Source of the DNA: Acheta domesticus
Lineage: Eukaryota > Arthropoda > Insecta > Orthoptera > Gryllidae
Direction: 5' to 3'
DNA length: 64,000 bases
NCBI GenBank assembly: GCA_031308135.1
Contig: JAHLJT010004567.1
Location: 128,473,356 to 128,537,355 of the forward strand
The notes below the pieces were generated by a model that saw only the letters and a program-made list of their open reading frames with translations, did not search any database and was not told the origin of the DNA. This document shows positions 1 through 64,000 of this stretch, in pieces (the stretch's first letter is position 1; every line of letters starts with the position of its first letter). Both the position numbers and the translations under genes were made by a program.

Positions 1-58
1 TACAGCTCTGATCGAGTACATTGTTTTTATCTGTGGTATACCCCGTATACCACAATAT

Positions 59-266
59 TAGTTGCGAAAATAAACTAATATTTTGATGTCAAATAAATGT
101 CTCGGAACGTCCTGACGAGCCGTGCCGTGCACTTCGAGCGACACAGCTCTCTCACCGCGTAGTATGCCTAGATTGAGTGTTAAACTAATTTCGTTTGCAC
201 AACAATGTGTCTACTATAAATAGTACATTTATTTGACATCAATATATTAGTTTATTTTCGCAACTA
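59..266. mobile_element. Small MITE with 42-bp terminal inverted repeats
   Basis: Positions 59-100 and 225-266 are inverted copies of each other over 42 bp with very few mismatches (outer bases TAGTTGCGAAAATAAACTAA). They enclose about 124 bp without an ORF. If the outer TA belongs to the target, the duplication is TA, as for Tc1/mariner-type MITEs. A second short palindrome, GTGGTATA-CCCCG-TATACCAC, lies just outside at 33-53. The family is not recognised. Confidence 0.6.
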
Positions 267-283
267 GTTGATGATAGTTGTTG

Positions 284-330
284 CAGTGGCGTAGCGTGAC
301 TTGCACGTTTAGGGATGCTCAACAATAACG
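284..330 (+). mobile_element. Terminal fragment of a hAT-like element
   Basis: The stretch starts CAGTGGCGTAGCGTGAC, a hAT-type terminus. Its first ~45 bases are nearly the same as the reverse complement of the right end of the hAT MITE at 40236-41012. The sequence diverges after that. No partner terminus was found nearby. The decayed hAT transposase at 2040-2640 points towards this end and could belong to the same element; that link is an inference. Confidence 0.5.
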
Positions 331-451
331 CGAACTGAAGATATCATGGTCTTTAATATTTTCTAGAATCTGTGTTATCAAACAAATGTTACAATACTTA
401 ACATACATCTTTATACTGCAACAGCATCTACTATCTATAGCGGCCTCACGT

Positions 452-1855
452 TGGGAAAGCCGAATTGCAACAGCATGCTCGAGCCCCACGGCGGGAGCCC
501 AAATTGCAACGCCATCGTCTAGCGGGTGGAAGAGAGGTGCGGGCCGGGAAACTATTTTGTAAATGATGAGCCGTAATTGGGCAGTGAAATAAAATTATAC
601 ATTTATTCCCGACCTACGGCCGGGGAAGTTACACAAAGAAAATCCCATGAGGTGGGATTACACCCTACCTATTGAGCTCAGTAAAGGGAAATTAAGAGAA
701 AAGATAGTTAATTACACTTCTGTTAGTCTTAAAAAAAATATGCCATTGCGCGGCACCGCTTAACTCTAACAAAACAAAAAAACAAAAAAACAGAAAGATA
801 GAACACTTTAGAATTTGGGAGACATTTTCGTCTCGTCTCGAGGCGGGACGCCCCAAAGCGCGGGCGTGCGTTAAAAGTCTTATCTGTTGAATGGGCGTGG
901 GCTGGGGTGCCCACGTTGCGGTCGATGACCTTGTCTTCAACGGGCGTTGTCTTATGAGCGGCAATGTTGAAACGGGAGGCTGGACGTCTTCTCGCGGCTC
1001 GTTGCGTGCCCCGAGGTCTCCTTTGCGCCTCGCCACCAAGACGCGGGTCGACTCCGGATTCGTTTCTCACTACGGCTCGGACGAGCGATACGACAGCATT
1101 TAATTGCTGTTGCGGACCGGAGGCTGGATCCTGGTACTCGCAACTCGCTTCTAAGTGTCTGTTTCGCGGCCGCTGCCCTCGCGTTTACCCGTTCATAACT
1201 CACTTCTAAGCGTTTCTTTCGCGGCCGATGCTCTCGTGTGTTCGCTCTCACGACTACCTCCCTAGTGTTGACTTTTTTTAAGATTTTGAGAATCTGTCCC
1301 TCTCCGGATCTTCCCCCTCCTAAGTTCATCCTAGGCTCGCTGACCTACTTTGTGAAACCTCTCATTGGCCGCACCTTACTGCGTCGCAGAATTAATTTTG
1401 ACGAATCGCGGTCCGAGGATTCGTGGAAAATTTTCTAAAGTGTCTCTCTCTACCGAAACGCTATCTCTGTTGACCGGAACGCAGCTGCGTTCGTCGGGGG
1501 GCGTTGGCATCCCTAGTGAGCAATTATTGTATGACAAAGGGGTTCGGACTTTCTTAAATTATCGCGACAGGCGTGGAAGCGAGGAGAGCGCCCCAGGATC
1601 GGCGGGGGTGGGTCACAAAAGGTGCATTCAGTGGAGTGGGTTCGTCAAGTGGCCTTTGACGACAAGTGGCCATAAATTTTTACCAGGTCGGCTTCCCGTC
1701 GGAGGGGTGGGTCTCTGACAGCAGGACAACGGGTGGGGGTAGAGCGCGGCTGGGCCGAGGCGAGCGGGGAAAGCGCACGTGCGCCTGCCTGAGAGTACGA
1801 AAAAGAAGTTTTGTTGTAAATTTATTAAGGCACCGCTATATGCCGCCACAATACA
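452..1855 (-). other. GC-rich LTR-like stretch, possible degraded LTR with PBS remnants
   Basis: This gene-free region is much more GC-rich than its surroundings. Read on the minus strand it would start with TGTGGCGG near 1855 and carry an AATAAA signal near 600. It is followed near 505 and again near 470 by two versions of a TTGCAATT...CCCGCCGTGGGG / CCCAACGTGAGG string, which resembles the end of a gypsy LTR plus a tRNA-Lys-type primer site. No second LTR and no target duplication could be fixed. Short ORFs here are not supported by any domain. Confidence 0.25.
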
Positions 1856-2039
1856 CGGGGCTATACACGAAAAAATAAAGAATATTTTTTATGTATTCTT
1901 ATCATCATTAGGAGACGCAATACAAATTTAAAGAACATTAACTATATTGTAAAACTAATGAATTAATAGATTAATTATTTTGTGGTGAATAAAAACTTAC
2001 CTTAAGAGGTGCGAAGAAACTCGCAATTAATACAGCAAT

Positions 2040-2640
2040 AAATTAGACAATCTTGTAAATCAAGTCAATTCTCCTGTTCTTTTGTAAGAACATATCAATA
2101 ACTCGTTCGATAAACTGAGGATCTGAAGTAAGTTCTCCGAGAAGCCTCCTTTCAATTGCTAATGAACTTAAACAAGAGTCTGTTGTTGCTCATTGTATTT
2201 CTTAGATGCGTTTTGATCCGCTTGAGAGTACTCATACGTTACTCCGTTCACTGGTTGCTGTTGATAAGGGAATGGTTAACACTAAACGAAGTAGTTTCGT
2301 AACTTCTTACACATTTTCCAAACCACTTACTACAAAGTATTTTAGAAGCTCTTGAGGTAAACATTGTTTATCATCAGTATTTACAGTACTTAGTTCATTA
2401 TCAAGTAGCTCTTTGTCAAAAAATGGATATTGTTTTGAGTGTCACGCGACATAGTGGGATAGGCAACCAGCAGAGTATCATCTGCATCCGAGTCTCCCTC
2501 AAACTCAGAACCATATGCCTGCTGGTCATTGACTGAATCAAATAATAAGTCAAACTCATTTCAAGTCAAGACATTTCTTGTAATTTCTTGAAGGACATTC
2601 GTTTATCCATTGCGAATCTGTGAAAATATGAGTAATGCAA
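2040..2640 (-). pseudogene. Decayed hAT transposase C-terminal region
   Basis: Reading the minus strand across two frames gives a hAT C-terminal dimerisation signature. LPQELLKYF is followed by a stretch close to LTIPLSTATSERS, then STLKRIKTHLRNTMS, then LAIERRLLGEL and DPQFIERVIDMF. These match the order seen in ZMYM1-like hAT transposases of animals. Stop codons and at least one frameshift interrupt the frame, so the gene is dead. The N-terminal and catalytic parts are not visible. The 284 hAT end lies on its 3' side. Confidence 0.5.
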
Positions 2641-3375
2641 CATCATCTTGTACATCAGGCTTGTCAAAAAACTAATACAATTCGAAAGCCGAGGGCATGT
2701 GTCAAGTAAAATAAGTACCTATAACAAAGTAATCATATTATGTTTTCACATGTATTTATTAATTATTCAATTTACAATTAATTTTCGAAAAAAAAAGTTA
2801 ATCGAAACTCGTTGGACAGAACGTTCAATATTATCCAACATATTTTCATCTTCATGTGTATTATATTGTCAACCACACAACTTGTTCAAAACACGTGTAA
2901 ATACATAAAACAAAACGTTACATACCTCAAAAGAGAAAATATTCTTGAGAATATTTTTTTTTAATTCTTCTCTTGCAATATTCACGGGAATACCAAGGTA
3001 AAGTCAAAGTAGGGAACGGATAGTAGTTACATATGAGACCACCAAAACGAAGAAATACGAAAGAATCTTCGTTCAGTATCTCAAGTGATTCTTATCTCCA
3101 TGCATTATATTTATCAACAATTAAGCTATCATTATGAGTTAAAATTATATTCTTAAAGCATGAGTCATAGACCTTACGGTAGGTGGTCAGTATAGAGACC
3201 ACTATGCTATAAAGGATTAAATGAGCGGTTTCTTTTCTCTATTTGTTAAGTAATCAGGTAAAGAAAAGAAACTTTCACTTTACATTGATATATCTTGGAA
3301 ACAAAGAAATGTCTTAAAGAAGAAAAACTCTAAATGTTATTTCAGTCAATATTCTCGTAAAACATTGCATCTCAA
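2641..3375. other. AT-rich stretch, nothing recognised
   Basis: Only short frames without recognisable domains are present. No terminal repeats, RNA gene or simple repeat stands out. Confidence 0.4.
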
Positions 3376-4210
3376 GGTGTGAAACGTTTTAACCTACACA
3401 ATGAAATAGCCATACAACAGATCCACTGTCAAAGAACACATCATCTTCTAAAATCACTCAATAATATTTGTGATACATTGCATATCAAAGTGCTTTTTTT
3501 TTTACCCGCACAATTACTGAAACAGATTCATGAAACAACAGATCCACTGTCTAAGAATACATCATCCTCTAAACTTCACTCAACAATAGTGTGTCCAGTT
3601 CACTCAATATTTGTGTGAAATATGCGTTTCAAGTGCGAAACGTTTTAACCAAACAATTAATGAAACAGAGATTCTCACAACAGATCCACCCTCTATGAAT
3701 ACATCATCCTCTGAAATAATGTATTCCCCCAAAATAATAGTTGTGGGGCTAATTTTATAAAATAAATCTTATATCCACCTTGAGACAATGGCATGGTTAT
3801 CCAGTGTTTCAGTTCTTCCTAAGAACAATGTAGTTCTGCTGGGGAACATTTTGCAATTTTGTGTGTGAAAAAATGTTAATGAAATAGAGATTCACACAAC
3901 AGATCCACTGTTAAAAATACATCCTCTAAAATTCACTCAATAATATTCATGTGATACATTGCATATCAGTGTGAAACGTAACCCACAAAATTACTGAAAT
4001 ACGAGATTCACACAACAGATCCACTGTCTATGAATCCTCTAAAATAATTATCCCCCCAAAATAATAGTCGTGTGGCTAATTTTATAAAATAAATCTTAAA
4101 TCTAACATGAGACAATGGCAAGGTTATCCAGTTTTTCAGTTCTTCCTTTGCACAATGTAGTTCTTGTTGGAAACATTTTGCAATTTTATTTGTGAAAAAA
4201 TGTTTGTGTT
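3376..4210. repeat. Diverged tandem repeat block beside the Helitron
   Basis: A ~100-bp unit containing a string like ACAACAGATCCACTGT and the words TTCACTCAATAATATT...ATACATTGCATATCA recurs about five times between 3376 and 4040. A longer ~165-bp segment at 3712-3870 (AATAATAGTTGTGGGGCTAA...) recurs at 4038-4205 with moderate divergence, a period of about 330 bp. The block sits 3' of the Helitron helicase on the minus strand. Helitrons often carry tandem repeats near an end, so it may be part of that element. Confidence 0.6.
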
Positions 4211-4338
4211 CCCTCTACAGAAGAAAGAGTCAATATAGGTGAAATGTTAACTAATATTCTTCAGAAAACGAAGATGCAATATATTAAATGAACATTACTC
4301 GATAACCTATCTATTATTTCTAAAGTAAAATTAATATC

Positions 4339-6096
4339 TTACAATATTTCTTTGTAGACAACATTAGATGTGTAATATTTACAATTGAAATCTCCTTGTA
4401 CACTGGATTTTACAATTTCCACTTTTACATCATGAAAGAATTTTACTCGTGAAAAACTGACATAGAGTTGACCATGTGTGAAAACAGGTGAACGAAGATA
4501 AATACCTATCTTATCAAATGTTTGGCCGTGCGATTTCTTTATTGTCATAGCAAAAGACAAACGGATCGGAAATTGACGTCTTTTCATCATAAATGGCATT
4601 GTAGGGTCTGAAGGCATTAACTCTATTCTTGGTATGAGTACTGTCTGCGAGTTAGTCTTTCCTGCTATAATTACTTCTGTTTCAATCAAATTCCTATGCA
4701 TTCTTTTAACTACCATTCTTGTACCATTCACCAATCCCTTTTCAGCATCCAGATTTCTCACTAACATAACCGCACCATTTTTCAATGTCAATTTGTGTGG
4801 AGGCAGTCCTAAAGGATTTAAAGTGTTCAAGAATTCTGTAGGATATAGCTGTTTCTCACTCTCTTTTTCTGTTAAAACAACTGAATCTATGCTTAAATAT
4901 GTTTTTGAATCCCCCTTGATAATTTCCGTTACTACTCGATTATTTATCATCAAACCATCTTCATTTTTGGGGCATAGAATAGCTCTATTATAACAATATT
5001 CGATATTTCCACCTTCAACCAATTTATTAAAAATGTGAGTAACGATATCGTCTCGGCCAATACACTGGGGTGGTATTTCTAATGCAACTGGTGATATTTC
5101 TTCATGCATTAGAAGGATACCATTTCCTAGTTTAATTAACCACTCACTGAAGGCTGTGTCGCCTTGTGCTTTCATGTTCCTGGTGAGTCTGTATTGATGT
5201 ATAAATGGCCACAATTCCGATGATTTTAATACGTGTTCACAAATGGTAACCATGTTTCCTCCACGTACAACTGGAAGGATTTGTCTAAAATCACCACCAA
5301 AGAGGATACATTTACCTCCAAATCGTTCCTGTGATTGCATGATATCTTGTAGAAGTTTGTTTATTACAGTTGATGCCACTCTTGGTACCATAGAAACTTC
5401 ATCCCAGATAATCAAATGTGCATTTCGTAAATTATCAGCCTCTATCGAATTAGGTCTCAAAGAAGATACTGAATTTTCCAGCATATGAATTGGGAACTTG
5501 CAAATGCTGTGTGCTTTTCGACCACCTTGCAATAAAGTTGCAGCTATGCCTGTCCAAGCAACAGGAAAAACAATTTTGGTTTCTCCTCTAAGAATGTGTA
5601 AAATGCATTTATAAATGAAAGTTTTTCCTGTTCCTCCTGGGCCATCTACAAACCAACATTTTGAATGTCCAGATTTAATGCATCCTAATATTTCATCTAC
5701 AATGGTCTTTTGTTCGTGATTCAGACGGGCATACAATGCCTTTCCTTTCTGAATTTCATCTTCTTTATTCAACACAAATGATGAGCGCTGTAAATTCAGA
5801 AGAGGTTCAGGTAGATTGAGTTTTGAACAATTTAAACTATGAGATTCAAGAATATTGTTAATTTCAGGCAATGCCAAATGTTGACTGAATACATCATTGT
5901 GACCTAATTTGAAATCCTCACTTAAATAATTATTAAACTTTTCCCACATATCTTTGATGTTTGAAGGATTGCAAAAAACGCATATGTATGCAAACAACTG
6001 TCTCGGCTTTTGATGCATGTGAAACAATGATGCTTCGTCAAGACAATCATTCCATTCTTTATCATCCTCTACCAGATGTAGAGCTTTAGCAGCCAA
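4339..6096 (-). pseudogene. Helitron helicase domain (Pif1-like), part of a broken RepHel gene
   Basis: The 585-aa open frame is a superfamily 1B DNA helicase of the Helitron type, which unwinds DNA during rolling-circle transposition. Walker A is visible as GPGGTGKTFIYK (about residue 152) and Walker B as LIIWDEVSMVP (about residue 230). The C-terminal HGQTFDKIGIYLRSP and GQLYVSFSRV blocks are typical of eukaryotic Pif1/Helitron helicases. The domain itself is open, but the gene upstream is broken by frameshifts near 6390-6400 and 6100, and by the solo LTR at 6955. The first residue is not a genuine gene start: the domain continues from the Rep portion. Confidence 0.85.
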
Positions 6097-6117
6097 GAAG
6101 AAAGTTTCACATTCTTG

Positions 6118-6954
6118 TCAGTTAATTGTTTTAAGCTCCTCGTATGATGAAGACACCTTTCTATGCAGAAGTAAAATGCGAAGGAAGAATCTCTCTCTAT
6201 CAGAAGTATTTACGGTGAACATTCTTCCAATGCACTTGCTCGATCTCTTCCTTTTTTGCCACTTATTATTTGACCATATGTAATATTCTGGGATATCTTT
6301 ATACAGAATGTCTTTTGCAAACGCATCAGTTTTATTTAATGCAAACCATCCTGTCAACTTCGTTTCTTTTGCATTGGCACTATTCAATGCTTCTCTTTAA
6401 TTTCCTGCTTGAAAATATACAATATGTTCCTGTGGCAAATGTACCTGTAATCTCTCTATTGTGTGAGATTTCTTCTGCATATACCTTTCGTGGAGACGCC
6501 AAACTGCTTCTGCTGGACTCACGTAGCGAGTATTGATGTGAGCAGAAGCCTCCTCTACTGACATGGTTGCCTCATTTTCTGCATTTTGTCTAATTTTAAG
6601 TGCAGCACAGTCATGGCCCTTATAAATATATTTGAATACATACTTTATGCACCTTATAGAACTGCGGACTTCAACATTTATATGGGCATTGAATCTTAAC
6701 GTCAAGTACGGGTTGTATGGCTCGATCCATCTGTTGTCTACCTGAACACCATTACGCACTACAATTTTATTGTCATTTCTTCTTCGATATAGGGGGTACC
6801 CATTTATATTGCTGTGCGTTTCTACAACATTCTTTGGGATAACCCTTAGTGCAGATTCCATTTTCCATGCATGGAGCAGCTGGATTTAAAGAACCGCATG
6901 GTCCATGTATCATGCACCCACTAAGAATGTTGTGCAGTTGTGGATCTACAGACA
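6118..6954 (-). pseudogene. Helitron Rep region, catalytic tyrosine segment
   Basis: Three overlapping frames (6773-6954, 6397-6861, 6118-6387) carry the middle of the Helitron protein. The cysteine-rich CMIHGPCG...CMENGICTKGYPKEC block comes first, then IKYVFKYIYKGHD, which is the Rep tyrosine motif. At least two frameshifts separate the pieces, so no full protein can be made. The right edge is the exact insertion point of a solo LTR, and the reading resumes on the far side at 7594. Confidence 0.8.
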
Positions 6955-7589
6955 TGACGTGGTTTAGGGGTTAGTTTGCCTAAGGGGGTAAGGAGAGCAA
7001 CTCGCTGAGAGGGATCGGGACTGCCTACAACCTGCGGGAAGACGTTTCCTGAGGTCTTGGAAGTTCATTGATACACACACACTTCTCTTAACCTAGTTTA
7101 TTAAATGAGTTAGTTACATGTGCACATGAAGTGGGCTGAGGGCCCAGACTACATTTTACAAGATGGCAAGCGCCATTTGACGTTAATGCATGTTCTCCAC
7201 ATTACTGACTCGTGATCTACGGAGCCTCGTACAACGTGCAGGGCAACGTCCGGAGTGATTCCTTCAGAGGTCGCGTCGAAGTGTCCAGAAGACACACAGA
7301 GAGAGTGCCCGGAAGGGCGTCAAGGGTTATATGGTCTCGGGTCACGTGACAGCCGTGCCGTGTGCAAACTCAGTAGGCTCGTGTGCAAAATAGGGCGCGT
7401 GCGAGGACCCGCAGGGGATGGCCCACCACAGGCGCATCCTGTTTGTTGCGGAGTCCATGAGCCGCCAGGCTGGCGCCGTTGGTTCACCGCAGGCTTCCGG
7501 ATGAACAAGCCCATACTGCGCACTTTGCACTTGGCTTACGTGACCCGGATCTTATGTTTCCCCGCATCAATAAATTGATTCCTGTGACA
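6955..7589 (+). mobile_element. Solo LTR inserted in the Helitron
   Basis: The 635-bp insert begins TGACGTGG and ends CCTGTGACA. It is flanked by a direct GACA (extended match ACAGACA at 6948-6954 and 7587-7593). TG...CA ends with a 4-bp duplication fit a Ty3/gypsy-type LTR. An AATAAA lies near the right end (7569-7574), which suggests plus orientation. Removing the insert restores the Helitron frame. It holds no ORF with a recognisable domain. Confidence 0.65.
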
Positions 7590-8490
7590 GACACATCTGG
7601 TAATTCAGCCATCGCGTCGAAATCAATGTATTCTACCTCTCTTATCTTGTCTTCATCTTTTAAAACTAAAATGTGTGCATGTGGCAACCCCTCTTTTGAA
7701 ATTCTATAACGTGCACATGAGCAGTGACTACACGATATTACACACTACAAGATATGCCCTTCGATAATTAATAATTAGAGCTATTAATTTTTGATAAAAC
7801 GCTCTAGAAATTAAATCACGTCTATTTTCAGTTTTTTAGTAGGAAGGTACATTATTAACTATTTCTTTCCACTTTGGATTAGCAGTGAAAGTAATAAATA
7901 AGTCAGGTTTCCCAAAACGTGCTACAATAGACATGGCATCTTGATAATTTTGGAGCATGTTCCTGGGACTTCCTATGAAAGTAGATGGTAGAACCGCTGG
8001 TATTCTAGGACGTATACCTCGTTCATGAGCTTCTGAAGAGAGGAAATCCATCAGTCCTTTGTAGTTTTCAGCTCTTAGTTGCTTCTGACGCGACATCACA
8101 TAAGCAATTCTTGAACCCTCAACTTTGACGTAAGCATCTACAACGTATTGTTGAAACAATCTGCCAGAACTGTGTAAAATACTGAAACCATCTCTTACCG
8201 CTAAGTGGTAAGAATAGTACTGCAACTGAGTAACAACATTACGAACCGAGGTGGTATGGACAGAATCATGACTCAGCCCAAGCTTCCACGATGGTTCTCC
8301 ACATGGAAAAAGTAATGGATAAGACATGGGATCAGTATGAGGGTTGAGAGCAGAAATTCTTTTAACCTGATGACCAGATGCTTTAGAATGAATCGTGAAA
8401 GAAATATTGTTGGGGGAGCTCCATCGTCACTTAGAAATACGGCGGCAATTTCACCAGTTGTAGATGGATTGTAACGTCTTTTATCAAAAT
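7590..8490 (-). pseudogene. Helitron Rep N-terminal segment (Helitron_like_N)
   Basis: The frame 7836-8327 has the Helitron N-terminal signature FIGSPRNMLQNYQDAM followed by GKPDLFITFTANPKW. Further downstream, in a separate frame (7594-7690), GLPHAHILVLKDED contains the HUH metal-binding motif of the Rep nuclease. Upstream, to about 8490, a further frame reads RRYNPSTTGEIAAVF-like sequence before running into a TA repeat, where the gene is truncated. Stops and frameshifts lie between 7690 and 7836 and near 8400. The role would be single-strand nicking during rolling-circle transposition, but the gene is dead. Confidence 0.8.
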
Positions 8491-8501
8491 TATCGGTACA
8501 T

Positions 8502-8529
<28 letters not shown>
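8502..8529. repeat. (TA)n microsatellite
   Basis: Pure TA dinucleotide run at the point where the Helitron coding sequence stops. Confidence 0.9.
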
Positions 8530-8532
<3 letters not shown>

Positions 8533-8636
8533 GTAACTTTAGCACCTCCTGTAACTTTTGAACGGTTAAAGTTATTGCAATGTAGTTTTCACGGAAGTGC
8601 ATGAGGGGAAGGGCTAATAGATACGTGCATTAATTA

Positions 8637-9650
8637 CTATTTTATCACTTGTATTTTACGAGATTTTTTAGGTAACTTTGTTTTTTCAAATGAAACTATA
8701 CATATTTTTTCAGTCCACCATGACGAGCGTCAAAAGACGAATCCAATGATGTACATATTGTCATATGTTAGATAAGCGTTTTTTTGATTAATTTTGATTT
8801 TTGCGACTGGGGTTTAATGGACATTTTGAATAGTCTACCACACAAGGTCACGGAGCTCTCCACCAGCAACGCGCGCCCGAGCAAGGGAAGGGAGATTTGA
8901 AGATACGAAACATATTCCAAATATTCACAAAACCATTAGTTTTTTCCTGAACTGTGCTTTCCATCCTTCTGCATTTTCAGATTATCGACTTTCTTTGATT
9001 GAAGGAATTAAAGGATGGAAAATAAGGATTTGTCATTATTTTGTATCGTATTAAAATTGTTTATAACTTCAACTCCATTTAATGGGATTTCATAAGATAC
9101 GTAGTAATGGGATCTTGAAACAAAGCACAATAAGAATAAATAATTAAAACGGTACAAAAATATATTGTATATTTTGAGCAAACAATTTCAATGTTAATAC
9201 GAATATAATAATAACTTAGGAATAGAAATAATCTTATTTCAATAAATACTACTTAAGATAAATCCGTATTTTCAATCCCTAAGAAACCCAAATTACTGAA
9301 AATGGATTAAGATGAAAAGGAGAGTTCAGGAAAAAATGCAACAGTTTTGTGAATATTTTTCGTATCCTCAAGTACTTAAATCCCTTCCCTTTCCCGACCC
9401 CGCGTTTGCTGGGGGAGCGCTGCGTGACCTTGTGGGGCTGACAGTTACAATGAAAATATCCGTTAAACACTAGTCGCAAAAAAATCACATTTACTCAAAA
9501 AAATGCTTATCTAATATATGACAATATTTATATCTTTGGATTCGTCGTTTTACGCTTGTCATGATAGACTGAAAAAATATGTACAGTCCCATTTGAAAAA
9601 AATAAAGTTACCTCAAATATCTCGTAAAATACAAGTGATAAAAGGGAAAT
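8637..9650. mobile_element. Large imperfect inverted repeat (foldback-like element)
   Basis: The left arm (about 8637-9040) and right arm (about 9255-9650) are inverted copies with moderate divergence. The outer part, TTTTATCACTTGTATTTTAC, is shared exactly. Further matching landmarks are GACGAATCCAA, a CACAAGGTCACG block and the TTTTTTCCTGAACT block. The ~210-bp centre is AT-rich with no ORF. TA repeats flank the unit. The arms are around 400 bp, which suggests a foldback/MITE-like element. No target duplication was resolved. Confidence 0.6.
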
Positions 9651-9705
9651 CAATTAATTTACCCTTCGCACTTTAGTGCTGCAGGATTGTCCTGCTTAGG
9701 CTAAT

Positions 9706-9761
9706 ATACATATATGTATGTATATATATACATACATATGTGTATATATATATATATATAT
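9706..9761. repeat. TA/TACA-rich simple repeat
   Basis: Alternating ATACATATATGTATG and TA runs end directly at the left LTR of the gypsy element. They are matched by another TA run at 18848-18886 on the other side, so the retrotransposon inserted into a TA microsatellite. Confidence 0.85.
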
Positions 9762-10796
9762 TGTGACCGTACTTACCTTTGCTGGCTCACGGTTACACAT
9801 ATCATAAAATTTTTTTTATGTGTGGGTACAGGAGTTCTTTAAGGGGGTTACTTTAATCTACAGTATCTGGATTCAAAGGCCTACTATCATATAAACAGAA
9901 TTTATTAGAACAAAAGAACAATAAGACATCATTACATTACCAACATAGCTTGCATCATTGCTTTGATCATAATTCTATGGTTCATTCTGTACATCTCTAA
10001 CCTTCCCACCATTACATTATCATTCCCGCTTATGCAACTTCCAACCCTTTGGAAAAACTACGTGCCATTCATATGCTACTACGCACATCATTACTTTCAA
10101 CGCTACACAGTGAGCATCCTGAACTGGCGTTTCATTTAATTTTCCTTCTATTTGTTCACAATTAGAATTACTTATCTGATCGTTACGATCGTCGATTTCT
10201 ACGTGACGCGTTGCTGCCCGTTCCGCCTGAGGCCGGGAGGTAACCTTGATGCCCGCGATGCTCCGTCTGCCCACGTGTCACCGCAGCCCGTTTCCAATCC
10301 ACCGGCGTCGCCTTCCCACGGTTTCTTTCTTCACACGATGACTTTAATCGTATCAGCTCAGCAGCTCCACCGCATAATCACACATCAGCACAGCCGCACC
10401 AACTATCATTAACCCGCATCGCCCACGTGTCCGTGCACTGTTCCCCTTTTTATTTAAATTTCGTAATTATTCTCTCTTAAATAAGTTCACCACAATCCTT
10501 ACACTCGCTTATTGCACAGTTCATCACAATTTTTCTTTCTTAAATACCTGTTGTCCCGATTACACTGGATTTCTTGTACATCAAAGCATCGCTCTCTAAC
10601 CACCATTGCATACCGTCCTCACACCATGCTGCTCAACCGCCCACTGTCGCTTTTGCGCGGTCAGACCGATCAGTTCCCACTACCCCGTGCGCTCGTTCAC
10701 GACTCTGTCGATCCGTTCCGCCGCGGTTCCTCACTCTGCGCGCTACTTTTGAATGTGGTGGAGCGCCTATTCTTTGTGTTTTGACCAATACGGTCA
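9762..10796 (-). repeat. 3' LTR of the gypsy element
   Basis: On the plus strand it starts TGTGACCGTACTT and ends CAATACGGTCA, so the outer ends are short inverted repeats (TG...CA). It has the same length as the LTR at 17813-18847 and matches it wherever compared. Short ORFs inside occur in both copies and are not considered genes. Confidence 0.95.
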
Positions 10797-10811
10797 AATA
10801 ACCCCCCACGT
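10797..10811 (-). promoter_or_regulatory. Polypurine tract
   Basis: Read on the minus strand the purine run GTGGGGGG lies just before TTATT and the 3' LTR. This is the expected place for the plus-strand primer of reverse transcription. Confidence 0.7.
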
Positions 10812-10875
10812 TATCAAGATTTTTTTTTACACAGTGAAAAATAATCTTCTAATCCATTGCTTCCAGGGTTCTCCT

Positions 10876-13489
10876 TTAGTTTTGATCTTGTCCCTCATGG
10901 TATGCCTTCAAGTTGTAAAAGTTGTATTGTTCGACTGTTTCTCCCCGCTCATTCATTAGTTCCGCCACATTTGGAGCTTTAATTGCCTTTATCTCATATG
11001 GTCCTTCATAAAGGAGGAAAAACTTCGAATAAGTTTTTAGTTTGGGATTTGACACTCTAGGTACCCTAACCAACACCTTTTGTCCCACCTTGAATTCGTA
11101 TGGCGTTTTCTTCATTTTTGCTAGTCGTACTTCGCTCATTTTGACTAAATTCTCGCGGACTGTTTCCTGTGATGGCTCCTGCGGTCTTTGGAATACCTCT
11201 TCTCTGTCAAGTGCGTATAAGACGTGGGGTGGTCTACGTCCAAAATGTGCCTCGTACGGTGTAATACCCGTGCTATCGTGTGGAATGGACGGCAACCACC
11301 TATTAATCTCCGGTATTAGCTCTCCCCATCTGTCGTGCTGCTCGTGGCAATATGTTCTGAACATCCTAGATAATTCCCTCATGACCCGTTCCGCCGGATT
11401 TGATTGTGGATGTCGGATTGATGTAAATACTGGTTTTGTTCCAAGTCCCATCAATGTTTGCTGCCACTGTCGGCTGGTAAACATGGTTCCATGATCTGAC
11501 AGTATTCTTTGGTATGGTCCTGCTACGTCAAAAAATATCTTTAACTTCCTCAGACAAGTTTGAGCATTCGTTCTCTTTATGGGGTAAATTTGGACGAATT
11601 TCGAAAATACGTCAATAGTTACAAATATGTGCTGGTTTCCATTTCTGGTTTTCGGCAGTGGTCCGTAAATATCCACGGCTGCTATGTCATTTTTCCCAAG
11701 CGGAATTATTGATTGCATGGGTCCTGCAAAGCTCTTGTTTGGGTACTTCGCCTTCTGACATAAGTTGCATTGACTCACGACCTTTCTAATTTGCCGGGCC
11801 ATTCCCCTCCAGTAACATAGTTCTTGTATTACCTTCGTAATTTTCTCCGCTCCGAAATGTGCCATGGACGTATGAACATGCTTAATCAATTGCTCCGTGA
11901 TACTCTTAGGTACCCACAACCTAAATATTTCTGCGTTTCTTGTCACTCTCCTGGTCACCACTCCCTGGATTAACTTCCATTCATCTTGCTTCTCCTCCAT
12001 TTCCTCGTAATCCGGGTCTTCCCGTGACATTCTCCCCTCTTTGTAAGACTTTACCTTACTAATGTCAGGATCTTGTTCCTGTAGCGCAATTAGGTCTTCC
12101 CAATCGACTAGCGGCGCGTCCGTCACTCCAAGGTCTATCGCTGCCACTTGAAACTGCCTTTCGTTAGCGTAAGCCTCGTTTCCCTTGGGAGTCTTCCTGC
12201 TTAGTAGGTCGGGTAAGTAGTTTAACTCCCCTTTACAGTGTTCTACATCAAATGAAAATTGCTGCAGATACAAGGTCCATCTATACAATCGATCATTCTG
12301 TGTATGGCATCTGTTCAAAAACGTCAGGGCCTTATGATCTGTGCGCACAATGAAGTGCCTACCCATCAAATAGGGTCTTAATTTGGTAATAGCCCATACA
12401 ATAGCCCCCGCTTCTTTTTCAGTCGTGGTGTACCGAATCTCTGGGCCTTTGAGCACCCGACTAATGATTGCGATGATTTTCTCTCTTCCTTCCACCTCCT
12501 GATACAGTACGGCCCCCATTCCGAAGTCGCTACTGTCAGTTTGTAGTATGCACGTTTTGCTAAAGTCAGGGTGTGCTACCACACAATGCCTGTAAAACAT
12601 GGCCTTGATTTCATTAAATGCCTCCTCATGGGAATCATCCCACTTCCATCTCTTCCCTTTTTGCAACAGCTTATAAAACGGTGACATTATCATAGCGAAG
12701 TTAGGGCAGAACCGAGCATAATAATTACAAGTGCCAATCAGCCGCCGAACTTGTCTGACATTCTTGGGCGCCGGAATTTGTTGTATCTCCCGAATCGTGT
12801 CCTGCTTCATACCAATGCCCTCTGTCGTGATCTCGTACCCCAGAAAATGGATAGTCCTCGTAGCCCATCTCGACTTCTTGATGTTCAACACCAAATTGTT
12901 TTCCTTCAGTATGCCGAACAGCTCTCGTAAATCTCGAAGATGCTCGGAAATGGATTTGGATTTAATCACAACATCATCAACGTAAACTGTCACTCTGTCC
13001 TGTAGTCGACCCCCTATTATCCTGTCAATGCACTGAACCAGTGCTGCCCCGCTGTTTCGCAGACCAAATGGTACTCTTCTGAAGACGTAGCATATTCCTT
13101 CCACCATGAATCCCGTGTACTGTTGGTCTTCCTCGGCGATTTTCATTTGCCAATAGGCCCTACTGAAGTCCGTGCACGAGAACACCTCGCACCCTCCGAA
13201 TCCTCTCAGAATTCCCTCCACTTCCGGAGGAGCGTCTCGGTATGGCAAGGTCACAGCATTCAGTCTTCTCGCGTCTAAGCAAATCCGAAGTCCTCCGTCC
13301 TTCTTCTTAACGATGACTATCGGACTGGTGTAAGATGTGGACGCCCTCTTTATGATCCCTTCTTCCGTCATCTCTCTGATCAATTCCGCTACTTCTTTTC
13401 GATAGGCTGCAGGTATGGGATAGTTCCTCTCCCTGAATGGTGTATAGTCTGTTAATTGTATCCTAAATTCGTACTCCTTAATAGGTTCA
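10876..13489 (-). CDS. pol: Gypsy pol: reverse transcriptase, RNase H, integrase
   Basis: The polyprotein copies the element RNA into DNA and integrates it. Counting from the methionine at 13383 (835 aa), the RT active site YVDD is at about residues 134-137. RNase H shows LQTDSSDFGMGAVL and TDHKAL. The integrase zinc-binding HHCC region is H..AHFGAEK...CNLCQKAKY, followed by the DDE residues in AAVDIYGP, LSDHGTMF and NPAERVMREL. A basic GPY/F-like tail (YEGPYEIKAIKAPN) follows, with no chromodomain. The open frame actually extends upstream past 13383 to about 13489. It is entered from the protease frame, which ends at the same place in a different phase. There is no internal stop. Confidence 0.93.
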
Positions 13490-14175
13490 CCGTTTTTTCA
13501 TAAATATTTTCTTGTTCTCTAATAGCAATTCCTTCAACTCGATTTTACCCCTATCATCCAACATCTCAGCTCCGTCAGCCTGTTGCTCTATCCACTCCTC
13601 CACGCTTTCACCACTTATTACTCCCGCGCTAATATTGTATTCTTCGTCCTCCTCGCCTCCTGTATCAATCCACATCTCGTCTCCGTTTACAATGATGTGC
13701 CCCTTTTCGAGATTTATGACAGCCCGATTGTTCGCCAGGAAATCCATCCCCAATATAACCGGATACAACAAATGCCTCACCACCAGCGCAACCATCTCGT
13801 ACATATACCCACCAATACATACTTCTAACATCACTTGTTTCGTAATGGGGCTTGACCTCTTCTGGGTGGCCCCAATTACATACGACCTCGTCATCGGTAA
13901 TGCCGCCACATGTTTTCCCGTCGCCACTAACCTCTCATAATAATCCTCCGAAATCGCGCTCGCCACACATCCTGTGTCAACCAATGCTTCCACTTCTTCA
14001 CCTAAGCATGATATCATGACGGTTGGACATTTCCGACGAATCTTCTGGCTGCTTTTTCTCTTGATCCAGGGCTCATCCTCGTAATCGACCACTTGAAATG
14101 ACTTGATGGAAACCTCGTTGCTTACTCCGTGATTGTTCGTGTTGGGGTCTCCCGTCAACACGAACTCCCTTCGTT
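13487..14175 (-). CDS. Gypsy aspartic protease
   Basis: The frame encodes a retroviral-type aspartic protease that would cut the polyprotein. The catalytic triplet is in VDTGCVASAI (DTG), and the flap/C-terminal part VILGMDFLANN is typical of the Ty3/gypsy family. The frame has no ATG of its own near the gag stop (the apparent first codon at 14161 is GTG). It overlaps the end of gag in the -1 phase, so expression by -1 frameshifting from gag is likely. Its own end at 13487 falls in a run of six A residues where the pol frame takes over. Confidence 0.88.
13493..13498 (-). other. A6 run separating protease and RT frames
   Basis: The protease frame ends MKKR-stop directly after this run, while RT is open in the +1 phase. 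A single-base length change in the run would make the two continuous, so a homopolymer indel is the simplest reading. A true +1 frameshift is the alternative. Confidence 0.55.
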
Positions 14176-15819
14176 TAAATTTGGGTTGTAACCCGTCCCG
14201 CTGGTATTTGGTCTCATTTCGTTACCACGTGAACCTTCTCCTCCGTTTCCTCCATTAGGTTGTCTCGACCGCTCGCCGTTCCTTCGACTTTCGCTCTCCT
14301 GCTGCCTATCATATCCTCTTTGGTTTTCTCCACCCCTCTGATCACCCCAAACTCTAGCGCTTTGCTTTCCTCCCCTCTCTTGCTCTTGAGCGCCCCTCAC
14401 CATCATTGCATTTACATTCACTTCATTTCTGTTTTTCGGTGCATTAGCAAACGTCAGATCGAAGCTCCCTAATGCGTCTTGAAACTTCTCTAAATCTGTA
14501 TGACACGCGCTCCTAAGCAAATTCTGGGTAGTTGTTGGAAATTGTCTGATTAGGATGCACATGATTTCTTGATCGCTCATGGGTGGCGATAACGATCGGA
14601 AATCCATGATGCGCCTAGCCGCGTAATCTCTCATTCCGCCCCCACCTGATGGCTTGTACATACTGTTCATGAGACCCATCTTAAAATTTAGCTGGATATC
14701 CTCGCTCCAATATCTTCGAAAAAACATCTGCTTAAACTCCGTTACAGTATTTGGAAATGGTGTGATGGTGTCTGCCCAGGTCCTCGCGTTATCCTGCAGC
14801 ATCTGGTATATTACCTGCGTCTTACTCTTCTCAGGGAGACAACTAACCGCTAGGTATCGCTCCACAGCTCTCATGAACGAGTATGGATTCTCTTTTACGT
14901 CGCCCGAAAATTTTAATGAGGATGGTATTGCTATATTAACTGGGCCCCCTCCCACATTTGGCGCCGTCTTAACCTCTTTTAATTCTTGAACTTCTATTTG
15001 CAATTCCGCGATGTCGTCCTCACATTTCCGAACGTCCTTCTGCACTTCCTTTCTACAGGCTGCTACCGACTCCTTCAATTCTACCTTCGTGTCTGCCAAC
15101 TCCCTCTTGCAGTTTTCTATCTTCCGTTCCATCCCTTGTGATACTCCCTTCACTTGCACATGCAGTGACTCGATGGCTTTATCCTGTGCCTCAATCCGTC
15201 CTTCCATCTTTGTGGTAATGTTTCGACTAAGTTCACTGCATATCTCTTGAACTCGCCCGTCTATTCTTTGTTCCCATGACTCGAACTTCTCCATTATAAC
15301 CTGGTATTGTTCTTGTATTTGTCTCACTTGCTCTTGTTTATGTTCCTTCAGTTCATCAATGATTTTCTTTCGCTCCTCAACCATTCTCCTTTGGGCCCGT
15401 TCTTCCTGCTTCTCTAGCTCCTCAGTTATTCTCTTCTCTCGTTCTTCCTGATTCTTTTGCTCCTCGACCATTCTTCTTTGTGCCCGTTCGTCCTGCTTCT
15501 CTAGCTCCTCAACCATTCTTCTTTGTGCCCTTTCTTCCTGTCTCTCTAGTTCCTCAACCATTCTTCTATGTGCCCGTTCTTCGAGCTTCTCTTGTCCTGC
15601 CATGATTTGATGAAGCATGCTCAGTAAGTCCTCTGTTCCGTTTCTCTTCACCATTCCCAGATTTGGTGTCGACGCACTCGCCCCCGATAACTCCATTCTG
15701 GCTCTATCCGAATCTTCTAGTAACGACTCATCCCATTTACCTCCATCATCCTCATCATAATGATCTCTGTCCTCGCGCTTCTCTTCCTCTCCCATCATTG
15801 TGCCCGTCTGCTTTTCCAT
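14155..15819 (-). CDS. gag: Gypsy Gag with long coiled coil and no zinc knuckle
   Basis: The frame is open from 15891, but the first ATG is at 15819 (MEKQTG), giving about 554 aa. An acidic N-terminus is followed by a long charged coiled coil. Within it a ~19-residue unit (RAQRRMVEELE-like) is repeated four or five times (about 15370-15600). A capsid-like region with SLKFSGDVKENPYSFMR, YLAVSCLPE and FRSLSPPMSDQE follows, and the tail is rich in Arg, Gly and Gln (RGG-like). The usual CCHC knuckle is absent. The C-terminus overlaps the protease frame through the slippery site at 14173-14179. Confidence 0.88.
   Translation of the reverse strand: MEKQTGTMMGEEEKREDRDHYDEDDGGKWDESLLEDSDRARMELSGASASTPNLGMVKRNGTEDLLSMLHQIMAGQEKLEERAHRRMVEELERQEERAQRRMVEELEKQDERAQRRMVEEQKNQEEREKRITEELEKQEERAQRRMVEERKKIIDELKEHKQEQVRQIQEQYQVIMEKFESWEQRIDGRVQEICSELSRNITTKMEGRIEAQDKAIESLHVQVKGVSQGMERKIENCKRELADTKVELKESVAACRKEVQKDVRKCEDDIAELQIEVQELKEVKTAPNVGGGPVNIAIPSSLKFSGDVKENPYSFMRAVERYLAVSCLPEKSKTQVIYQMLQDNARTWADTITPFPNTVTEFKQMFFRRYWSEDIQLNFKMGLMNSMYKPSGGGGMRDYAARRIMDFRSLSPPMSDQEIMCILIRQFPTTTQNLLRSACHTDLEKFQDALGSFDLTFANAPKNRNEVNVNAMMVRGAQEQERGGKQSARVWGDQRGGENQRGYDRQQESESRRNGERSRQPNGGNGGEGSRGNEMRPNTSGTGYNPNLNEGSSC
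14173..14179 (-). promoter_or_regulatory. Probable -1 ribosomal frameshift site (U UUA AAC)
   Basis: The heptamer TTTAAAC lies in the gag reading phase as T TTA AAC, seven codons before the gag stop. It matches the canonical -1 slippery form X XXY YYZ. Slipping here enters the protease frame without a stop. Confidence 0.75.
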
Positions 15820-15891
15820 TATGCCCCCAAATTGCACCCTACTACACCTATTTCTGACTAATCGCCCTCCTACACGCTTGATTCCACCCAA

Positions 15892-17790
15892 AATCTATTG
15901 CCCAACTTCAGAATGCTCACAGAGGTATACACCGAATACTACAAATTACTTCACTTCACACCAACGGCATCCTAATTACTCTCAAAAATGACCCTAACAC
16001 AATCTGAATTGCTTTGAATTAGATGTGAGTGATGCCGCATATATTACGATCCTATACATAACTCATCAAAAACACATACAAGAAAAAAAACACACATCAA
16101 ACAAATTATTGACCTCCGTCATCCACCTGGGAACAATTCACAAACAAAATGCACTCAAGCTCAAAACACCTAGAAATACACACAAAATAATTAAATGTAA
16201 TTACACTGACATCTGTAACAAAATTCACATTGACATAATTCAACTGAATTCAAAATATTCATTAGATTATCATTGAATCAGTCTCAGATAGTCTTCCTGC
16301 ACATTACTGAATGCAACTTATTTTTTTTTTTTCATCCACCTAAATAAAGAATCTCGATAAATCTTATTCAGTTGCAACTACTTGAATTGTAATGTTCATC
16401 AAATAATTAATGCTACTATGTCTCCAAAATAGCTCATAACTTCATAATATTCATTTACACACACGTCCAATCAGTGCTTCAAAATGCACTGGGCAGCACC
16501 TAAAACCCAAATTTATATTCTAACATGAAGGATTTGTTCCTAATGTATTGCTCATTGAACTCAATGAATACACCTACTGTAATAATACTTCAGAAACCAT
16601 ACCCTAACACACTGTGTTTATTTAGATACACATTGTAAGGACTCTTCAACAAAATTATACCCTGATAATTACACTCATGTACACACTCACTGTAATACCA
16701 CTTTCCAATAATTATGCCCTAACATATTATTCACTGCCACATATACATTATGATCTTGTTTCATAAAAGTTATCCTTGTATTGTATGATGATATACACAT
16801 AGGAATGCCTTACAATAATTACCCTGGTATTTACACTGAATTCAGCGCCTTTTTTACTGGCCACGTTATAACAATCTTAAAAAGAAAACTACATTCCAAT
16901 ATCTGCACTACCTTAAAACACATTAATTAAAATTCCCATCTATTTGTTATTTAAACTCAATAGTCATCAAAATGTTTTCTAAATTGTAAATGAATTATTT
17001 CAAACAACACCTTGACACAGAGATTTGCACTTAATGTTCATCAAAATGTTTTCTAAATTGTAAATGAATTATTTCAAACAACACCTTGACACAGAAATTG
17101 GCACTTAATACTTATCAAGATATTTTCTGGATTGCAAAGGAATTAATTTACACAACACCTTGGCATATGAAATTGGCACTTAATACTCATCAAAATTTCT
17201 TCTAAATTGTAAATGAATTATTTCACACAACACCTTGGCAAATGAAATTAAACTAAGCATTCATCAAATTCTCTTCTAAATTGTAAATGAATTATTTCAC
17301 ACAACACCTTGGCAAATGAAATTAAACTAAGCATTCATCAAAATTTCTTCTAAATTGTAAATGAATTATTTCACACAACACCTTGGCATATGAAATTAAA
17401 CTAAGCATTCATCAAATTCTCTTCTAAATTGTAAATGAATTATTTCAAACAACACCTTGATACAGAAACTGGCACTTAACACTCATCAAAATATTTTCTG
17501 AATTGTAACTAATGCTCATACAACATTTCTTTTGATTTTCAACTAAATTATTTCAAACAACACTTCACTGATTCCACTGCAATATGTTAGAGAATATTGA
17601 TATATTTAATGCACTTAAACTCTCTTTGAAATATTTAAAACTGGAATGCTGACATTATCAAGAAATTTACACTGTCTTCTGCCTTTTCCAGTCATGCAAC
17701 TAATTCAGATACCTGCTGATTAAAGTATGCACTTATGGGGATTGAATTTTGTTCAAATCTAATTACAAATTACCAATCTTTCCCTGTCCC
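15892..17790 (-). other. Gypsy 5' leader, long and AT-rich
   Basis: About 1.9 kb separates the primer site from gag. No coding domain was seen. The PBS-proximal part holds the ~72-bp tandem repeats listed separately. Confidence 0.7.
16964..17545. repeat. ~72-bp tandem repeat in the gypsy leader
   Basis: Seven to eight copies of a unit containing TTCTAAATTGTAAATGAATT, then TTTCAMACAACACCTTG and a CATCAAAAT junction, follow one another with a period of 60-76 bp. Copies differ by point changes and small deletions. Repeats in this place occur in other retrotransposon leaders, for example as promoter or insulator arrays; the role here is unknown. Confidence 0.8.
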
Positions 17791-17806
17791 TGAATTTCGG
17801 GCGCCA
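17791..17806 (-). promoter_or_regulatory. Primer binding site (tRNA-Lys-like)
   Basis: Read on the minus strand, TGGCGCCCGAAATTCA starts six bases after the CACA end of the 5' LTR. Its first 11 bases match the primer-site form complementary to the 3' end of lysine tRNA. Confidence 0.75.
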
Positions 17807-17812
17807 ATAATA

Positions 17813-18845
17813 TGTGACCGTACTTACCTTTGCTGGCTCACGGTTACACATATCATAAAATTTTTTTTATGTGTGGGTACAGGAGTTCTTTAAGGGGGTT
17901 ACTTTAATCTACAGTATCTGGATTCAAAGGCCTACTATCATATAAACAGAATTTATTAGAACAAAAGAACAATAAGACATCATTACATTACCAACATAGC
18001 TTGCATCATTGCTTTGATCATAATTCTATGGTTCATTCTGTACATCTCTAACCTTCCCACCATTACATTATCATTCCCGCTTATGCAACTTCCAACCCTT
18101 TGGAAAAACTACGTGCCATTCATATGCTACTACGCACATCATTACTTTCAACGCTACACAGTGAGCATCCTGAACTGGCGTTTCATTTAATTTTCCTTCT
18201 ATTTGTTCACAATTAGAATTACTTATCTGATCGTTACGATCGTCGATTTCTACGTGACGCGTTGCTGCCCGTTCCGCCTGAGGCCGGGAGGTAACCTTGA
18301 TGCCCGCGATGCTCCGTCTGCCCACGTGTCACCGCAGCCCGTTTCCAATCCACCGGCGTCGCCTTCCCACGGTTTCTTTCTTCACACGATGACTTTAATC
18401 GTATCAGCTCAGCAGCTCCACCGCATAATCACACATCAGCACAGCCGCACCAACTATCATTAACCCGCATCGCCCACGTGTCCGTGCACTGTTCCCCTTT
18501 TTATTTAAATTTCGTAATTATTCTCTCTTAAATAAGTTCACCACAATCCTTACACTCGCTTATTGCACAGTTCATCACAATTTTTCTTTCTTAAATACCT
18601 GTTGTCCCGATTACACTGGATTTCTTGTACATCAAAGCATCGCTCTCTAACCACCATTGCATACCGTCCTCACACCATGCTGCTCAACCGCCCACTGTCG
18701 CTTTTGCGCGGTCAGACCGATCAGTTCCCACTACCCCGTGCGCTCGTTCACGACTCTGTCGATCCGTTCCGCCGCGGTTCCTCACTCTGCGCGCTACTTT
18801 TGAATGTGGTGGAGCGCCTATTCTTTGTGTTTTGACCAATACGGT

Positions 18846-18847
<2 letters not shown>
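17813..18847 (-). repeat. 5' LTR of the gypsy element
   Basis: It is 1035 bp, starts TGTGACCG and ends ACGGTCA on the plus strand, and matches the other LTR. As the promoter-bearing copy it reads towards lower coordinates. Confidence 0.95.

Positions 18848-18886
<39 letters not shown>
18848..18886. repeat. (TA)n microsatellite
   Basis: TA run directly following the right LTR. Confidence 0.9.
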
Positions 18887-18888
<2 letters not shown>

Positions 18889-19690
18889 ATGTTGGTTTGT
18901 ATTTAAGAGCAAAAGTCAGACACTGTTGGACCGATCTCCACGAAAGTTTTCACCGAGAAGGTTTATGTGTTGTTAATTATTGTAACTCCACTACTTGACG
19001 CTACATATTCACGTCAAATGCAACCTGCTACACACTCGGCTGCATTTTGAATCTATATCGTTAAATAACTCCTAACGAGGCGTTCTAGGGCTTTAAAAAC
19101 TAAAATTTCTCCTGAACTCTGCCTAAAAAACTAAAAACTCGACATTCTGAACATTCTATTACATTTTTGCTGGTTCGGCGCTTCCCGATTTTACCTCACA
19201 TTCTCAGTCATGTAGAATCTGCAAGTAAACGTGAATGAGAGAGAGTCAGAGAGAAGGAGAGTCAGAGATACAGAGACTGACAGAGTGAGGGAGGGAGAGA
19301 CAGGAGAAACGGTGATGCGAGGGGAAAGAGGGAGATGACGGGCAGAACAACGTCTGCCGGGTTTTCCTAGTACATTATATAGTTACTGTTGTGACCAAAA
19401 TAAACAAAATAACTTGGTAAAATTTGTTTATTTTCAAAAGAGGCACTTCAGTACAAACGCAGTTCCAAAATCCAGGTAGAAAATTCGTGACGTGCCAAAA
19501 TGGCTAATTTCCGGGAGATGTACCAAAAACAGCAAAGGTTGACGTGAAGTACCAGGGGATGTGCCAAAATCGATGCCGTAGTCCTACAATGTCGAGGAGA
19601 GAAGTCCGTAGTGTAGCGTTGCCGTCACGATATCACGATACACTGTCGCCGGTGCCTCACACTTCGCCGGTCTGTGCTGTATATAAATCT
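18887..19690. other. Gene-free stretch with a GA-rich segment
   Basis: No coding domain was found. About 19225-19320 is a GA-rich run (GAGAGAGAGTCAGAGAG and similar). At 19400-19435 a short palindromic stretch around AATAAACAAAATAAC recurs inverted as GTTTATTTT. The first 100 bases look like interspersed-repeat sequence, but the family is not recognised. Confidence 0.35.
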
Positions 19691-19699
19691 CGGTGGACA

Positions 19700-22600
19700 G
19701 CCTAGCTTTTCTGCCTCTTCTGTCCTGGGTCTTCTTTGTTGTTTTTATTTATGCGGGTGTTACCTCTCCGCCTCCCCAGAGGAGCTGGGATTGGGAGAGG
19801 GTTGGGGTGTTTTGGGTTAGACGGGTTATTTCGTTGAGGGAGGGGGTGTTTAATTTAGGTAGGATGGGTCGAAAGGTTATTTTGCTAAGGTTTGGAGAAC
19901 GGGTTGTGGTTTTATTTGAGGAGTGGGTGGGTCGAGTGTAGGTATCGGTTAATTTGGCAGTAAGTAGCGAGGCGGGTAAAAGAGTTGCCAGAGGAGGAAG
20001 TGAAGGGTTAGTTTGTTTTGTTTTTGAAGAAGTGAGAGGTTGCTTGTTTTCTTTTTTATTCTGTTTGGGATATATTTGTAGCGTAGCGTGGTTTGTTAGT
20101 CAGCAAGTGTGTCTTTCGTCTGTCTTCGATGTCAAGTCGGCGGAGGTGGGAGTTTGAGGATGTCCAGAGGATGTTTTTTGCGTGCTGAGACCAGGGGGAA
20201 TTAAGGTGGTGAAGGTGGGGTTGTGTGAGATCAGAGAAGAGGGGGTTTGAAATGAAAGATTTAACTGTTTGATGAGATATTTGGTGGATGTGGTGCAGAA
20301 GTGGGGTGATGTGTTGAATTTTTAAGCGGGTGAGGTTTGTTTTGAGAGAAGGTTGGAAGATGAGTTTAGTGACATGGTTTTCTATAACGTTGAGTTTATA
20401 GAGGTTGGTGAGGTGAGTAGTTGCCCAGGTGGCGGAACTGTAGGTGATGATAGGTCTAATGTTTGTGAAGTAAATGAAGAACTTTTTTTTGGGTGATAGC
20501 GGGTGAGAGAGAAGTGGTTGGAGGATGTTGATTATACGGTGTGCTTGGAGGAGGAGCTTAGAAGGTGTGGGGTCCAGGAGAGTTTTTGGTTGAAAGTGAG
20601 GTCTAAATATTTAATTTCAAAAGTCCAGGGGATTTGTTGATTATTGATTTGGATAGGGGGTAGTAGTAAGGAGAAAGGCGAAAGGTAAAGATGATGCTTT
20701 GGCATTTTGAAGGGTTAATTTTGATACAGTTTTCGGAGAACCAGGTAGAGAGTGATGTAGCTGCTTTTTGTAGGTTTCTGTGAGCAATGTGTGGAAGGGG
20801 GTGGGTGGAGAGAAGGGCGAGGTCATCTGCATAGAGGAATTCTTTGATGCTATGAAAGCGGGGAAGGTCATTTAGGTACATACAGAACAGAGTTGGGGAG
20901 AGAACTGCGCCCTGAGGGACTCCTGCTGAAATTTGATAGGGGGTGGATTTACAAGAAAAGTATTTGACATGGAAGAATCGGTTTGATAGGTAGTTTTCGA
21001 GAAGGTTTATAGCAAAGGGGGGAAGAAATGGTTTGAGTTTGAAGAGTAGAATTTTGTGATTGACAGAGTTGAAGGAGAAAGAGATATCTGTGAAAAGAGC
21101 AGGAACTTGGCGTTTAACTTTTAATTCAGTGGCTATGTTCATTGCAAGGTGGAGAGTTTGGAGTGTGACGGAGTGTTGGGGGCGGAATCCAAATTGTGTA
21201 GGGCGAAAGTGTGGTTTAAGGAGAGGTGTCATGAAGGTGAGGATGATTTTTTCGAAAGTTTTACCAATGGTTGAAAGAAGACTGATGGGGCGATAGGTTG
21301 CAGGGTCTTTGAGATTCTTGTTAGGTTTTGGGATCATGATGATAGCAGCTGTTTTACAGAGGTCAGGAAAGTATGAAGATTCAAGGCAAGAGTTGAAGAT
21401 GAGAGTGAGATGTTTTATGGCAGTTTTTGGGAGGTGCGTCTGTAGTATGTATGTCTGTTATGGTCCATTTTGTCAGTTGATCAGGTGTGAGTGATGGGGT
21501 TCGGAGGATTTGAAGAATTGCAGTGTCTGGAAGTTATGGGTCATCGTTGGTGAATCTGGTAGAAAGTGATTTGGCAAAAGTGTTGGCTATTGTTTGAGGG
21601 TCGTAGGTGAGAGTTATTGGGGGTGTACAGAGGTAAGAGTGTAGTTTGCTCGGTCTAATTGTTTACATTAGTTGATGGTTGGGGTTGTTGAGTCAGTGAT
21701 TTGAGTGTTAAACTTCGTCTGTTCGTGTTGGTGTAGTCTTCTTTTAAGTTCTAGTTTTAATTGCATGTAGATGAATTAGTCTGAGTTTAGTCTGGTGCGG
21801 TAGAAAAGTCGTTGTGCCTTGCGTTTGTTGCGTATTTGTAGTATAATGTCTGGTGGTAGAGTAGGATGAGATGATTTGAATGTGGTGGAGATTGATGAAG
21901 ATTTTTTGATATGATGATTTAAGTGGGTAATTGCTAGGTCTATTTCATTTTTGGTAATAAGGGTGGGAGGGGAATAAATCTTTTTGGCTAGATGGTCTTT
22001 GTAAATTTTCCAATCCGTGGTGGAAATGATTTGAGAAGATATGGAGGGGTATGGGGTGCATTGTGTAGAGAAAATTATGGGTAATTGGTCGGAAAGAAGT
22101 TCGTATCGGACGTATGGGATTGTAACTGAAACGTTGATGGAGTGGAGAATGATGTCAAGTATATCATGAGGGGTATCATTTATGAGTGGGTTCTGAAGTT
22201 GCGAGAAGAGTGATTTGTGAATGGTTGTCTAAGTAGTCTTGTAGTCTGAGTAGTCATGTTGTCTGAGTAGTCTTGTTCGTTCTCAGTCAAACAACCCCAA
22301 TATTTGTTTTTACAGTTGAGGTCTCCAGCAAGAATAGTTAATGTCTGAGGTGAGAAGAGTGAATTTAGATCTGAATGAATGAGTCTGATTTTTGTGGCTT
22401 ATATGCGGAGATGATGTTGATATTAGATTGAAGTGAAGAGATTTGGATAGCTGTTGCTTCTATTGTCTGGGTTGGTAGTAGGTTTATTGATGAATGAGGG
22501 ATGGTATTTCGGATTAATATGGCAGTGTTTCTTCCTCCACGGGTTGTACGGTCGTTGCGGCAGTTAACATAGTTAGGAATAGTGAAAGTGATATAGGGTT

Positions 22601-22770
22601 TCAGGTGGGTTTCTTGAATTAAAGATGCTAATGGAATAGTCGGAAAGAAACTGGGTTATTGAAGGTTTTTTGAAGGGGAGTCCGCCATTGGCGTTCCAGG
22701 AAGCAAGAAAGATAGTGAGGGGAGGAGAATGTTTAGAAAAGTTCACAGATTTTGGTCCCAGCAGCGATTA
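19700..22770 (-). mobile_element. Decayed Jockey-type LINE
   Basis: The minus strand carries a non-LTR retrotransposon second ORF in pieces. An endonuclease start like LASWNANGG lies near 22700. The RT core is at 20603-21337, and a long Ile/His/Asn-rich C-terminal stretch with several stops runs to about 19720. The 5' boundary falls at about 22770, inside the piggyBac transposase, so this LINE is another insertion into it. No target duplication was found, and the 3' end is uncertain. Confidence 0.7.
20603..21337 (-). pseudogene. Reverse transcriptase core of the Jockey-type LINE
   Basis: The 244-aa open piece contains the RT blocks YRPISLLSTIGKTFEKI, QFGFRPQHS, GVPQGAVLSPTLFCMYLNDL and the catalytic FLYADDLALLS. 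A position usually reading DF/DIEKAFD appears as TDISFSFNSVNH, which suggests decay of the first catalytic region. Upstream and downstream frames are interrupted. There is no evidence for a complete ORF2. Confidence 0.8.
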
Positions 22771-22775
22771 ATTTA

Positions 22776-23345
22776 GTAAAGATATCTTGTGGAGTTTTGT
22801 AGGTGTGGATGCACAAGATCCTCTTCAAATTTTGAAATAGTAATTTTGTCGTTTGCCACCTCCTGGTGTAAAATGCGAGCATTCACTAAAGAAGCCCCAA
22901 GAATTAGTTCAATGGCCAGTTTTCTGTACCATTTGAATCTCCTTCGTAATGATGTAGCGTATGTTTTCATTTGATCAGACAAATCGATGTAAGTTTTGTG
23001 CTTGTTGTAGTCCACTACTGGAAATAGGTTTTGTAGTTTCTTTACCACGATGAGTCACAGTAGTAAATTCTGCTGTATGTTTTGTACTAAGCGGACAAAC
23101 GTCACGTTTGTCTTTCCATTTTTGCACCACCACGCCTGTATTACTTTAAGCAGCAACTGACTCTCCTTTCCGTAATTTTGCCTCCGTTATATGTTTTGGA
23201 TTCAATTTTCTCTTGGTTCTCAGCGTTCCAGCAAAATGAGTGTTTATCTGCAACTGATGCGCTAGGGAAATACTAATGTAGTAGTTATCTGTATACACTG
23301 TACGCCCTTTGTCCAGAAGGTTATCAGCCAAAGAAAGAACAACCT
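22776..23345 (-). pseudogene. piggyBac transposase, C-terminal catalytic segment
   Basis: This piece carries SEKVVLSLADNLLDKG and VYTDNYY, which holds a catalytic Asp of the piggyBac DDD fold. After it come WKDKRDVCPLST-like sequence, then VDYNKHKTYIDLSDQM (a further Asp) and RRFKWYRKLAIELILG. A frame change lies between 23146 and 23048. The Cys-rich C-terminal domain of active piggyBac proteins is missing, because the frame ends where the Jockey-type LINE begins. The left-hand copy of the LINE-1 target duplication (23345-23355) borders it. Confidence 0.85.
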
Positions 23346-23355
23346 TTTCAGAAGA
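23345..23355 (+). repeat. Target-site duplication of LINE-1, left copy
   Basis: TTTTCAGAAGA, repeated exactly at 29199-29209. Confidence 0.9.
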
Positions 23356-23922
23356 CCCGTCGAGGTGGGTTGGTCCACGTCCTGACGGGGGGATGCAGAG
23401 AAGGCTCTCAAGTGTTCCTTTCTCCATTTTTTTCATCGTCTTGCTTTTCATTTCATGTCACGTATATTCTTTTCACTCCTTTTTCTTCCTCACTGGCCTT
23501 CTCTGTATGCTGAACGCCCACCCATGTGTTTGCCGTGCATGGCGACCCGTGTCGGAGGGAATGTGTGTCCTGGCAGTTGAGGGACCTGTTTGTTTCCCTA
23601 TCTAGTCCTAGTGCTACTGTTCGCCTTGCACTAAGGAGTACGTTGATTACGTATTTTGGGGAACATTCCCTGTAGGTTCCAACACACTCGCTTTGGCCCC
23701 GGACTCTTCTAGACGGGCGGTCGGGAGCTAACCCACTCCCGATCAATCGGCTCGGACTAGGTCTTGCACTGAACTCCAGGGTGAGCGGGGGGATCCACGG
23801 CGGTGCAGCGCTGTGACATTCCCCTACTATATCTTCGTGTCAGCCCTGGCACCCCAGTGGGGTGCCCCCTTGTTGGACTCCATGGTGGGTGGGGAGCACG
23901 GAGATGAATTTATATCCATCTC

Positions 23923-25221
23923 ATGGATACTCAACAACCCCCCCTGCCCTCTTCTGCAAGGAAGAGGAGATGTGACAGAACAGTTGATCTAAATAGCTTC
24001 TTCCTCCGGGAAGAAGATAAACCAAGAAAGCCTCGGTTTCTGTTGATGTCTTGCTCGGAAACTGAAAAAACTTTCAAAAGTGTTAGTGCGGTCCGCCTTG
24101 CGCGAGCAATTGAGGAGAGTTTTGGAAAGCTTCAAGCGGTCGTGCGACAAAGAAATGGTACAATTCTCTTTGAAGCACGCACCGACGAACAAATAGAAAA
24201 GATTTTAAAAACTGAACAGATTGCCGGCCTCCAAGTGGAAGTGACCACTCACCCTACCCTTAACCTATGTAAGGGAGTGGTCAACCATGAAGACTTTGCG
24301 ACTGAAAACGAGGATGAACTTCTTTCCTTTTTCAAGAGCTACGGTGTAACGGAGGTGTACAGGATCAGGAGGAAGGAGAATGGGAAAGAGATCCCCACTT
24401 CTACCTTCATCCTGACGTTTAATCTCCCTTCTCTCCCAGAGTATGTTAGCTGTGGTTATTATAACCTTCGCGTGCGGCAGTATGTGCCGAACCCCCTGCG
24501 CTGCTTTAAGTGTCAGAGGTTCGGTCATACACAACAAAGGTGCATGGCCGTAAGCCCTGCTTGCGCAAAGTGCGGTAATTCCGCGCACGATCCCAACCCT
24601 TGTTCATCACCAGCCCGCTGTGTAAATTGTGAAGGAGACCATGCAGCCAACTCTAACAAGTGCCCCACATATCTGAGAGAGAGGGAGATTCAAAGGATTA
24701 GGGTGACGGAGAAGGTATCTTTTCCGGAAGCGAAACGCCGATACCTGGTGAAGAACCCTGTGGATCTCAGGCGTTCTTTTTCTAGCACTCTAGCGAACAC
24801 TGTCAAAGCGACGAGCATTCAGTCCTCTCGTGCTACTCCCCCAGTAGCGAACTTTTGTTGCCAGGTATCCCCAGTGGACTTCCCTGAGGAGACATCGCCT
24901 CTGCAAGGTGGGAAAATAATAATCCCCACAAAATTCAAGACACCACCCAAGAAGACAACAAAGACAAAGACAGAACAAGAATCCACTTCTCAGCCGCGCA
25001 AGAAGGCTGATGTCACACGGCCTGCTGGCCTGGACAAGAAAAACGATAGATCCTCCAAACTCCGACCACCTACCCCGACTCCTGAAACTCGCTCTGAGCG
25101 ATCTCTCAGCCTGTCGAGCAGTGGTCAGGATGAGTCTGCCTCGGAGGAAACTTCAGCCGGGGTGGACACTCGCTCCTTCGGGCGGCAGAGGCGAAAAAAG
25201 GAAAAGAAGAAATCCTCTTAA
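23923..25221 (+). CDS. LINE-1 ORF1, zinc-knuckle RNA-binding protein
   Basis: The 432-aa protein begins at an ATG (MDTQQPPLPSS). It has a Gag-like region with HEDFATENEDELLSFFKSYG and YGVTEVYRI, then three CCHC-type knuckles: CFKCQRFGHTQQRC, CAKCGNSAHDPNPC and CVNCEGDHAANSNKC (about residues 190-250). The C-terminus is basic and Ser/Thr-rich and ends KKEKKKSS. It would bind element RNA and form the RNP needed for target-primed reverse transcription. ORF2 follows within 8 bases in another phase. Confidence 0.92.
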   Translation: MDTQQPPLPSSARKRRCDRTVDLNSFFLREEDKPRKPRFLLMSCSETEKTFKSVSAVRLARAIEESFGKLQAVVRQRNGTILFEARTDEQIEKILKTEQIAGLQVEVTTHPTLNLCKGVVNHEDFATENEDELLSFFKSYGVTEVYRIRRKENGKEIPTSTFILTFNLPSLPEYVSCGYYNLRVRQYVPNPLRCFKCQRFGHTQQRCMAVSPACAKCGNSAHDPNPCSSPARCVNCEGDHAANSNKCPTYLREREIQRIRVTEKVSFPEAKRRYLVKNPVDLRRSFSSTLANTVKATSIQSSRATPPVANFCCQVSPVDFPEETSPLQGGKIIIPTKFKTPPKKTTKTKTEQESTSQPRKKADVTRPAGLDKKNDRSSKLRPPTPTPETRSERSLSLSSSGQDESASEETSAGVDTRSFGRQRRKKEKKKSS

Positions 25222-25229
25222 CTTTTTAA

Positions 25230-28200
25230 ACAACGGCTCTCCTATCCTGGAATCTGAACGGATTTTCTCTCCGACGGGACGAATTAAAATTCTTATTGTC
25301 CCGTTATACACCATCAACTTTCTGCTTACAGGAAACGCATCTTTCTCCATCACGGTCCATACACTTTCGCGGTTTCACTCCTTATAGGGTTGATGTCGAT
25401 GACGGCCTTCGCGCTCACGGCGGAGTTACTACTTTGGTCCAGGATTCGCTGCATTCTGCGGAAATCCCTGTTCACACTGACCTTCAAACAGTTTGTGTGC
25501 GGGTATATCTGCCGTCCCTCTCACTCACCGTATGTAATGTCTATATTCCCCCAAGACAAACGGTGTCGGCTGATGACCTTCTAAGTCTAATAAACCAATT
25601 GCCCACACCTTTCTTGGTTGTGGGTGATGTAAACGCCCACAGCCCTCTTTGGGGTTCCTCTCGTACGTGTCAAAGAGGTGCTATTTTGGAATCAGTCATT
25701 GACACCGTGAATTTGGCTATTCTCAACACTGGGGAACCAACTCATTTTGCCGTAGCTACGAATTCTAGCACGGCTATTGATGTAGCCCTTTGCAGCTCCT
25801 CACTTGCTACTGCTATGCGGTGGACCATATTAGAAGATCTTTATGGAAGCGACCATTACCCCACGATTGTCCACATTGATCATCTTCGCCGTAGTTGTGC
25901 ACGGCCCCCTCAATGGATCGTGCGACGAGCTGACTGGTCGACATTCCAGAATAATGTTAACCTATCAGACGGTCCCTTCGGAAATGTGGATGAAATGACA
26001 GAACATTTTAATAGCGCTGTACTCGCTGCCGCTTCCATCGCAATTCCGAAGGCAAGTGCTAAACCGCGACATCCTTTCGTTCCGTGGTGGAATGAGAACT
26101 GCTCGAGAGCGGTCAGTGCTCGAAAAAAGACACTGGCACGCCTCAGACACTATCCAACAGTGGATAACTTAATCGAGTATAAAAGATGCAGGGCGAAGGC
26201 TAGAAGAACTATCTTAGAGAGCAAAAATGCATCGTGGAGAGCGTACGTTTCGTCTCTCAATTGTCACACGCCACCACGCCTGGTATGGAGAAAAATTCGA
26301 CAGATAAGAGGACACTCTTTACCAAATACGGTGCCAGGTCTCCTGAAAAACGGAGAAATTATTACATCCCCAGATATGATTGTAGAGGAACTCGCCGCGC
26401 ACTATGAAGCCATGTCAAGTTCGGCGAACTACGCTCCTGACTTTCTTTTGATCAAAGAAAGGATGGAGAGCCGTCCGTTGGATTTCTTCTGCAGAGCGTG
26501 TGAAGATTACAACACACCTTTCTCCATATCGGAATTGCGCTCTGCTCTTGCATTGGCCAGACGAACTGCCCCAGGTCCTGATGAAATACACAACCTAATG
26601 TTACAACATCTTCCTGATGTGGCGATGCAATTTCTCCTCCGCCTTTATAATCGCATCTGGGAAGAGCACACCATCCCTGCAGTATGGCGAGAAGCCATAG
26701 TTATCCCAGCTCTGAAGGAGGGAAAGGATCGGTCGCTGTCATCGAGCTACCGACCTCTCTCTCTCACCAGCTGCGTTTGCAAAGTGCTGGAACGGATGGT
26801 AAACCAGCGCTTGGTCTGGACCTTGGAGTGCAGAAACCTACTGGCACCAATTCAGTGCGGTTTCAGGAAACACCGGTCTACCCTTGACCATCTCGTCGCT
26901 TTTGCAACGGAAATTTCAACCTCGTTCGTTCTGAGACAACACCTTGTCGCCGTACTATTCGATATAGAAAAGGCATATGACACCACTTGGAGGTATGGCA
27001 TTCTGCGAACCTTGCACTCGTGGGGATTCAGGGGGAAGCTCCCCTTATTCCTCCAAAATTTCTTATCGGACAGATCTTTCAGAGTTCGCATCGGTGACAA
27101 ACTGTCTAACAGTCACCCCCTTGAAAACGGCATCCCCCAAGGCTCGGTACTAAGTGTCACTCTGTTTGCCATAGCCATCAATAGTATAGCGTCGGTCGTG
27201 AGGGAACCTGTGAAGGCATCGCTGTTTGTAGATGATTTTTCCATTTTTTGTTCATCCAGCAGCATAAGTGTGATCCAGAGGCAACTCCAACTGGTGCTCA
27301 ACAAGCTGCATGAATGGAGCATGTCGACAGGTTTCAAGTTCTCACCTACTAAATGCACTGGACTGCACTTCTGCAGAATATACCATTTGCATAGCGATCC
27401 AATCCTGTACTTGGGAGGAAATCAGCTTCCATTCACTGACTCTGCCAGGTTTCTGGGGCTGACTTTTGACAAGTCCCTCACGTGGCGCTCTCATATCCGC
27501 ACATTGCAAACCAGATGCGTCTCCCCCCTCAATCTTCTTCGAATGCTTAGTGGCACTTCATGGGGAGCCGACCGCATTACCCTACTGCGGTTATACAGAG
27601 CACTCATTCGCTCAGCATTGGATTACGGTAGTGAAGTGTATGGTTCTGCAGCTCCTTCCACCCTTCGACCTATCAACAGCATACACCACGCAGGTATTCG
27701 CCTCTCAACAGGCGCGTATCGCACCAGCCGAATCGAGTGCATTCTAGCTGACGCTGGGGAGCCATCCTTAAAAATAAGGCGAGATATTCTATTAGCGTCT
27801 TATGGTGCTAAAGTGTCAGGACTCTTTAATCATCCTTGTCGCCGAATAATCACTCGCCCAAAATATGAATCTTCTTATATTCTTCGAACATCGCTACCCC
27901 AGCCCCCAGGCATTCGATTGCGAAATCTTTTGCGGGGACTTAATGTCGATCTTCCCACTCCTGTGAAACCCCCAAATGACCTGATTCCCCCCTGGAAACT
28001 CCTTCCCCCCAATATTGACCTCAGACTCTCCAATCTTCCCAAACAAAATACTAGCCCTCTGGTTTACCAGAAGCAGTTTCAGGATATGAGGGAAGCCTAT
28101 CCGGATCATCTATTCTTGTACACGGACGGGTCATCGCACAATGACGCAGTGGCGTGTAGTTTTCATTGCATCTGGGCCACCAAATCATATCGTCTTCATT

Positions 28201-28913
28201 CACAGTGCAGTACATTCACTGCTGAAATGTATGCAATACTCAAAGCCCTAATGTACATCGAGTCAACGACGCTGCAGCGAGTAGTTCTCTGTTCTGATTC
28301 TCTCAGTTCTCTTCAGGCTGTCTCCCGGCCTTCGTCAGACTACCTGACAAAATCAGTTCAAAACCTGATTCATAGTCTCATGTCCCGCAACTATGACCTG
28401 GTTCTTAGTTGGGTTCCAGGCCATGTGGGAATAACAGGGAATGAGCTGGCCGACCTGGCGGCGAAGTCTGCTACTCGTAATACTCGTATCGACGTTCCTG
28501 CTGTGCCATTGTCCGATGTTAAGGCTTACTTGAAACGATCTCTGTTTAGAGCGTGGCAAACAGAGTGGCACAATACCAATTTTAAACTAAGTGGGATAAA
28601 GAATTCTGTAATTCCCTGGCGTTCCTCATCTCGCTCCTCTAGGCGTGAGGAAGTAATTTTAACTCGTCTTCGAATTGGACACTGCCATTTTTCCCACGGT
28701 TTCCTCCTTCGAGGAGAAACTCCTCCCGTATGTGACTCATGCGGGACGGCTCTGTCTGTGGAACACGTCCTCCTGAACTGCAGGAAATATTTAGGCAACC
28801 GACGAAGACATGGCCTGGGCAACTCGCTAAGGGAGGTGCTCGGGGATGACGATTCCGCGCTCTCAAAAGTTTTTTGCTTCTTGAGGGAAAGCGGAATATA
28901 TAATCTTATTTGA
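25230..28913 (+). CDS. LINE-1 ORF2: endonuclease, reverse transcriptase, RNase H
   Basis: The frame is open from 25230, right after the ORF1 stop, with no ATG near its start. The endonuclease begins LSWNLNGFSLRRDE, then QETHLSP, and has GDVNAHSPLWGS and GSDHYPT catalytic blocks. RT carries YRPLSLTSCVCK, FDIEKAYDTTW, GIPQGSVLSVTLF and the active site FVDDFS (about 27225). RNase H has LFLYTDGSSHN, STFTAEMYAIL, LCSDSLSS and WVPGHVGITGNELAD. A terminal CCHC-like CDSCGTALSVEHVLLNC follows. Over 1200 codons are open. The missing ATG suggests termination-reinitiation after ORF1. Confidence 0.92.
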   Translation, partial: TTALLSWNLNGFSLRRDELKFLLSRYTPSTFCLQETHLSPSRSIHFRGFTPYRVDVDDGLRAHGGVTTLVQDSLHSAEIPVHTDLQTVCVRVYLPSLSLTVCNVYIPPRQTVSADDLLSLINQLPTPFLVVGDVNAHSPLWGSSRTCQRGAILESVIDTVNLAILNTGEPTHFAVATNSSTAIDVALCSSSLATAMRWTILEDLYGSDHYPTIVHIDHLRRSCARPPQWIVRRADWSTFQNNVNLSDGPFGNVDEMTEHFNSAVLAAASIAIPKASAKPRHPFVPWWNENCSRAVSARKKTLARLRHYPTVDNLIEYKRCRAKARRTILESKNASWRAYVSSLNCHTPPRLVWRKIRQIRGHSLPNTVPGLLKNGEIITSPDMIVEELAAHYEAMSSSANYAPDFLLIKERMESRPLDFFCRACEDYNTPFSISELRSALALARRTAPGPDEIHNLMLQHLPDVAMQFLLRLYNRIWEEHTIPAVWREAIVIPALKEGKDRSLSSSYRPLSLTSCVCKVLERMVNQRLVWTLECRNLLAPIQCGFRKHRSTLDHLVAFATEISTSFVLRQHLVAVLFDIEKAYDTTWRYGILRTLHSWGFRGKLPLFLQNFLSDRSFRVRIGDKLSNSHPLENGIPQGSVLSVTLFAIAINSIASVVREPVKASLFVDDFSIFCSSSSISVIQRQLQLVLNKLHEWSMSTGFKFSPTKCTGLHFCRIYHLHSDPILYLGGNQLPFTDSARFLGLTFDKSLTWRSHIRTLQTRCVSPLNLLRMLSGTSWGADRITLLRLYRALIRSALDYGSEVYGSAAPSTLRPINSIHHAGIRLSTGAYRTSRIECILADAGEPSLKIRRDILLASYGAKVSGLFNHPCRRIITRPKYESSYILRTSLPQPPGIRLRNLLRGLNVDLPTPVKPPNDLIPPWKLLPPNIDLRLSNLPKQNTSPLVYQKQFQDMREAYPDHLFLYTDGSSHNDAVACSFHCIWATKSYRLHSQCSTFTAEMYAILKALMYIESTTLQRVVLCSDSLSSLQAVSRPSSDYLTKSVQNLIHSLMSRNYDLVLSWVPGHVGITGNELADLAAKSATRNTRIDVPAVPLSDVKAYLKRSLFRAWQTEWHNTNFKLSGIKNSVIPWRSSSRSSRREEVILTRLRIGHCHFSHGFLLRGETPPVCDSCGTALSVEHVLLNCRKYLGNRRRHGLGNSLREVLGDDDSALSKVFCFLRESGIYNLI

Positions 28914-29209
28914 GAGAATAGAATAGTGTTTTACTTTTTGTTGTTTTATTTTTGGCCCCTTTACAGCCAACTTTTAGTTCTACTATGAATGTTACGTGTT
29001 TGTTATATATTCTTTCTGTCCTACTACTTGAATACTCGATGTAGAATTCAAGTCTCTCCTTATGTATATGATTTTAATTAGAGGGTAGGCTCCATCTGTA
29101 ACACATACTGAACCTATTCCCTTTTTTAAAATACTTCGACATGGGCGCCAATGACCTTGGCAGTTGAAGCGCCCTCTAAACCTTAATCAATCAATCAATT
29201 TTCAGAAGA

Positions 29210-29577
29210 GGATTGGTGGTTTGGTGCTTTATCCTTTCCACAATACACTTGAAAATTGTACGTGTATCCTTTGTCAAGACATAATTTATAACGTTTGATA
29301 CCAAATTTATGTCTTTAATTTGTAATATACTGACGAAAACTGAGGCGGTGCTTGAATGGCACAATGCTTTCATCAATACAAACTTCCTCTTTCGGAGTGA
29401 CAGGTTTTGAACATTTTCAATTAATAATTTGGTAAGAGGAGATATTTTTTGCAACCTGTCCTCAGTCACTTCTTCATTGTTATGGAAATGCCACGATTTC
29501 AACAACTGGAATCGATTTCGAGGCATTAGATCTTCGATTCTGTTGTCATATACTATAGACTTTGACCAGTACGATTC
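29210..29577 (-). pseudogene. piggyBac transposase, central segment
   Basis: The open piece reads SYWSKSIVYDNRIEDLMPRN then FQLLKSWHFHNNEE and ISPLTKLLIENVQNL, the N-terminal catalytic-core region of piggyBac transposases. The end near 29210 is out of phase with the next piece, so a frameshift existed besides the LINE insertions. It is bounded by the LINE-1 and LINE-2 target duplications. Confidence 0.85.
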
Positions 29578-29787
29578 CCCGTCGAGGTGGGTTGGTCCAC
29601 GTCCTGACGGGGGGATGCAGAGAAGGCTCTCAAGTGTTCCTTTCTCCATTTTTTTCATCTTCTTGCTTCTCATTTCATGTCATGTACGTTCTTTTCACTC
29701 CTTTTTCTTCCTCACTGGCCTTCTCTGTATGCTGAACGCCCACCCATGTGTTTGCCGTGCATGGCGACCCGTGTCGAAGGGAATGTA

Positions 29788-31082
29788 CGAGGGGCACTAG
29801 ATAAGTTTTCTACCTAAGTAAGAAATAACTGAGATAGATTGAAAATTTTATTATTTCTTTTCAATATAATCCCCTTCGAGTTCAATACACTTTCTCCACT
29901 TTTCAATCAAGGATGATATTCCAGAAAAATAAAAATTATTTTCCTGTCCTTCAAAGTACTCATTTACAGCACTCTTCACATGTTCATTGGACACAAATCG
30001 ACGACCACGCAAGTTTTTTTTTAGATTTCTGAACAGAAAATAGTCACTGGGGGCTAAATCTGGACTGTAGGGTGGGTGGTTTAATTCTTCAAAGCCACAG
30101 TCCCTAATTGCAGCAATTGATTTCCGGGACTTGTGCACGGGCGCGTTGTCGTGAAGAAGGAGCACCCCTTTAGACAGCTTCCCACGACGCTTCTCCTTTA
30201 TGGCATTCCTCAAATTGAGAAGAGTGTTAGCATAGGACTCACCAGTAATTGTTTTCTTGTTTTCCATGAACTCTATAAGCAAAATGCCCTGTGAATCCCA
30301 AAAAACGGTGGCCATGAGTTTGCCTGCAGATGGTTGCGTCCGAAACTTTTTCGGAGTTGGAGAACCCTTATGCTTCCACTGCATTGATTCTTGTTTTGTT
30401 TCAGGATCCCAAAAATGTACCCATGTTTCATCTCCCGTGACGATTTGAGCGATATAGTTGTCCGGATCCGACTCAAAAAGTCTCAAATTCTCCTCGCACA
30501 TTTCCACTCGCCACTGCTTATGGAGAGGAGTGAGCATTCTGGGCACCCATCTTGAACAAACTTTTGACATGCCTAAACGTTCATGAAGAATGCTCAAAAC
30601 TGTTGGCTCAGACACTTCGAACTCTCTAGCTATTGTTGCCACTTTGACACGTCTATCATGCATTACAAAATCTTCTATTTTCTTACACATTTCCGAAGAA
30701 GTCACTTCCACAGGTCTGCCAGAGCGCGGATCGTCTTCGATTGATTTTCTGCCCCATTTAAACTGCTTAGACCAGTACTTCACCTGGAAATAGGAAGGTG
30801 CACTATCACCAAACACTGCCAGCATCCGTGAATGGATATCTTTGGGCCCGGTGCCTTCCTTCGTGAGAAATTTGATGACAGCTCGGTGCTCCAACTTCGC
30901 CTGATCCATGACTATTTCGCACAGCACTACAATTGGCAACCGATTTCTCTGCGACTTGTGAGCGAAATGGTCTGAAACTTGGAAGAAAGCATGTTCAGAC
31001 ATGTCTGAACTTGTAACGTCATGCGCGCCCCGCTCAAAAGTCGGTAACTTGGTTAGGTAGAAAACATATCTAGTGCCCTCCG
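29788..31082 (-). mobile_element. Complete mariner transposon in the LINE-2 leader
   Basis: The 1295-bp element is flanked by TA on both sides (29786-29787, 31083-31084). Its terminal inverted repeats are close to CGAGGGGCACTAGATAAGTT and CGGAGGGCACTAGATATGTT and run for about 30 bp. LINE-1 carries the same leader sequence without this insert, so the empty site is known. Length and ends are typical of mariner. Confidence 0.95.
29851..31002 (-). CDS. mariner transposase, D,D34D
   Basis: The open frame of 383 codons encodes a cut-and-paste transposase. Sequence features are an N-terminal helix-turn-helix region, the WVPRML motif, and catalytic aspartates in VTGDETWVHFWDPET, LLLHDNAPVHK and SPDLAPSDYFLF. 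Thirty-four residues separate the second and third Asp, as in mariners. The likely native start is the internal ATG at 30909 (MDQAKLEHR), giving about 352 aa, which is close to family length. No stop or frameshift is visible, so it may be functional. Confidence 0.93.
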   Translation of the reverse strand: MSEHAFFQVSDHFAHKSQRNRLPIVVLCEIVMDQAKLEHRAVIKFLTKEGTGPKDIHSRMLAVFGDSAPSYFQVKYWSKQFKWGRKSIEDDPRSGRPVEVTSSEMCKKIEDFVMHDRRVKVATIAREFEVSEPTVLSILHERLGMSKVCSRWVPRMLTPLHKQWRVEMCEENLRLFESDPDNYIAQIVTGDETWVHFWDPETKQESMQWKHKGSPTPKKFRTQPSAGKLMATVFWDSQGILLIEFMENKKTITGESYANTLLNLRNAIKEKRRGKLSKGVLLLHDNAPVHKSRKSIAAIRDCGFEELNHPPYSPDLAPSDYFLFRNLKKNLRGRRFVSNEHVKSAVNEYFEGQENNFYFSGISSLIEKWRKCIELEGDYIEKK

Positions 31083-31441
31083 TATGTCCTGGCAGTTGAG
31101 GGACCTGTTTGTTTCCCTATCTAGTCCTAGTGCTACTGTTCGCCTTGCACTAAGGTGTACGTTGATTACGTATTTTGGGGAACATTCTCTGTAGGTTCCA
31201 ACACACTCGCTTTGGCCCCGGACTCTTCTAGACGGGCGGTCGGGCGCTAACCCACTCCCAAACAATCGGCTCGGACTAGGTCTTGTACTGAACTCCAGGG
31301 TGAGCGGGGGAATCCACGGCGGTGCAGCGCTGTGTTATTCCCCCACTATATCCTCGTGGCAACCCTGGCACTCCGATGGAGTGTCCCCTTGTTGGGCTCC
31401 GTGGTGGGTGGGGACCACGAGGATGAACCTATTCCATCTAC

Positions 31442-32776
31442 ATGGATACTTCACCTTTCCCCCCGCCCTCTTCCGCAAGGAAGAGGAGATTTGCAGAAAG
31501 AACTATTGATTTGAATAGTTTCTTTTCTAGAGAAGAAGATCGACCCAAGAAGCCTCGTTTCCTCCTCATGGCATGTGCCGAGGAAGGTAAGACTTTTAAA
31601 ACTGTGAGTGCTGTCCGTCTGGCGCGAGCCATCGAAGAAGCCTACGGGAAGCTCCAAGCGGTCGTGCGACAAAGGAATGGAACCATTCTTTTTGAAGCGC
31701 GTACCGACGAGCAGATTGTAAAAATTCAAAATACGAAGCAGATTGCCGGCCTCCAGGTAGTAGTCACGGTTCATCCCACCTTGAACCTGAGCAAAGGCGT
31801 AGTCAACCACGAGGACTTTGCTACAGAAACGGAGGAAGATCTTCTAAACTTTTTTAAGACCTTTGGCGTGACTGAGGTGTACAGGATCGGAAGGAAGGTG
31901 TAGGGGAAAGTGATCCCTACTTCTACCCTGATCCTTACTTTTGACCGACCATCCCTCCCGGAAAGGATCGTTACCGCTTTCTACAACCTCCGTGTGCGGC
32001 AGTATGTGCCGAACCCTTTGCGCTGCTTCAAGTGTCAAAGGTTTGGGCATACCCAACAGCGATGTATGTCCGTAAACGCGGTTTGCGGGAAGTGCGGATC
32101 ATCAGTTCACGACCCACAACCCTGCGACAAACCACCGCACTGTGTGAATTGCGAAGGCGATCACCCAGCCAACAACAACCAGTGTCCCACGTTTCTCCGG
32201 GAAAGGGAAATCCAAAAAATAAGGGTAACCGAAAAGGTTTTCTTCCCTGAGGCGAAGCGTAGGTTCCAAATCAGGAATCCAGTGGACCTATCACGATCTT
32301 TTTCCAGTGCTGTAAACCTGTAGTCCCCGGGGGTAACAGCGAGTTGTCAAACTCACTGTACCCCAGCGGTAGTTTCGCACTTTAGTTGTCAGGTGTCGCC
32401 GACAGACTTCCCCGAAGACTCGGCATGTAACCGAGGTGGGAAAATTATAATTCCCACAAAGTACAAAAAACCTGTGCAAAAACTCCAGCAGAAATCGACC
32501 ACTGAGACTTCTACTGAAATCGATCTTAAACAGACACCGCCTCCCAGGAAAAATACGTCATCCAAATCCCGTCCACCTCTTTCTGTCTCTGAGAATCACA
32601 TCGGACGATCCTCCAGCCCCTGTAGATCTCGGTCACCCGTGGCCAAAAGTCGGGAAAACCCCCCGACCATATCCAGCAGCAGTCAGGATGACTCTGCTGT
32701 TGATGAGGAACCCCACGAGAGTTCCTCTACAACCATTCAGAAGGTGAGAAAGAAAAAAAAGCAACCAAAGAAATAA
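31442..32776 (+). pseudogene. LINE-2 ORF1, interrupted
   Basis: The ATG-started frame MDTSPFPPPSSARKRRF is a homologue of LINE-1 ORF1. It is stopped in frame near 31901 and again near 32321. The zinc knuckles CFKCQRFGHTQQRC, CGKCGSSVHDPQPC and CVNCEGDHPANNNQC remain readable between the stops. The C-terminal Ser/Pro-rich region (32393-32776) is open and ends in KKKKQPKK. The gene cannot make a full protein without read-through. Confidence 0.88.
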
Positions 32777-35700
32777 TTTCTCGTAATAGCTCTCTCATGG
32801 AACTTAAATGGTCTTCGTGCTCACTCAGAAGAATTAAGATTAATAATTTCTCGCCACAAACCATTTATAGTCCGTCTTCAGGAAACTCATCTTCTCCCTC
32901 ATCATCCCCTGTCTCTTCGCGGATTTAATATCTATCGGTTCGATCAAGACGACGGACTTCGTGCTCACGGCGGTGTCGCGGTCCTCATCCGCGACTCCCT
33001 GTTCTCGGAGGAACACAACGTTCGAACCGACCTCCAAACAGTTTGCGTTCGGTTACACCTACCATCGTTCTCTTTTACGGTGTGTAGTATACACATTCCC
33101 CCTGCCCAAGTCGTGTCACAAGAGGAACTCGAAGATGTTTTTTCTCAGTTGCCCGCCCCTTTTCTTATTGCGGGGGATTTTAATGCCCACAATCCCCTCT
33201 GGGGTGGCACGAGGACCTGCCCGAGAGGTTCTATCCTCGAAAATATTATTGACCAGCAAAACTTAATTCTTCTGAATTCCGGGAATCACACTTATTTCTC
33301 CATGGCGTCAAACTCCTCGTCAATCGATCTGGCACTCTGCAGTCCATCCCTATCTACCATGGTAGAGTGGACTGTACTCGATGATCTACATGGGAGTGAC
33401 CATTTTCCCACTTTGATCCATTTTAATATCCCTAATTTAGACGGCATCCACCCTCCTCGCTGGCTATTCCATCGAGCCGACTGGGATACATTCAGCGAGA
33501 AAATTCTAATGCCAGACCACTTTTCAAATAATATCGATACCTTGGTGGCCCAATTCACCGACGCCCTTCTTCGCGCAGCCACCATTGCAATCCCGAAGTC
33601 TACGTGTCGGCCACGACGCGTCCCGGTGCCTTGGTGGAATGCTGACTGTGCCACCGCGGTGCGTGACCGAAAGCAAGCACTCGCGAGGTTCAATAGGTTC
33701 CCCACCGCATCAAACCTGATCGATTTCAAAAGAAAGCGGGCCAGAGCCAGATTAGTAATACGGGAAAGTAAGACCGCTTCCTGGAGAGCCTTTATTTCTT
33801 CTCTTTCTTGCCATACCCCGCCTAATGTAGTATGGCGAAAGATCCGACAGATCGGAGGAAGATTTTCCCCACCATCTGTCCCAGGACTTCTTATTAATGG
33901 AAATCTTATTACTTCTCCAGAAAAAGTAGTTGAGGAATTGGCCTGTCATTATGAAAATACCTCCAGTTCCTTACACTACTCTCATAGCTTCTTGAAAACG
34001 AAGAGTAGAATGGAGAAATGCAGATTGGACTTCTCAACCTGCCTGGAGGAAGATTATAACGCCCCTTTCTCCATGGATGAATTTTCCTGTGCGCTCACCC
34101 GTGGGAAAGATTCTGCTCCAGGACCAGACCAGATACACAACCAAATGTTAAAACACCTGCCTGAAGAGGCACTTATCTTTCTCCTCCGTATCTTCAACAA
34201 GATTTGGATGGAACATACCTTCCTTAGAACCTGGCGCGAAGCGATTATTATTCCTATTCCTAAAGAAGGAAAGGACAGGACAAAGCCGTCAACCTACCGT
34301 CCAATCTCGCTCACAAGCTGTATATGCAAACTTCTGGAGCGAATGGTGAATACGCGTTTGGTCTGGCACCTGGAACAGAGAAACCTACTTACCCCATCCA
34401 ATGTGGTTTCAGGAAGAACAGGTCAACCATGGACCACCTTGTCACCCTTATCATACAGATCTCCACTGCTTTCGTGCTACGTCAACACGTAGTAGCAATT
34501 TTCTTCGATATAGAGAAAGCTTATGATACTACCTGGAGGTACGGCATTCTTCGCACCATCCATTCTTGGGGTCTTAGGGGCCGGCTCCCCCTTTTTTTAG
34601 TAGCCTTTCTTTCCTCAAGATACTTCCGCGTTCGCCTTGGTGACAGGGTATCCGCCAGCCACCATTTAGAAAACGGAGTCCCTCAGGGCTCAATTCTGAG
34701 TGTCACTCTGTTTGCCATCGCTATCAATAGTATAGCGTCGATAATCCGAGAGCCGGTGAAAGCATCGCTCTTCGTTGACGACTTTGCCATTTTCTGCTCT
34801 TCCAAGAGTATTCAAGTGATAGACAATTACAACTTGTCCTCAACAAATTGCAGGAATGGAGTGATGCGACAGGTTTCAAATTCTCCTCATCAAAAACTAA
34901 CTGTATGCACTTCTGCAGGATTTATCATCTTCATAACCACCCCGATCTTTTTCTTGGAAGCCATCTTCTACCTTTTGTGGACTCTGCAACTTTCCTTGGG
35001 CTTACTTTCGATAAGAGCCTAACTTGGTGAAATCATATACGTAAACTGAAAAGCCGATGTGTCTCACCTCTGAACCTCCTCCGCACCCTTACAGGCAGCT
35101 CTTGGGGAGCAGACCGTGTGTGTCTCTTGCGTTTGTATTGCGACTACCCTTCGTCTTCGGTTGGGCGCCTCGGACGGGTAGCCGGCTCGCTCAGTCGATA
35201 GACAGTCTGGCCTGAAATGGCGATGATGGAGGAAGCTGGCGGTCGGGGTCAAATGAGCATTGCATTCATATAACAACATGGGGGATTTATTCAGTAATAA
35301 ATCACGAATGAACTGGTACCAATCATGTCGGCGAGCATGCTCCCCTTTACCCAAATCAAAAGAATATCTCATGCACACACACAAGTTAAAATTAAGAAAT
35401 ACAAATTAATACAATTACAATGACATAGATTTTCTCCTTGCGCAAATTTCCTCTTGGCGGCCAAGCGCGGCCGGGGAATCTCTCTTCGTCGCCCGGTCAA
35501 AAGGTAATTAGCAAAAATTGTTCGCCACACAGTTTATGCCTTTCGACCACGGGCGCACCACAAAAGCAAAATAAATACTGCCTCCGCAAGGCGGCTTGCA
35601 CAACCCACCAAAGTTGAATAACCTCGGGCCGTCAGCTGGCTGCGAGGGTCGTCACGGGCGATGAGGCGCCGCCCGGGTTGGGTGGTGCGCAGGACTGAAC

Positions 35701-37933
35701 CAGGTATACGCGAGGGGGGTGCCAGAGCTGGCCCAACACACAGCGCCGTCCGCTCACTGTTGTGAATGATTAGGTAACGTCTGCTCGAACGAATGATCTC
35801 CTCACTCTCGATCTATCACACGGTATTTTGGAGATCGTAGCGAGTTCGTGAATCATCTAATAATCTCACGAAAAAGTCCCGAATTCGAGCACTAGTCGGA
35901 TATTAACACAGCACAATTCACTGTCAATTGTCCGTCACACAGCCCCGCGGTCTACAATTGTTAAAGGGGACTTGCACAAATTCTCCCAAGAAAACTCAAT
36001 GTTTTTTATAAGTCCATCCAACACGAACCGAACTCTGTCTCCGGCGCCTAGTGCCACCACAAAAGCAACTTGTCCCCCCTTGACCGCTACTCGCGTCCTA
36101 CCCCGAACGCAACTCGTTCGCTTCTCTCTTCGCGTCGCCTGCTCGAAGTCCCTCGAAGCTTCTTTCCCCCACCAAAATTATCCCCAAGATTCTGGAACCT
36201 TCCAGAACATTGCCTAATTCCGGCGGTTATTGGCGCAAGGGTAGTGCGTCTCAAACTATTTCTGCCCAATCGTCGGGTGTTTTTGAGGCCGAGAAATGAG
36301 AGAGAAGCTGGCTATCTCTCCCTCTCGCTTCAATTTTGCGTCAAATAGGGGCAGTTATTAATGACTGGGGGTGTGAGGGGCTGGAAATCTCAAGGGAGGC
36401 TGGGGGAGGGCTCGGAGCGTCGCGGAAAAATACCGGGGGTGCCGTGCGCACGAAACGACCACCCAAGCTCCGGGACACGTGGCCGTGACAAATTCAAAGG
36501 GTAGGGGGCGGCGAGTGGCCGCCGCCGTCCTGGCGCCGTCGGCTGACCCTCGCTGTCGTGCGACGCGGAGTAATTCTTAGGCGCGCAATTAACTGTAATA
36601 TATTCGGTATCACTACAGTATAGAACCCTCATCCGCTCTATTTTGGATTATGGATGTATTGTATATGGGTCAGCGTCACCATCAACCCTCCGGCCATTAA
36701 ATACCATTCACAACGCCGGTATAAGAATTAGTACAGGCGCCTACCGCACGAGTCGCATCGAATGCCTCTTGGCCGAAGCTGGAGAACCATCTCTGAGCCG
36801 AAGGCGAGATATTTTATTAGCCTCTTATGGGGCTAAAGTGTCGGGACTGGTTGACCACCCTTGTCGTCGTATAATCATCCACCCAAAGTATGAGTCCTCG
36901 TACATTCTTCGAACATCGTTACCCCATCCCCCAGGTAGTAGATTACGAAATCTCCGGGAATTAAATGTCGAACTTCCCACCCCTGTGAAACCCACAAGTG
37001 ACCGGATCCCCCCTTGGAAACTCCTCCTTCCCAGTATTGACTTCAGACTCTCCTATCTGCCCAAACAAACTACTAGTCCTCTGGTTTACCAGAAGCAATT
37101 TCTGGATATGAGAGAATCCTATCCGGATCATTTATTCTTATATACGGATGGTTCATCGTGCAGCGACGCGGTGGCATGTGGTTTTTACTGTATCAGGGCC
37201 ACCAAATCATTTCGGCTTCACTCCAAATGCAGTATTTTCACTGCCGAAATGTACGCAATCTTTGAGGCCCTAAAATACATTGAATCAGCGACGTTGCGGC
37301 GAGTAGTTATCTGTTCCGATTCTCTCAGCTCTCTTCAAGCTGTCTCCCGTCCTTCGTCAGACTACCTGACTTTATCCGTTCAAAGCCTGATTCATCGTCT
37401 TCTGTCCCGCCGCTATGACCTGGTACTTATTTGGGTCCCAGGCCACGTGAGTATCAGAGGGAACGAACTGGCCGACCAGGCGGCGAAATCAGCGACTCGT
37501 AAAATTCGTATCGAGATCCCTTCTGTGCCATTGTACGATGTTCAGGCTTTCTTGAAACGATCCGTGCTTAGAGTGTGGCAAACAAACTGGCACAATAGCA
37601 CTTTCAAACTAAGTGCGATAAAGAATTCTGTGTATCCCTGGCGCTCCTCATCACGGTCCTGTAGGTGCGAGGAAGTTATTTTAACCCGTCTTCGTATCGG
37701 ACCCTGCCATTTTTCTCACGGTTTCATTCTTCGAAATGAAACTCCCCCCATCTGTGACTCGTGCAAGACTTCTTTCCGTGGAACACGTCCTGCTGTACTG
37801 TAGGAAATTTGTTGGCAGTCGACGAAGACATGACCTGGGCAACTCGCTACAAGTGGTGCTCGGGGATGACGATTCTGCGATCTCAAAACTTTTTTGTTTT
37901 TTGAGAGAAAGCAGAATATATAATTTTATTTGA
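32777..37933 (+). pseudogene. LINE-2 ORF2, frameshifted and split by a solo LTR
   Basis: The endonuclease and first RT blocks are open from 32777 to about 34490 (LSWNLNGLRAH, GDFNAHNPLWGG, YRPISLTSCICK). A frameshift near 34400-34490 moves RT to 34324-35022 (FDIEKAYDTTW, GVPQGSILSVTLF, FVDDFAIFC), and further breaks lie near 34840 and 35027. The 1479-bp LTR insert at 35139 then separates the thumb from the RNase H part (36643-37803; LFLYTDGSSCS, STFTAEMYAIF-like, WVPGHVSIRGNELAD). The end is shifted again near 37740. Confidence 0.88.
35139..36617. mobile_element. Solo LTR (1479 bp) in LINE-2 ORF2
   Basis: The insert starts TGCGACTACCC and ends ATCACTACA, with a 4-bp duplication GTAT (35135-35138 and 36618-36621). 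TG...CA ends and the 4-bp duplication fit a Ty3/gypsy-type LTR. No internal retrotransposon region is present, so recombination between two LTRs probably removed it. The coding frame of LINE-2 resumes exactly across it. It is not alike in sequence to the LTRs at 6955 or 9762. Short ORFs within are not considered genes. Confidence 0.75.
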
Positions 37934-38220
37934 AGAACAGTGTTTTTTGTTGTTTTTTGGCCCCTTTACAGCCAATTTTAGTTTTAAGATAAATTTTATG
38001 CGCCCTTTTTCTATTTTCCTTCTGCCATTTCTACATGTATACTTGATGCAGAATTCGAGCCTCGTTTTTAGCTAATGTACATGCTTTTAAACAGTGAGTA
38101 AGTTACATATGCAACACTGAATATTCTTTTCTCCAAATACTCTGGCATGGGCGCAAATGACCACAGCAGTCGAAGCGCCCTTTAAACCCTATTCAATCAA
38201 TCAATCAATCAGTACGATTC

Positions 38221-38601
38221 GATTGAAGGGTACTGACAAAGACCCATCCAAATCAAGATTCCGATGAAACATTCCATTTCTTCGTGATTAGTGTCATGCC
38301 ATTCGTGTATTCTTGCTCTAGGTAATTTTGTAGCAACTTTGCATTGGTTTGCATATCTGTTTGTCTCCGTCACCATCAACTCTTGAACTTCGTTGGATAA
38401 GAACATTCTGAAAAATTCATTCGGCCCTTTATCGAAATATTCACCGTACATTACTTCTCTCACACCAGCACACGTTTCATTGACAGTAAAAATCTTAAGA
38501 TTTTCACTGCTTTCATCTTCAATTTCTTGCATAATTCTTTGAATAACATCGTTTATGGTATTCAATGCCCCATTGTATGGATCTCTACATGTGGTGGAAG
38601 T
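38221..38601 (-). pseudogene. piggyBac transposase, start of core domain
   Basis: The frame carries NEFFRMFLSNEVQELMVTET, a NRYANQC block and FIGILIWMGLCQYPSI, a signature of DDE_Tnp_1_7 (piggyBac) proteins. The right border is the insertion point of the P-like transposon, and the left border is LINE-2. The acidic N-terminus is on the far side of the P-like element at 52245-52412. Confidence 0.88.
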
Positions 38602-38944
38602 GGATAGCCACGGCCATACTCTACTAAAGGCCTTGACACTCGATTTGGCAACACTGCAAGTGTATACGGCTGGGGTCCTATGTCGGTCACGAATATCTTA
38701 TGCTTTCCACGTTCCTCCTGTAACAAGCACGACGTTTCCTAGGCACATTGTCGTAAATAACGTAACATTAATGATTTAATAATATTCAATTATGAACTGC
38801 CAGACATTATAATCTTGTATAGCACTGATTTTTGTTGTTGTTTTTAAGTGCATTTGTAGACTCTGAAAATTAAAATGAGTGAGAAATAAAAGGAAAATTG
38901 GGAGAAAAATAACATCAAGAAAACTCTTTATTACAGAGATATTT

Positions 38945-39320
38945 TTATTTATAAATTGATATTTTTCTTTTCTTTCCTCCCTGTTTTGAAGCAGCAATGA
39001 CATCATTCACATGCGTGGTATAATTATTAATTAAAATATTGGTGAAGTATGGCACAGTAAGGTTCAGAATCCCTAGTTGGTCTCTGCCACACACATTGCA
39101 AGCAATGTCATTTGCAATTAATTTGTTTAAATAGTTCATTGCAAGTCCCATATGTACACCTTTCTGGTTGCCATTCTTTAAAAACATTTCCTCAAACTTT
39201 TCACAAATTAATACCTGCATTAGTTTGTAAACTGAATGACAAACATCAATCAGAATATCAGAGGGAACTGTAAGTCCTCCTGTATTTATGTCTTTATTTA
39301 TTTGTCTAAAAAACAGTAAA
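38945..39320 (-). pseudogene. P-like transposase, C-terminal segment
   Basis: The frame starts near NTGGLTVPSDILIDVCHSVY and runs through FEEMFLKNGNQK and LIANDIACNVCGRDQ to a basic end, KQGGKKRKISIYK. A GGL-x-PS block followed by a Cys is typical of the C-terminus of P-element and THAP9-like proteins. It is separated from the preceding piece by about 460 bp that may be an intron. Confidence 0.55.
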
Positions 39321-39783
39321 AACTGTATATGACGTGTGGGGAAAGAGATTTACCTGCGCTCATTTTCTTGAGGGCCACAACTAAAAAAACGAAACTAGAA
39401 AACGAAAAAATGAATTTAGAAAATAATTATTTTAGAAAAATAAAAATATTTGAAAAATGTTTGTTCCCGAGTTATAGAAAATCAATTTCAATGGTAAATT
39501 AACTACAAGCAAAAGGAGTTCTCAACAAAACGTGCGCACAGTGAAGCTACATTTACGTCCAGAAGCAAAACAAGGGCCATCTCAGCATTTGCTCAATGGA
39601 TCAGGGAAACTGGACGAAAACCTGATCGAGATGGGGGTCATTGACCCGGAAGCTGAAATACATTGTTACAGGCGTATTAAATATTTTTTTTAAATGTATA
39701 CAATACAAACGTAAACTAATTCATTATATATCATTGTTTTGTTACAATAAACATTATTTTTCTTTTTTACGATCAGTATAGTC
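39321..39783. other. Non-coding gap in the P-like element, shares sequence with a nearby hairpin
   Basis: No ORF. The stretch 39541-39616 (GTGAAGCTACATTTACGTCC...) is clearly similar to 44089-44160 inside the foldback arms at 43949-44595. It may be an intron of the transposase or a fragment of the same repeat family. Confidence 0.55.
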
Positions 39784-40235
39784 TCATTGTATAGAAACAG
39801 TGTCCTCAAACATTTCATCATCCAACTGATTAGCCAATAAAAAGTTAGCACAGATAGCACAATTTAACTTCTTCGTCACTTTAAACGCAACATACCCGGA
39901 AATGTAAAGTACTGGATACAATTCCACATTTAAATTATCAACTGAAGCTGCTGCTTCAATCACATCTTCAAATTCGGAAAGTACACTTCCACAGCTTTCT
40001 GGAATGTCATCACACATGTCTAGAGCTACATTGTCAAAAGAAACATTTTTGTATCTTGCAGATCTCAAACCCAACATACTTTGAACTCTTATCTTTTTCT
40101 CTGCCTCAAGGATTTGCACAACACTTACATTGTAATTACCACCTGATAACTGACGATAGGAGCTGAACCTATTTTCTAACTTATCAGCTTGGAATTTACC
40201 CGTAAGAACATACTCCACATCATCAATATTGAAAC
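39784..40235 (-). pseudogene. P-like transposase segment (KLE..FS..R block)
   Basis: The segment carries YVLTGKFQADKLENRFSSYR then QLSGGNYNVSVVQILEAEKK, matching the conserved C-terminal P-element/THAP9 block in which the dimer DxLExFFxxIR precedes a GG and N-rich stretch. Upstream it is cut by the hAT MITE, across which the frame continues exactly into 41020-41598. Confidence 0.82.
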
Positions 40236-41012
40236 CAGTGGCGTAGCGTCAGGGGACGCTGAGATGCTGAGCATCCCCGTATATAAGAACCTTAAATACT
40301 GTATTGATAATCTTACAAGTGGTCTGTTGAGCGAAACACGTTTTGTATTAATTTAAAATTGATTTCCTATGATTCAATTCGGCGGGCTGTTGAAGCTGGC
40401 CTCTGATTGGTTGGAAGCTAAAATACTTCAGCGTCTGCCGCCAGATTGCGACGAGCAATGACGCATGCGCAGATGGCGAGGTCCCCCTCTCCCCTCTTCA
40501 CCCCTGGCCCAGAGAAACCCGACTGCTTTACGCTAGCGTCTACTGCGGAATGAAGCTCGTTTGTGCACGAGAGCGCAGCACACTTCTGGCGTTCAGTAAA
40601 TTATCTTTCTCTCTCTCACACGGGAGTCCCCGCTTGGTCATGGGTACAAACTGTAGAAATAGTGTCTGACTACTATTTCTTAATTAATATCCAAGAAATT
40701 GTATTATCTCTTAAATAGATTACATATTATTTAAGTCTGCAATGTATAAATTAACAAATGGTCTTATTGCCATTCGCGTATAAGAATTATAGCTGAGCCA
40801 TTGTATAATTTGCTTTCAAGACATCGGCAGCCCTGACTGCTGTGAGGATTTTGTGGGAAGCGCCTACACCGTCGTAAGCAATCGAGATCGTGGAAGTAGT
40901 CCCAGTGTATCTGCCTTGTGTTGCGTTCGCCTGTTAGACGAAGTAGTTGATAGTGACATTTTGTGTGTTATTGTTGAGCATCCCCAAACGTGTGAGTCAC
41001 GCTACGCCACTG
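40236..41012. mobile_element. hAT MITE, 777 bp
   Basis: The ends CAGTGGCGTAGCGTCAG and ...TGACTCACGCTACGCCACTG form hAT-type inverted repeats. Flanks ATTGAAAC (40228-40235) and ATTCAAAC (41013-41020) are an 8-bp duplication with one change, as expected for hAT. No transposase ORF is present. The insert interrupts the P-like transposase, and removing it keeps the frame. Confidence 0.88.
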
Positions 41013-41019
41013 ATTCAAA

Positions 41020-41598
41020 CAGTATTGAATTGCGTCAATAAGACCACAGGTAGTGTGCACTAAGGCACTCATAGTATCTTCTGTGAGTCGCCCATAACGT
41101 ACACTGAAACTTGCCCATTTCCTTAACCACTGCACAAATTCTCTAAGAAAGAACAGTCTTGGGTCCTCATATGTAGTGAATGGCAGAGCATCAGGTTCCT
41201 TCTTCCGCACTGCATTAGATTTTCCTTTGACGTTAACTACCGTCCACCATCTATTAATAGCATTTAAAAAATGAGCAACATCACTAAAACCTTGCCCTGA
41301 AACTGCAGCAACAGTCTCGCAACAAAACACATTACATGCAAGAGCAACTTTCTGCAATTCTAAATTGCTTGGATATACTGTTTGGAAACTCAGTTTTGAT
41401 GCACATTTAAGAAGAATATGTGCTTCAGATCTGTAAAGGTCTCTTAGTACAGAGAAAGAAGCACTGAGAATGTTCTTGCTGTGATGAGTATCAACACTGA
41501 ATTCTGGGAAAACAAAAGTTTTACGTTCATCACGTGATATCCAATTATTCCGAATTGATTTCAATAAATATACAGTGTCATTTAAAAAGAAAACATAT
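41020..41598 (-). pseudogene. P-like transposase, RNase H/GTP-binding middle segment
   Basis: The frame contains LLKSIRNNWISRDERKTFVF (the VHLLKxIRNN block of P-element transposases), then SQGFSDVAHFLNAINRWWTV and a tail towards DAIQYCL. It lies between the 4.5-kb insertion on its N-terminal side and the hAT MITE on its C-terminal side, and is open apart from those cuts. Confidence 0.82.
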
Positions 41599-42059
41599 TG
41601 TAATAATCCTGTCTTTCCTAATCAAATTTCACGCCCCCACATTAGGTCTACCACTGTAATATCCCCGTCTTTTTACTTTCCCGTATACCTACGTATACAC
41701 GGAGTGATATACGTAGTATAGGGAAAGTTATGTAATGCTGCGCGAAAAAATGGCCAATTTTCGGCGGAAAAAAATTAATTGCCGGGCCGTGAAAACGAAT
41801 AAGTGGATAAAACCAGTTGCTAAATTAAGAAAAAAAATCCTCTATCTCGTGGTGTGGTCAAAATCCATGATTTGTTGCTTCTTTATACTTAAAATTCGAT
41901 TGACGGCATTCCGTCCGTCTGTGGTCAACGCTAGCGCCTAAACCGTTCGGTCGATTTTCTTCAAAATTGATATTCCCCAGTCGATCTGATTCTAGTCGAA
42001 GCTTTGTGATTTTGAAAAAGATTCTTTAAAATTTGGGGGTACTTTATATGAAGCCCCCC

Positions 42060-43040
42060 GGGGATTTTCAACATTTTCTCAAAAACGGCTCCAAATTTTT
42101 TCTTTAAATTTCTTGTATGAATAGAGGAAAATACACTTTTTAACATTGCATAGGTCCGATTTTCACGTACAGCTCTGAATTTTCGAAAATTGTGAAAGTT
42201 TGAATTTTTTTCGGCGTCTTTCTCCAACTACAAAATTGAAGATAGAGATTTTTTCTTCAAATAAAATTTGTTCTGCATATTGAGTTCTTTAATAAATGTC
42301 ATGGAAATGTTTTTCACAATTTTGGTAGTTTTCGTGCAATATTGCGTGCAATATGTGGAATTTTAAAAAATTACAAAAACAAAATTTTCTCAAAAACGGC
42401 TCCAAATTTTTTCTTTAAACTTTTGGTAGGGATAGTGGTAAGTGTACTCTATCAATGACATAAAAGCCATTTTGGTCTATCGGTTGGTTTTTTTCAAAAA
42501 TTACAAAAATGTAAATTTGTTTACGTGTCTCTCATGTCGTTAATATTTACATTATCGGCGATTTTTTTACATTATTATATTTACGAGTATATATGCTTTA
42601 AATAATGTCAAGTAAAGTTTCTCGAAAACTACCGTTTTCTGTGAAAAGTAGCTCAAATTTCGGCATTTTCAGAAGTGCTCAAACGTCATTTTCTCGTATT
42701 CGGCTGCAATTTTTTTCTTGAAACTTTTGTAACGGATAGTGCTAATTACACTCATTAGTATAGCGTGAAGTTTATTTTGAGTTTTTTTTTGGTTTGTTTT
42801 TTCCAAAAATTATATAAATGTAAATTTTTTGAAAGATCTCTCACATCTTTAATATGCACATTATCCGCAATTTGTAAAGATGATTATATTTGTGAGTGTA
42901 AGTGCTTCAAATAACTTCAAATTAAGTATTTTGAAAACTCAAAAATTTTCTGTGAAAATGAGCTTCAAATTTCGCATTTTTAGTAGTGCTAAAACGCCAT
43001 TTTCTCTTAAACGGCACATAATTTTTAAAAGAAAATTGCC
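42060..43040. repeat. ~310-bp diverged tandem repeat
   Basis: A landmark close to CATTTTCTCAAAAACGGCTC followed by a T-rich run recurs at about 42069, 42386, 42690 and 42998, giving four units with a period of about 300-318 bp. The units hold CAAAAATTANANAAATGTAAAT blocks and are AT-rich without a shared ORF. Confidence 0.65.
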
Positions 43041-43948
43041 ATTTACGGCTAGGTTTTTGTGTTCTTTAATATTCTAAAATTAATGTTTCTGTTCTACCAA
43101 TAGGAAAGCGAAAAATTAAGAAAATGATAAAAAAATGTACTTTTGGCGATGATAGATGGTAGCTGGCAAGAAAGAGTATGTGGCAATTCCGAATAGCTAG
43201 CGAAGACCCAGGAAAATAGAAAACTAATACGGGAAAGTCTGTGCCATTCTGTTTCTGTTTTTTGACAAATAAATAAATAAAATAAATACGGTCATGCTTA
43301 ATTTTTTCAAAATACGAGTAGTTTTTCTTTAATTTTGTGACAAACGTAATAGGCCGCTGTAAATTTACTGCGCTTCGGACAGCTGGATGCGTCGTAAATT
43401 AGAATGTGCAATTTTGTATATTATTTCTTTCTTCGTTTCTTACATTCGAACTTTGTTATAGACTTACGCATTAATATTTTAGAAATTGTTTATTTTGAAA
43501 TATTTGAAATAAGTAAAAAGAATTAATAGCTCTCAGAATAGCGACAATGCAGGGTCTGCAACAATGGAATTCACTTTGCGCTCGCGAATATCTGTAAATT
43601 AGTGTCATTTTTGTGACCTAATGGAGCTGTATGAAAAGGAGTTATAATTGTCTAATTTATGTTGATATTTGCAGGCAAATATTTAGTTTTGCACCAAATG
43701 CTGTACCATTTGTAGTGAGTAGAGAATTTGTTGCATGGTTTTAAAATACTCTTCCCTAATCATGGCCCAATGGAAGGCATTTCTATATTTCCAGGGTATC
43801 AGGCTTCTTTTTCCAATACAGGGTTCCAAAACTTTTGCATTCTATTTTTGTGAAGTTGTAGAATTCACATAGTTCTGACAACACTGCAATGGAAATAGTG
43901 AGTTCCAAGCGAAGATGTTAGTAGCGCATAAATTTATGCTAGGTATGC

Positions 43949-44595
43949 AAGGTAAATTAGCTATAAATTCCTGCCCTGAACCCTCATGTTCTTCATGAAA
44001 GAATAATACTTTTTGCCGCGATAATATGAAAAACGATAATTTGAATAACTATATTTCCCACTGAAATTCAGAAGACGTGCACAAATAATGAAGTTACATT
44101 TATGTCCAGAAGCAAAAAAGGGACCATCTCAGCATTTGCTCAAGGATCAGGGAAACTGGACGAAACTGGACGAAACTGGACGAACTGGACCATTCAGTGG
44201 ACGTAGTGTTGAGCTAGCAACCCAGATGTACCACGTTCACGTTTCCAATTAAGATTTCTTAAAATTAAAAGCTGTTGTAGCACCACTAGTTTTTTTTAAT
44301 TTTAAGAAATCTTAATTGGAAACGTGAACGTGGTACATCTGGGTTGCTAGCTCAACACTACGTCCACTGAATGGTCCAGTTCGTCCAGTTTCCCTGATCC
44401 TTGAGCAAATGCTGAGATGGTCCCTTTTTTGCTTCTGGACATAAATGTAACTTCATTATTTGTGCACGTCTTCTGAATTTCAGTGGGAAATATAGTTATT
44501 CAAATTATCGTTTTTCATATTATCGCGGCAAAAAGTATTATTCTTTCATGAAGAACATGAGGGTTCAGGGCAGGAATTTATAGCTAATTTACCTT
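43949..44595. repeat. Near-perfect long hairpin (arms ~300-320 bp)
   Basis: The left arm 43949-44270 (322 bp) and right arm 44294-44595 (302 bp) are nearly perfect inverted copies around a 23-bp centre. The 20-bp length difference is explained by two extra copies of a 10-bp unit AAACTGGACG in the left arm (around 44155-44180). No ORF lies inside. If transcribed it would fold into a long double-stranded RNA. The arms share a ~75-bp block with 39541-39616. Confidence 0.9.
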
Positions 44596-45486
44596 TGAAA
44601 ATATATTTTATTATATAGGAGTGAATATTTTGTCAACAAAACTCGAAAAAAACCCTCTCTTTTCTGTATTCAAAATTCGACTAGAATATGATTTAGGATA
44701 GAGACCACAGAATTATGAAAACGTGCACAAAATTCACTTCTCCCCATATCTCGTCACACGCAGTTTTTAACTGTTTTTGACGTAAATAAATAAATAAATG
44801 CTCCTGAAAAATAAGAATACTTACTCTCTGCATTTGTCGTGGGCTGAAAATACCGCTCTACGAGGACTCGGTCGATGGATCTTATACTTGCGCTTTGGTT
44901 ACCAATATTACAAAGGGAATAATTTTGAAATACCTAATTTCTATTGAATGAAACGAGAATTTATATATACACGTAACGACATGAAGTGTCGTACATCTCT
45001 TTTTTTTCTTTTATTCTTAGAAATTCTTCGTCAATCTCTTACATGCATTATCATATTATTTACTTGACAATTAATTTTCCCTATTGACGGCCATCTACTA
45101 ATTATTACAATTTTAAATTTTAATTATTGCTTTAACCATATTTGTAATTACTCTTAGGGCTTGAACATCAAAATTTAACTGTTGTATGTCTTTCTCAAAT
45201 TCGGGCTTCGCGGAAATACTTCCTTGTCCTTTCGGCGTCAGCACACTTGGCAGTTGAATACCACTTCAGCTTCACAGCCCCTATCTTCTCCTGGATTCCG
45301 GTCTCCGCTTCAATCCACACTCGGTTAATTAATTATTCTAAGAAAACTTCCTACGATCCCGATACTCCTGAATTTTAACTATGTAGTTCTTGCACCGAGT
45401 TCCAATCTCAAAACTAAATCTTAAAGATGACGATTACTGTTCGTACATCTTGATCCTATCACGCGCCAATCTCGAGAAACTATATA

Positions 45487-45735
45487 CTGCGATTTTTGTA
45501 GGAAGAGCTCTCAAGATAACTCAAATCCCATCTTCGCGATGGAATATGTCACGGCATTTCGCGTCTTTTCTCGGTCTTGCCGGTAGAAGTCGCATGATCG
45601 CAAGCACTGCTTCATACGGTCGCGATCGTGCGAAATCTAGCGGAACGACTGTGGATGATACGAAATGCCGTGACATATTCCATCGCGAAGATGGGATTTG
45701 AGTTATCTTGAGAGCTCTTCCTACAAAAATCGCAG
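45487..45735. mobile_element. MITE with ~75-bp perfect inverted repeats
   Basis: The ends CTGCGATTTTTGTAGGAAGA and its inverted copy are flanked by TA on each side. The arms match for about 75 bp. The short centre includes CATACGGTCGCGATCGTGCG. The same frame reads on both strands because of the palindrome, so the ORFs here are not genes. A diverged relative is at 50855-51078. Confidence 0.85.
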
Positions 45736-46007
45736 TATAACTTCCAAGTACACAGTCCGATATCCGATCGCTACAAGATCCTGACACGAAGTGTTGTAAA
45801 AATTCCAAAAATGTTCTATCTCCGTTCTTCTTTTCGAAAGCCTCTTGTTTCTATCCTTGTCTCATGGTCCTTTTCATGTTTATAATCCCTATGTTATTGC
45901 TAATCCATCAATAAATGACTAATCTCTTCTTGTCAACAATGTTCGTATTTCTTTATGCTATATTTCGTGATAATTTATTAATAAAACAATTTTCCCCCTT
46001 CTCCAAT

Positions 46008-46008
<1 letters not shown>

Positions 46009-46052
<44 letters not shown>
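46009..46052. repeat. (TA)n microsatellite
   Basis: About 44 bp of pure AT dinucleotides. Confidence 0.9.
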
Positions 46053-46054
<2 letters not shown>

Positions 46055-46135
46055 TTTTCTCATATTTATACGTATTATTTCTCACGCCAAATTACGTACT
46101 GGAGTGTACAAAATTGAGGGCTTTTCCGATGCACT

Positions 46136-47365
46136 TCAATATGAAGAATTATATTTTGGATTTACCATCTTGTATGATGAAGTACTTCCTGTAAGGATAC
46201 TAAACATATTTCTATTGACCCTATTGTTGTCTGAAATAACTTCTATTACTATAAAACCACAGTCCTGAACAAAATTGATACATTTTAAAGTTAACTCTGC
46301 TAACTCATTGCCTGTCATTTTTAACAAGTATCAGTGCAGCAACAGCTGACATTGACCCAAACACTGACGATAACATAAAAGCCTGAATGGTTTTTGCAGC
46401 AGAAGAAATTTGATTTTGAGCAAAACCAAATAATGACCCACCCTTGTAAGAAATCTGAGAATTAACATAAATTTCATCTAACAATGTGTTCACATACTTT
46501 TCCCTGTTACTCAATCTTTTTCAAAGATTTTGTATGTAAGAGTTTTTATCACCTGGAGAAACATTAAAATTGTTTGCAACCCTTTTCAAATGACCTTCAT
46601 GTGGAAGAAATATTATCTTCTGATTAAGAATAGCCGCATAGCTTGCAGATGACAAATAATGAATCATGAATGCAATTTGAAATAACGACGCAGAATACAT
46701 CCTTTTTGTTTCACAAACCATTTGGAACTGTTCAGTAAGAAATTTTACAGGCCCACTGTCGGGAAATTCCTCCCCTTCATGAACCTCTAAGAAATCTTCT
46801 CATTCTATGCTCATTTCTATGAGCAGATTTTGATTTTTCAATCAATTTGCGGTATTGCTTTTGTGCATCCATATCACCAGGTCCATAGCTTTGGTCACAG
46901 TGGTTTCTGTAATGAGAAAGGATTTTATCCAACTGTGACCATTGCTGAAGCTTACAATGAAATGGTAAAATCCACAGAAGAGCCTCTCTACGTAAATCTA
47001 TGCCATTGATGTACACTGTCACCTGTGGCTGTGGACAAACTTTCACTCTAACTGTAACCCTAGGGTTTTCTTCAGTAGATAAAATATAAAAAACACAGGC
47101 TTTGTCATTAATTGTCACTTCCTCACATAAACCTCTCACATAAAAATATTTTAAAATCTTTGATGGCACTAAAACTTTTAATAGAGTCCTTTTCCAGAAC
47201 CTCCTTAGTCTTCGCATCACGTCTTTCTTGTACTTCCATCATCCTTTCTTCTGGTGATTTTCTTGTGGATGGCCCAGGCTTACTCAAATAGTTTGGTAAA
47301 TTCGGAAAGATCAGAAGCAAAGCATGGCTTTTAAACAAGGTCTGTCCTTTTTTCGAGACATCCAC
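46136..47365 (-). pseudogene. P-like transposase, region after the THAP domain
   Basis: Consecutive frames (47123-47365, 46777-47220, 46521-46721, 46305-46514, 46136-46327) carry a basic coiled-coil-like stretch. After it come HYLSSASYAAILNQKIIFLP, a block typical of P-element proteins (SxxAYxxL.....LPH), and then FVQDCGFIVIEVISDNNRVN with the first catalytic Asp region (SDNNxxNRxMF). At least three frame changes separate them. Whether any reflect introns cannot be told. The last frame runs into the 4.5-kb insertion. Confidence 0.75.
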
Positions 47366-47592
47366 TGCTTATTGTGGTCTATATAAATTTCCTCAGTTTC
47401 CACATCATCTGGGTAAAAATGTTTTATGCACACACGACTATGCTGTGTTGGTGTCCAGTTTGCACGTGGTATGTTTCTAATCCACTGAGATTTCCTCTCA
47501 TCATCACTTGGAAATTTGAAGACCGAAATATAACCTTCTTTACTGGAGGCATAATTACTCTGGCACGGTGGCACACAACAGTTTTTTGGCAT
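47311..47592 (-). pseudogene. THAP zinc-finger domain of the P-like transposase
   Basis: The ATG-started piece MPKNCCVPPCQSNYASSK is a C2CH THAP domain. It has CCVPPC, FKFPSDDERKSQWIRNI, then CIKHFYPDD, and ends shortly after. THAP domains bind DNA at P-element ends. The methionine at 47592 is the natural start of the transposase. The frame continues into 47123-47365 with a change of phase. Confidence 0.9.
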
Positions 47593-47800
47593 CTAAATAA
47601 AAGAAAGCAAACATGAATAGCGTAAAAATAGAATACAATGAAAAAATAACTTTTTACATTTGTGTACATAAAAGGGTTCATAGTTTTAATACTATAATTG
47701 AAGTAACAACTTGCTTTATAATTCAAAAGTAAATGAAAGGAAAAGAAAAAAGAAACTTACTTTCGTCTTTTATTATTAAAGAAGAAAGTTTCACACGGGA

Positions 47801-47929
47801 GGGGTCTTATTATTTTCGTCTTTTAAGAACACCAAGTACCACCTAACAAAACTATGTTGCATTAGATAATTTTAACAAGTGACAAGTAAATGGCACATTA
47901 TTGTTTAACACTACATACTCGTACCTTAA
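47801..47929. repeat. Tandem duplication, first copy, left part
   Basis: TTTCGTCTTTTAAGAACACC and the following ~120 bp match 51839-51955 closely. The copy continues on the other side of the TTAA transposon at 51639-51720, which matches 51956-52045. Confidence 0.85.
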
Positions 47930-48176
47930 CCCATTAAGTCCCAAATTACACAGGTCTGCGAAAAAAAAATTTTTGTTAGCTGCATTAGATATTTTTACTG
48001 AATTATATGTTTTAAAGTGCGCTGATTTCAAAAGTTATGGCCATTTTTTTCTATCACATAAGGATTTTTTGCAAATTCCAACACAAAATATTGGTTAAAG
48101 CACTCCTTTATTCAAAATTTTCAAACAATAAGCATTTTTTTTTAAAGCAAACGAAACATTATTTTGATACATGTAC

Positions 48177-49880
48177 TTATTCATGTTCTTTATGAAACGT
48201 CTTCTTCTTTTCCTTGATACTTTGACGAGTCCTTTTCCGATTTTTATTTTCAGTTTCTCGCTTAAGCAGCCAACAGTAGTCAGCAAGCATAGTAACATCC
48301 CATCGCCCTTGGTACCTTCTCTCGATATCACGCACATCCTGGTGAAATCGCTCCCCCTGCTCTTCACTGTAAGCTCCCAGGTTTTCAGGAAAATAGTCTA
48401 TGTGAGAGTGTAAAAAATGGACCTTCAAGCTCATCTTGCAGCCTTGAGCTTCATATGCTGCTAACATCCGTTGCACAATGGTTTTATAGTTAGGATTCCT
48501 GGTATTTCCTAAAAACTTTCGCACTACGTCCTTGAACGATACCCAAGCTTCTTTTTCCTTCTCATTCATAGTTTCCACAAATGAAGGGTCCGTTAAAAGT
48601 TTTCTTATGTCGGGGCCGGTGAAAACTCCCTCTTTCAACTTTGCTTCTGACAGCTTCGGAAATTTTGTACATAAATATTTGAAACAGTCTCCATCCTTTT
48701 GCAGCGATTTTACAAATTGTTTCATCAACCCCAATTTGATATGGAGAGGGGGCAACAAAACCTTTTCTGGTGGTACCAAGGTAGTGTTTATAACATTTTT
48801 CTCTCCAGGTTTTAAAGTTTCTCGGGATGGCCAATCACTTTTTTTCCAGTGCTGTTCTCTGGCTCTACTATCCCACAAGCATAAGAAGCATGGGTATTTA
48901 GTATAGCCTGCCTGCTGACCCAAAAGCATTGTCAGTATTTTGAAGTCCCCACAAATCATCCATTGATGGTCTTGATACTTGATTTTTTCCAGGATAATGG
49001 CCAAATCGTTATAATCTTCTTTCATATGCACGGAATGTCCAATCGGAATCGAGGCAAATTTATTTCCATTGTGCAATAATACTACTTTAAGGCTAGTCTT
49101 AGATGAGTCAATGAATAGGCGCCATTCAGATGAGTCATACTTTATATCAAAGCAATGTATGAGTTCTTCCACATTATTGCAGAAAACTAAATTTCCTTCT
49201 TTTGAAAAAAACTGGGTGAATTCTTTTTCTCGGTGTCTGTACCAGTGGAAAGAAGTGCCAGGTGATAAAAGGTTTTTATTTTTTAATCTAGAACCTAACA
49301 GTTCGGCTGCATCTTTTGAAAGACCTAAATCTCTTACTAAATCATTGAGCTCACCTTGAGAAAATAGTTGAGGCCTTCCATCTTCGTCAAAAGATGAATC
49401 TGAGCTTGATTCACCGGGAGGAGGTAAAGTAGCTTCGTCCTCCAACTCACTAGGATATTCATCCAAACTGGAAGGTGGCTGCGGGATAGATATCTCGGAG
49501 CTATGGGGCACTGGACGTATAGCTGAGTCAAGATTAGGATAACTTATGTTTCTTTTGTTTTTTGAATTGAATCCCTTTACGTCAACTGAGCAGAAGTAGC
49601 AGTCAGAGGTGTGATTTTTCTGCTCACGCCATATCATAGGAATTCCAAATCGAAATAATTTTTTCTTTCCCTTAAACCACAAACGAAGATCTTCTTCGCA
49701 TCTTCTACACACCTTATGCGGGGCCCATGGTTTATCTTGATCACCAACTTTTAATTTAAAGTAGGCAAAATAAACTTTCCTTATAAAATCACTTATATTT
49801 CTCTGTTGACTTTTACTAGTGAATTCACCACAGATATAACAAAAACTGTTTGGAGAAATAACACAACCCCTTGTAGCCAT
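48177..49880 (-). CDS. Transposase-like protein of the TTAA transposon
   Basis: The 567-aa ATG-started frame is open throughout. The N-terminus has paired cysteine motifs, CYICGEF and CRRCEEDLRLW, then CYFCSVDVKGF, followed by an acidic Ser/Pro stretch (SSDSSFDEDGRPQ). The core includes WRLFIDSSKTSLKVVLLHNG, then HSVHMKEDY, GDFKILTMLLGQQAGYTKYP and CFLCLWDSRAREQHW, then LPPLHIKLGLMKQFVK and EEQGERFHQDVRDIERRYQG. I recognise the family as very common and usually unannotated in arthropod and cnidarian genomes. Its association here with TTAA ends supports a transposase role. Acidic residues in the DSS, GDF and GERFHQD blocks are catalytic candidates; this is inference. Confidence 0.85.
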   Translation of the reverse strand: MATRGCVISPNSFCYICGEFTSKSQQRNISDFIRKVYFAYFKLKVGDQDKPWAPHKVCRRCEEDLRLWFKGKKKLFRFGIPMIWREQKNHTSDCYFCSVDVKGFNSKNKRNISYPNLDSAIRPVPHSSEISIPQPPSSLDEYPSELEDEATLPPPGESSSDSSFDEDGRPQLFSQGELNDLVRDLGLSKDAAELLGSRLKNKNLLSPGTSFHWYRHREKEFTQFFSKEGNLVFCNNVEELIHCFDIKYDSSEWRLFIDSSKTSLKVVLLHNGNKFASIPIGHSVHMKEDYNDLAIILEKIKYQDHQWMICGDFKILTMLLGQQAGYTKYPCFLCLWDSRAREQHWKKSDWPSRETLKPGEKNVINTTLVPPEKVLLPPLHIKLGLMKQFVKSLQKDGDCFKYLCTKFPKLSEAKLKEGVFTGPDIRKLLTDPSFVETMNEKEKEAWVSFKDVVRKFLGNTRNPNYKTIVQRMLAAYEAQGCKMSLKVHFLHSHIDYFPENLGAYSEEQGERFHQDVRDIERRYQGRWDVTMLADYCWLLKRETENKNRKRTRQSIKEKKKTFHKEHE

Positions 49881-50317
49881 GATTAACAGACAACAGCACT
49901 GTTCACTTCAATATCAGTATGTCTACTGAGAGCTTTTCTTTGTTTCAAGCGATATACGTCATTTGACTTGTCTCAACCTGTTAAAACATTCCCAGTCTTA
50001 CCAACAGCTCAGGTTGTTTTTCTCCATTATCAAATAAAAATCATATGGGTTTATTACTATAATTATAATTATAATGAACGTAGATACTGCAATTACATAA
50101 AACCTTATGTGATATAATAATTTGAATATTTTTTATGATTTTGGGAGGTCAAAATCTGTAAGAAAATGTAAAAAAAATCCTATGCAGTTTTTTGGTCGCA
50201 GACCTGTGTTATTTATACTGCAGTTTTTTAGTGAAATTCAAAAAATCATCATAATTGAGTGCTAGTTATTTAATTTTATGGAAATTCAAAATATTCATTT
50301 GGGTAGATGTGGAGGAC

Positions 50318-51627
50318 CGTCCTTATATGAGGACGCTGGGACTTGGTATGAAGTTTTCCGCAATAATAAAAATAAGTCTTCATAACAAATGTTTATGCCC
50401 ACTGGATTCGAATTTTAGTAACTATTGTTTGAAATTTAAAACAAAAATAAAATGATTAAACAATATCATTACATACGTTATTGTAATGTATCAACAAAGC
50501 AAATACGATTACACTAGAAGAATATTTTAAAAAAAGAACTTGATTGAACAGACTTCTACTACTAACATATTTGCGAAAATGATCTTGCTCAGCTAAGATT
50601 ATAGTACAAAAGTAATTTCAGAAAAAGCTACTTTACTTTCTGAAGTGGAATAGACCAAAACATTCCACACAGAGTAATATTGCGTTTAGCAAAATATTTG
50701 CGAGGCTTGCTTATGAATGATGGCTGCTGATATTGTGCAAAAGCAATTCTTGTGATAATGAGTCTTTTTCTGTCGAATCTTACGTTAGGCAGCACTCTTG
50801 CTGGAGAAGACAAACTGATACTTTCTTTCTTGCAGATTCTTGGAACTTTTATAGTGCGATTTTTATAAAGCTACCTCTCAAGGCCCGTCTTCACGATGAA
50901 AACTATCTCGGCATTTCGCGTCTTTCTCAGTCGGGCCGCTTGATGTTGCATGATCAAGCAGTGCTTGATACGGTCGCGATCATGCGACATCTAGCGGAAC
51001 GACCGAGAAAACCGCGAAATGCCGTTATGTATTCCATCGTGAAGACGGTCCTGGAGAGGCAGCTGTATAAAAATCGCGTCTTTCTCGGTCGTGCCGGTAG
51101 ATGTCGCATGAATAAGCAGTGCATGATCAAGCAGTCGCATGATCAATCATGCGACATCTAGCGGCACGATCATTCCTCGGAAAAAAGAAAAAACATGAAA
51201 TGAAATTCCAACTCTTTTACAAGTTTTTCACTTCACGACAAAATTGTATAACACGAAGTCCCAGCGTCCTCATATGAGGACGGCACTAAAATATCAACGT
51301 CTCGAAAACATTGAATCATATAACTGCACAATTTTATATTCTTCGTAAAGTATGAGCACAAACACTACACAGTGAGTTTCGCAACTCATCAAAATTTTGA
51401 AAAGTATATATAATCAAATTTTTTATCAACACAAACAAAGAATAAAATGCACTAACTTAGGAAGTTAGAAAAACTACAATAATATAAACTTGAGCCATAA
51501 CAAACGTTTATATCTGTTGAATGAAACTTTGCGGTGTAGCCAAACAACAATATGATGGTAAACACAATTTATAATGTAATGAAATAATGAAAAAATTCAC
51601 TGTCCTCAAATGAGGACGCTGGTACTT
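50318..51627. repeat. Dispersed subterminal repeats of the TTAA transposon
   Basis: A string close to CTCATATGAGGACGCTGGGACTT occurs at about 50318-50342 (plus), 51260-51284 (minus) and 51601-51627 (plus, running into the right end). Its CTCATATGAG core is palindromic. The clustering near one end suggests transposase-binding sites. Confidence 0.6.
50855..51078. mobile_element. Diverged MITE related to 45487-45735
   Basis: The ends AGTGCGATTTTTATAAAGC and TATAAAAATCGC form inverted repeats. The interior shares CGGCATTTCGCGTCTTTCTC and GATACGGTCGCGATCATGCG with the MITE at 45487. A further ~100 bp to 51180 repeats part of the interior (GTGCCGGTAGATGTCGCATG). It sits upstream of the TTAA transposase gene. 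Confidence 0.7.
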
Positions 51628-51749
51628 AAATGGGTTAAACACAGAGAAGAAACTGGTGATCGTAAAATGGTTCTCCACCAAATAACAGCACTTTTCTCTA
51701 AAAGGAGAGCAAATTGTAAATAATACTTTATGGTAGTCCTAGGTACCTA

Positions 51750-51750
51750 C

Positions 51751-51799
<49 letters not shown>
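51750..51799. repeat. (ATT)n microsatellite
   Basis: About 50 bp of TAT/ATT trinucleotides, between the two tandem copies of the P-like element flank. Confidence 0.9.
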
Positions 51800-51835
51800 A
51801 GTAGTAGTAGGATTAGTACTTACTGGGGTACTTAT

Positions 51836-52050
51836 TACTTTCGTCTTTGAAGAACACCTAGTACCACCTAACAAAACAATGTTGCATTAGATAATTTTAA
51901 CAAGTGAAGAGCAAATGGCACATTATAGTTTAACATTTCATTCCTTTAACATGCAGAGGAAACTGGTGATCCGTAAACAGGTTCTCCACTAAATATCAGC
52001 ACTTTTCTCTAAAGGGAGAGAAAATTATAAATAATCCTTTACCATCATAT
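51836..52050. repeat. Tandem duplication, second copy (uninterrupted)
   Basis: This copy contains in one piece what the first copy has split by the TTAA transposon. The junction reads CATTCCTTTAACATGCAGAG, so it preserves the pre-insertion arrangement. Both lie in the 5' part of the P-like element. Confidence 0.85.
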
Positions 52051-52244
52051 ACCTCTTCACATAAAACAAAGTGCGAAACACAGCAGCTTACCTTAATACA
52101 CACGTATTTAGATCGGAGCCACAGCAAAAATACCTAAAACACATATGAAAGCAAGCAGCAACTTCGGCACTCGATGGACCCCTTGCTCTGTTGCCAAATC
52201 GCAGTGTCACGGCCTTTACTAGAGTATGGCCATGGGATGGCATA

Positions 52245-52412
52245 TTAAAAATTTTTGACTTTTTTTACAACTGGTTCGCTATCAGAAGAATCATCAGAAC
52301 TGTGTGGAAAAAAATCACCGCTCGAATCTTCAAAGGGATCGTTATTTTCTTCATCTGAAAGACATTCCTGCAATAAGCGGTTCAATTTCTTTCCATTTTC
52401 TTCATAAATCAT
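52245..52412 (-). pseudogene. piggyBac transposase, acidic N-terminus
   Basis: An ATG at 52412 (MIYEENGKKLNRLLQECLSD) begins an acidic region with DPFEDSSGDFFPHSSDDSSD, as at the N-terminus of many piggyBac-derived proteins. A stop near 52245 directly precedes the P-like insertion. Beyond it, at 38601, the piggyBac core starts. Composition and position are the only evidence for the link, as this region is poorly conserved. Confidence 0.55.
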
Positions 52413-54916
52413 TTTTCGCCACACAAAAACACTGAAAAAGATCCACGTAAATGCCACCAAAACTAGCACGGAATGTGCAACAATGAATACAACTGCATCT
52501 ATCAAAACGTGCCTAGTCTTGTACGTTTCAGATTCCAGGAACAGACGCGCTTCAGAGAATCAACGTATGATTCACACGGCCATTGTCGAAAATAAATGTG
52601 CAAAGACCGCGAGAATCAAAAGCTGTTTCTCAGAACAAAACAGTACAAAATTAAGATTTTTTACTAGGAAATACAATCGAGAATAATGAGTAGTCCCATT
52701 TCTAACCAATAGACGGATAAAAAGGGTTCTGCCAGAGGTTCGTCATTTTCTTGATTATTGTGGTAATCAACGTGTTAATGAATCCGCAATGAATGTAGGC
52801 GGCATTGTTGCGAAGCGGACAGGATGAGCGAAAGAGAGGGCAGGTAGAGACGTAAATAACTATCTGGGTATTATCCGCGCACGTTTTCTTCACCGGGGTT
52901 TGTTATTTCGTCGACAGGACTCCATTATCAAATATGTAGCTTGTTCTTCGATGCAAAATAGTTTCAATTATACGGGATCCAACATTTCTGCTTATCAGAT
53001 TTTTCAACAATGTTCGTTGCACTCTCTTATTAATCAACTAATGCTAGTAAAGGAGTGGGGACAAGTATTCCAGGCCTCAAGAAGACGTGCAAGAGTAATA
53101 CTTAGCTAGATCACGATTTTTTAATGATATATTTGATACTGATAAAAATAAGATTCTGATATAGTTTTCAAAACAAAGTTGTTTTGGTATTAAAATTTAA
53201 TACAAAAGTAGATTAGTAAAGCTATTGATGGACAAGTTCTATGAATAATGATACCTTTAACTATTGTATAAACGAAAGCTCCAATGTAAGATGTACTGTA
53301 ATTTGTTAATGTAAGATGTATTGTAATTTGTTATCAAATGTATCTCTAACAAGATTTTGAGGTTGAAATTGAGTCATGTCTCTACAGGCTCGTGTAACAT
53401 CTTATGAGTAGTAACATTTTAATATGTAATGTTTTAATTTTGACTATGATCACTGATGTAACTTGTGAAAACTAAGTTAGTATTAAATCTAATTTATTAT
53501 GATGAATTTTTTAGGTGAAGTAATTATACCTTTTCTATTGTACGTTGTCTATAAATTTGTAATAGAATGAATTTGCCTACTTTCACAGTATTTATCACCT
53601 AAGAACGAAAACAAAACCAAGTCGATTAATGGAATTGTAGATGCTAACCTCATCATGTTTTAGTCAAAATCACCACTTTGATGTTAATGTATGTTTCTAG
53701 TGATATTTTTTCTCGAAAATAAGCAGAAATTTCTTGTTCCAGTAAAACTTCCTTGTGATTTCGAGAACAGAATGAGCATATAATATCTCGATGTAATTGT
53801 ATTTAAGGAAACTTACTTTTTATTTTTAGACATCTGTATAGTATTGATTGCATTTCATTGGATTTTATTTCACTGTGACATTATAATCATTTATTTGTTA
53901 TATTATAAAACTGAATAAAGATCGTAGTGGTGAATTGTAGTTCATTTGTTTTTAATTTCTTTACATCCATAAACATTGTAATTCGGTAACTAAACGATTA
54001 AATTTGCGCACCACGTCCTGCTTTCACTCATTGTAATGAGATGTGTTATACGAAAGTGAGTCCACGACTGCAGAATTTTTATATGGAACAAAGGTTATTG
54101 CCGAATAAGGGGGTGAAAAGTGCATTAGCACCCGGCAATCAACACAGATTCCATCGTATGTTACATCCTATGTTTTAATTTAAGCACAAGTGAACTTTGT
54201 TCCAATTTGTGTTCCATCTCATTGAGTGTCAACTTCAATAACTTTCTTTAATTATTCTAATTTCACTTATGCCTACAATATACACAATCAAACATTTTCA
54301 CATAATGCATTTTGTATTCAACTTAATTATATGTATTTTTATTTGCTTGAATCAATGCCTAATGATTATCCCGAAGTAATAGCAACCATTCCCCTGTAAA
54401 AAATAGTTAATTGCAGGTATGCGCGGGTTCTCGCCATGTAAGTATCCTGGTCCTTCGAACTAAGCTATACAGGTAAGTGGTGGTGTTGGTGCTCCATAAG
54501 TTATCCGCCTATTTCAGTCCACAGCCTGCTACACTAGCCGCACCATTAGGATCGTAGAGATTGAGGATATAGCTGTTCGTAATTGCAGGTAATGAAGGCA
54601 ATTTTTATTTTAATTAAAAAATATAAATCTACTGATTGTACTGCTATCTGACTAGTTCCTAAAGTATGTATTTTGAATTTCATTTCCCTTTATATGGATC
54701 TCCTTTTCTGTGGGTAGTTAAGGCAACCAAATTTGAATTCAAATTAATGTATTTTAAATGTTGACTTTTAAATGCTGAAACTAGTCAGCAATGAAGATTT
54801 AATATTTTTAAATAACAATGCAACAAATTTGAACTTGCCACAAGGTGAAATCATGTGTTCTTTACTAAATCACATACACTGATTCCGAAAATCAAATCAG
54901 AAATGTTCCATCATGT
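52413..54916. other. AT-rich gene-free stretch
   Basis: No domain-bearing ORF, RNA gene or clear repeat was found. A short local duplication, AATGTAAGATGTA(C/T)TGTAATTTGTTA, occurs at 53283-53332. Confidence 0.5.
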
Positions 54917-55257
54917 CAGTGGCGTAGTTAGAGGGGCAGCGGTCCGCCCCGGGTGTCATTTCTTTAGAGGTGACACCAATTAGAAAATTTTATAGATAAT
55001 AACATAGATTTTGATATTATACATACGTTTGCCGCCTTTATATCTGGAAAACTATTTTTATAAAAAATATGCGTTTGTTAATTTATTTTTCGTTTTAGAT
55101 ATTAGAAAATTATATTTCAATTATTTTGAATTAAATAGATTTTAATGTAATATTAAATAACGTATTGACTATTCTGTAAGAGATAGAGATAGTTTTATAT
55201 TTAATTTAGGGTGTGATACCAGTAGTTTTGCCCCAGGTGACATCAACTACGCCACTG
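54917..55257. mobile_element. hAT-like MITE, 341 bp
   Basis: The ends CAGTGGCGTAGTT and AACTACGCCACTG are perfect 13-bp inverted repeats. Subterminal sequences GGTGTCATT and GGTGACATC also mirror each other. Flanks share CATGT (54912-54916 and 55258-55262), but a clean 8-bp duplication is not visible. No ORF inside. Confidence 0.8.
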
Positions 55258-56164
55258 CATGTATGAATATTTCTGGAAAAGATACGCCACCTATACCATT
55301 TCCGAGAAACTTGGAAACGACTCAGTAACAGTACAGGAGGAATCTGTAGTTGATTAATACACAGATCGTGTAACAAACATTATTTGTATTACAAAAATTG
55401 TTTGTATTAGTAAGGTGACCAAATTTCCTACAACGGAAAGGTGAACGATTTTTTTAAATTACAATGTAAATAAATGAAACATTTTTTTAAATTCAAATAT
55501 ACTAATTACACAGGCCAACGACCAAAAAACGTTTTGTGTGTGTTCACCTAATTCTTATCATTTTACGTGTGCTGATTCCAAAAATAATAAAAATGCCGCC
55601 TCAGGCAAATGCTGCTCTGAGTATGTAGATAGGTATGAGATGCAGGAAGTTATAAATTCCCATATTTACTAATAGTACAACTTTGTATGTTCTGGCGCAC
55701 TTCCACTATCTCAATGAATTTAGTCACAAAAAATGTCCAAATTAAATTTGAGCAAGTAGTTGCCTAATGCGCCAAGAGAAAATGCAAGTGTAAACTAAAA
55801 TCTAATTTTGACCATATACTTTTAATCATTTGACCCACTATATTTTTGACCATATACTTTTAATCATTTGGCCCACTGTATTTAATAACAAGAGCAAAAT
55901 ACCCCCTTATTTCGTTTCTACAATCCTCATCTAAGGAGCTCCTATCTGCTGCTACTCTACTTATCCTTTTTGCCATGCCACGTTTTACACGTCACACAAC
56001 TTGCGAGTAGCAACACAACTTTCTGCTCCACTAGACAAGGAAGAGAGAGAGAGTATTTTGAGAATAGGTCATGAACTCACTTTTCCGCCTCAATCAATTC
56101 TTATTGTTAACATATATGGCCACTCAGAATCCACCTTGAATTGAATCGACGGAAAGTGTATTCT
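55258..56164. other. AT-rich gene-free stretch
   Basis: One short direct repeat is present: TTTTGACCATATACTTTTAA appears at about 55807 and 55846. Nothing else was recognised. Confidence 0.45.
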
Positions 56165-56174
56165 CAATAAATAT

Positions 56175-56248
56175 GCGCCAACCCAGGATTCGAACCCAGG
56201 TCGGCTGTGCTCGAAGCCACTGCCTTTACGACTGTAGCTACTGAGCAC
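56175..56248 (-). tRNA. tRNA-like sequence, probably a pseudogene or SINE head
   Basis: Read on the minus strand, GGTTCGAATCC is a full polymerase III B box, preceded at normal distance by an A-box-like TAGCTACAGTCG. The T arm can fold, but the acceptor ends do not pair cleanly, so a working tRNA is unlikely. An arthropod tRNA-derived SINE fragment is a good alternative. Confidence 0.4.
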
Positions 56249-56473
56249 TGTAGGACGTATAAAATTCTATATATGTTACACAACGATCAGCACTAGCGTA
56301 ATCTATCAGCGAATGTATAAAAACAGCTTGAAGCTGCATATCTTCTCTCTCTTTTTTACTCAAGGTCAACCAGCGCAGCGCAGCGAGTCATTACTATGCA
56401 AGACAGCACCGCGCGCCGTGGAAGCATGCCAAGCTTACATTACATAACTTCCGCGATTAAACATCCGATAAGT

Positions 56474-56495
56474 TTTTATGGACCTATCCATAAAA
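56474..56495. promoter_or_regulatory. Intergenic palindrome 1
   Basis: TTTTATGGA-CCTA-TCCATAAAA, a perfect 9-bp stem, lies 29 bp downstream of the capsid gene stop. One of seven related palindromes in the element. Confidence 0.75.
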
Positions 56496-56523
56496 CAACA
56501 ATATAATTAGAACTGCGACTTAT

Positions 56524-57722
56524 CTAAAACTTTTCAATTATTTTCTCATTCTCCAAATCATAAATCAATGTTTTGTCACCAAGTAGGTTTACATAACAAT
56601 GAGTATTAGCAGGCATATTATTCGAAAGTGTTCCACAAAGTTTAATATTATTTCTAAAATTAATTGTTTCTCGTTTCCTCTTGCTGGAATTTATCACAAA
56701 AATAGGGCTTTTATCAATAAATGTTTCAGGATCTAATAACATTTTAGTACGATTTCTAACAACTCTTTGAAACGCTGTGTATGCCTCATAAGCATTTAAA
56801 TACATTTTCTTATTAATATCTAAATTCCAAAATTCAAGAGGAAGAACCTCATTCTTACTGTTTTTCAAATACAAATTTTCTAGTTTACAATGATCGAATA
56901 GACTAGAGTCAGCATTTTGATTTTCTTTTCGATTGGTTTGAAATATGACGAATACAAAATCAGGCATATCAAATTCCTTAGAGTTGAATTGCGTTGTAAA
57001 TCTAGTTCAAATTGTTTACCGTTTAAACCTGAAAATTCAATACACTGATTAGTTCCAAATGTTATAGATGTTTTTCGGTTCTTCAACATCGTTCCTCTTA
57101 TTTGATCAGCACAGTTAGATTGATAAACAACAATAGGCATTTTTACTGAAATGTTTTTAATTACAATTTTTCCTTTTGGTGTCGTTGATGCGTCACCCCA
57201 TCTGAATAAACAATTATCATCATTCGCACCGCGTCTAAAAGAAATCTGTAAACCTCCTTTCCACATTATTTCCTGGTAATCTTGAAAGAAACCAAATAGC
57301 AATTTAAGCGGAAAGAGAATTTCATTTTCCTTTCTTTGAACTTTCTCACCAGTAAAGAAACACATGTTTAACTCTTTTGTGTCATCTGACGAATAATAGG
57401 ATCTAACCATAGTAGTTGAAACAATTCCTGGATGATCAATTCTTTCAATAATTGTACCATGTTTCCTAATCGTTATATCTGAAAACATATGAGGAAAGAA
57501 ATTTTCAACCAGTTTAATATTTGAAGGGTAAGTAGTAAAATTTGACCCATCATCTTTATGAACAACTTCGAATTGCATATAGCAATGAGCGTGATGAGGA
57601 TAACAAAAGCCATCGCCAATATTTATGTCAAAGTCAATGTTTTGATTGTACAAATTGATATTTCCTTTTGTTCGGTCATTTGATGGAAATGACTGGAATT
57701 CATAACTTTCTACCTTCTCCAT
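56524..57722 (-). pseudogene. Major capsid protein gene, frameshifted
   Basis: The ATG at 57722 opens a 280-codon frame (56880-57722) that goes out of phase near 56965-56985. The rest continues in another frame to 56524. Position, total length of about 400 residues and sequence blocks such as PHHAHCYMQFEVV, NFFPHMFSDITI and PLKLLFGFFQDYQ suggest the double jelly-roll capsid protein of Polinton-like elements. I recognise it from context more than from a diagnostic motif. The break means no full capsid protein is made from this copy. The start lies in AATAAATG. Confidence 0.7.
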
Positions 57723-57745
57723 TTATTATAAATATATTTTTAATT

Positions 57746-57769
57746 TTTTATGGGTATTTATCCATAAAA
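57746..57769. promoter_or_regulatory. Intergenic palindrome 2
   Basis: TTTTATGG-GTATTTAT-CCATAAAA, between the fibre-like gene stop and the capsid gene start, 24 bp before the ATG. Confidence 0.8.
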
Positions 57770-57783
57770 GATAGTTTCATTCT

Positions 57784-58716
57784 TCACTCATTCGTCTTTA
57801 CAATTATAGTAGCATGAATAAGTAATTTATATCCTTCGGAGTATCCTAATCCTTTCTTGATAGTAACATATATTCGATCACCTTTCTGAAAATAAACTTT
57901 AAAAGAATTAAAATGAATAAGACTTCTTTTCAATGACTCAGGTGGTCTTGTTACATAAATCTCTAAATCATCTCTTAGTATGTTTGTTGATATACTTGTC
58001 ACCCAACCATTATACATAACTTCGAAAAAGGGCAAACCAAAAAATTCAAATTTCCCATCATCTTTTAAAGTTCCATAAAGCACAAGAATACTTGTAATGT
58101 TCTTTTGAAAATAATCTAAAGGAATAGGGTCTTTTAATTCCATTGGTTCAGGAAGTTCAGTCGATGTAGGTTTCTCCTCTATTATTTTTTTCAATTTATT
58201 TAATTCTTCATCTAGCTGAGACTTAATTGCCATATCGTTCAATGATGCTATCTCTTTCAATTGTTTAATTTCATTATCTAGCTGAGACTTAATAACCACA
58301 TCGCCGTCTAATATGCCTGCTCCCACTTTCCTTATTAATTTACCATGAAAGTTATAATTTCCTGATGAACCAACTTTAGGTAATATTGATATCAAACTTT
58401 CGGTTTCCTTTTTGTGGTTGTTCATTATACTTTCCATTTGACTTTTATTAATAGCATCTGTCGGTTCAGTTCCATCTTTCAAATTAGTTATTTTCTTCCT
58501 CTTCACATTAATACGTTCGGATTCGAAGTTTAAATTCTTCTTAACAGCACTCATACTCCTACTCATTTCTGTAACAATACGATCTCTTTTAATTAAATCA
58601 TCTGATAGTTTATCTATGTTTTCCTTCAAACTACGAACTAAAGAACCTACATCTGATAAGTCAACTTCCTTAGAACTACCTTCTTCTGACTCATTACCAA
58701 ACACACTTAAATACAT
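57784..58716 (-). CDS. Fibre-like protein with coiled coils
   Basis: The 310-aa frame starts at an ATG within AATAAATG. The first ~100 residues are helical and charged. DGTEPTDAINKSQMES resembles the repeated pattern of phage and adenovirus-like fibre shafts. Two similar IKSQLDxELxxLKxI units (around residues 145-180) follow. The C-terminal ~100 residues are beta-rich and globular-looking (FGLPFFEVMYNGWVTSIST). The likely role is receptor binding or virion surface attachment; this is inferred from form and position, not from a named family. The gene is intact. Confidence 0.6.
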   Translation of the reverse strand: MYLSVFGNESEEGSSKEVDLSDVGSLVRSLKENIDKLSDDLIKRDRIVTEMSRSMSAVKKNLNFESERINVKRKKITNLKDGTEPTDAINKSQMESIMNNHKKETESLISILPKVGSSGNYNFHGKLIRKVGAGILDGDVVIKSQLDNEIKQLKEIASLNDMAIKSQLDEELNKLKKIIEEKPTSTELPEPMELKDPIPLDYFQKNITSILVLYGTLKDDGKFEFFGLPFFEVMYNGWVTSISTNILRDDLEIYVTRPPESLKRSLIHFNSFKVYFQKGDRIYVTIKKGLGYSEGYKLLIHATIIVKTNE

Positions 58717-58728
58717 TTATTTAATAAT

Positions 58729-58752
58729 TTTTATGGATTTTTACCCATAAAA
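58729..58752. promoter_or_regulatory. Intergenic palindrome 3
   Basis: TTTTATGG-ATTTTTAC-CCATAAAA, adjacent to the protease stop at 58754 and 13 bp before the fibre-like gene ATG. Confidence 0.8.
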
Positions 58753-58753
58753 G

Positions 58754-59146
58754 TTAAACTAACATATTTAATACCTCATCAAAACTCTTATCATTAGAAA
58801 GCTCATTCAAAACAAATAAACACAAATGTCCGCAAATAACAGTATTAAAATCTTGAATCCTTTTGTCATTGTAAAATATTCTTGTGTTCTTCAAATATGT
58901 AACTATTTCTTTCGAAGGTCTCCCACCATAAGAATCAAATATATATGAAACATTTCCTTCTTTCCAATAACAAACCCAATGTGTTCCTTCGTTTCGCGAT
59001 TTATCCAAATTGACTACAGCACACTCATTTGTTAACGTATTATTAGGAAGTTCATCAGCCATAAAAACACCTCTAAAAATCTTTATATTCATTTTCCTAG
59101 CAATTTGAACAATATCAAAATTAGACAACGGACTCAGTTTTTTGCC
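58754..59146 (-). CDS. Adenain-type cysteine protease
   Basis: The frame resembles the maturation protease of adenoviruses and Polintons. The catalytic His is in NEGTHWVCYW, the acidic residue in FDSYGGRPS, Gln seven residues before the catalytic Cys, and the Cys in ICGHLCLFVL. It would cleave capsid and core precursors. The conserved N-terminal stretch SNFDIVQIARKM has no ATG before it: the first in-frame ATG is at 59092, after that stretch. The open frame runs upstream without a stop into the 3' end of the preceding gene, in the -1 phase. Production as a frameshift fusion is therefore possible. The domain is otherwise intact. Confidence 0.88.
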   Translation of the reverse strand, partial: GKKLSPLSNFDIVQIARKMNIKIFRGVFMADELPNNTLTNECAVVNLDKSRNEGTHWVCYWKEGNVSYIFDSYGGRPSKEIVTYLKNTRIFYNDKRIQDFNTVICGHLCLFVLNELSNDKSFDEVLNMLV

Positions 59147-59523
59147 TTTGAGTTTTTTGACTTCTTAATTCCAGTATCTTTCTTTTCCATAGCTAAGTTG
59201 TGTCGTTTCATTTCTTCAAGTTCACTCTTATTTTTATGAACGTCAGAAACTGTTTTTGCTATAGCTGCTGCACCACCTGCAACACTTCCAATCGCTCCGA
59301 TAGCTGCTAAAATTGCAGGTATTGTAAAAATAAAACCTCCAACATGTTTCTTTTCTTTTACTAATTTTTTCATCTGTGCGATACTTAAAGTTAAAGTCAT
59401 ACCTTGACCCTTTGCTAAACATTTCTCTTTTTCGCTTATTTGTTTCTTGGTTAAAATGTGATCAATATTTAACGTCTTCAACTCATTCTCACTCAACTTA
59501 AACGAAGCTCCATTGACAGCCAT
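59134..59523 (-). CDS. Small protein with a Gly/Ala-rich hydrophobic segment
   Basis: The 129-aa frame starts at an ATG in AATAAATG. After a hydrophilic N-terminus (LSENELKTLNIDHILTKKQI), the segment VGGFIFTIPAILAAIGAIGS and the following AGGAAAIAKTV are strongly hydrophobic. The tail is very basic (KKSKNSKAKN). The form recalls membrane-active or core minor proteins (pVI/pX-like) coded beside adenain in adintoviruses; that is inference. Its last codons contain two A AAA AAC heptamers that lead into the protease frame. Confidence 0.6.
   Translation of the reverse strand: MAVNGASFKLSENELKTLNIDHILTKKQISEKEKCLAKGQGMTLTLSIAQMKKLVKEKKHVGGFIFTIPAILAAIGAIGSVAGGAAAIAKTVSDVHKNKSELEEMKRHNLAMEKKDTGIKKSKNSKAKN
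59137..59155 (-). promoter_or_regulatory. Two tandem A AAA AAC slippery heptamers
   Basis: The last codons of the hydrophobic-protein gene read TCA AAA AAC TCA AAG GCA AAA AAC and then the stop TGA. Each AAA AAC pair is preceded by an A, so both are canonical -1 slippery heptamers in the correct phase. A -1 slip at either enters the protease frame. Confidence 0.7.
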
Positions 59524-59539
59524 TTATTGAAAGAAAAAA

Positions 59540-59565
59540 CTTTTATGAACCATTATTCGTAAAAG
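59540..59565. promoter_or_regulatory. Intergenic palindrome 4
   Basis: CTTTTATGAA...TTCGTAAAAG with one mismatch, between the PLA2 protein stop (59593) and the hydrophobic-protein ATG (17 bp away). Confidence 0.7.
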
Positions 59566-59592
59566 CATAATCTAAGTTTAACAACTAACTAT

Positions 59593-61065
59593 TTATAAAC
59601 CCCATCCCATTTTCCTTTTCGTATACATAATACCAGCAGCACCTGCTGATGCTAATTTTTCTTTCCAATCTGAATCTTTACTAAATACATTAACTAATGC
59701 TTTGTCTTGTAGAACTTTATCTGCTTCATGTCTTTTGTTTAATTCTTTGTTTTCGTGATAAGCTATGTCGTGTTCTTTACAAGCCTCATCCAAATTATTA
59801 ATACCTTCTTCACCTCTTTCTAACCGTTCTTTTAACTTAGTAAACGGACCGCAATAGTTATAACCAGGAATGTGAAGCTCTGGCATTTTAAGATTATTTA
59901 AAGCCCAATTAATTATTCCTTTACCATATTTCTTATTTTCCCAGAACGATGGTGGTAACATGTTTAAGAATTTTATTACGTACGATGTACCTTTAGGATT
60001 ATTAACTACAAAATCATTGAACTTAGAAGATAACATTTTCATTATGGAGACTTTTTCATTTCGATAATTATTATTACCTGCTTTCTCTTCCCCGTCGATA
60101 ACAACCAAACGATCAATTAAGTCTCTAACATCATTCATCCAAACATATTCAACCGGTAACTCATTATATTTTTTCACAAAGCCTTCTCCGCTTTTTGGTG
60201 TTCTTCTCCTTGGTGTACTAGTTTCGAAACTTGATTCTCCTTCGAATGTTGAACTGCTTTCGTTTGTACATGTTTTTCCTAGAATGTGCTTAATTATTGA
60301 TTTGTATTTTGCTCCTCTACTTGCTCTCGGTTTACCTTTACAAAATATTGCATTTGTTCCAAGTAAAATTTCAGCATAATTCTGCAAATCATCATCTTCA
60401 AATTTTGAGTCAAGATCCTCCATAGTAATGTCCTTTTGAGTAAGAAGATTCATTAAACCATCAGTAGCTTCATACGTTTTTCCTAGTACACTTAACTGAT
60501 CATGTTGTCTTCCACCAATTGTTAATGTGCTAAATTCTACAGGTTCGTCACCAATATATTTTTCTGCATCTTGTGATTTTAAGCCGAAAGTTTTGTCGTT
60601 GCAGTTGTTCAGATATTTTAATAATCGTAATCCTATAAAAGTTGGTTTTCGTTTTGGAGTTGCGCCAAGTTCTTGTGATTCTTCATCTTGTTGATAATCA
60701 CAAGCCATTTGACTTGCTATGTATTTCATTTCTCTTTTTTGAGTTTCTTCTGCAAAATCACGAAGCACGTTATCTACTTCCGAATCATTTAATGTTCTGT
60801 TGACTTCCAAATCTTCACTTGTGTTTATTAATGGATACTTTCTTAATAGAACAAGTTCTTTAGTTTGATTTTCAATAGCCTTATCTAGTTTTTCGCCAAG
60901 GTTACCAATTGCATCAATCATAGGCTGTTCCTGTATTTTGTATTTGTCATATTCATTAACTCTTTGTTTTGCCCAACCTTTAAATCTATCTTTTAAGTAT
61001 TCTCTCATCTTTATTGCTTCTTCAGCTTTTTTCACATCATAAGGATTCTTCATCTTACTAGCCAT
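59593..61065 (-). CDS. PLA2-domain virion protein
   Basis: The 490-aa frame starts at an ATG in AATAAATG and is intact. Residues about 401-460 form a parvovirus/adintovirus-type phospholipase A2: GYNYCGPFTKLKERL (calcium loop) and NNLDEACKEHDIAYH with the catalytic His-Asp pair. In related virions this domain breaches endosomal membranes. The N-terminal 300 residues are charged and helical and of unknown fold. The end KRKMGWGL is basic. No stop is present, so this gene may still be expressed. Confidence 0.85.
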   Translation of the reverse strand: MASKMKNPYDVKKAEEAIKMREYLKDRFKGWAKQRVNEYDKYKIQEQPMIDAIGNLGEKLDKAIENQTKELVLLRKYPLINTSEDLEVNRTLNDSEVDNVLRDFAEETQKREMKYIASQMACDYQQDEESQELGATPKRKPTFIGLRLLKYLNNCNDKTFGLKSQDAEKYIGDEPVEFSTLTIGGRQHDQLSVLGKTYEATDGLMNLLTQKDITMEDLDSKFEDDDLQNYAEILLGTNAIFCKGKPRASRGAKYKSIIKHILGKTCTNESSSTFEGESSFETSTPRRRTPKSGEGFVKKYNELPVEYVWMNDVRDLIDRLVVIDGEEKAGNNNYRNEKVSIMKMLSSKFNDFVVNNPKGTSYVIKFLNMLPPSFWENKKYGKGIINWALNNLKMPELHIPGYNYCGPFTKLKERLERGEEGINNLDEACKEHDIAYHENKELNKRHEADKVLQDKALVNVFSKDSDWKEKLASAGAAGIMYTKRKMGWGL

Positions 61066-61135
61066 TTATTATATACAAAATAATTTTAAAACGTAAACAT
61101 AACGTTAACATAACTTAAAACCAACCTAAACACAT

Positions 61136-61818
61136 CTATGTGAAAAGAAAGTCTTTAATTTTATTACGATATTTACCATCTTTTAGTTTTCTCGTCATAT
61201 CAATCGTCATAAAACCATAGTCTTCATCCCAACACTCACTACACATACTTCTCAATTCATCAAAGGTTACATCACCGCAAACAAAATCATCATAAATATG
61301 CTTTAAATTTGTATTGTCTTGTCTGAATAAACAGAAAATTAACATTGTCTCTAACACATTGTTTTGGTACTTTGGTGTATGTTTGAGCTAAATAAAAACA
61401 ATCAATATTCTTATGTCTACCACGTGTAAAGAAATCACGCACATTATTTTGATTCACTAACATATAATCATCAAACACAACTACAGAATTATTTTTACAA
61501 TCGTCAAGAGGTATATCTTCTCTCGAAAATGTTGCAATTGAATGACCTATATCTTTTTCAATTGAATTGTAATAGTCTTGTAATTGAGAGTACTTTGGTT
61601 GATTTAAGCTTGTCGAGAATATATATAAGTGTTTTCCCTTCCAATCTAACCACCCAGGAGAAAGAATAAAATTATCAATCATTAAAGTAGTTTTAGCGCA
61701 ATTAAAAGGACCAACAATTAAACAACGAATTGATTCAGGTAATAGTTCACCGTTACGTTTTGTTTTTCAGGTAAGCGTACATTAATATTCCAATCAACTT
61801 TCTTTCTTCTACTCATTT
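61136..61818 (-). pseudogene. DNA-packaging ATPase (FtsK/HerA type), frameshifted
   Basis: The natural start is the ATG at 61818 inside AATAAATG (MSRRKKVDWN). The frame is lost near 61760. Beyond that, Walker A reads IVGPFNCAKTT (about 61690-61725) in another phase, followed by the open piece to about 61340 with Walker B SVVVFDDYM and a sensor-like FYLAQTYTKVP. A second frameshift near 61340 moves the end to 61136. The family packs genomic DNA into Polinton-like capsids. Two breaks make it non-functional here. Confidence 0.85.
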
Positions 61819-61829
61819 ATTATAAAGCT

Positions 61830-61855
61830 TTTATGGTAACCAAACCATAAAAGAA
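61830..61855. promoter_or_regulatory. Intergenic palindrome 5
   Basis: CTTTTATGGT-AACCAA-ACCATAAAAG, a perfect 10-bp stem, 12 bp before the ATPase ATG. Confidence 0.85.
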
Positions 61856-61868
61856 TGTTTAAATCAAA

Positions 61869-61991
61869 TCATCGATCAACTCTCCTTCTTACAAGCTCAT
61901 GCAGAAACTCATGTATCAAGTGTATAAAAGAAAAGAAGCAATTTTTACACCTTCTGTTTCGATTCTCATCGTCAAGCTCTTCTCTACTCAT
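61869..61991 (-). CDS. Possible small gene, 40 aa
   Basis: A short ORF starts at an ATG at 61991 preceded by AAATAAAT, similar to the start context of its neighbours. It codes for an acidic start (MSREELDDEN) followed by RNRRCKNCFF and an Arg-rich end. It fits between the ATPase palindrome and the penton-like gene. It was too short to weigh statistically, and no family is recognised. Confidence 0.3.
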   Translation of the reverse strand: MSREELDDENRNRRCKNCFFSFIHLIHEFLHELVRRRVDR

Positions 61992-62009
61992 ATTTATTTA
62001 AAAAAGTTT

Positions 62010-62703
62010 TCACAATTGAACATTCAAAACAACTGTTACATTAGCTCCATCAAAATCAATCGGATTGTTATTTTCATCAGTAAACCAAACACGAATTCTT
62101 TCTATTCTTTGATTGAGAGGAAAATATAAAAGGTGTTTTGGTTCAAATGATATTAAACGGCCTAATTGAATATTTGAAAGTTGAAATGATGTTAGATGTT
62201 GAATGCTTATGATCATCATATTTAAATATCATCCCATCAGCCAAATCACAGTGAACATTAATTGTATTGAAAGGTAATATCTTTGGAACTGTTTTACCAA
62301 TGCTTTTTGTTTTAGCTTCTATATCTTCTTCAAAACCTAAAACTTTACCAATTGAGTTAGGTTGATTAAACCTTAATTTGAAATCAGATATTACTTCTAC
62401 TCTATTCTTAATTGTGTTAGCTTTTATCTGAATGTTTGTTGAATTAAACGGTTCTTTTGATTGAATATGTTTTGCTAGTTCTTCTATGTTCTTATATTGC
62501 CCTATTTCAATTTCGATTTGCTTATCATCATCATAATGCAAGATATTGTTTTGTTTGGTTACATTTGGAGTTAAATAAGCTGAAGAAAAACTAACTAATG
62601 AAACAGAAGCATCAATATGTCTGATTGGATAGCTTAATCGTTTTTCGAGAATGTAGTTTTCCTTTGTCAACATACCATTAAAGAGTAACGTCAATCCACT
62701 CAT
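62010..62703 (-). pseudogene. Penton-like minor capsid protein, frameshifted
   Basis: The ATG at 62703 within AATAAATG opens a frame to about 62143. A change of phase near 62200 is needed to continue to the natural-looking end at 62010. Blocks such as ISDFKLRFNQPNSIGKVLGF are characteristic of the single jelly-roll penton protein of Polinton/adintovirus elements (the NS-IGxxLGF block). It would form capsid vertices. The start is only 23 bp from the divergent integrase start. Confidence 0.72.
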
Positions 62704-62726
62704 TTATTTAACAAATTATTTAATAC
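62704..62726. promoter_or_regulatory. Divergent promoter gap between penton-like and integrase genes
   Basis: Only 23 bp of AT-rich sequence separate two start codons that point apart. The minus side carries AAATAAATG. Confidence 0.5.
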
Positions 62727-63875
62727 ATGTATTGTGTAAAGTGTAAGAAACAAACTGATTTTGTTAAAGGTTCTCTAAGAAAGGAATTAACATCTAATGG
62801 TAGGTTTATACATAAAAGTACTTGTAACGAATGTGGTTCTATAAAATGTCAATTCGGTAAAGGAATTAAACAAGAACATATAGATATAAAGATTAAGCAA
62901 GACTATAATCCAATCGAAATTAAACAAGAAAAGAAGCCAATTAACATTAAGGAAGAAATTGTTAAAGAATTACATAAACCAACAAGACGTAACTTCAAAC
63001 GAAGAAACATTATTACAAATGGAATTGATGATCTTTGGCAAGCTGATTTAGTAGAAATGGATAGTGGAAAACTGAAAGGTATTTCAAAAATTAATAAAGG
63101 CTTTAAGTACTTGTTAACTATAATTGATGTATTCAGTAAGTTTGCTCGGGTTGTACCTTTAAAAGATAAATCTAGTTCGAATATAATAAATGCATTTGAA
63201 ACTGTGTTTAAAGAACGAATACCAAAAAACTTACATACAGATGAAGGAAGAGAATTCTATAACAAGGATTTTAAACAATTAATGAAATTAAACAATATTA
63301 ATCATTATTCGACTCATAGTGGTATTAAGGCTGCAGTAGTTGAGAGATTTAACAGAACATTGAAAGAAAAAATGTTCAAACTATTTTCTATGCAAGGAAC
63401 GTATAAATGGTCTGAGTTGTTATCGAAACTTGTAAGTGAATACAATAACACAGTTCATTCAACAATTGGTATGAAACCTAAAGATGTTAGTAAAAAAGAT
63501 GAACAAATGTTGATAAATAGTGTGTATAAGCAGCAGTGTGCTGTTGTTAAAAATAAGTATAAGATTGGAGACAAAGTTAGAATAAGCAAATCCAAAGGTA
63601 TGTTCGAGAAAGGTTATACTCCTAACTGGTCAACAGAAGTGTTCGAAATTTATGAATCTATCCCATCGAATCCACCAACCTACAAACTGAAAGATTTAAG
63701 TGGAGATCATGTAGAAGGTTTGTTTTATGAACCTGAATTACTTAAGACAAAATATTCAGACGTTTATTTAGTTGAAAAGGTATTGAAAAAGAAAGGTGAT
63801 AAAGTGTTTGTTAAATGGTTAGGTTTTGATAGTTCTCATAACTCATGGATTAATAAAGCAAGTGTGGTTGTTTAA
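62727..63875 (+). CDS. Polinton integrase with chromodomain
   Basis: The 382-aa protein begins with a CxxC zinc ribbon (MYCVKCKKQT and CNECGSIKC). The retroviral-type integrase core follows, with catalytic residues in DLWQADLVEM, LHTDEGREFY and VERFNRTLKEKM. The C-terminal ~45 residues (VYLVEKVLKKKGDKVFVKWL) form a chromodomain, which would direct integration towards marked chromatin. It integrates the linear element DNA. The frame is intact. It is the only plus-strand gene of the element in this window. Confidence 0.93.
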   Translation: MYCVKCKKQTDFVKGSLRKELTSNGRFIHKSTCNECGSIKCQFGKGIKQEHIDIKIKQDYNPIEIKQEKKPINIKEEIVKELHKPTRRNFKRRNIITNGIDDLWQADLVEMDSGKLKGISKINKGFKYLLTIIDVFSKFARVVPLKDKSSSNIINAFETVFKERIPKNLHTDEGREFYNKDFKQLMKLNNINHYSTHSGIKAAVVERFNRTLKEKMFKLFSMQGTYKWSELLSKLVSEYNNTVHSTIGMKPKDVSKKDEQMLINSVYKQQCAVVKNKYKIGDKVRISKSKGMFEKGYTPNWSTEVFEIYESIPSNPPTYKLKDLSGDHVEGLFYEPELLKTKYSDVYLVEKVLKKKGDKVFVKWLGFDSSHNSWINKASVVV

Positions 63876-63878
63876 ATG

Positions 63879-63906
63879 ACTTTTATGGTTTAAATATCAT
63901 AAAAGT
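63879..63906. promoter_or_regulatory. Intergenic palindrome 6
   Basis: ACTTTTATG...CATAAAAGT, beginning 4 bp after the integrase stop. Confidence 0.8.
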
Positions 63907-63942
63907 TGTGTGTAAGAAGGGGCTCCCTTGTTTGTTAAAATA

Positions 63943-63969
63943 GCTTTGATGGTTAATTACCATAAAAGC
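63943..63969. promoter_or_regulatory. Intergenic palindrome 7
   Basis: GCTTTGATGG...CCATAAAAGC with one mismatch. The region from here to the window end shows no ORF. Confidence 0.7.
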
Positions 63970-64000
63970 ATCTATACAAATTTAAAACTAAAAACATTTA

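What the first reader, a model, noticed from the sequence alone, without database searches (positions are those of the whole stretch)
56474..63969. Seven copies of a CTTTTATGG...CCATAAAAG palindrome between Polinton genes
Seen directly: stems of 8-10 bp with loops of 4-10 bases at 56474, 57746, 58729, 59540, 61830, 63879 and 63943. Five lie 2-30 bp after a stop codon (capsid, fibre-like, protease, PLA2 protein, integrase), and four lie 12-24 bp before the next ATG. None is inside a gene. A shared punctuation signal (3'-end hairpin, promoter operator or packaging site) would explain this. I know of no described element of this kind in Polintons.
Basis: partly seen in the sequence, partly recalled or inferred. 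Interest (0 to 1): 0.85.

Follow-up and report, generated by a model that had tools for sequence, protein, structure and literature searches.

The report
Shared gene-end hairpins in Polintons
A 14-kb virus-like element (Polinton), present in dozens of copies in what is likely an insect genome, carries the same short palindrome just after the stop codons of seven of its eleven genes, and the palindrome likely acts as a hairpin that marks where each messenger RNA ends.

Summary
Seven copies of CTTTTATGG-N6..8-CCATAAAAG lie between Polinton genes; 300 shuffles gave at most one. Each lies 0-29 bp after a stop codon. Three (56473, 63880, 63944) have no gene start downstream, so the 3' end is the shared landmark. 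The element is 14.08 kb with 127-bp terminal inverted repeats. In the same 2.33-Gb genome, the best 30 of 114 integrase matches were fetched; all 30 have a palindrome behind the integrase. Where flanks were replaced (capsid 3' end, L142/L144) a palindrome remains, with one inner pair different on both sides. Two more distant Polinton families of this genome lack it in the pieces read. Best reading: a bidirectional 3'-end hairpin, working like those of insect iridovirus, Mimivirus and Marseillevirus transcripts, but with a conserved stem sequence and in a Polinton. No RNA was available; function is inferred and the covariation is weak. Side finding: six of seven genes of the capsid cluster start with TAAATG, the poxvirus late-start signal. 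Bold reading: an insect Polinton using a large cytoplasmic DNA virus's gene punctuation, as the virophage Sputnik does.

The parts
56473..56496 (.). palindrome 1, after the capsid gene (24 bp)
   Evidence: 27 bp after the capsid stop at 56524; no gene start downstream on that strand
57745..57770 (.). palindrome 2, after the fibre-like gene and before the capsid gene (26 bp)
58728..58753 (.). palindrome 3, directly after the protease gene and before the fibre-like gene (26 bp)
59540..59565 (.). palindrome 4, after the PLA2 gene and before the protease gene (26 bp); most other stretches read TTTTATGA...TCATAAAA
61828..61853 (.). palindrome 5, after a 40-aa ORF and before the ATPase gene (26 bp, perfect)
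63880..63905 (.). palindrome 6, 4 bp after the integrase stop (26 bp)
63944..63968 (.). palindrome 7, 29 bp after the stop (63998) of the convergent next gene (25 bp)
56524..57722 (-). double-jelly-roll capsid gene, frame broken in this copy (two overlapping ORFs)
   Evidence: PF21738 in both pieces
57784..58716 (-). fibre-like gene (YadA_stalk)
58754..59523 (-). protease gene with an N-terminal extension; one open frame in another copy (L140), two ORFs here
   Evidence: adenovirus endoprotease, weak, below cut-off
59593..61065 (-). phospholipase A2-domain protein gene
   Evidence: PF08398
61136..61816 (-). packaging ATPase gene (Pox_A32), broken in this copy
61869..61991 (-). 40-aa ORF
62010..62703 (-). 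gene of unknown product (penton position, inferred), broken in this copy
   Evidence: no Pfam match
62727..63875 (+). integrase gene (rve)
   Evidence: PF00665
55673..55799 (.). left terminal inverted repeat of the element; partner at L136:5682-5808, beyond the window
   Evidence: 127 bp, 97.6% identity
57720..57725 (-). TAAATG at the capsid start codon; same at 58714-58719, 59521-59526, 61063-61068, 61814-61819, 62701-62706

Best explanation
The seven palindromes are one repeated element, CTTTTATGG-N6..8-CCATAAAAG, placed 0-29 bp after stop codons, and they likely work as RNA hairpins that end the transcripts of the genes before them, on either strand. Shown: the shared sequence, the positions and the presence in other copies. 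Predicted: folding of the gene-sense strand into a hairpin at all seven sites. Inferred: that transcription or cleavage stops there. In this model genes without their own palindrome (ATPase, the 62010-62703 gene, the RING-finger gene and the polymerase) would share the 3' end of the next gene downstream, giving 3'-coterminal units: polymerase to the 124-aa gene, 62703 gene to the 40-aa ORF, ATPase to PLA2, then protease, fibre and capsid each alone. A symmetric site can serve convergent genes: most fetched copies have a single palindrome between the integrase and its convergent neighbour.
For: Sequence family far beyond shuffles. Every site follows a stop codon; palindromes 1, 6 and 7 have no gene start downstream. 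The convergent junction of integrase and 124-aa gene holds a palindrome in 30 of 30 integrase-selected stretches (the best 30 of 114 matches, the window's own copy among them): one in 24, two in 5, one rearranged (L160 read). Six further copies with broken integrase frames also have it (L189-L194). No palindrome in the left arm or in L136:31-5808. At the capsid 3' end of L142 and L144 the distal flank is unrelated to the other fetched copies, yet a palindrome stands at the same place with an inner pair A-T instead of G-C. Across sites the outermost pair occurs as C-G, G-C and T-A. Spacers of 6, 7 or 8 suit a loop better than a rigid protein dimer (inference). RNA folding of the gene-sense strand predicts a hairpin at 7 of 7 sites, -7.0 to -12.9 kcal/mol, z -1.3 to -5.3. 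Precedents: hairpins with conserved motifs at insect iridovirus 3' ends (PMC5923455, passages); Marseillevirus palindromes follow stop codons whatever gene comes next (PMC5413956, passages).
Against: No RNA data of any kind. Four of eleven genes have no palindrome behind them. The covariation is weak: shuffles reach the observed pairing with frequency 0.037 (outer pair), 0.108 and 0.015 (two inner pairs) over 13 variants picked by hand, and 0.047, 0.52 and 0.18 with one row per site. In L142/L144 the whole palindrome may have come with the new flank rather than by two point changes, and its outermost pair is a C-A mismatch. G-U wobbles show no clear bias to the transcribed strand (by hand from the table, outermost to second inner pair: five on the sense strand, three on the other, one at the convergent site). 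Stem core columns vary less than loop plus flank (3 of 42 against 26 of 127, p 0.034), but not at palindrome 4; the copies used for palindromes 2 and 4 were fetched around perfect palindromes (mostly palindrome 3, L134 by palindrome 2 itself) and may hold one copy twice. The divergent junction without a palindrome is only 23 bp long, too short to hold one, so its lack says little. No RNase III or poly(A) polymerase match among the ORFs scanned. The control pattern (read backwards) has 591 sites in the genome against 268 for the palindrome, so the raw genome count proves nothing; the clustering does.
Confidence: 0.5

Rival explanations
1. Host poly(A) signal carrier: each arm reads CATAAA on its own strand, a known weak variant of AATAAA (recalled), so the palindrome would give a poly(A) signal in both directions and the hairpin would be incidental.
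For: CATAAA is on the gene-sense strand at six of seven sites. By eye, no AATAAA follows the capsid or integrase stop within about 120 bp, so CATAAA is the only candidate there.
Against: Does not explain the symmetry in tandem gene pairs or the double changes outside CATAAA. In the CTTTGATGG form the 124-aa gene reads CATCAAA; some such copies have AATAAA at the stop, but L175 and L185 have neither.
Confidence: 0.2
2. DNA operator: a dimeric protein binds the palindrome to switch the downstream genes.
For: Conserved symmetric half-sites, 11-22 bp before the start codons of capsid, fibre, protease and ATPase. Medusavirus has a palindromic promoter-like motif (PMC8557863, passages). A viral contig in IMG/VR has five operator-like palindromes of this general form (L035/L105).
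Against: Seven of eleven genes have none upstream; three sites are not upstream of any gene. Length varies by 1-2 bp, whereas the five L035 palindromes are all 22 bp. Medusavirus shows the opposite layout: 22 of 115 divergent and 0 of 88 convergent regions.
Confidence: 0.13
3. Recombination joint: cruciforms at gene borders promote exchange of gene modules, perhaps cut by the endonuclease-VII-like part of the polymerase gene.
For: Homology breaks at palindromes: unrelated left end in L142/L144, several arrangements behind the integrase, a duplicated palindrome 5 with about 120 bp between the copies (L172). Weak Endonuclease_7 match (E 3.7e-4, below cut-off).
Against: Breaks may only be tolerated between genes. 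The fixed place behind stop codons needs a further reason.
Confidence: 0.08
4. Chance or a small mobile palindrome that spread inside the element.
For: Only the raw genome count against its backward control.
Against: 49 of the 50 listed sites (of 268) lie in recognisable Polinton copies; shuffles exclude chance; loops and flanks differ from site to site.
Confidence: 0.03

Closest known systems
3'-end hairpins of invertebrate iridovirus IIV-6 (TAATG...CATTA)
   Same: Insect DNA virus; complementary motifs form hairpins in the 3' regions of about half the genes and may serve as terminators (PMC5923455, passages).
   Different: Other motif (TTTTATG...CATAAAA here); a Polinton, not an iridovirus; no transcript ends known here.
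Hairpin rule of Mimivirus and Marseilleviridae
   Same: Palindromes between genes, tied to the upstream stop codon whatever comes next (PMC5413956 and PMC4402537, passages).
   Different: In Mimivirus the sequence is not conserved and the virus encodes the cleaving enzyme and poly(A) polymerase (PMC4402537); here the stem sequence is fixed and no such gene was seen.
Sputnik virophage
   Same: Small double-jelly-roll virus related to Polintons (recalled); a mimivirus-type hairpin poly(A) signal at the end of 16 genes and the mimivirus late promoter upstream of 12 (PMC6723459, passages).
   Different: Protist host and known giant-virus helper; none known here.
Medusavirus palindromic promoter-like motif
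   Same: Repeated intergenic palindrome in a large DNA virus.
   Different: Upstream of genes and absent from convergent regions (PMC8557863, passages).
Short inverted repeats at yeast poly(A) sites
   Same: AT-rich inverted repeats enriched at gene ends (PMC6420913, abstract).
   Different: Not one shared sequence; cellular genes.

Membership tests
Polinton/Maverick | rve integrase, double-jelly-roll capsid, packaging ATPase | tested here: met
Polinton/Maverick | adenovirus-type protease | tested here: inconclusive
   weak Peptidase_C5 match, E 0.037 (window) and 0.15 (L140), below cut-off
Polinton/Maverick | protein-primed DNA polymerase B | tested here: inconclusive
   long ORF at L136:2776-5592 and a broken remainder with a YMDTDS-like motif seen by eye (motif recalled); no polymerase Pfam match
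Polinton/Maverick | terminal inverted repeats beginning AGT | tested here: met
   127 bp, 97.6% identity; AGT start is a recalled criterion
Polinton/Maverick | 6-bp target site duplication | tested here: inconclusive
   flanks ACTAAT and ACTTTT, 4 of 6 alike, in a decayed copy
viral 3'-end hairpin (hairpin rule) | palindromes between genes, after stop codons regardless of the downstream gene | tested here: met
   7 of 7
viral 3'-end hairpin (hairpin rule) | strand folds into a hairpin | tested here: met
   7 of 7, predicted
viral 3'-end hairpin (hairpin rule) | transcript ends lie in or at the hairpin | not testable with these tools
   no RNA data
viral 3'-end hairpin (hairpin rule) | virus-coded RNase III and poly(A) polymerase | tested here: not met
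   no match among scanned ORFs; a helper or the host could supply them, so this is filed as working like, not as a member
IIV-6 hairpin motif | TAATG...CATTA stem | tested here: not met
   stem core is TTTTATG...CATAAAA
DNA operator (dimer site) | fixed spacing between half-sites | tested here: not met
   24, 25 and 26 bp
poxvirus-type late start | TAAATG at the start codon | tested here: met
   6 of 7 capsid-cluster genes; 9 of 204 minus-strand ATGs in 55673-64000

The most novel reading that the evidence does not exclude
This Polinton is an animal provirophage: its genes carry both punctuation marks of large cytoplasmic DNA viruses, TAAATG starts and hairpin ends, because they are expressed by the transcription machinery of an insect-infecting poxvirus-like or iridovirus-like helper, as Sputnik genes are by Mimivirus.
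Probability: 0.12. Interest if true: 0.92.

Novelty: new variant of a known kind. Interest (0 to 1): 0.62.

Why it matters
How Polintons of animals express their genes is, to my knowledge, unknown. A sequence tag at seven gene ends gives exact predictions for transcript ends that one long-read RNA experiment can test. If the ends fall in the hairpins, an animal mobile element uses viral rather than ordinary host 3' processing. Together with the TAAATG starts, this makes a helper-virus lifestyle for animal Polintons testable.

Tried and rejected
Generic hairpin enrichment: not significant. Strand bias of G-U pairs: none clear. Idea that loss of CATAAA is made up by AATAAA at the 124-aa gene's stop: contradicted by L175 and L185. 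Search for reverse-transcribed mRNA copies ending at a palindrome: in 45 matches to 57300-60100 none begins or ends closer than 16 bp to a palindrome (40 of 191 candidates scored). TATA-box reading of CATAAAAG: by hand the distance to ATG is 19-30 bp and varies, too short for a start site upstream of ATG. Relatives in IMG/VR: none by integrase. A tightened pattern gave 0. GTDB contigs: none. More distant Polintons of the same genome lack the motif in the pieces read: 56-61% integrase identity (L187; 3' ends L195-L199) and 49% (L188, where a single different palindrome lies at an ORF end).
Full report
What is there. The window is G000:C2935:128473356-128537355 of a 2.33-Gb assembly. Its right end holds a Polinton with a double-jelly-roll capsid, YadA-stalk fibre, phospholipase A2, poxvirus A32-type ATPase and rve integrase. 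Terminal inverted repeats at 55673-55799 and L136:5682-5808 (127 bp, 97.6%) give a length of 14.08 kb. The copy is decayed: the capsid, protease, ATPase, the gene at 62010-62703, the RING-finger gene and the polymerase region are each split over several ORFs. Copies with uninterrupted ATPase or protease frames exist.

The palindromes. Seven copies of CTTTTATGG-N6..8-CCATAAAAG stand between genes. Three hundred shuffles gave 0 or 1 such motif against 7; perfect 8-bp inverted repeats as a class are not enriched. The window's TTG-started ORF 58754-59128 and the ORF 59134-59523 are one 256-aa gene in another copy, so the gene map is eleven genes: capsid, fibre, protease, PLA2, ATPase, 40-aa ORF, 62010-62703 gene, integrase, 124-aa gene, RING-finger gene and polymerase.

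Position. Gaps from stop codon to palindrome are 27, 13, 0, 27, 15, 4 and 29 bp. Gaps to a downstream start are 22, 11, 16 and 11 bp for four sites; the other three have no gene start downstream. Palindrome 1 lies in a space of 724 bp between the capsid stop and the left terminal repeat, yet only 27 bp from the stop. No palindrome stands upstream of PLA2, the 40-aa ORF, the 62703 gene, integrase, the 124-aa gene, the RING-finger gene or polymerase. The divergent 62703/integrase spacer is only 23 bp, so its lack is not telling.

Other copies. An exact 8+8 pattern has 268 sites in the genome (backward control 591); of the 50 sites listed, 49 lie in Polinton copies. An integrase search gave 114 matches. 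The 30 best, fetched without regard to palindromes and including the window's own copy, all have a palindrome behind the integrase. Palindrome 5 is seen in 21 of these 30, and in at least 4 of the other 9 it lies beyond the fetched stretch. Six copies with broken integrase frames also keep the palindrome behind the integrase (L189-L194). That junction takes several forms among the 30: one palindrome CTTTTATGGTTAAATGCCATAAAAG in 21 (two with one change), two palindromes in 5, one CTTTGATGG-type in 3, one rearranged.

Constraint. Copies are 91-98% identical over 57300-60100, so mere presence in them is weak evidence. For palindromes 2, 4 and 5 the stem core varies in 3 of 42 columns against 26 of 127 for loop plus flank (Fisher p 0.034); palindrome 4 alone shows no such difference, and the stretches for palindromes 2 and 4 were fetched around perfect palindromes. 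In L142 and L144 the sequence to the left of palindrome 1 is unrelated to the other fetched copies, but TTTTATGAA-TGAG-TTCATAAAA stands where others have TTTTATGGA-CCTA-TCCATAAAA. It may have come with the new flank. Across 13 variants picked by hand the outermost pair is C-G, G-C or T-A and the inner pairs G-C/A-T and A-T/T-A; shuffles of the 3' letters reach the observed pairing with frequency 0.037, 0.108 and 0.015. This is modest support for pairing itself, and it weakens with one row per site (0.047, 0.52, 0.18).

Range. Elements with 56-61% integrase identity (L187, and 3' ends L195-L199) and one with 49% (L188) do not have the motif in the pieces read. No relative was found in IMG/VR or GTDB contigs. 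The element is therefore a feature of one Polinton lineage as far as could be seen.

Mechanism. The common landmark is the stop codon, the strand is predicted to fold into a hairpin at 7 of 7 sites, and one palindrome suffices between convergent genes in most fetched copies. This is the layout of viral 3'-end hairpins: Marseillevirus palindromes follow stop codons whatever gene comes next (PMC5413956, passages), Mimivirus transcripts end at hairpins whose sequence is not conserved (PMC4402537, passages), and insect iridovirus IIV-6 has conserved TAATG/CATTA hairpins at 3' ends (PMC5923455, passages). Medusavirus palindromes, a promoter candidate, show the opposite layout (PMC8557863, passages). 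A host poly(A) signal (CATAAA in each arm) is the main rival. The element works like these hairpins in layout; membership is not claimed, since no RNase III or poly(A) polymerase was found and transcript ends are unknown.

Start signal. Six of the seven genes left of the integrase start with TAAATG, the seventh with TAAATATG; 9 of 204 minus-strand ATGs in 55673-64000 are preceded by TAA (hypergeometric 6e-9; the motif was chosen after seeing it). Four of five starts read in the 61% family match as well, while the GC-rich 49% family has TATAAAAGG upstream of one ORF. TAAATG is the poxvirus late start signal, also in an entomopoxvirus (PMC3061580, passages). Sputnik carries both its helper's late promoter and its hairpin signal (PMC6723459, passages). 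Hence the novel case.

Literature. Searches for Polinton or adintovirus with palindrome, hairpin, promoter, polyadenylation or TAAATG gave capped lists (20 of 44, 20 of 35,508, 20 of 202, 15 of 35 and 10 of 140 papers; titles and abstract starts seen), and none of the listed entries names such an element. In PMC11071308 the words palindrom, promoter and intergenic do not occur. Most subscription papers are not in that library.

Noticed in passing
57720-57725, 58714-58719, 59521-59526, 61063-61068, 61814-61819, 62701-62706 (-): TAAATG at the start codons of six genes of the capsid cluster, with T rather than A or G at position -3; four of five starts read in the 61% family show it too.
   Followed up: partly
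58754-59523; L140:2426-3196: Protease frame carries an N-terminal extension with a weak adenovirus core protein X match (E 0.0084, below cut-off): possible core-protein/protease fusion.
   Followed up: partly
L136:2776-5592: Polymerase ORF contains a weak Endonuclease_7 match (E 3.7e-4, below cut-off).
   Followed up: no
L172:448-619: Palindrome 5 is duplicated with about 120 bp between the copies; also in L124 and L126.
   Followed up: partly
L142:1-180, L144:1-180: Left end beyond palindrome 1 is unrelated to the other fetched copies and holds a repeat with a unit of about 79 bp.
   Followed up: partly
L187:553-1370: The 61% Polinton family carries a matrixin-type metalloprotease gene beside the integrase, and two fibre-like ORFs on its other side.
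   Followed up: no
L188: The 49%-identity, GC-rich Polinton family has a TATAAAAGG box upstream of one ORF and a 9-bp palindrome at that ORF's stop codon.
   Followed up: no
L035:2025-5093, L105:816-3884: Viral contigs with five palindromes of constant 22 bp (TTTATGGGATCCCATAAA type), perhaps repressor operators.
   Followed up: no
4339-6096, 10876-13383, 20603-21337, 25296-28913, 29851-31002, 33080-34492, 36643-37803: PIF1 helicase ORF, a retroelement with rve integrase, LINE-type reverse transcriptase and RNase H ORFs and a mariner-type transposase lie elsewhere in the window.
   Followed up: no
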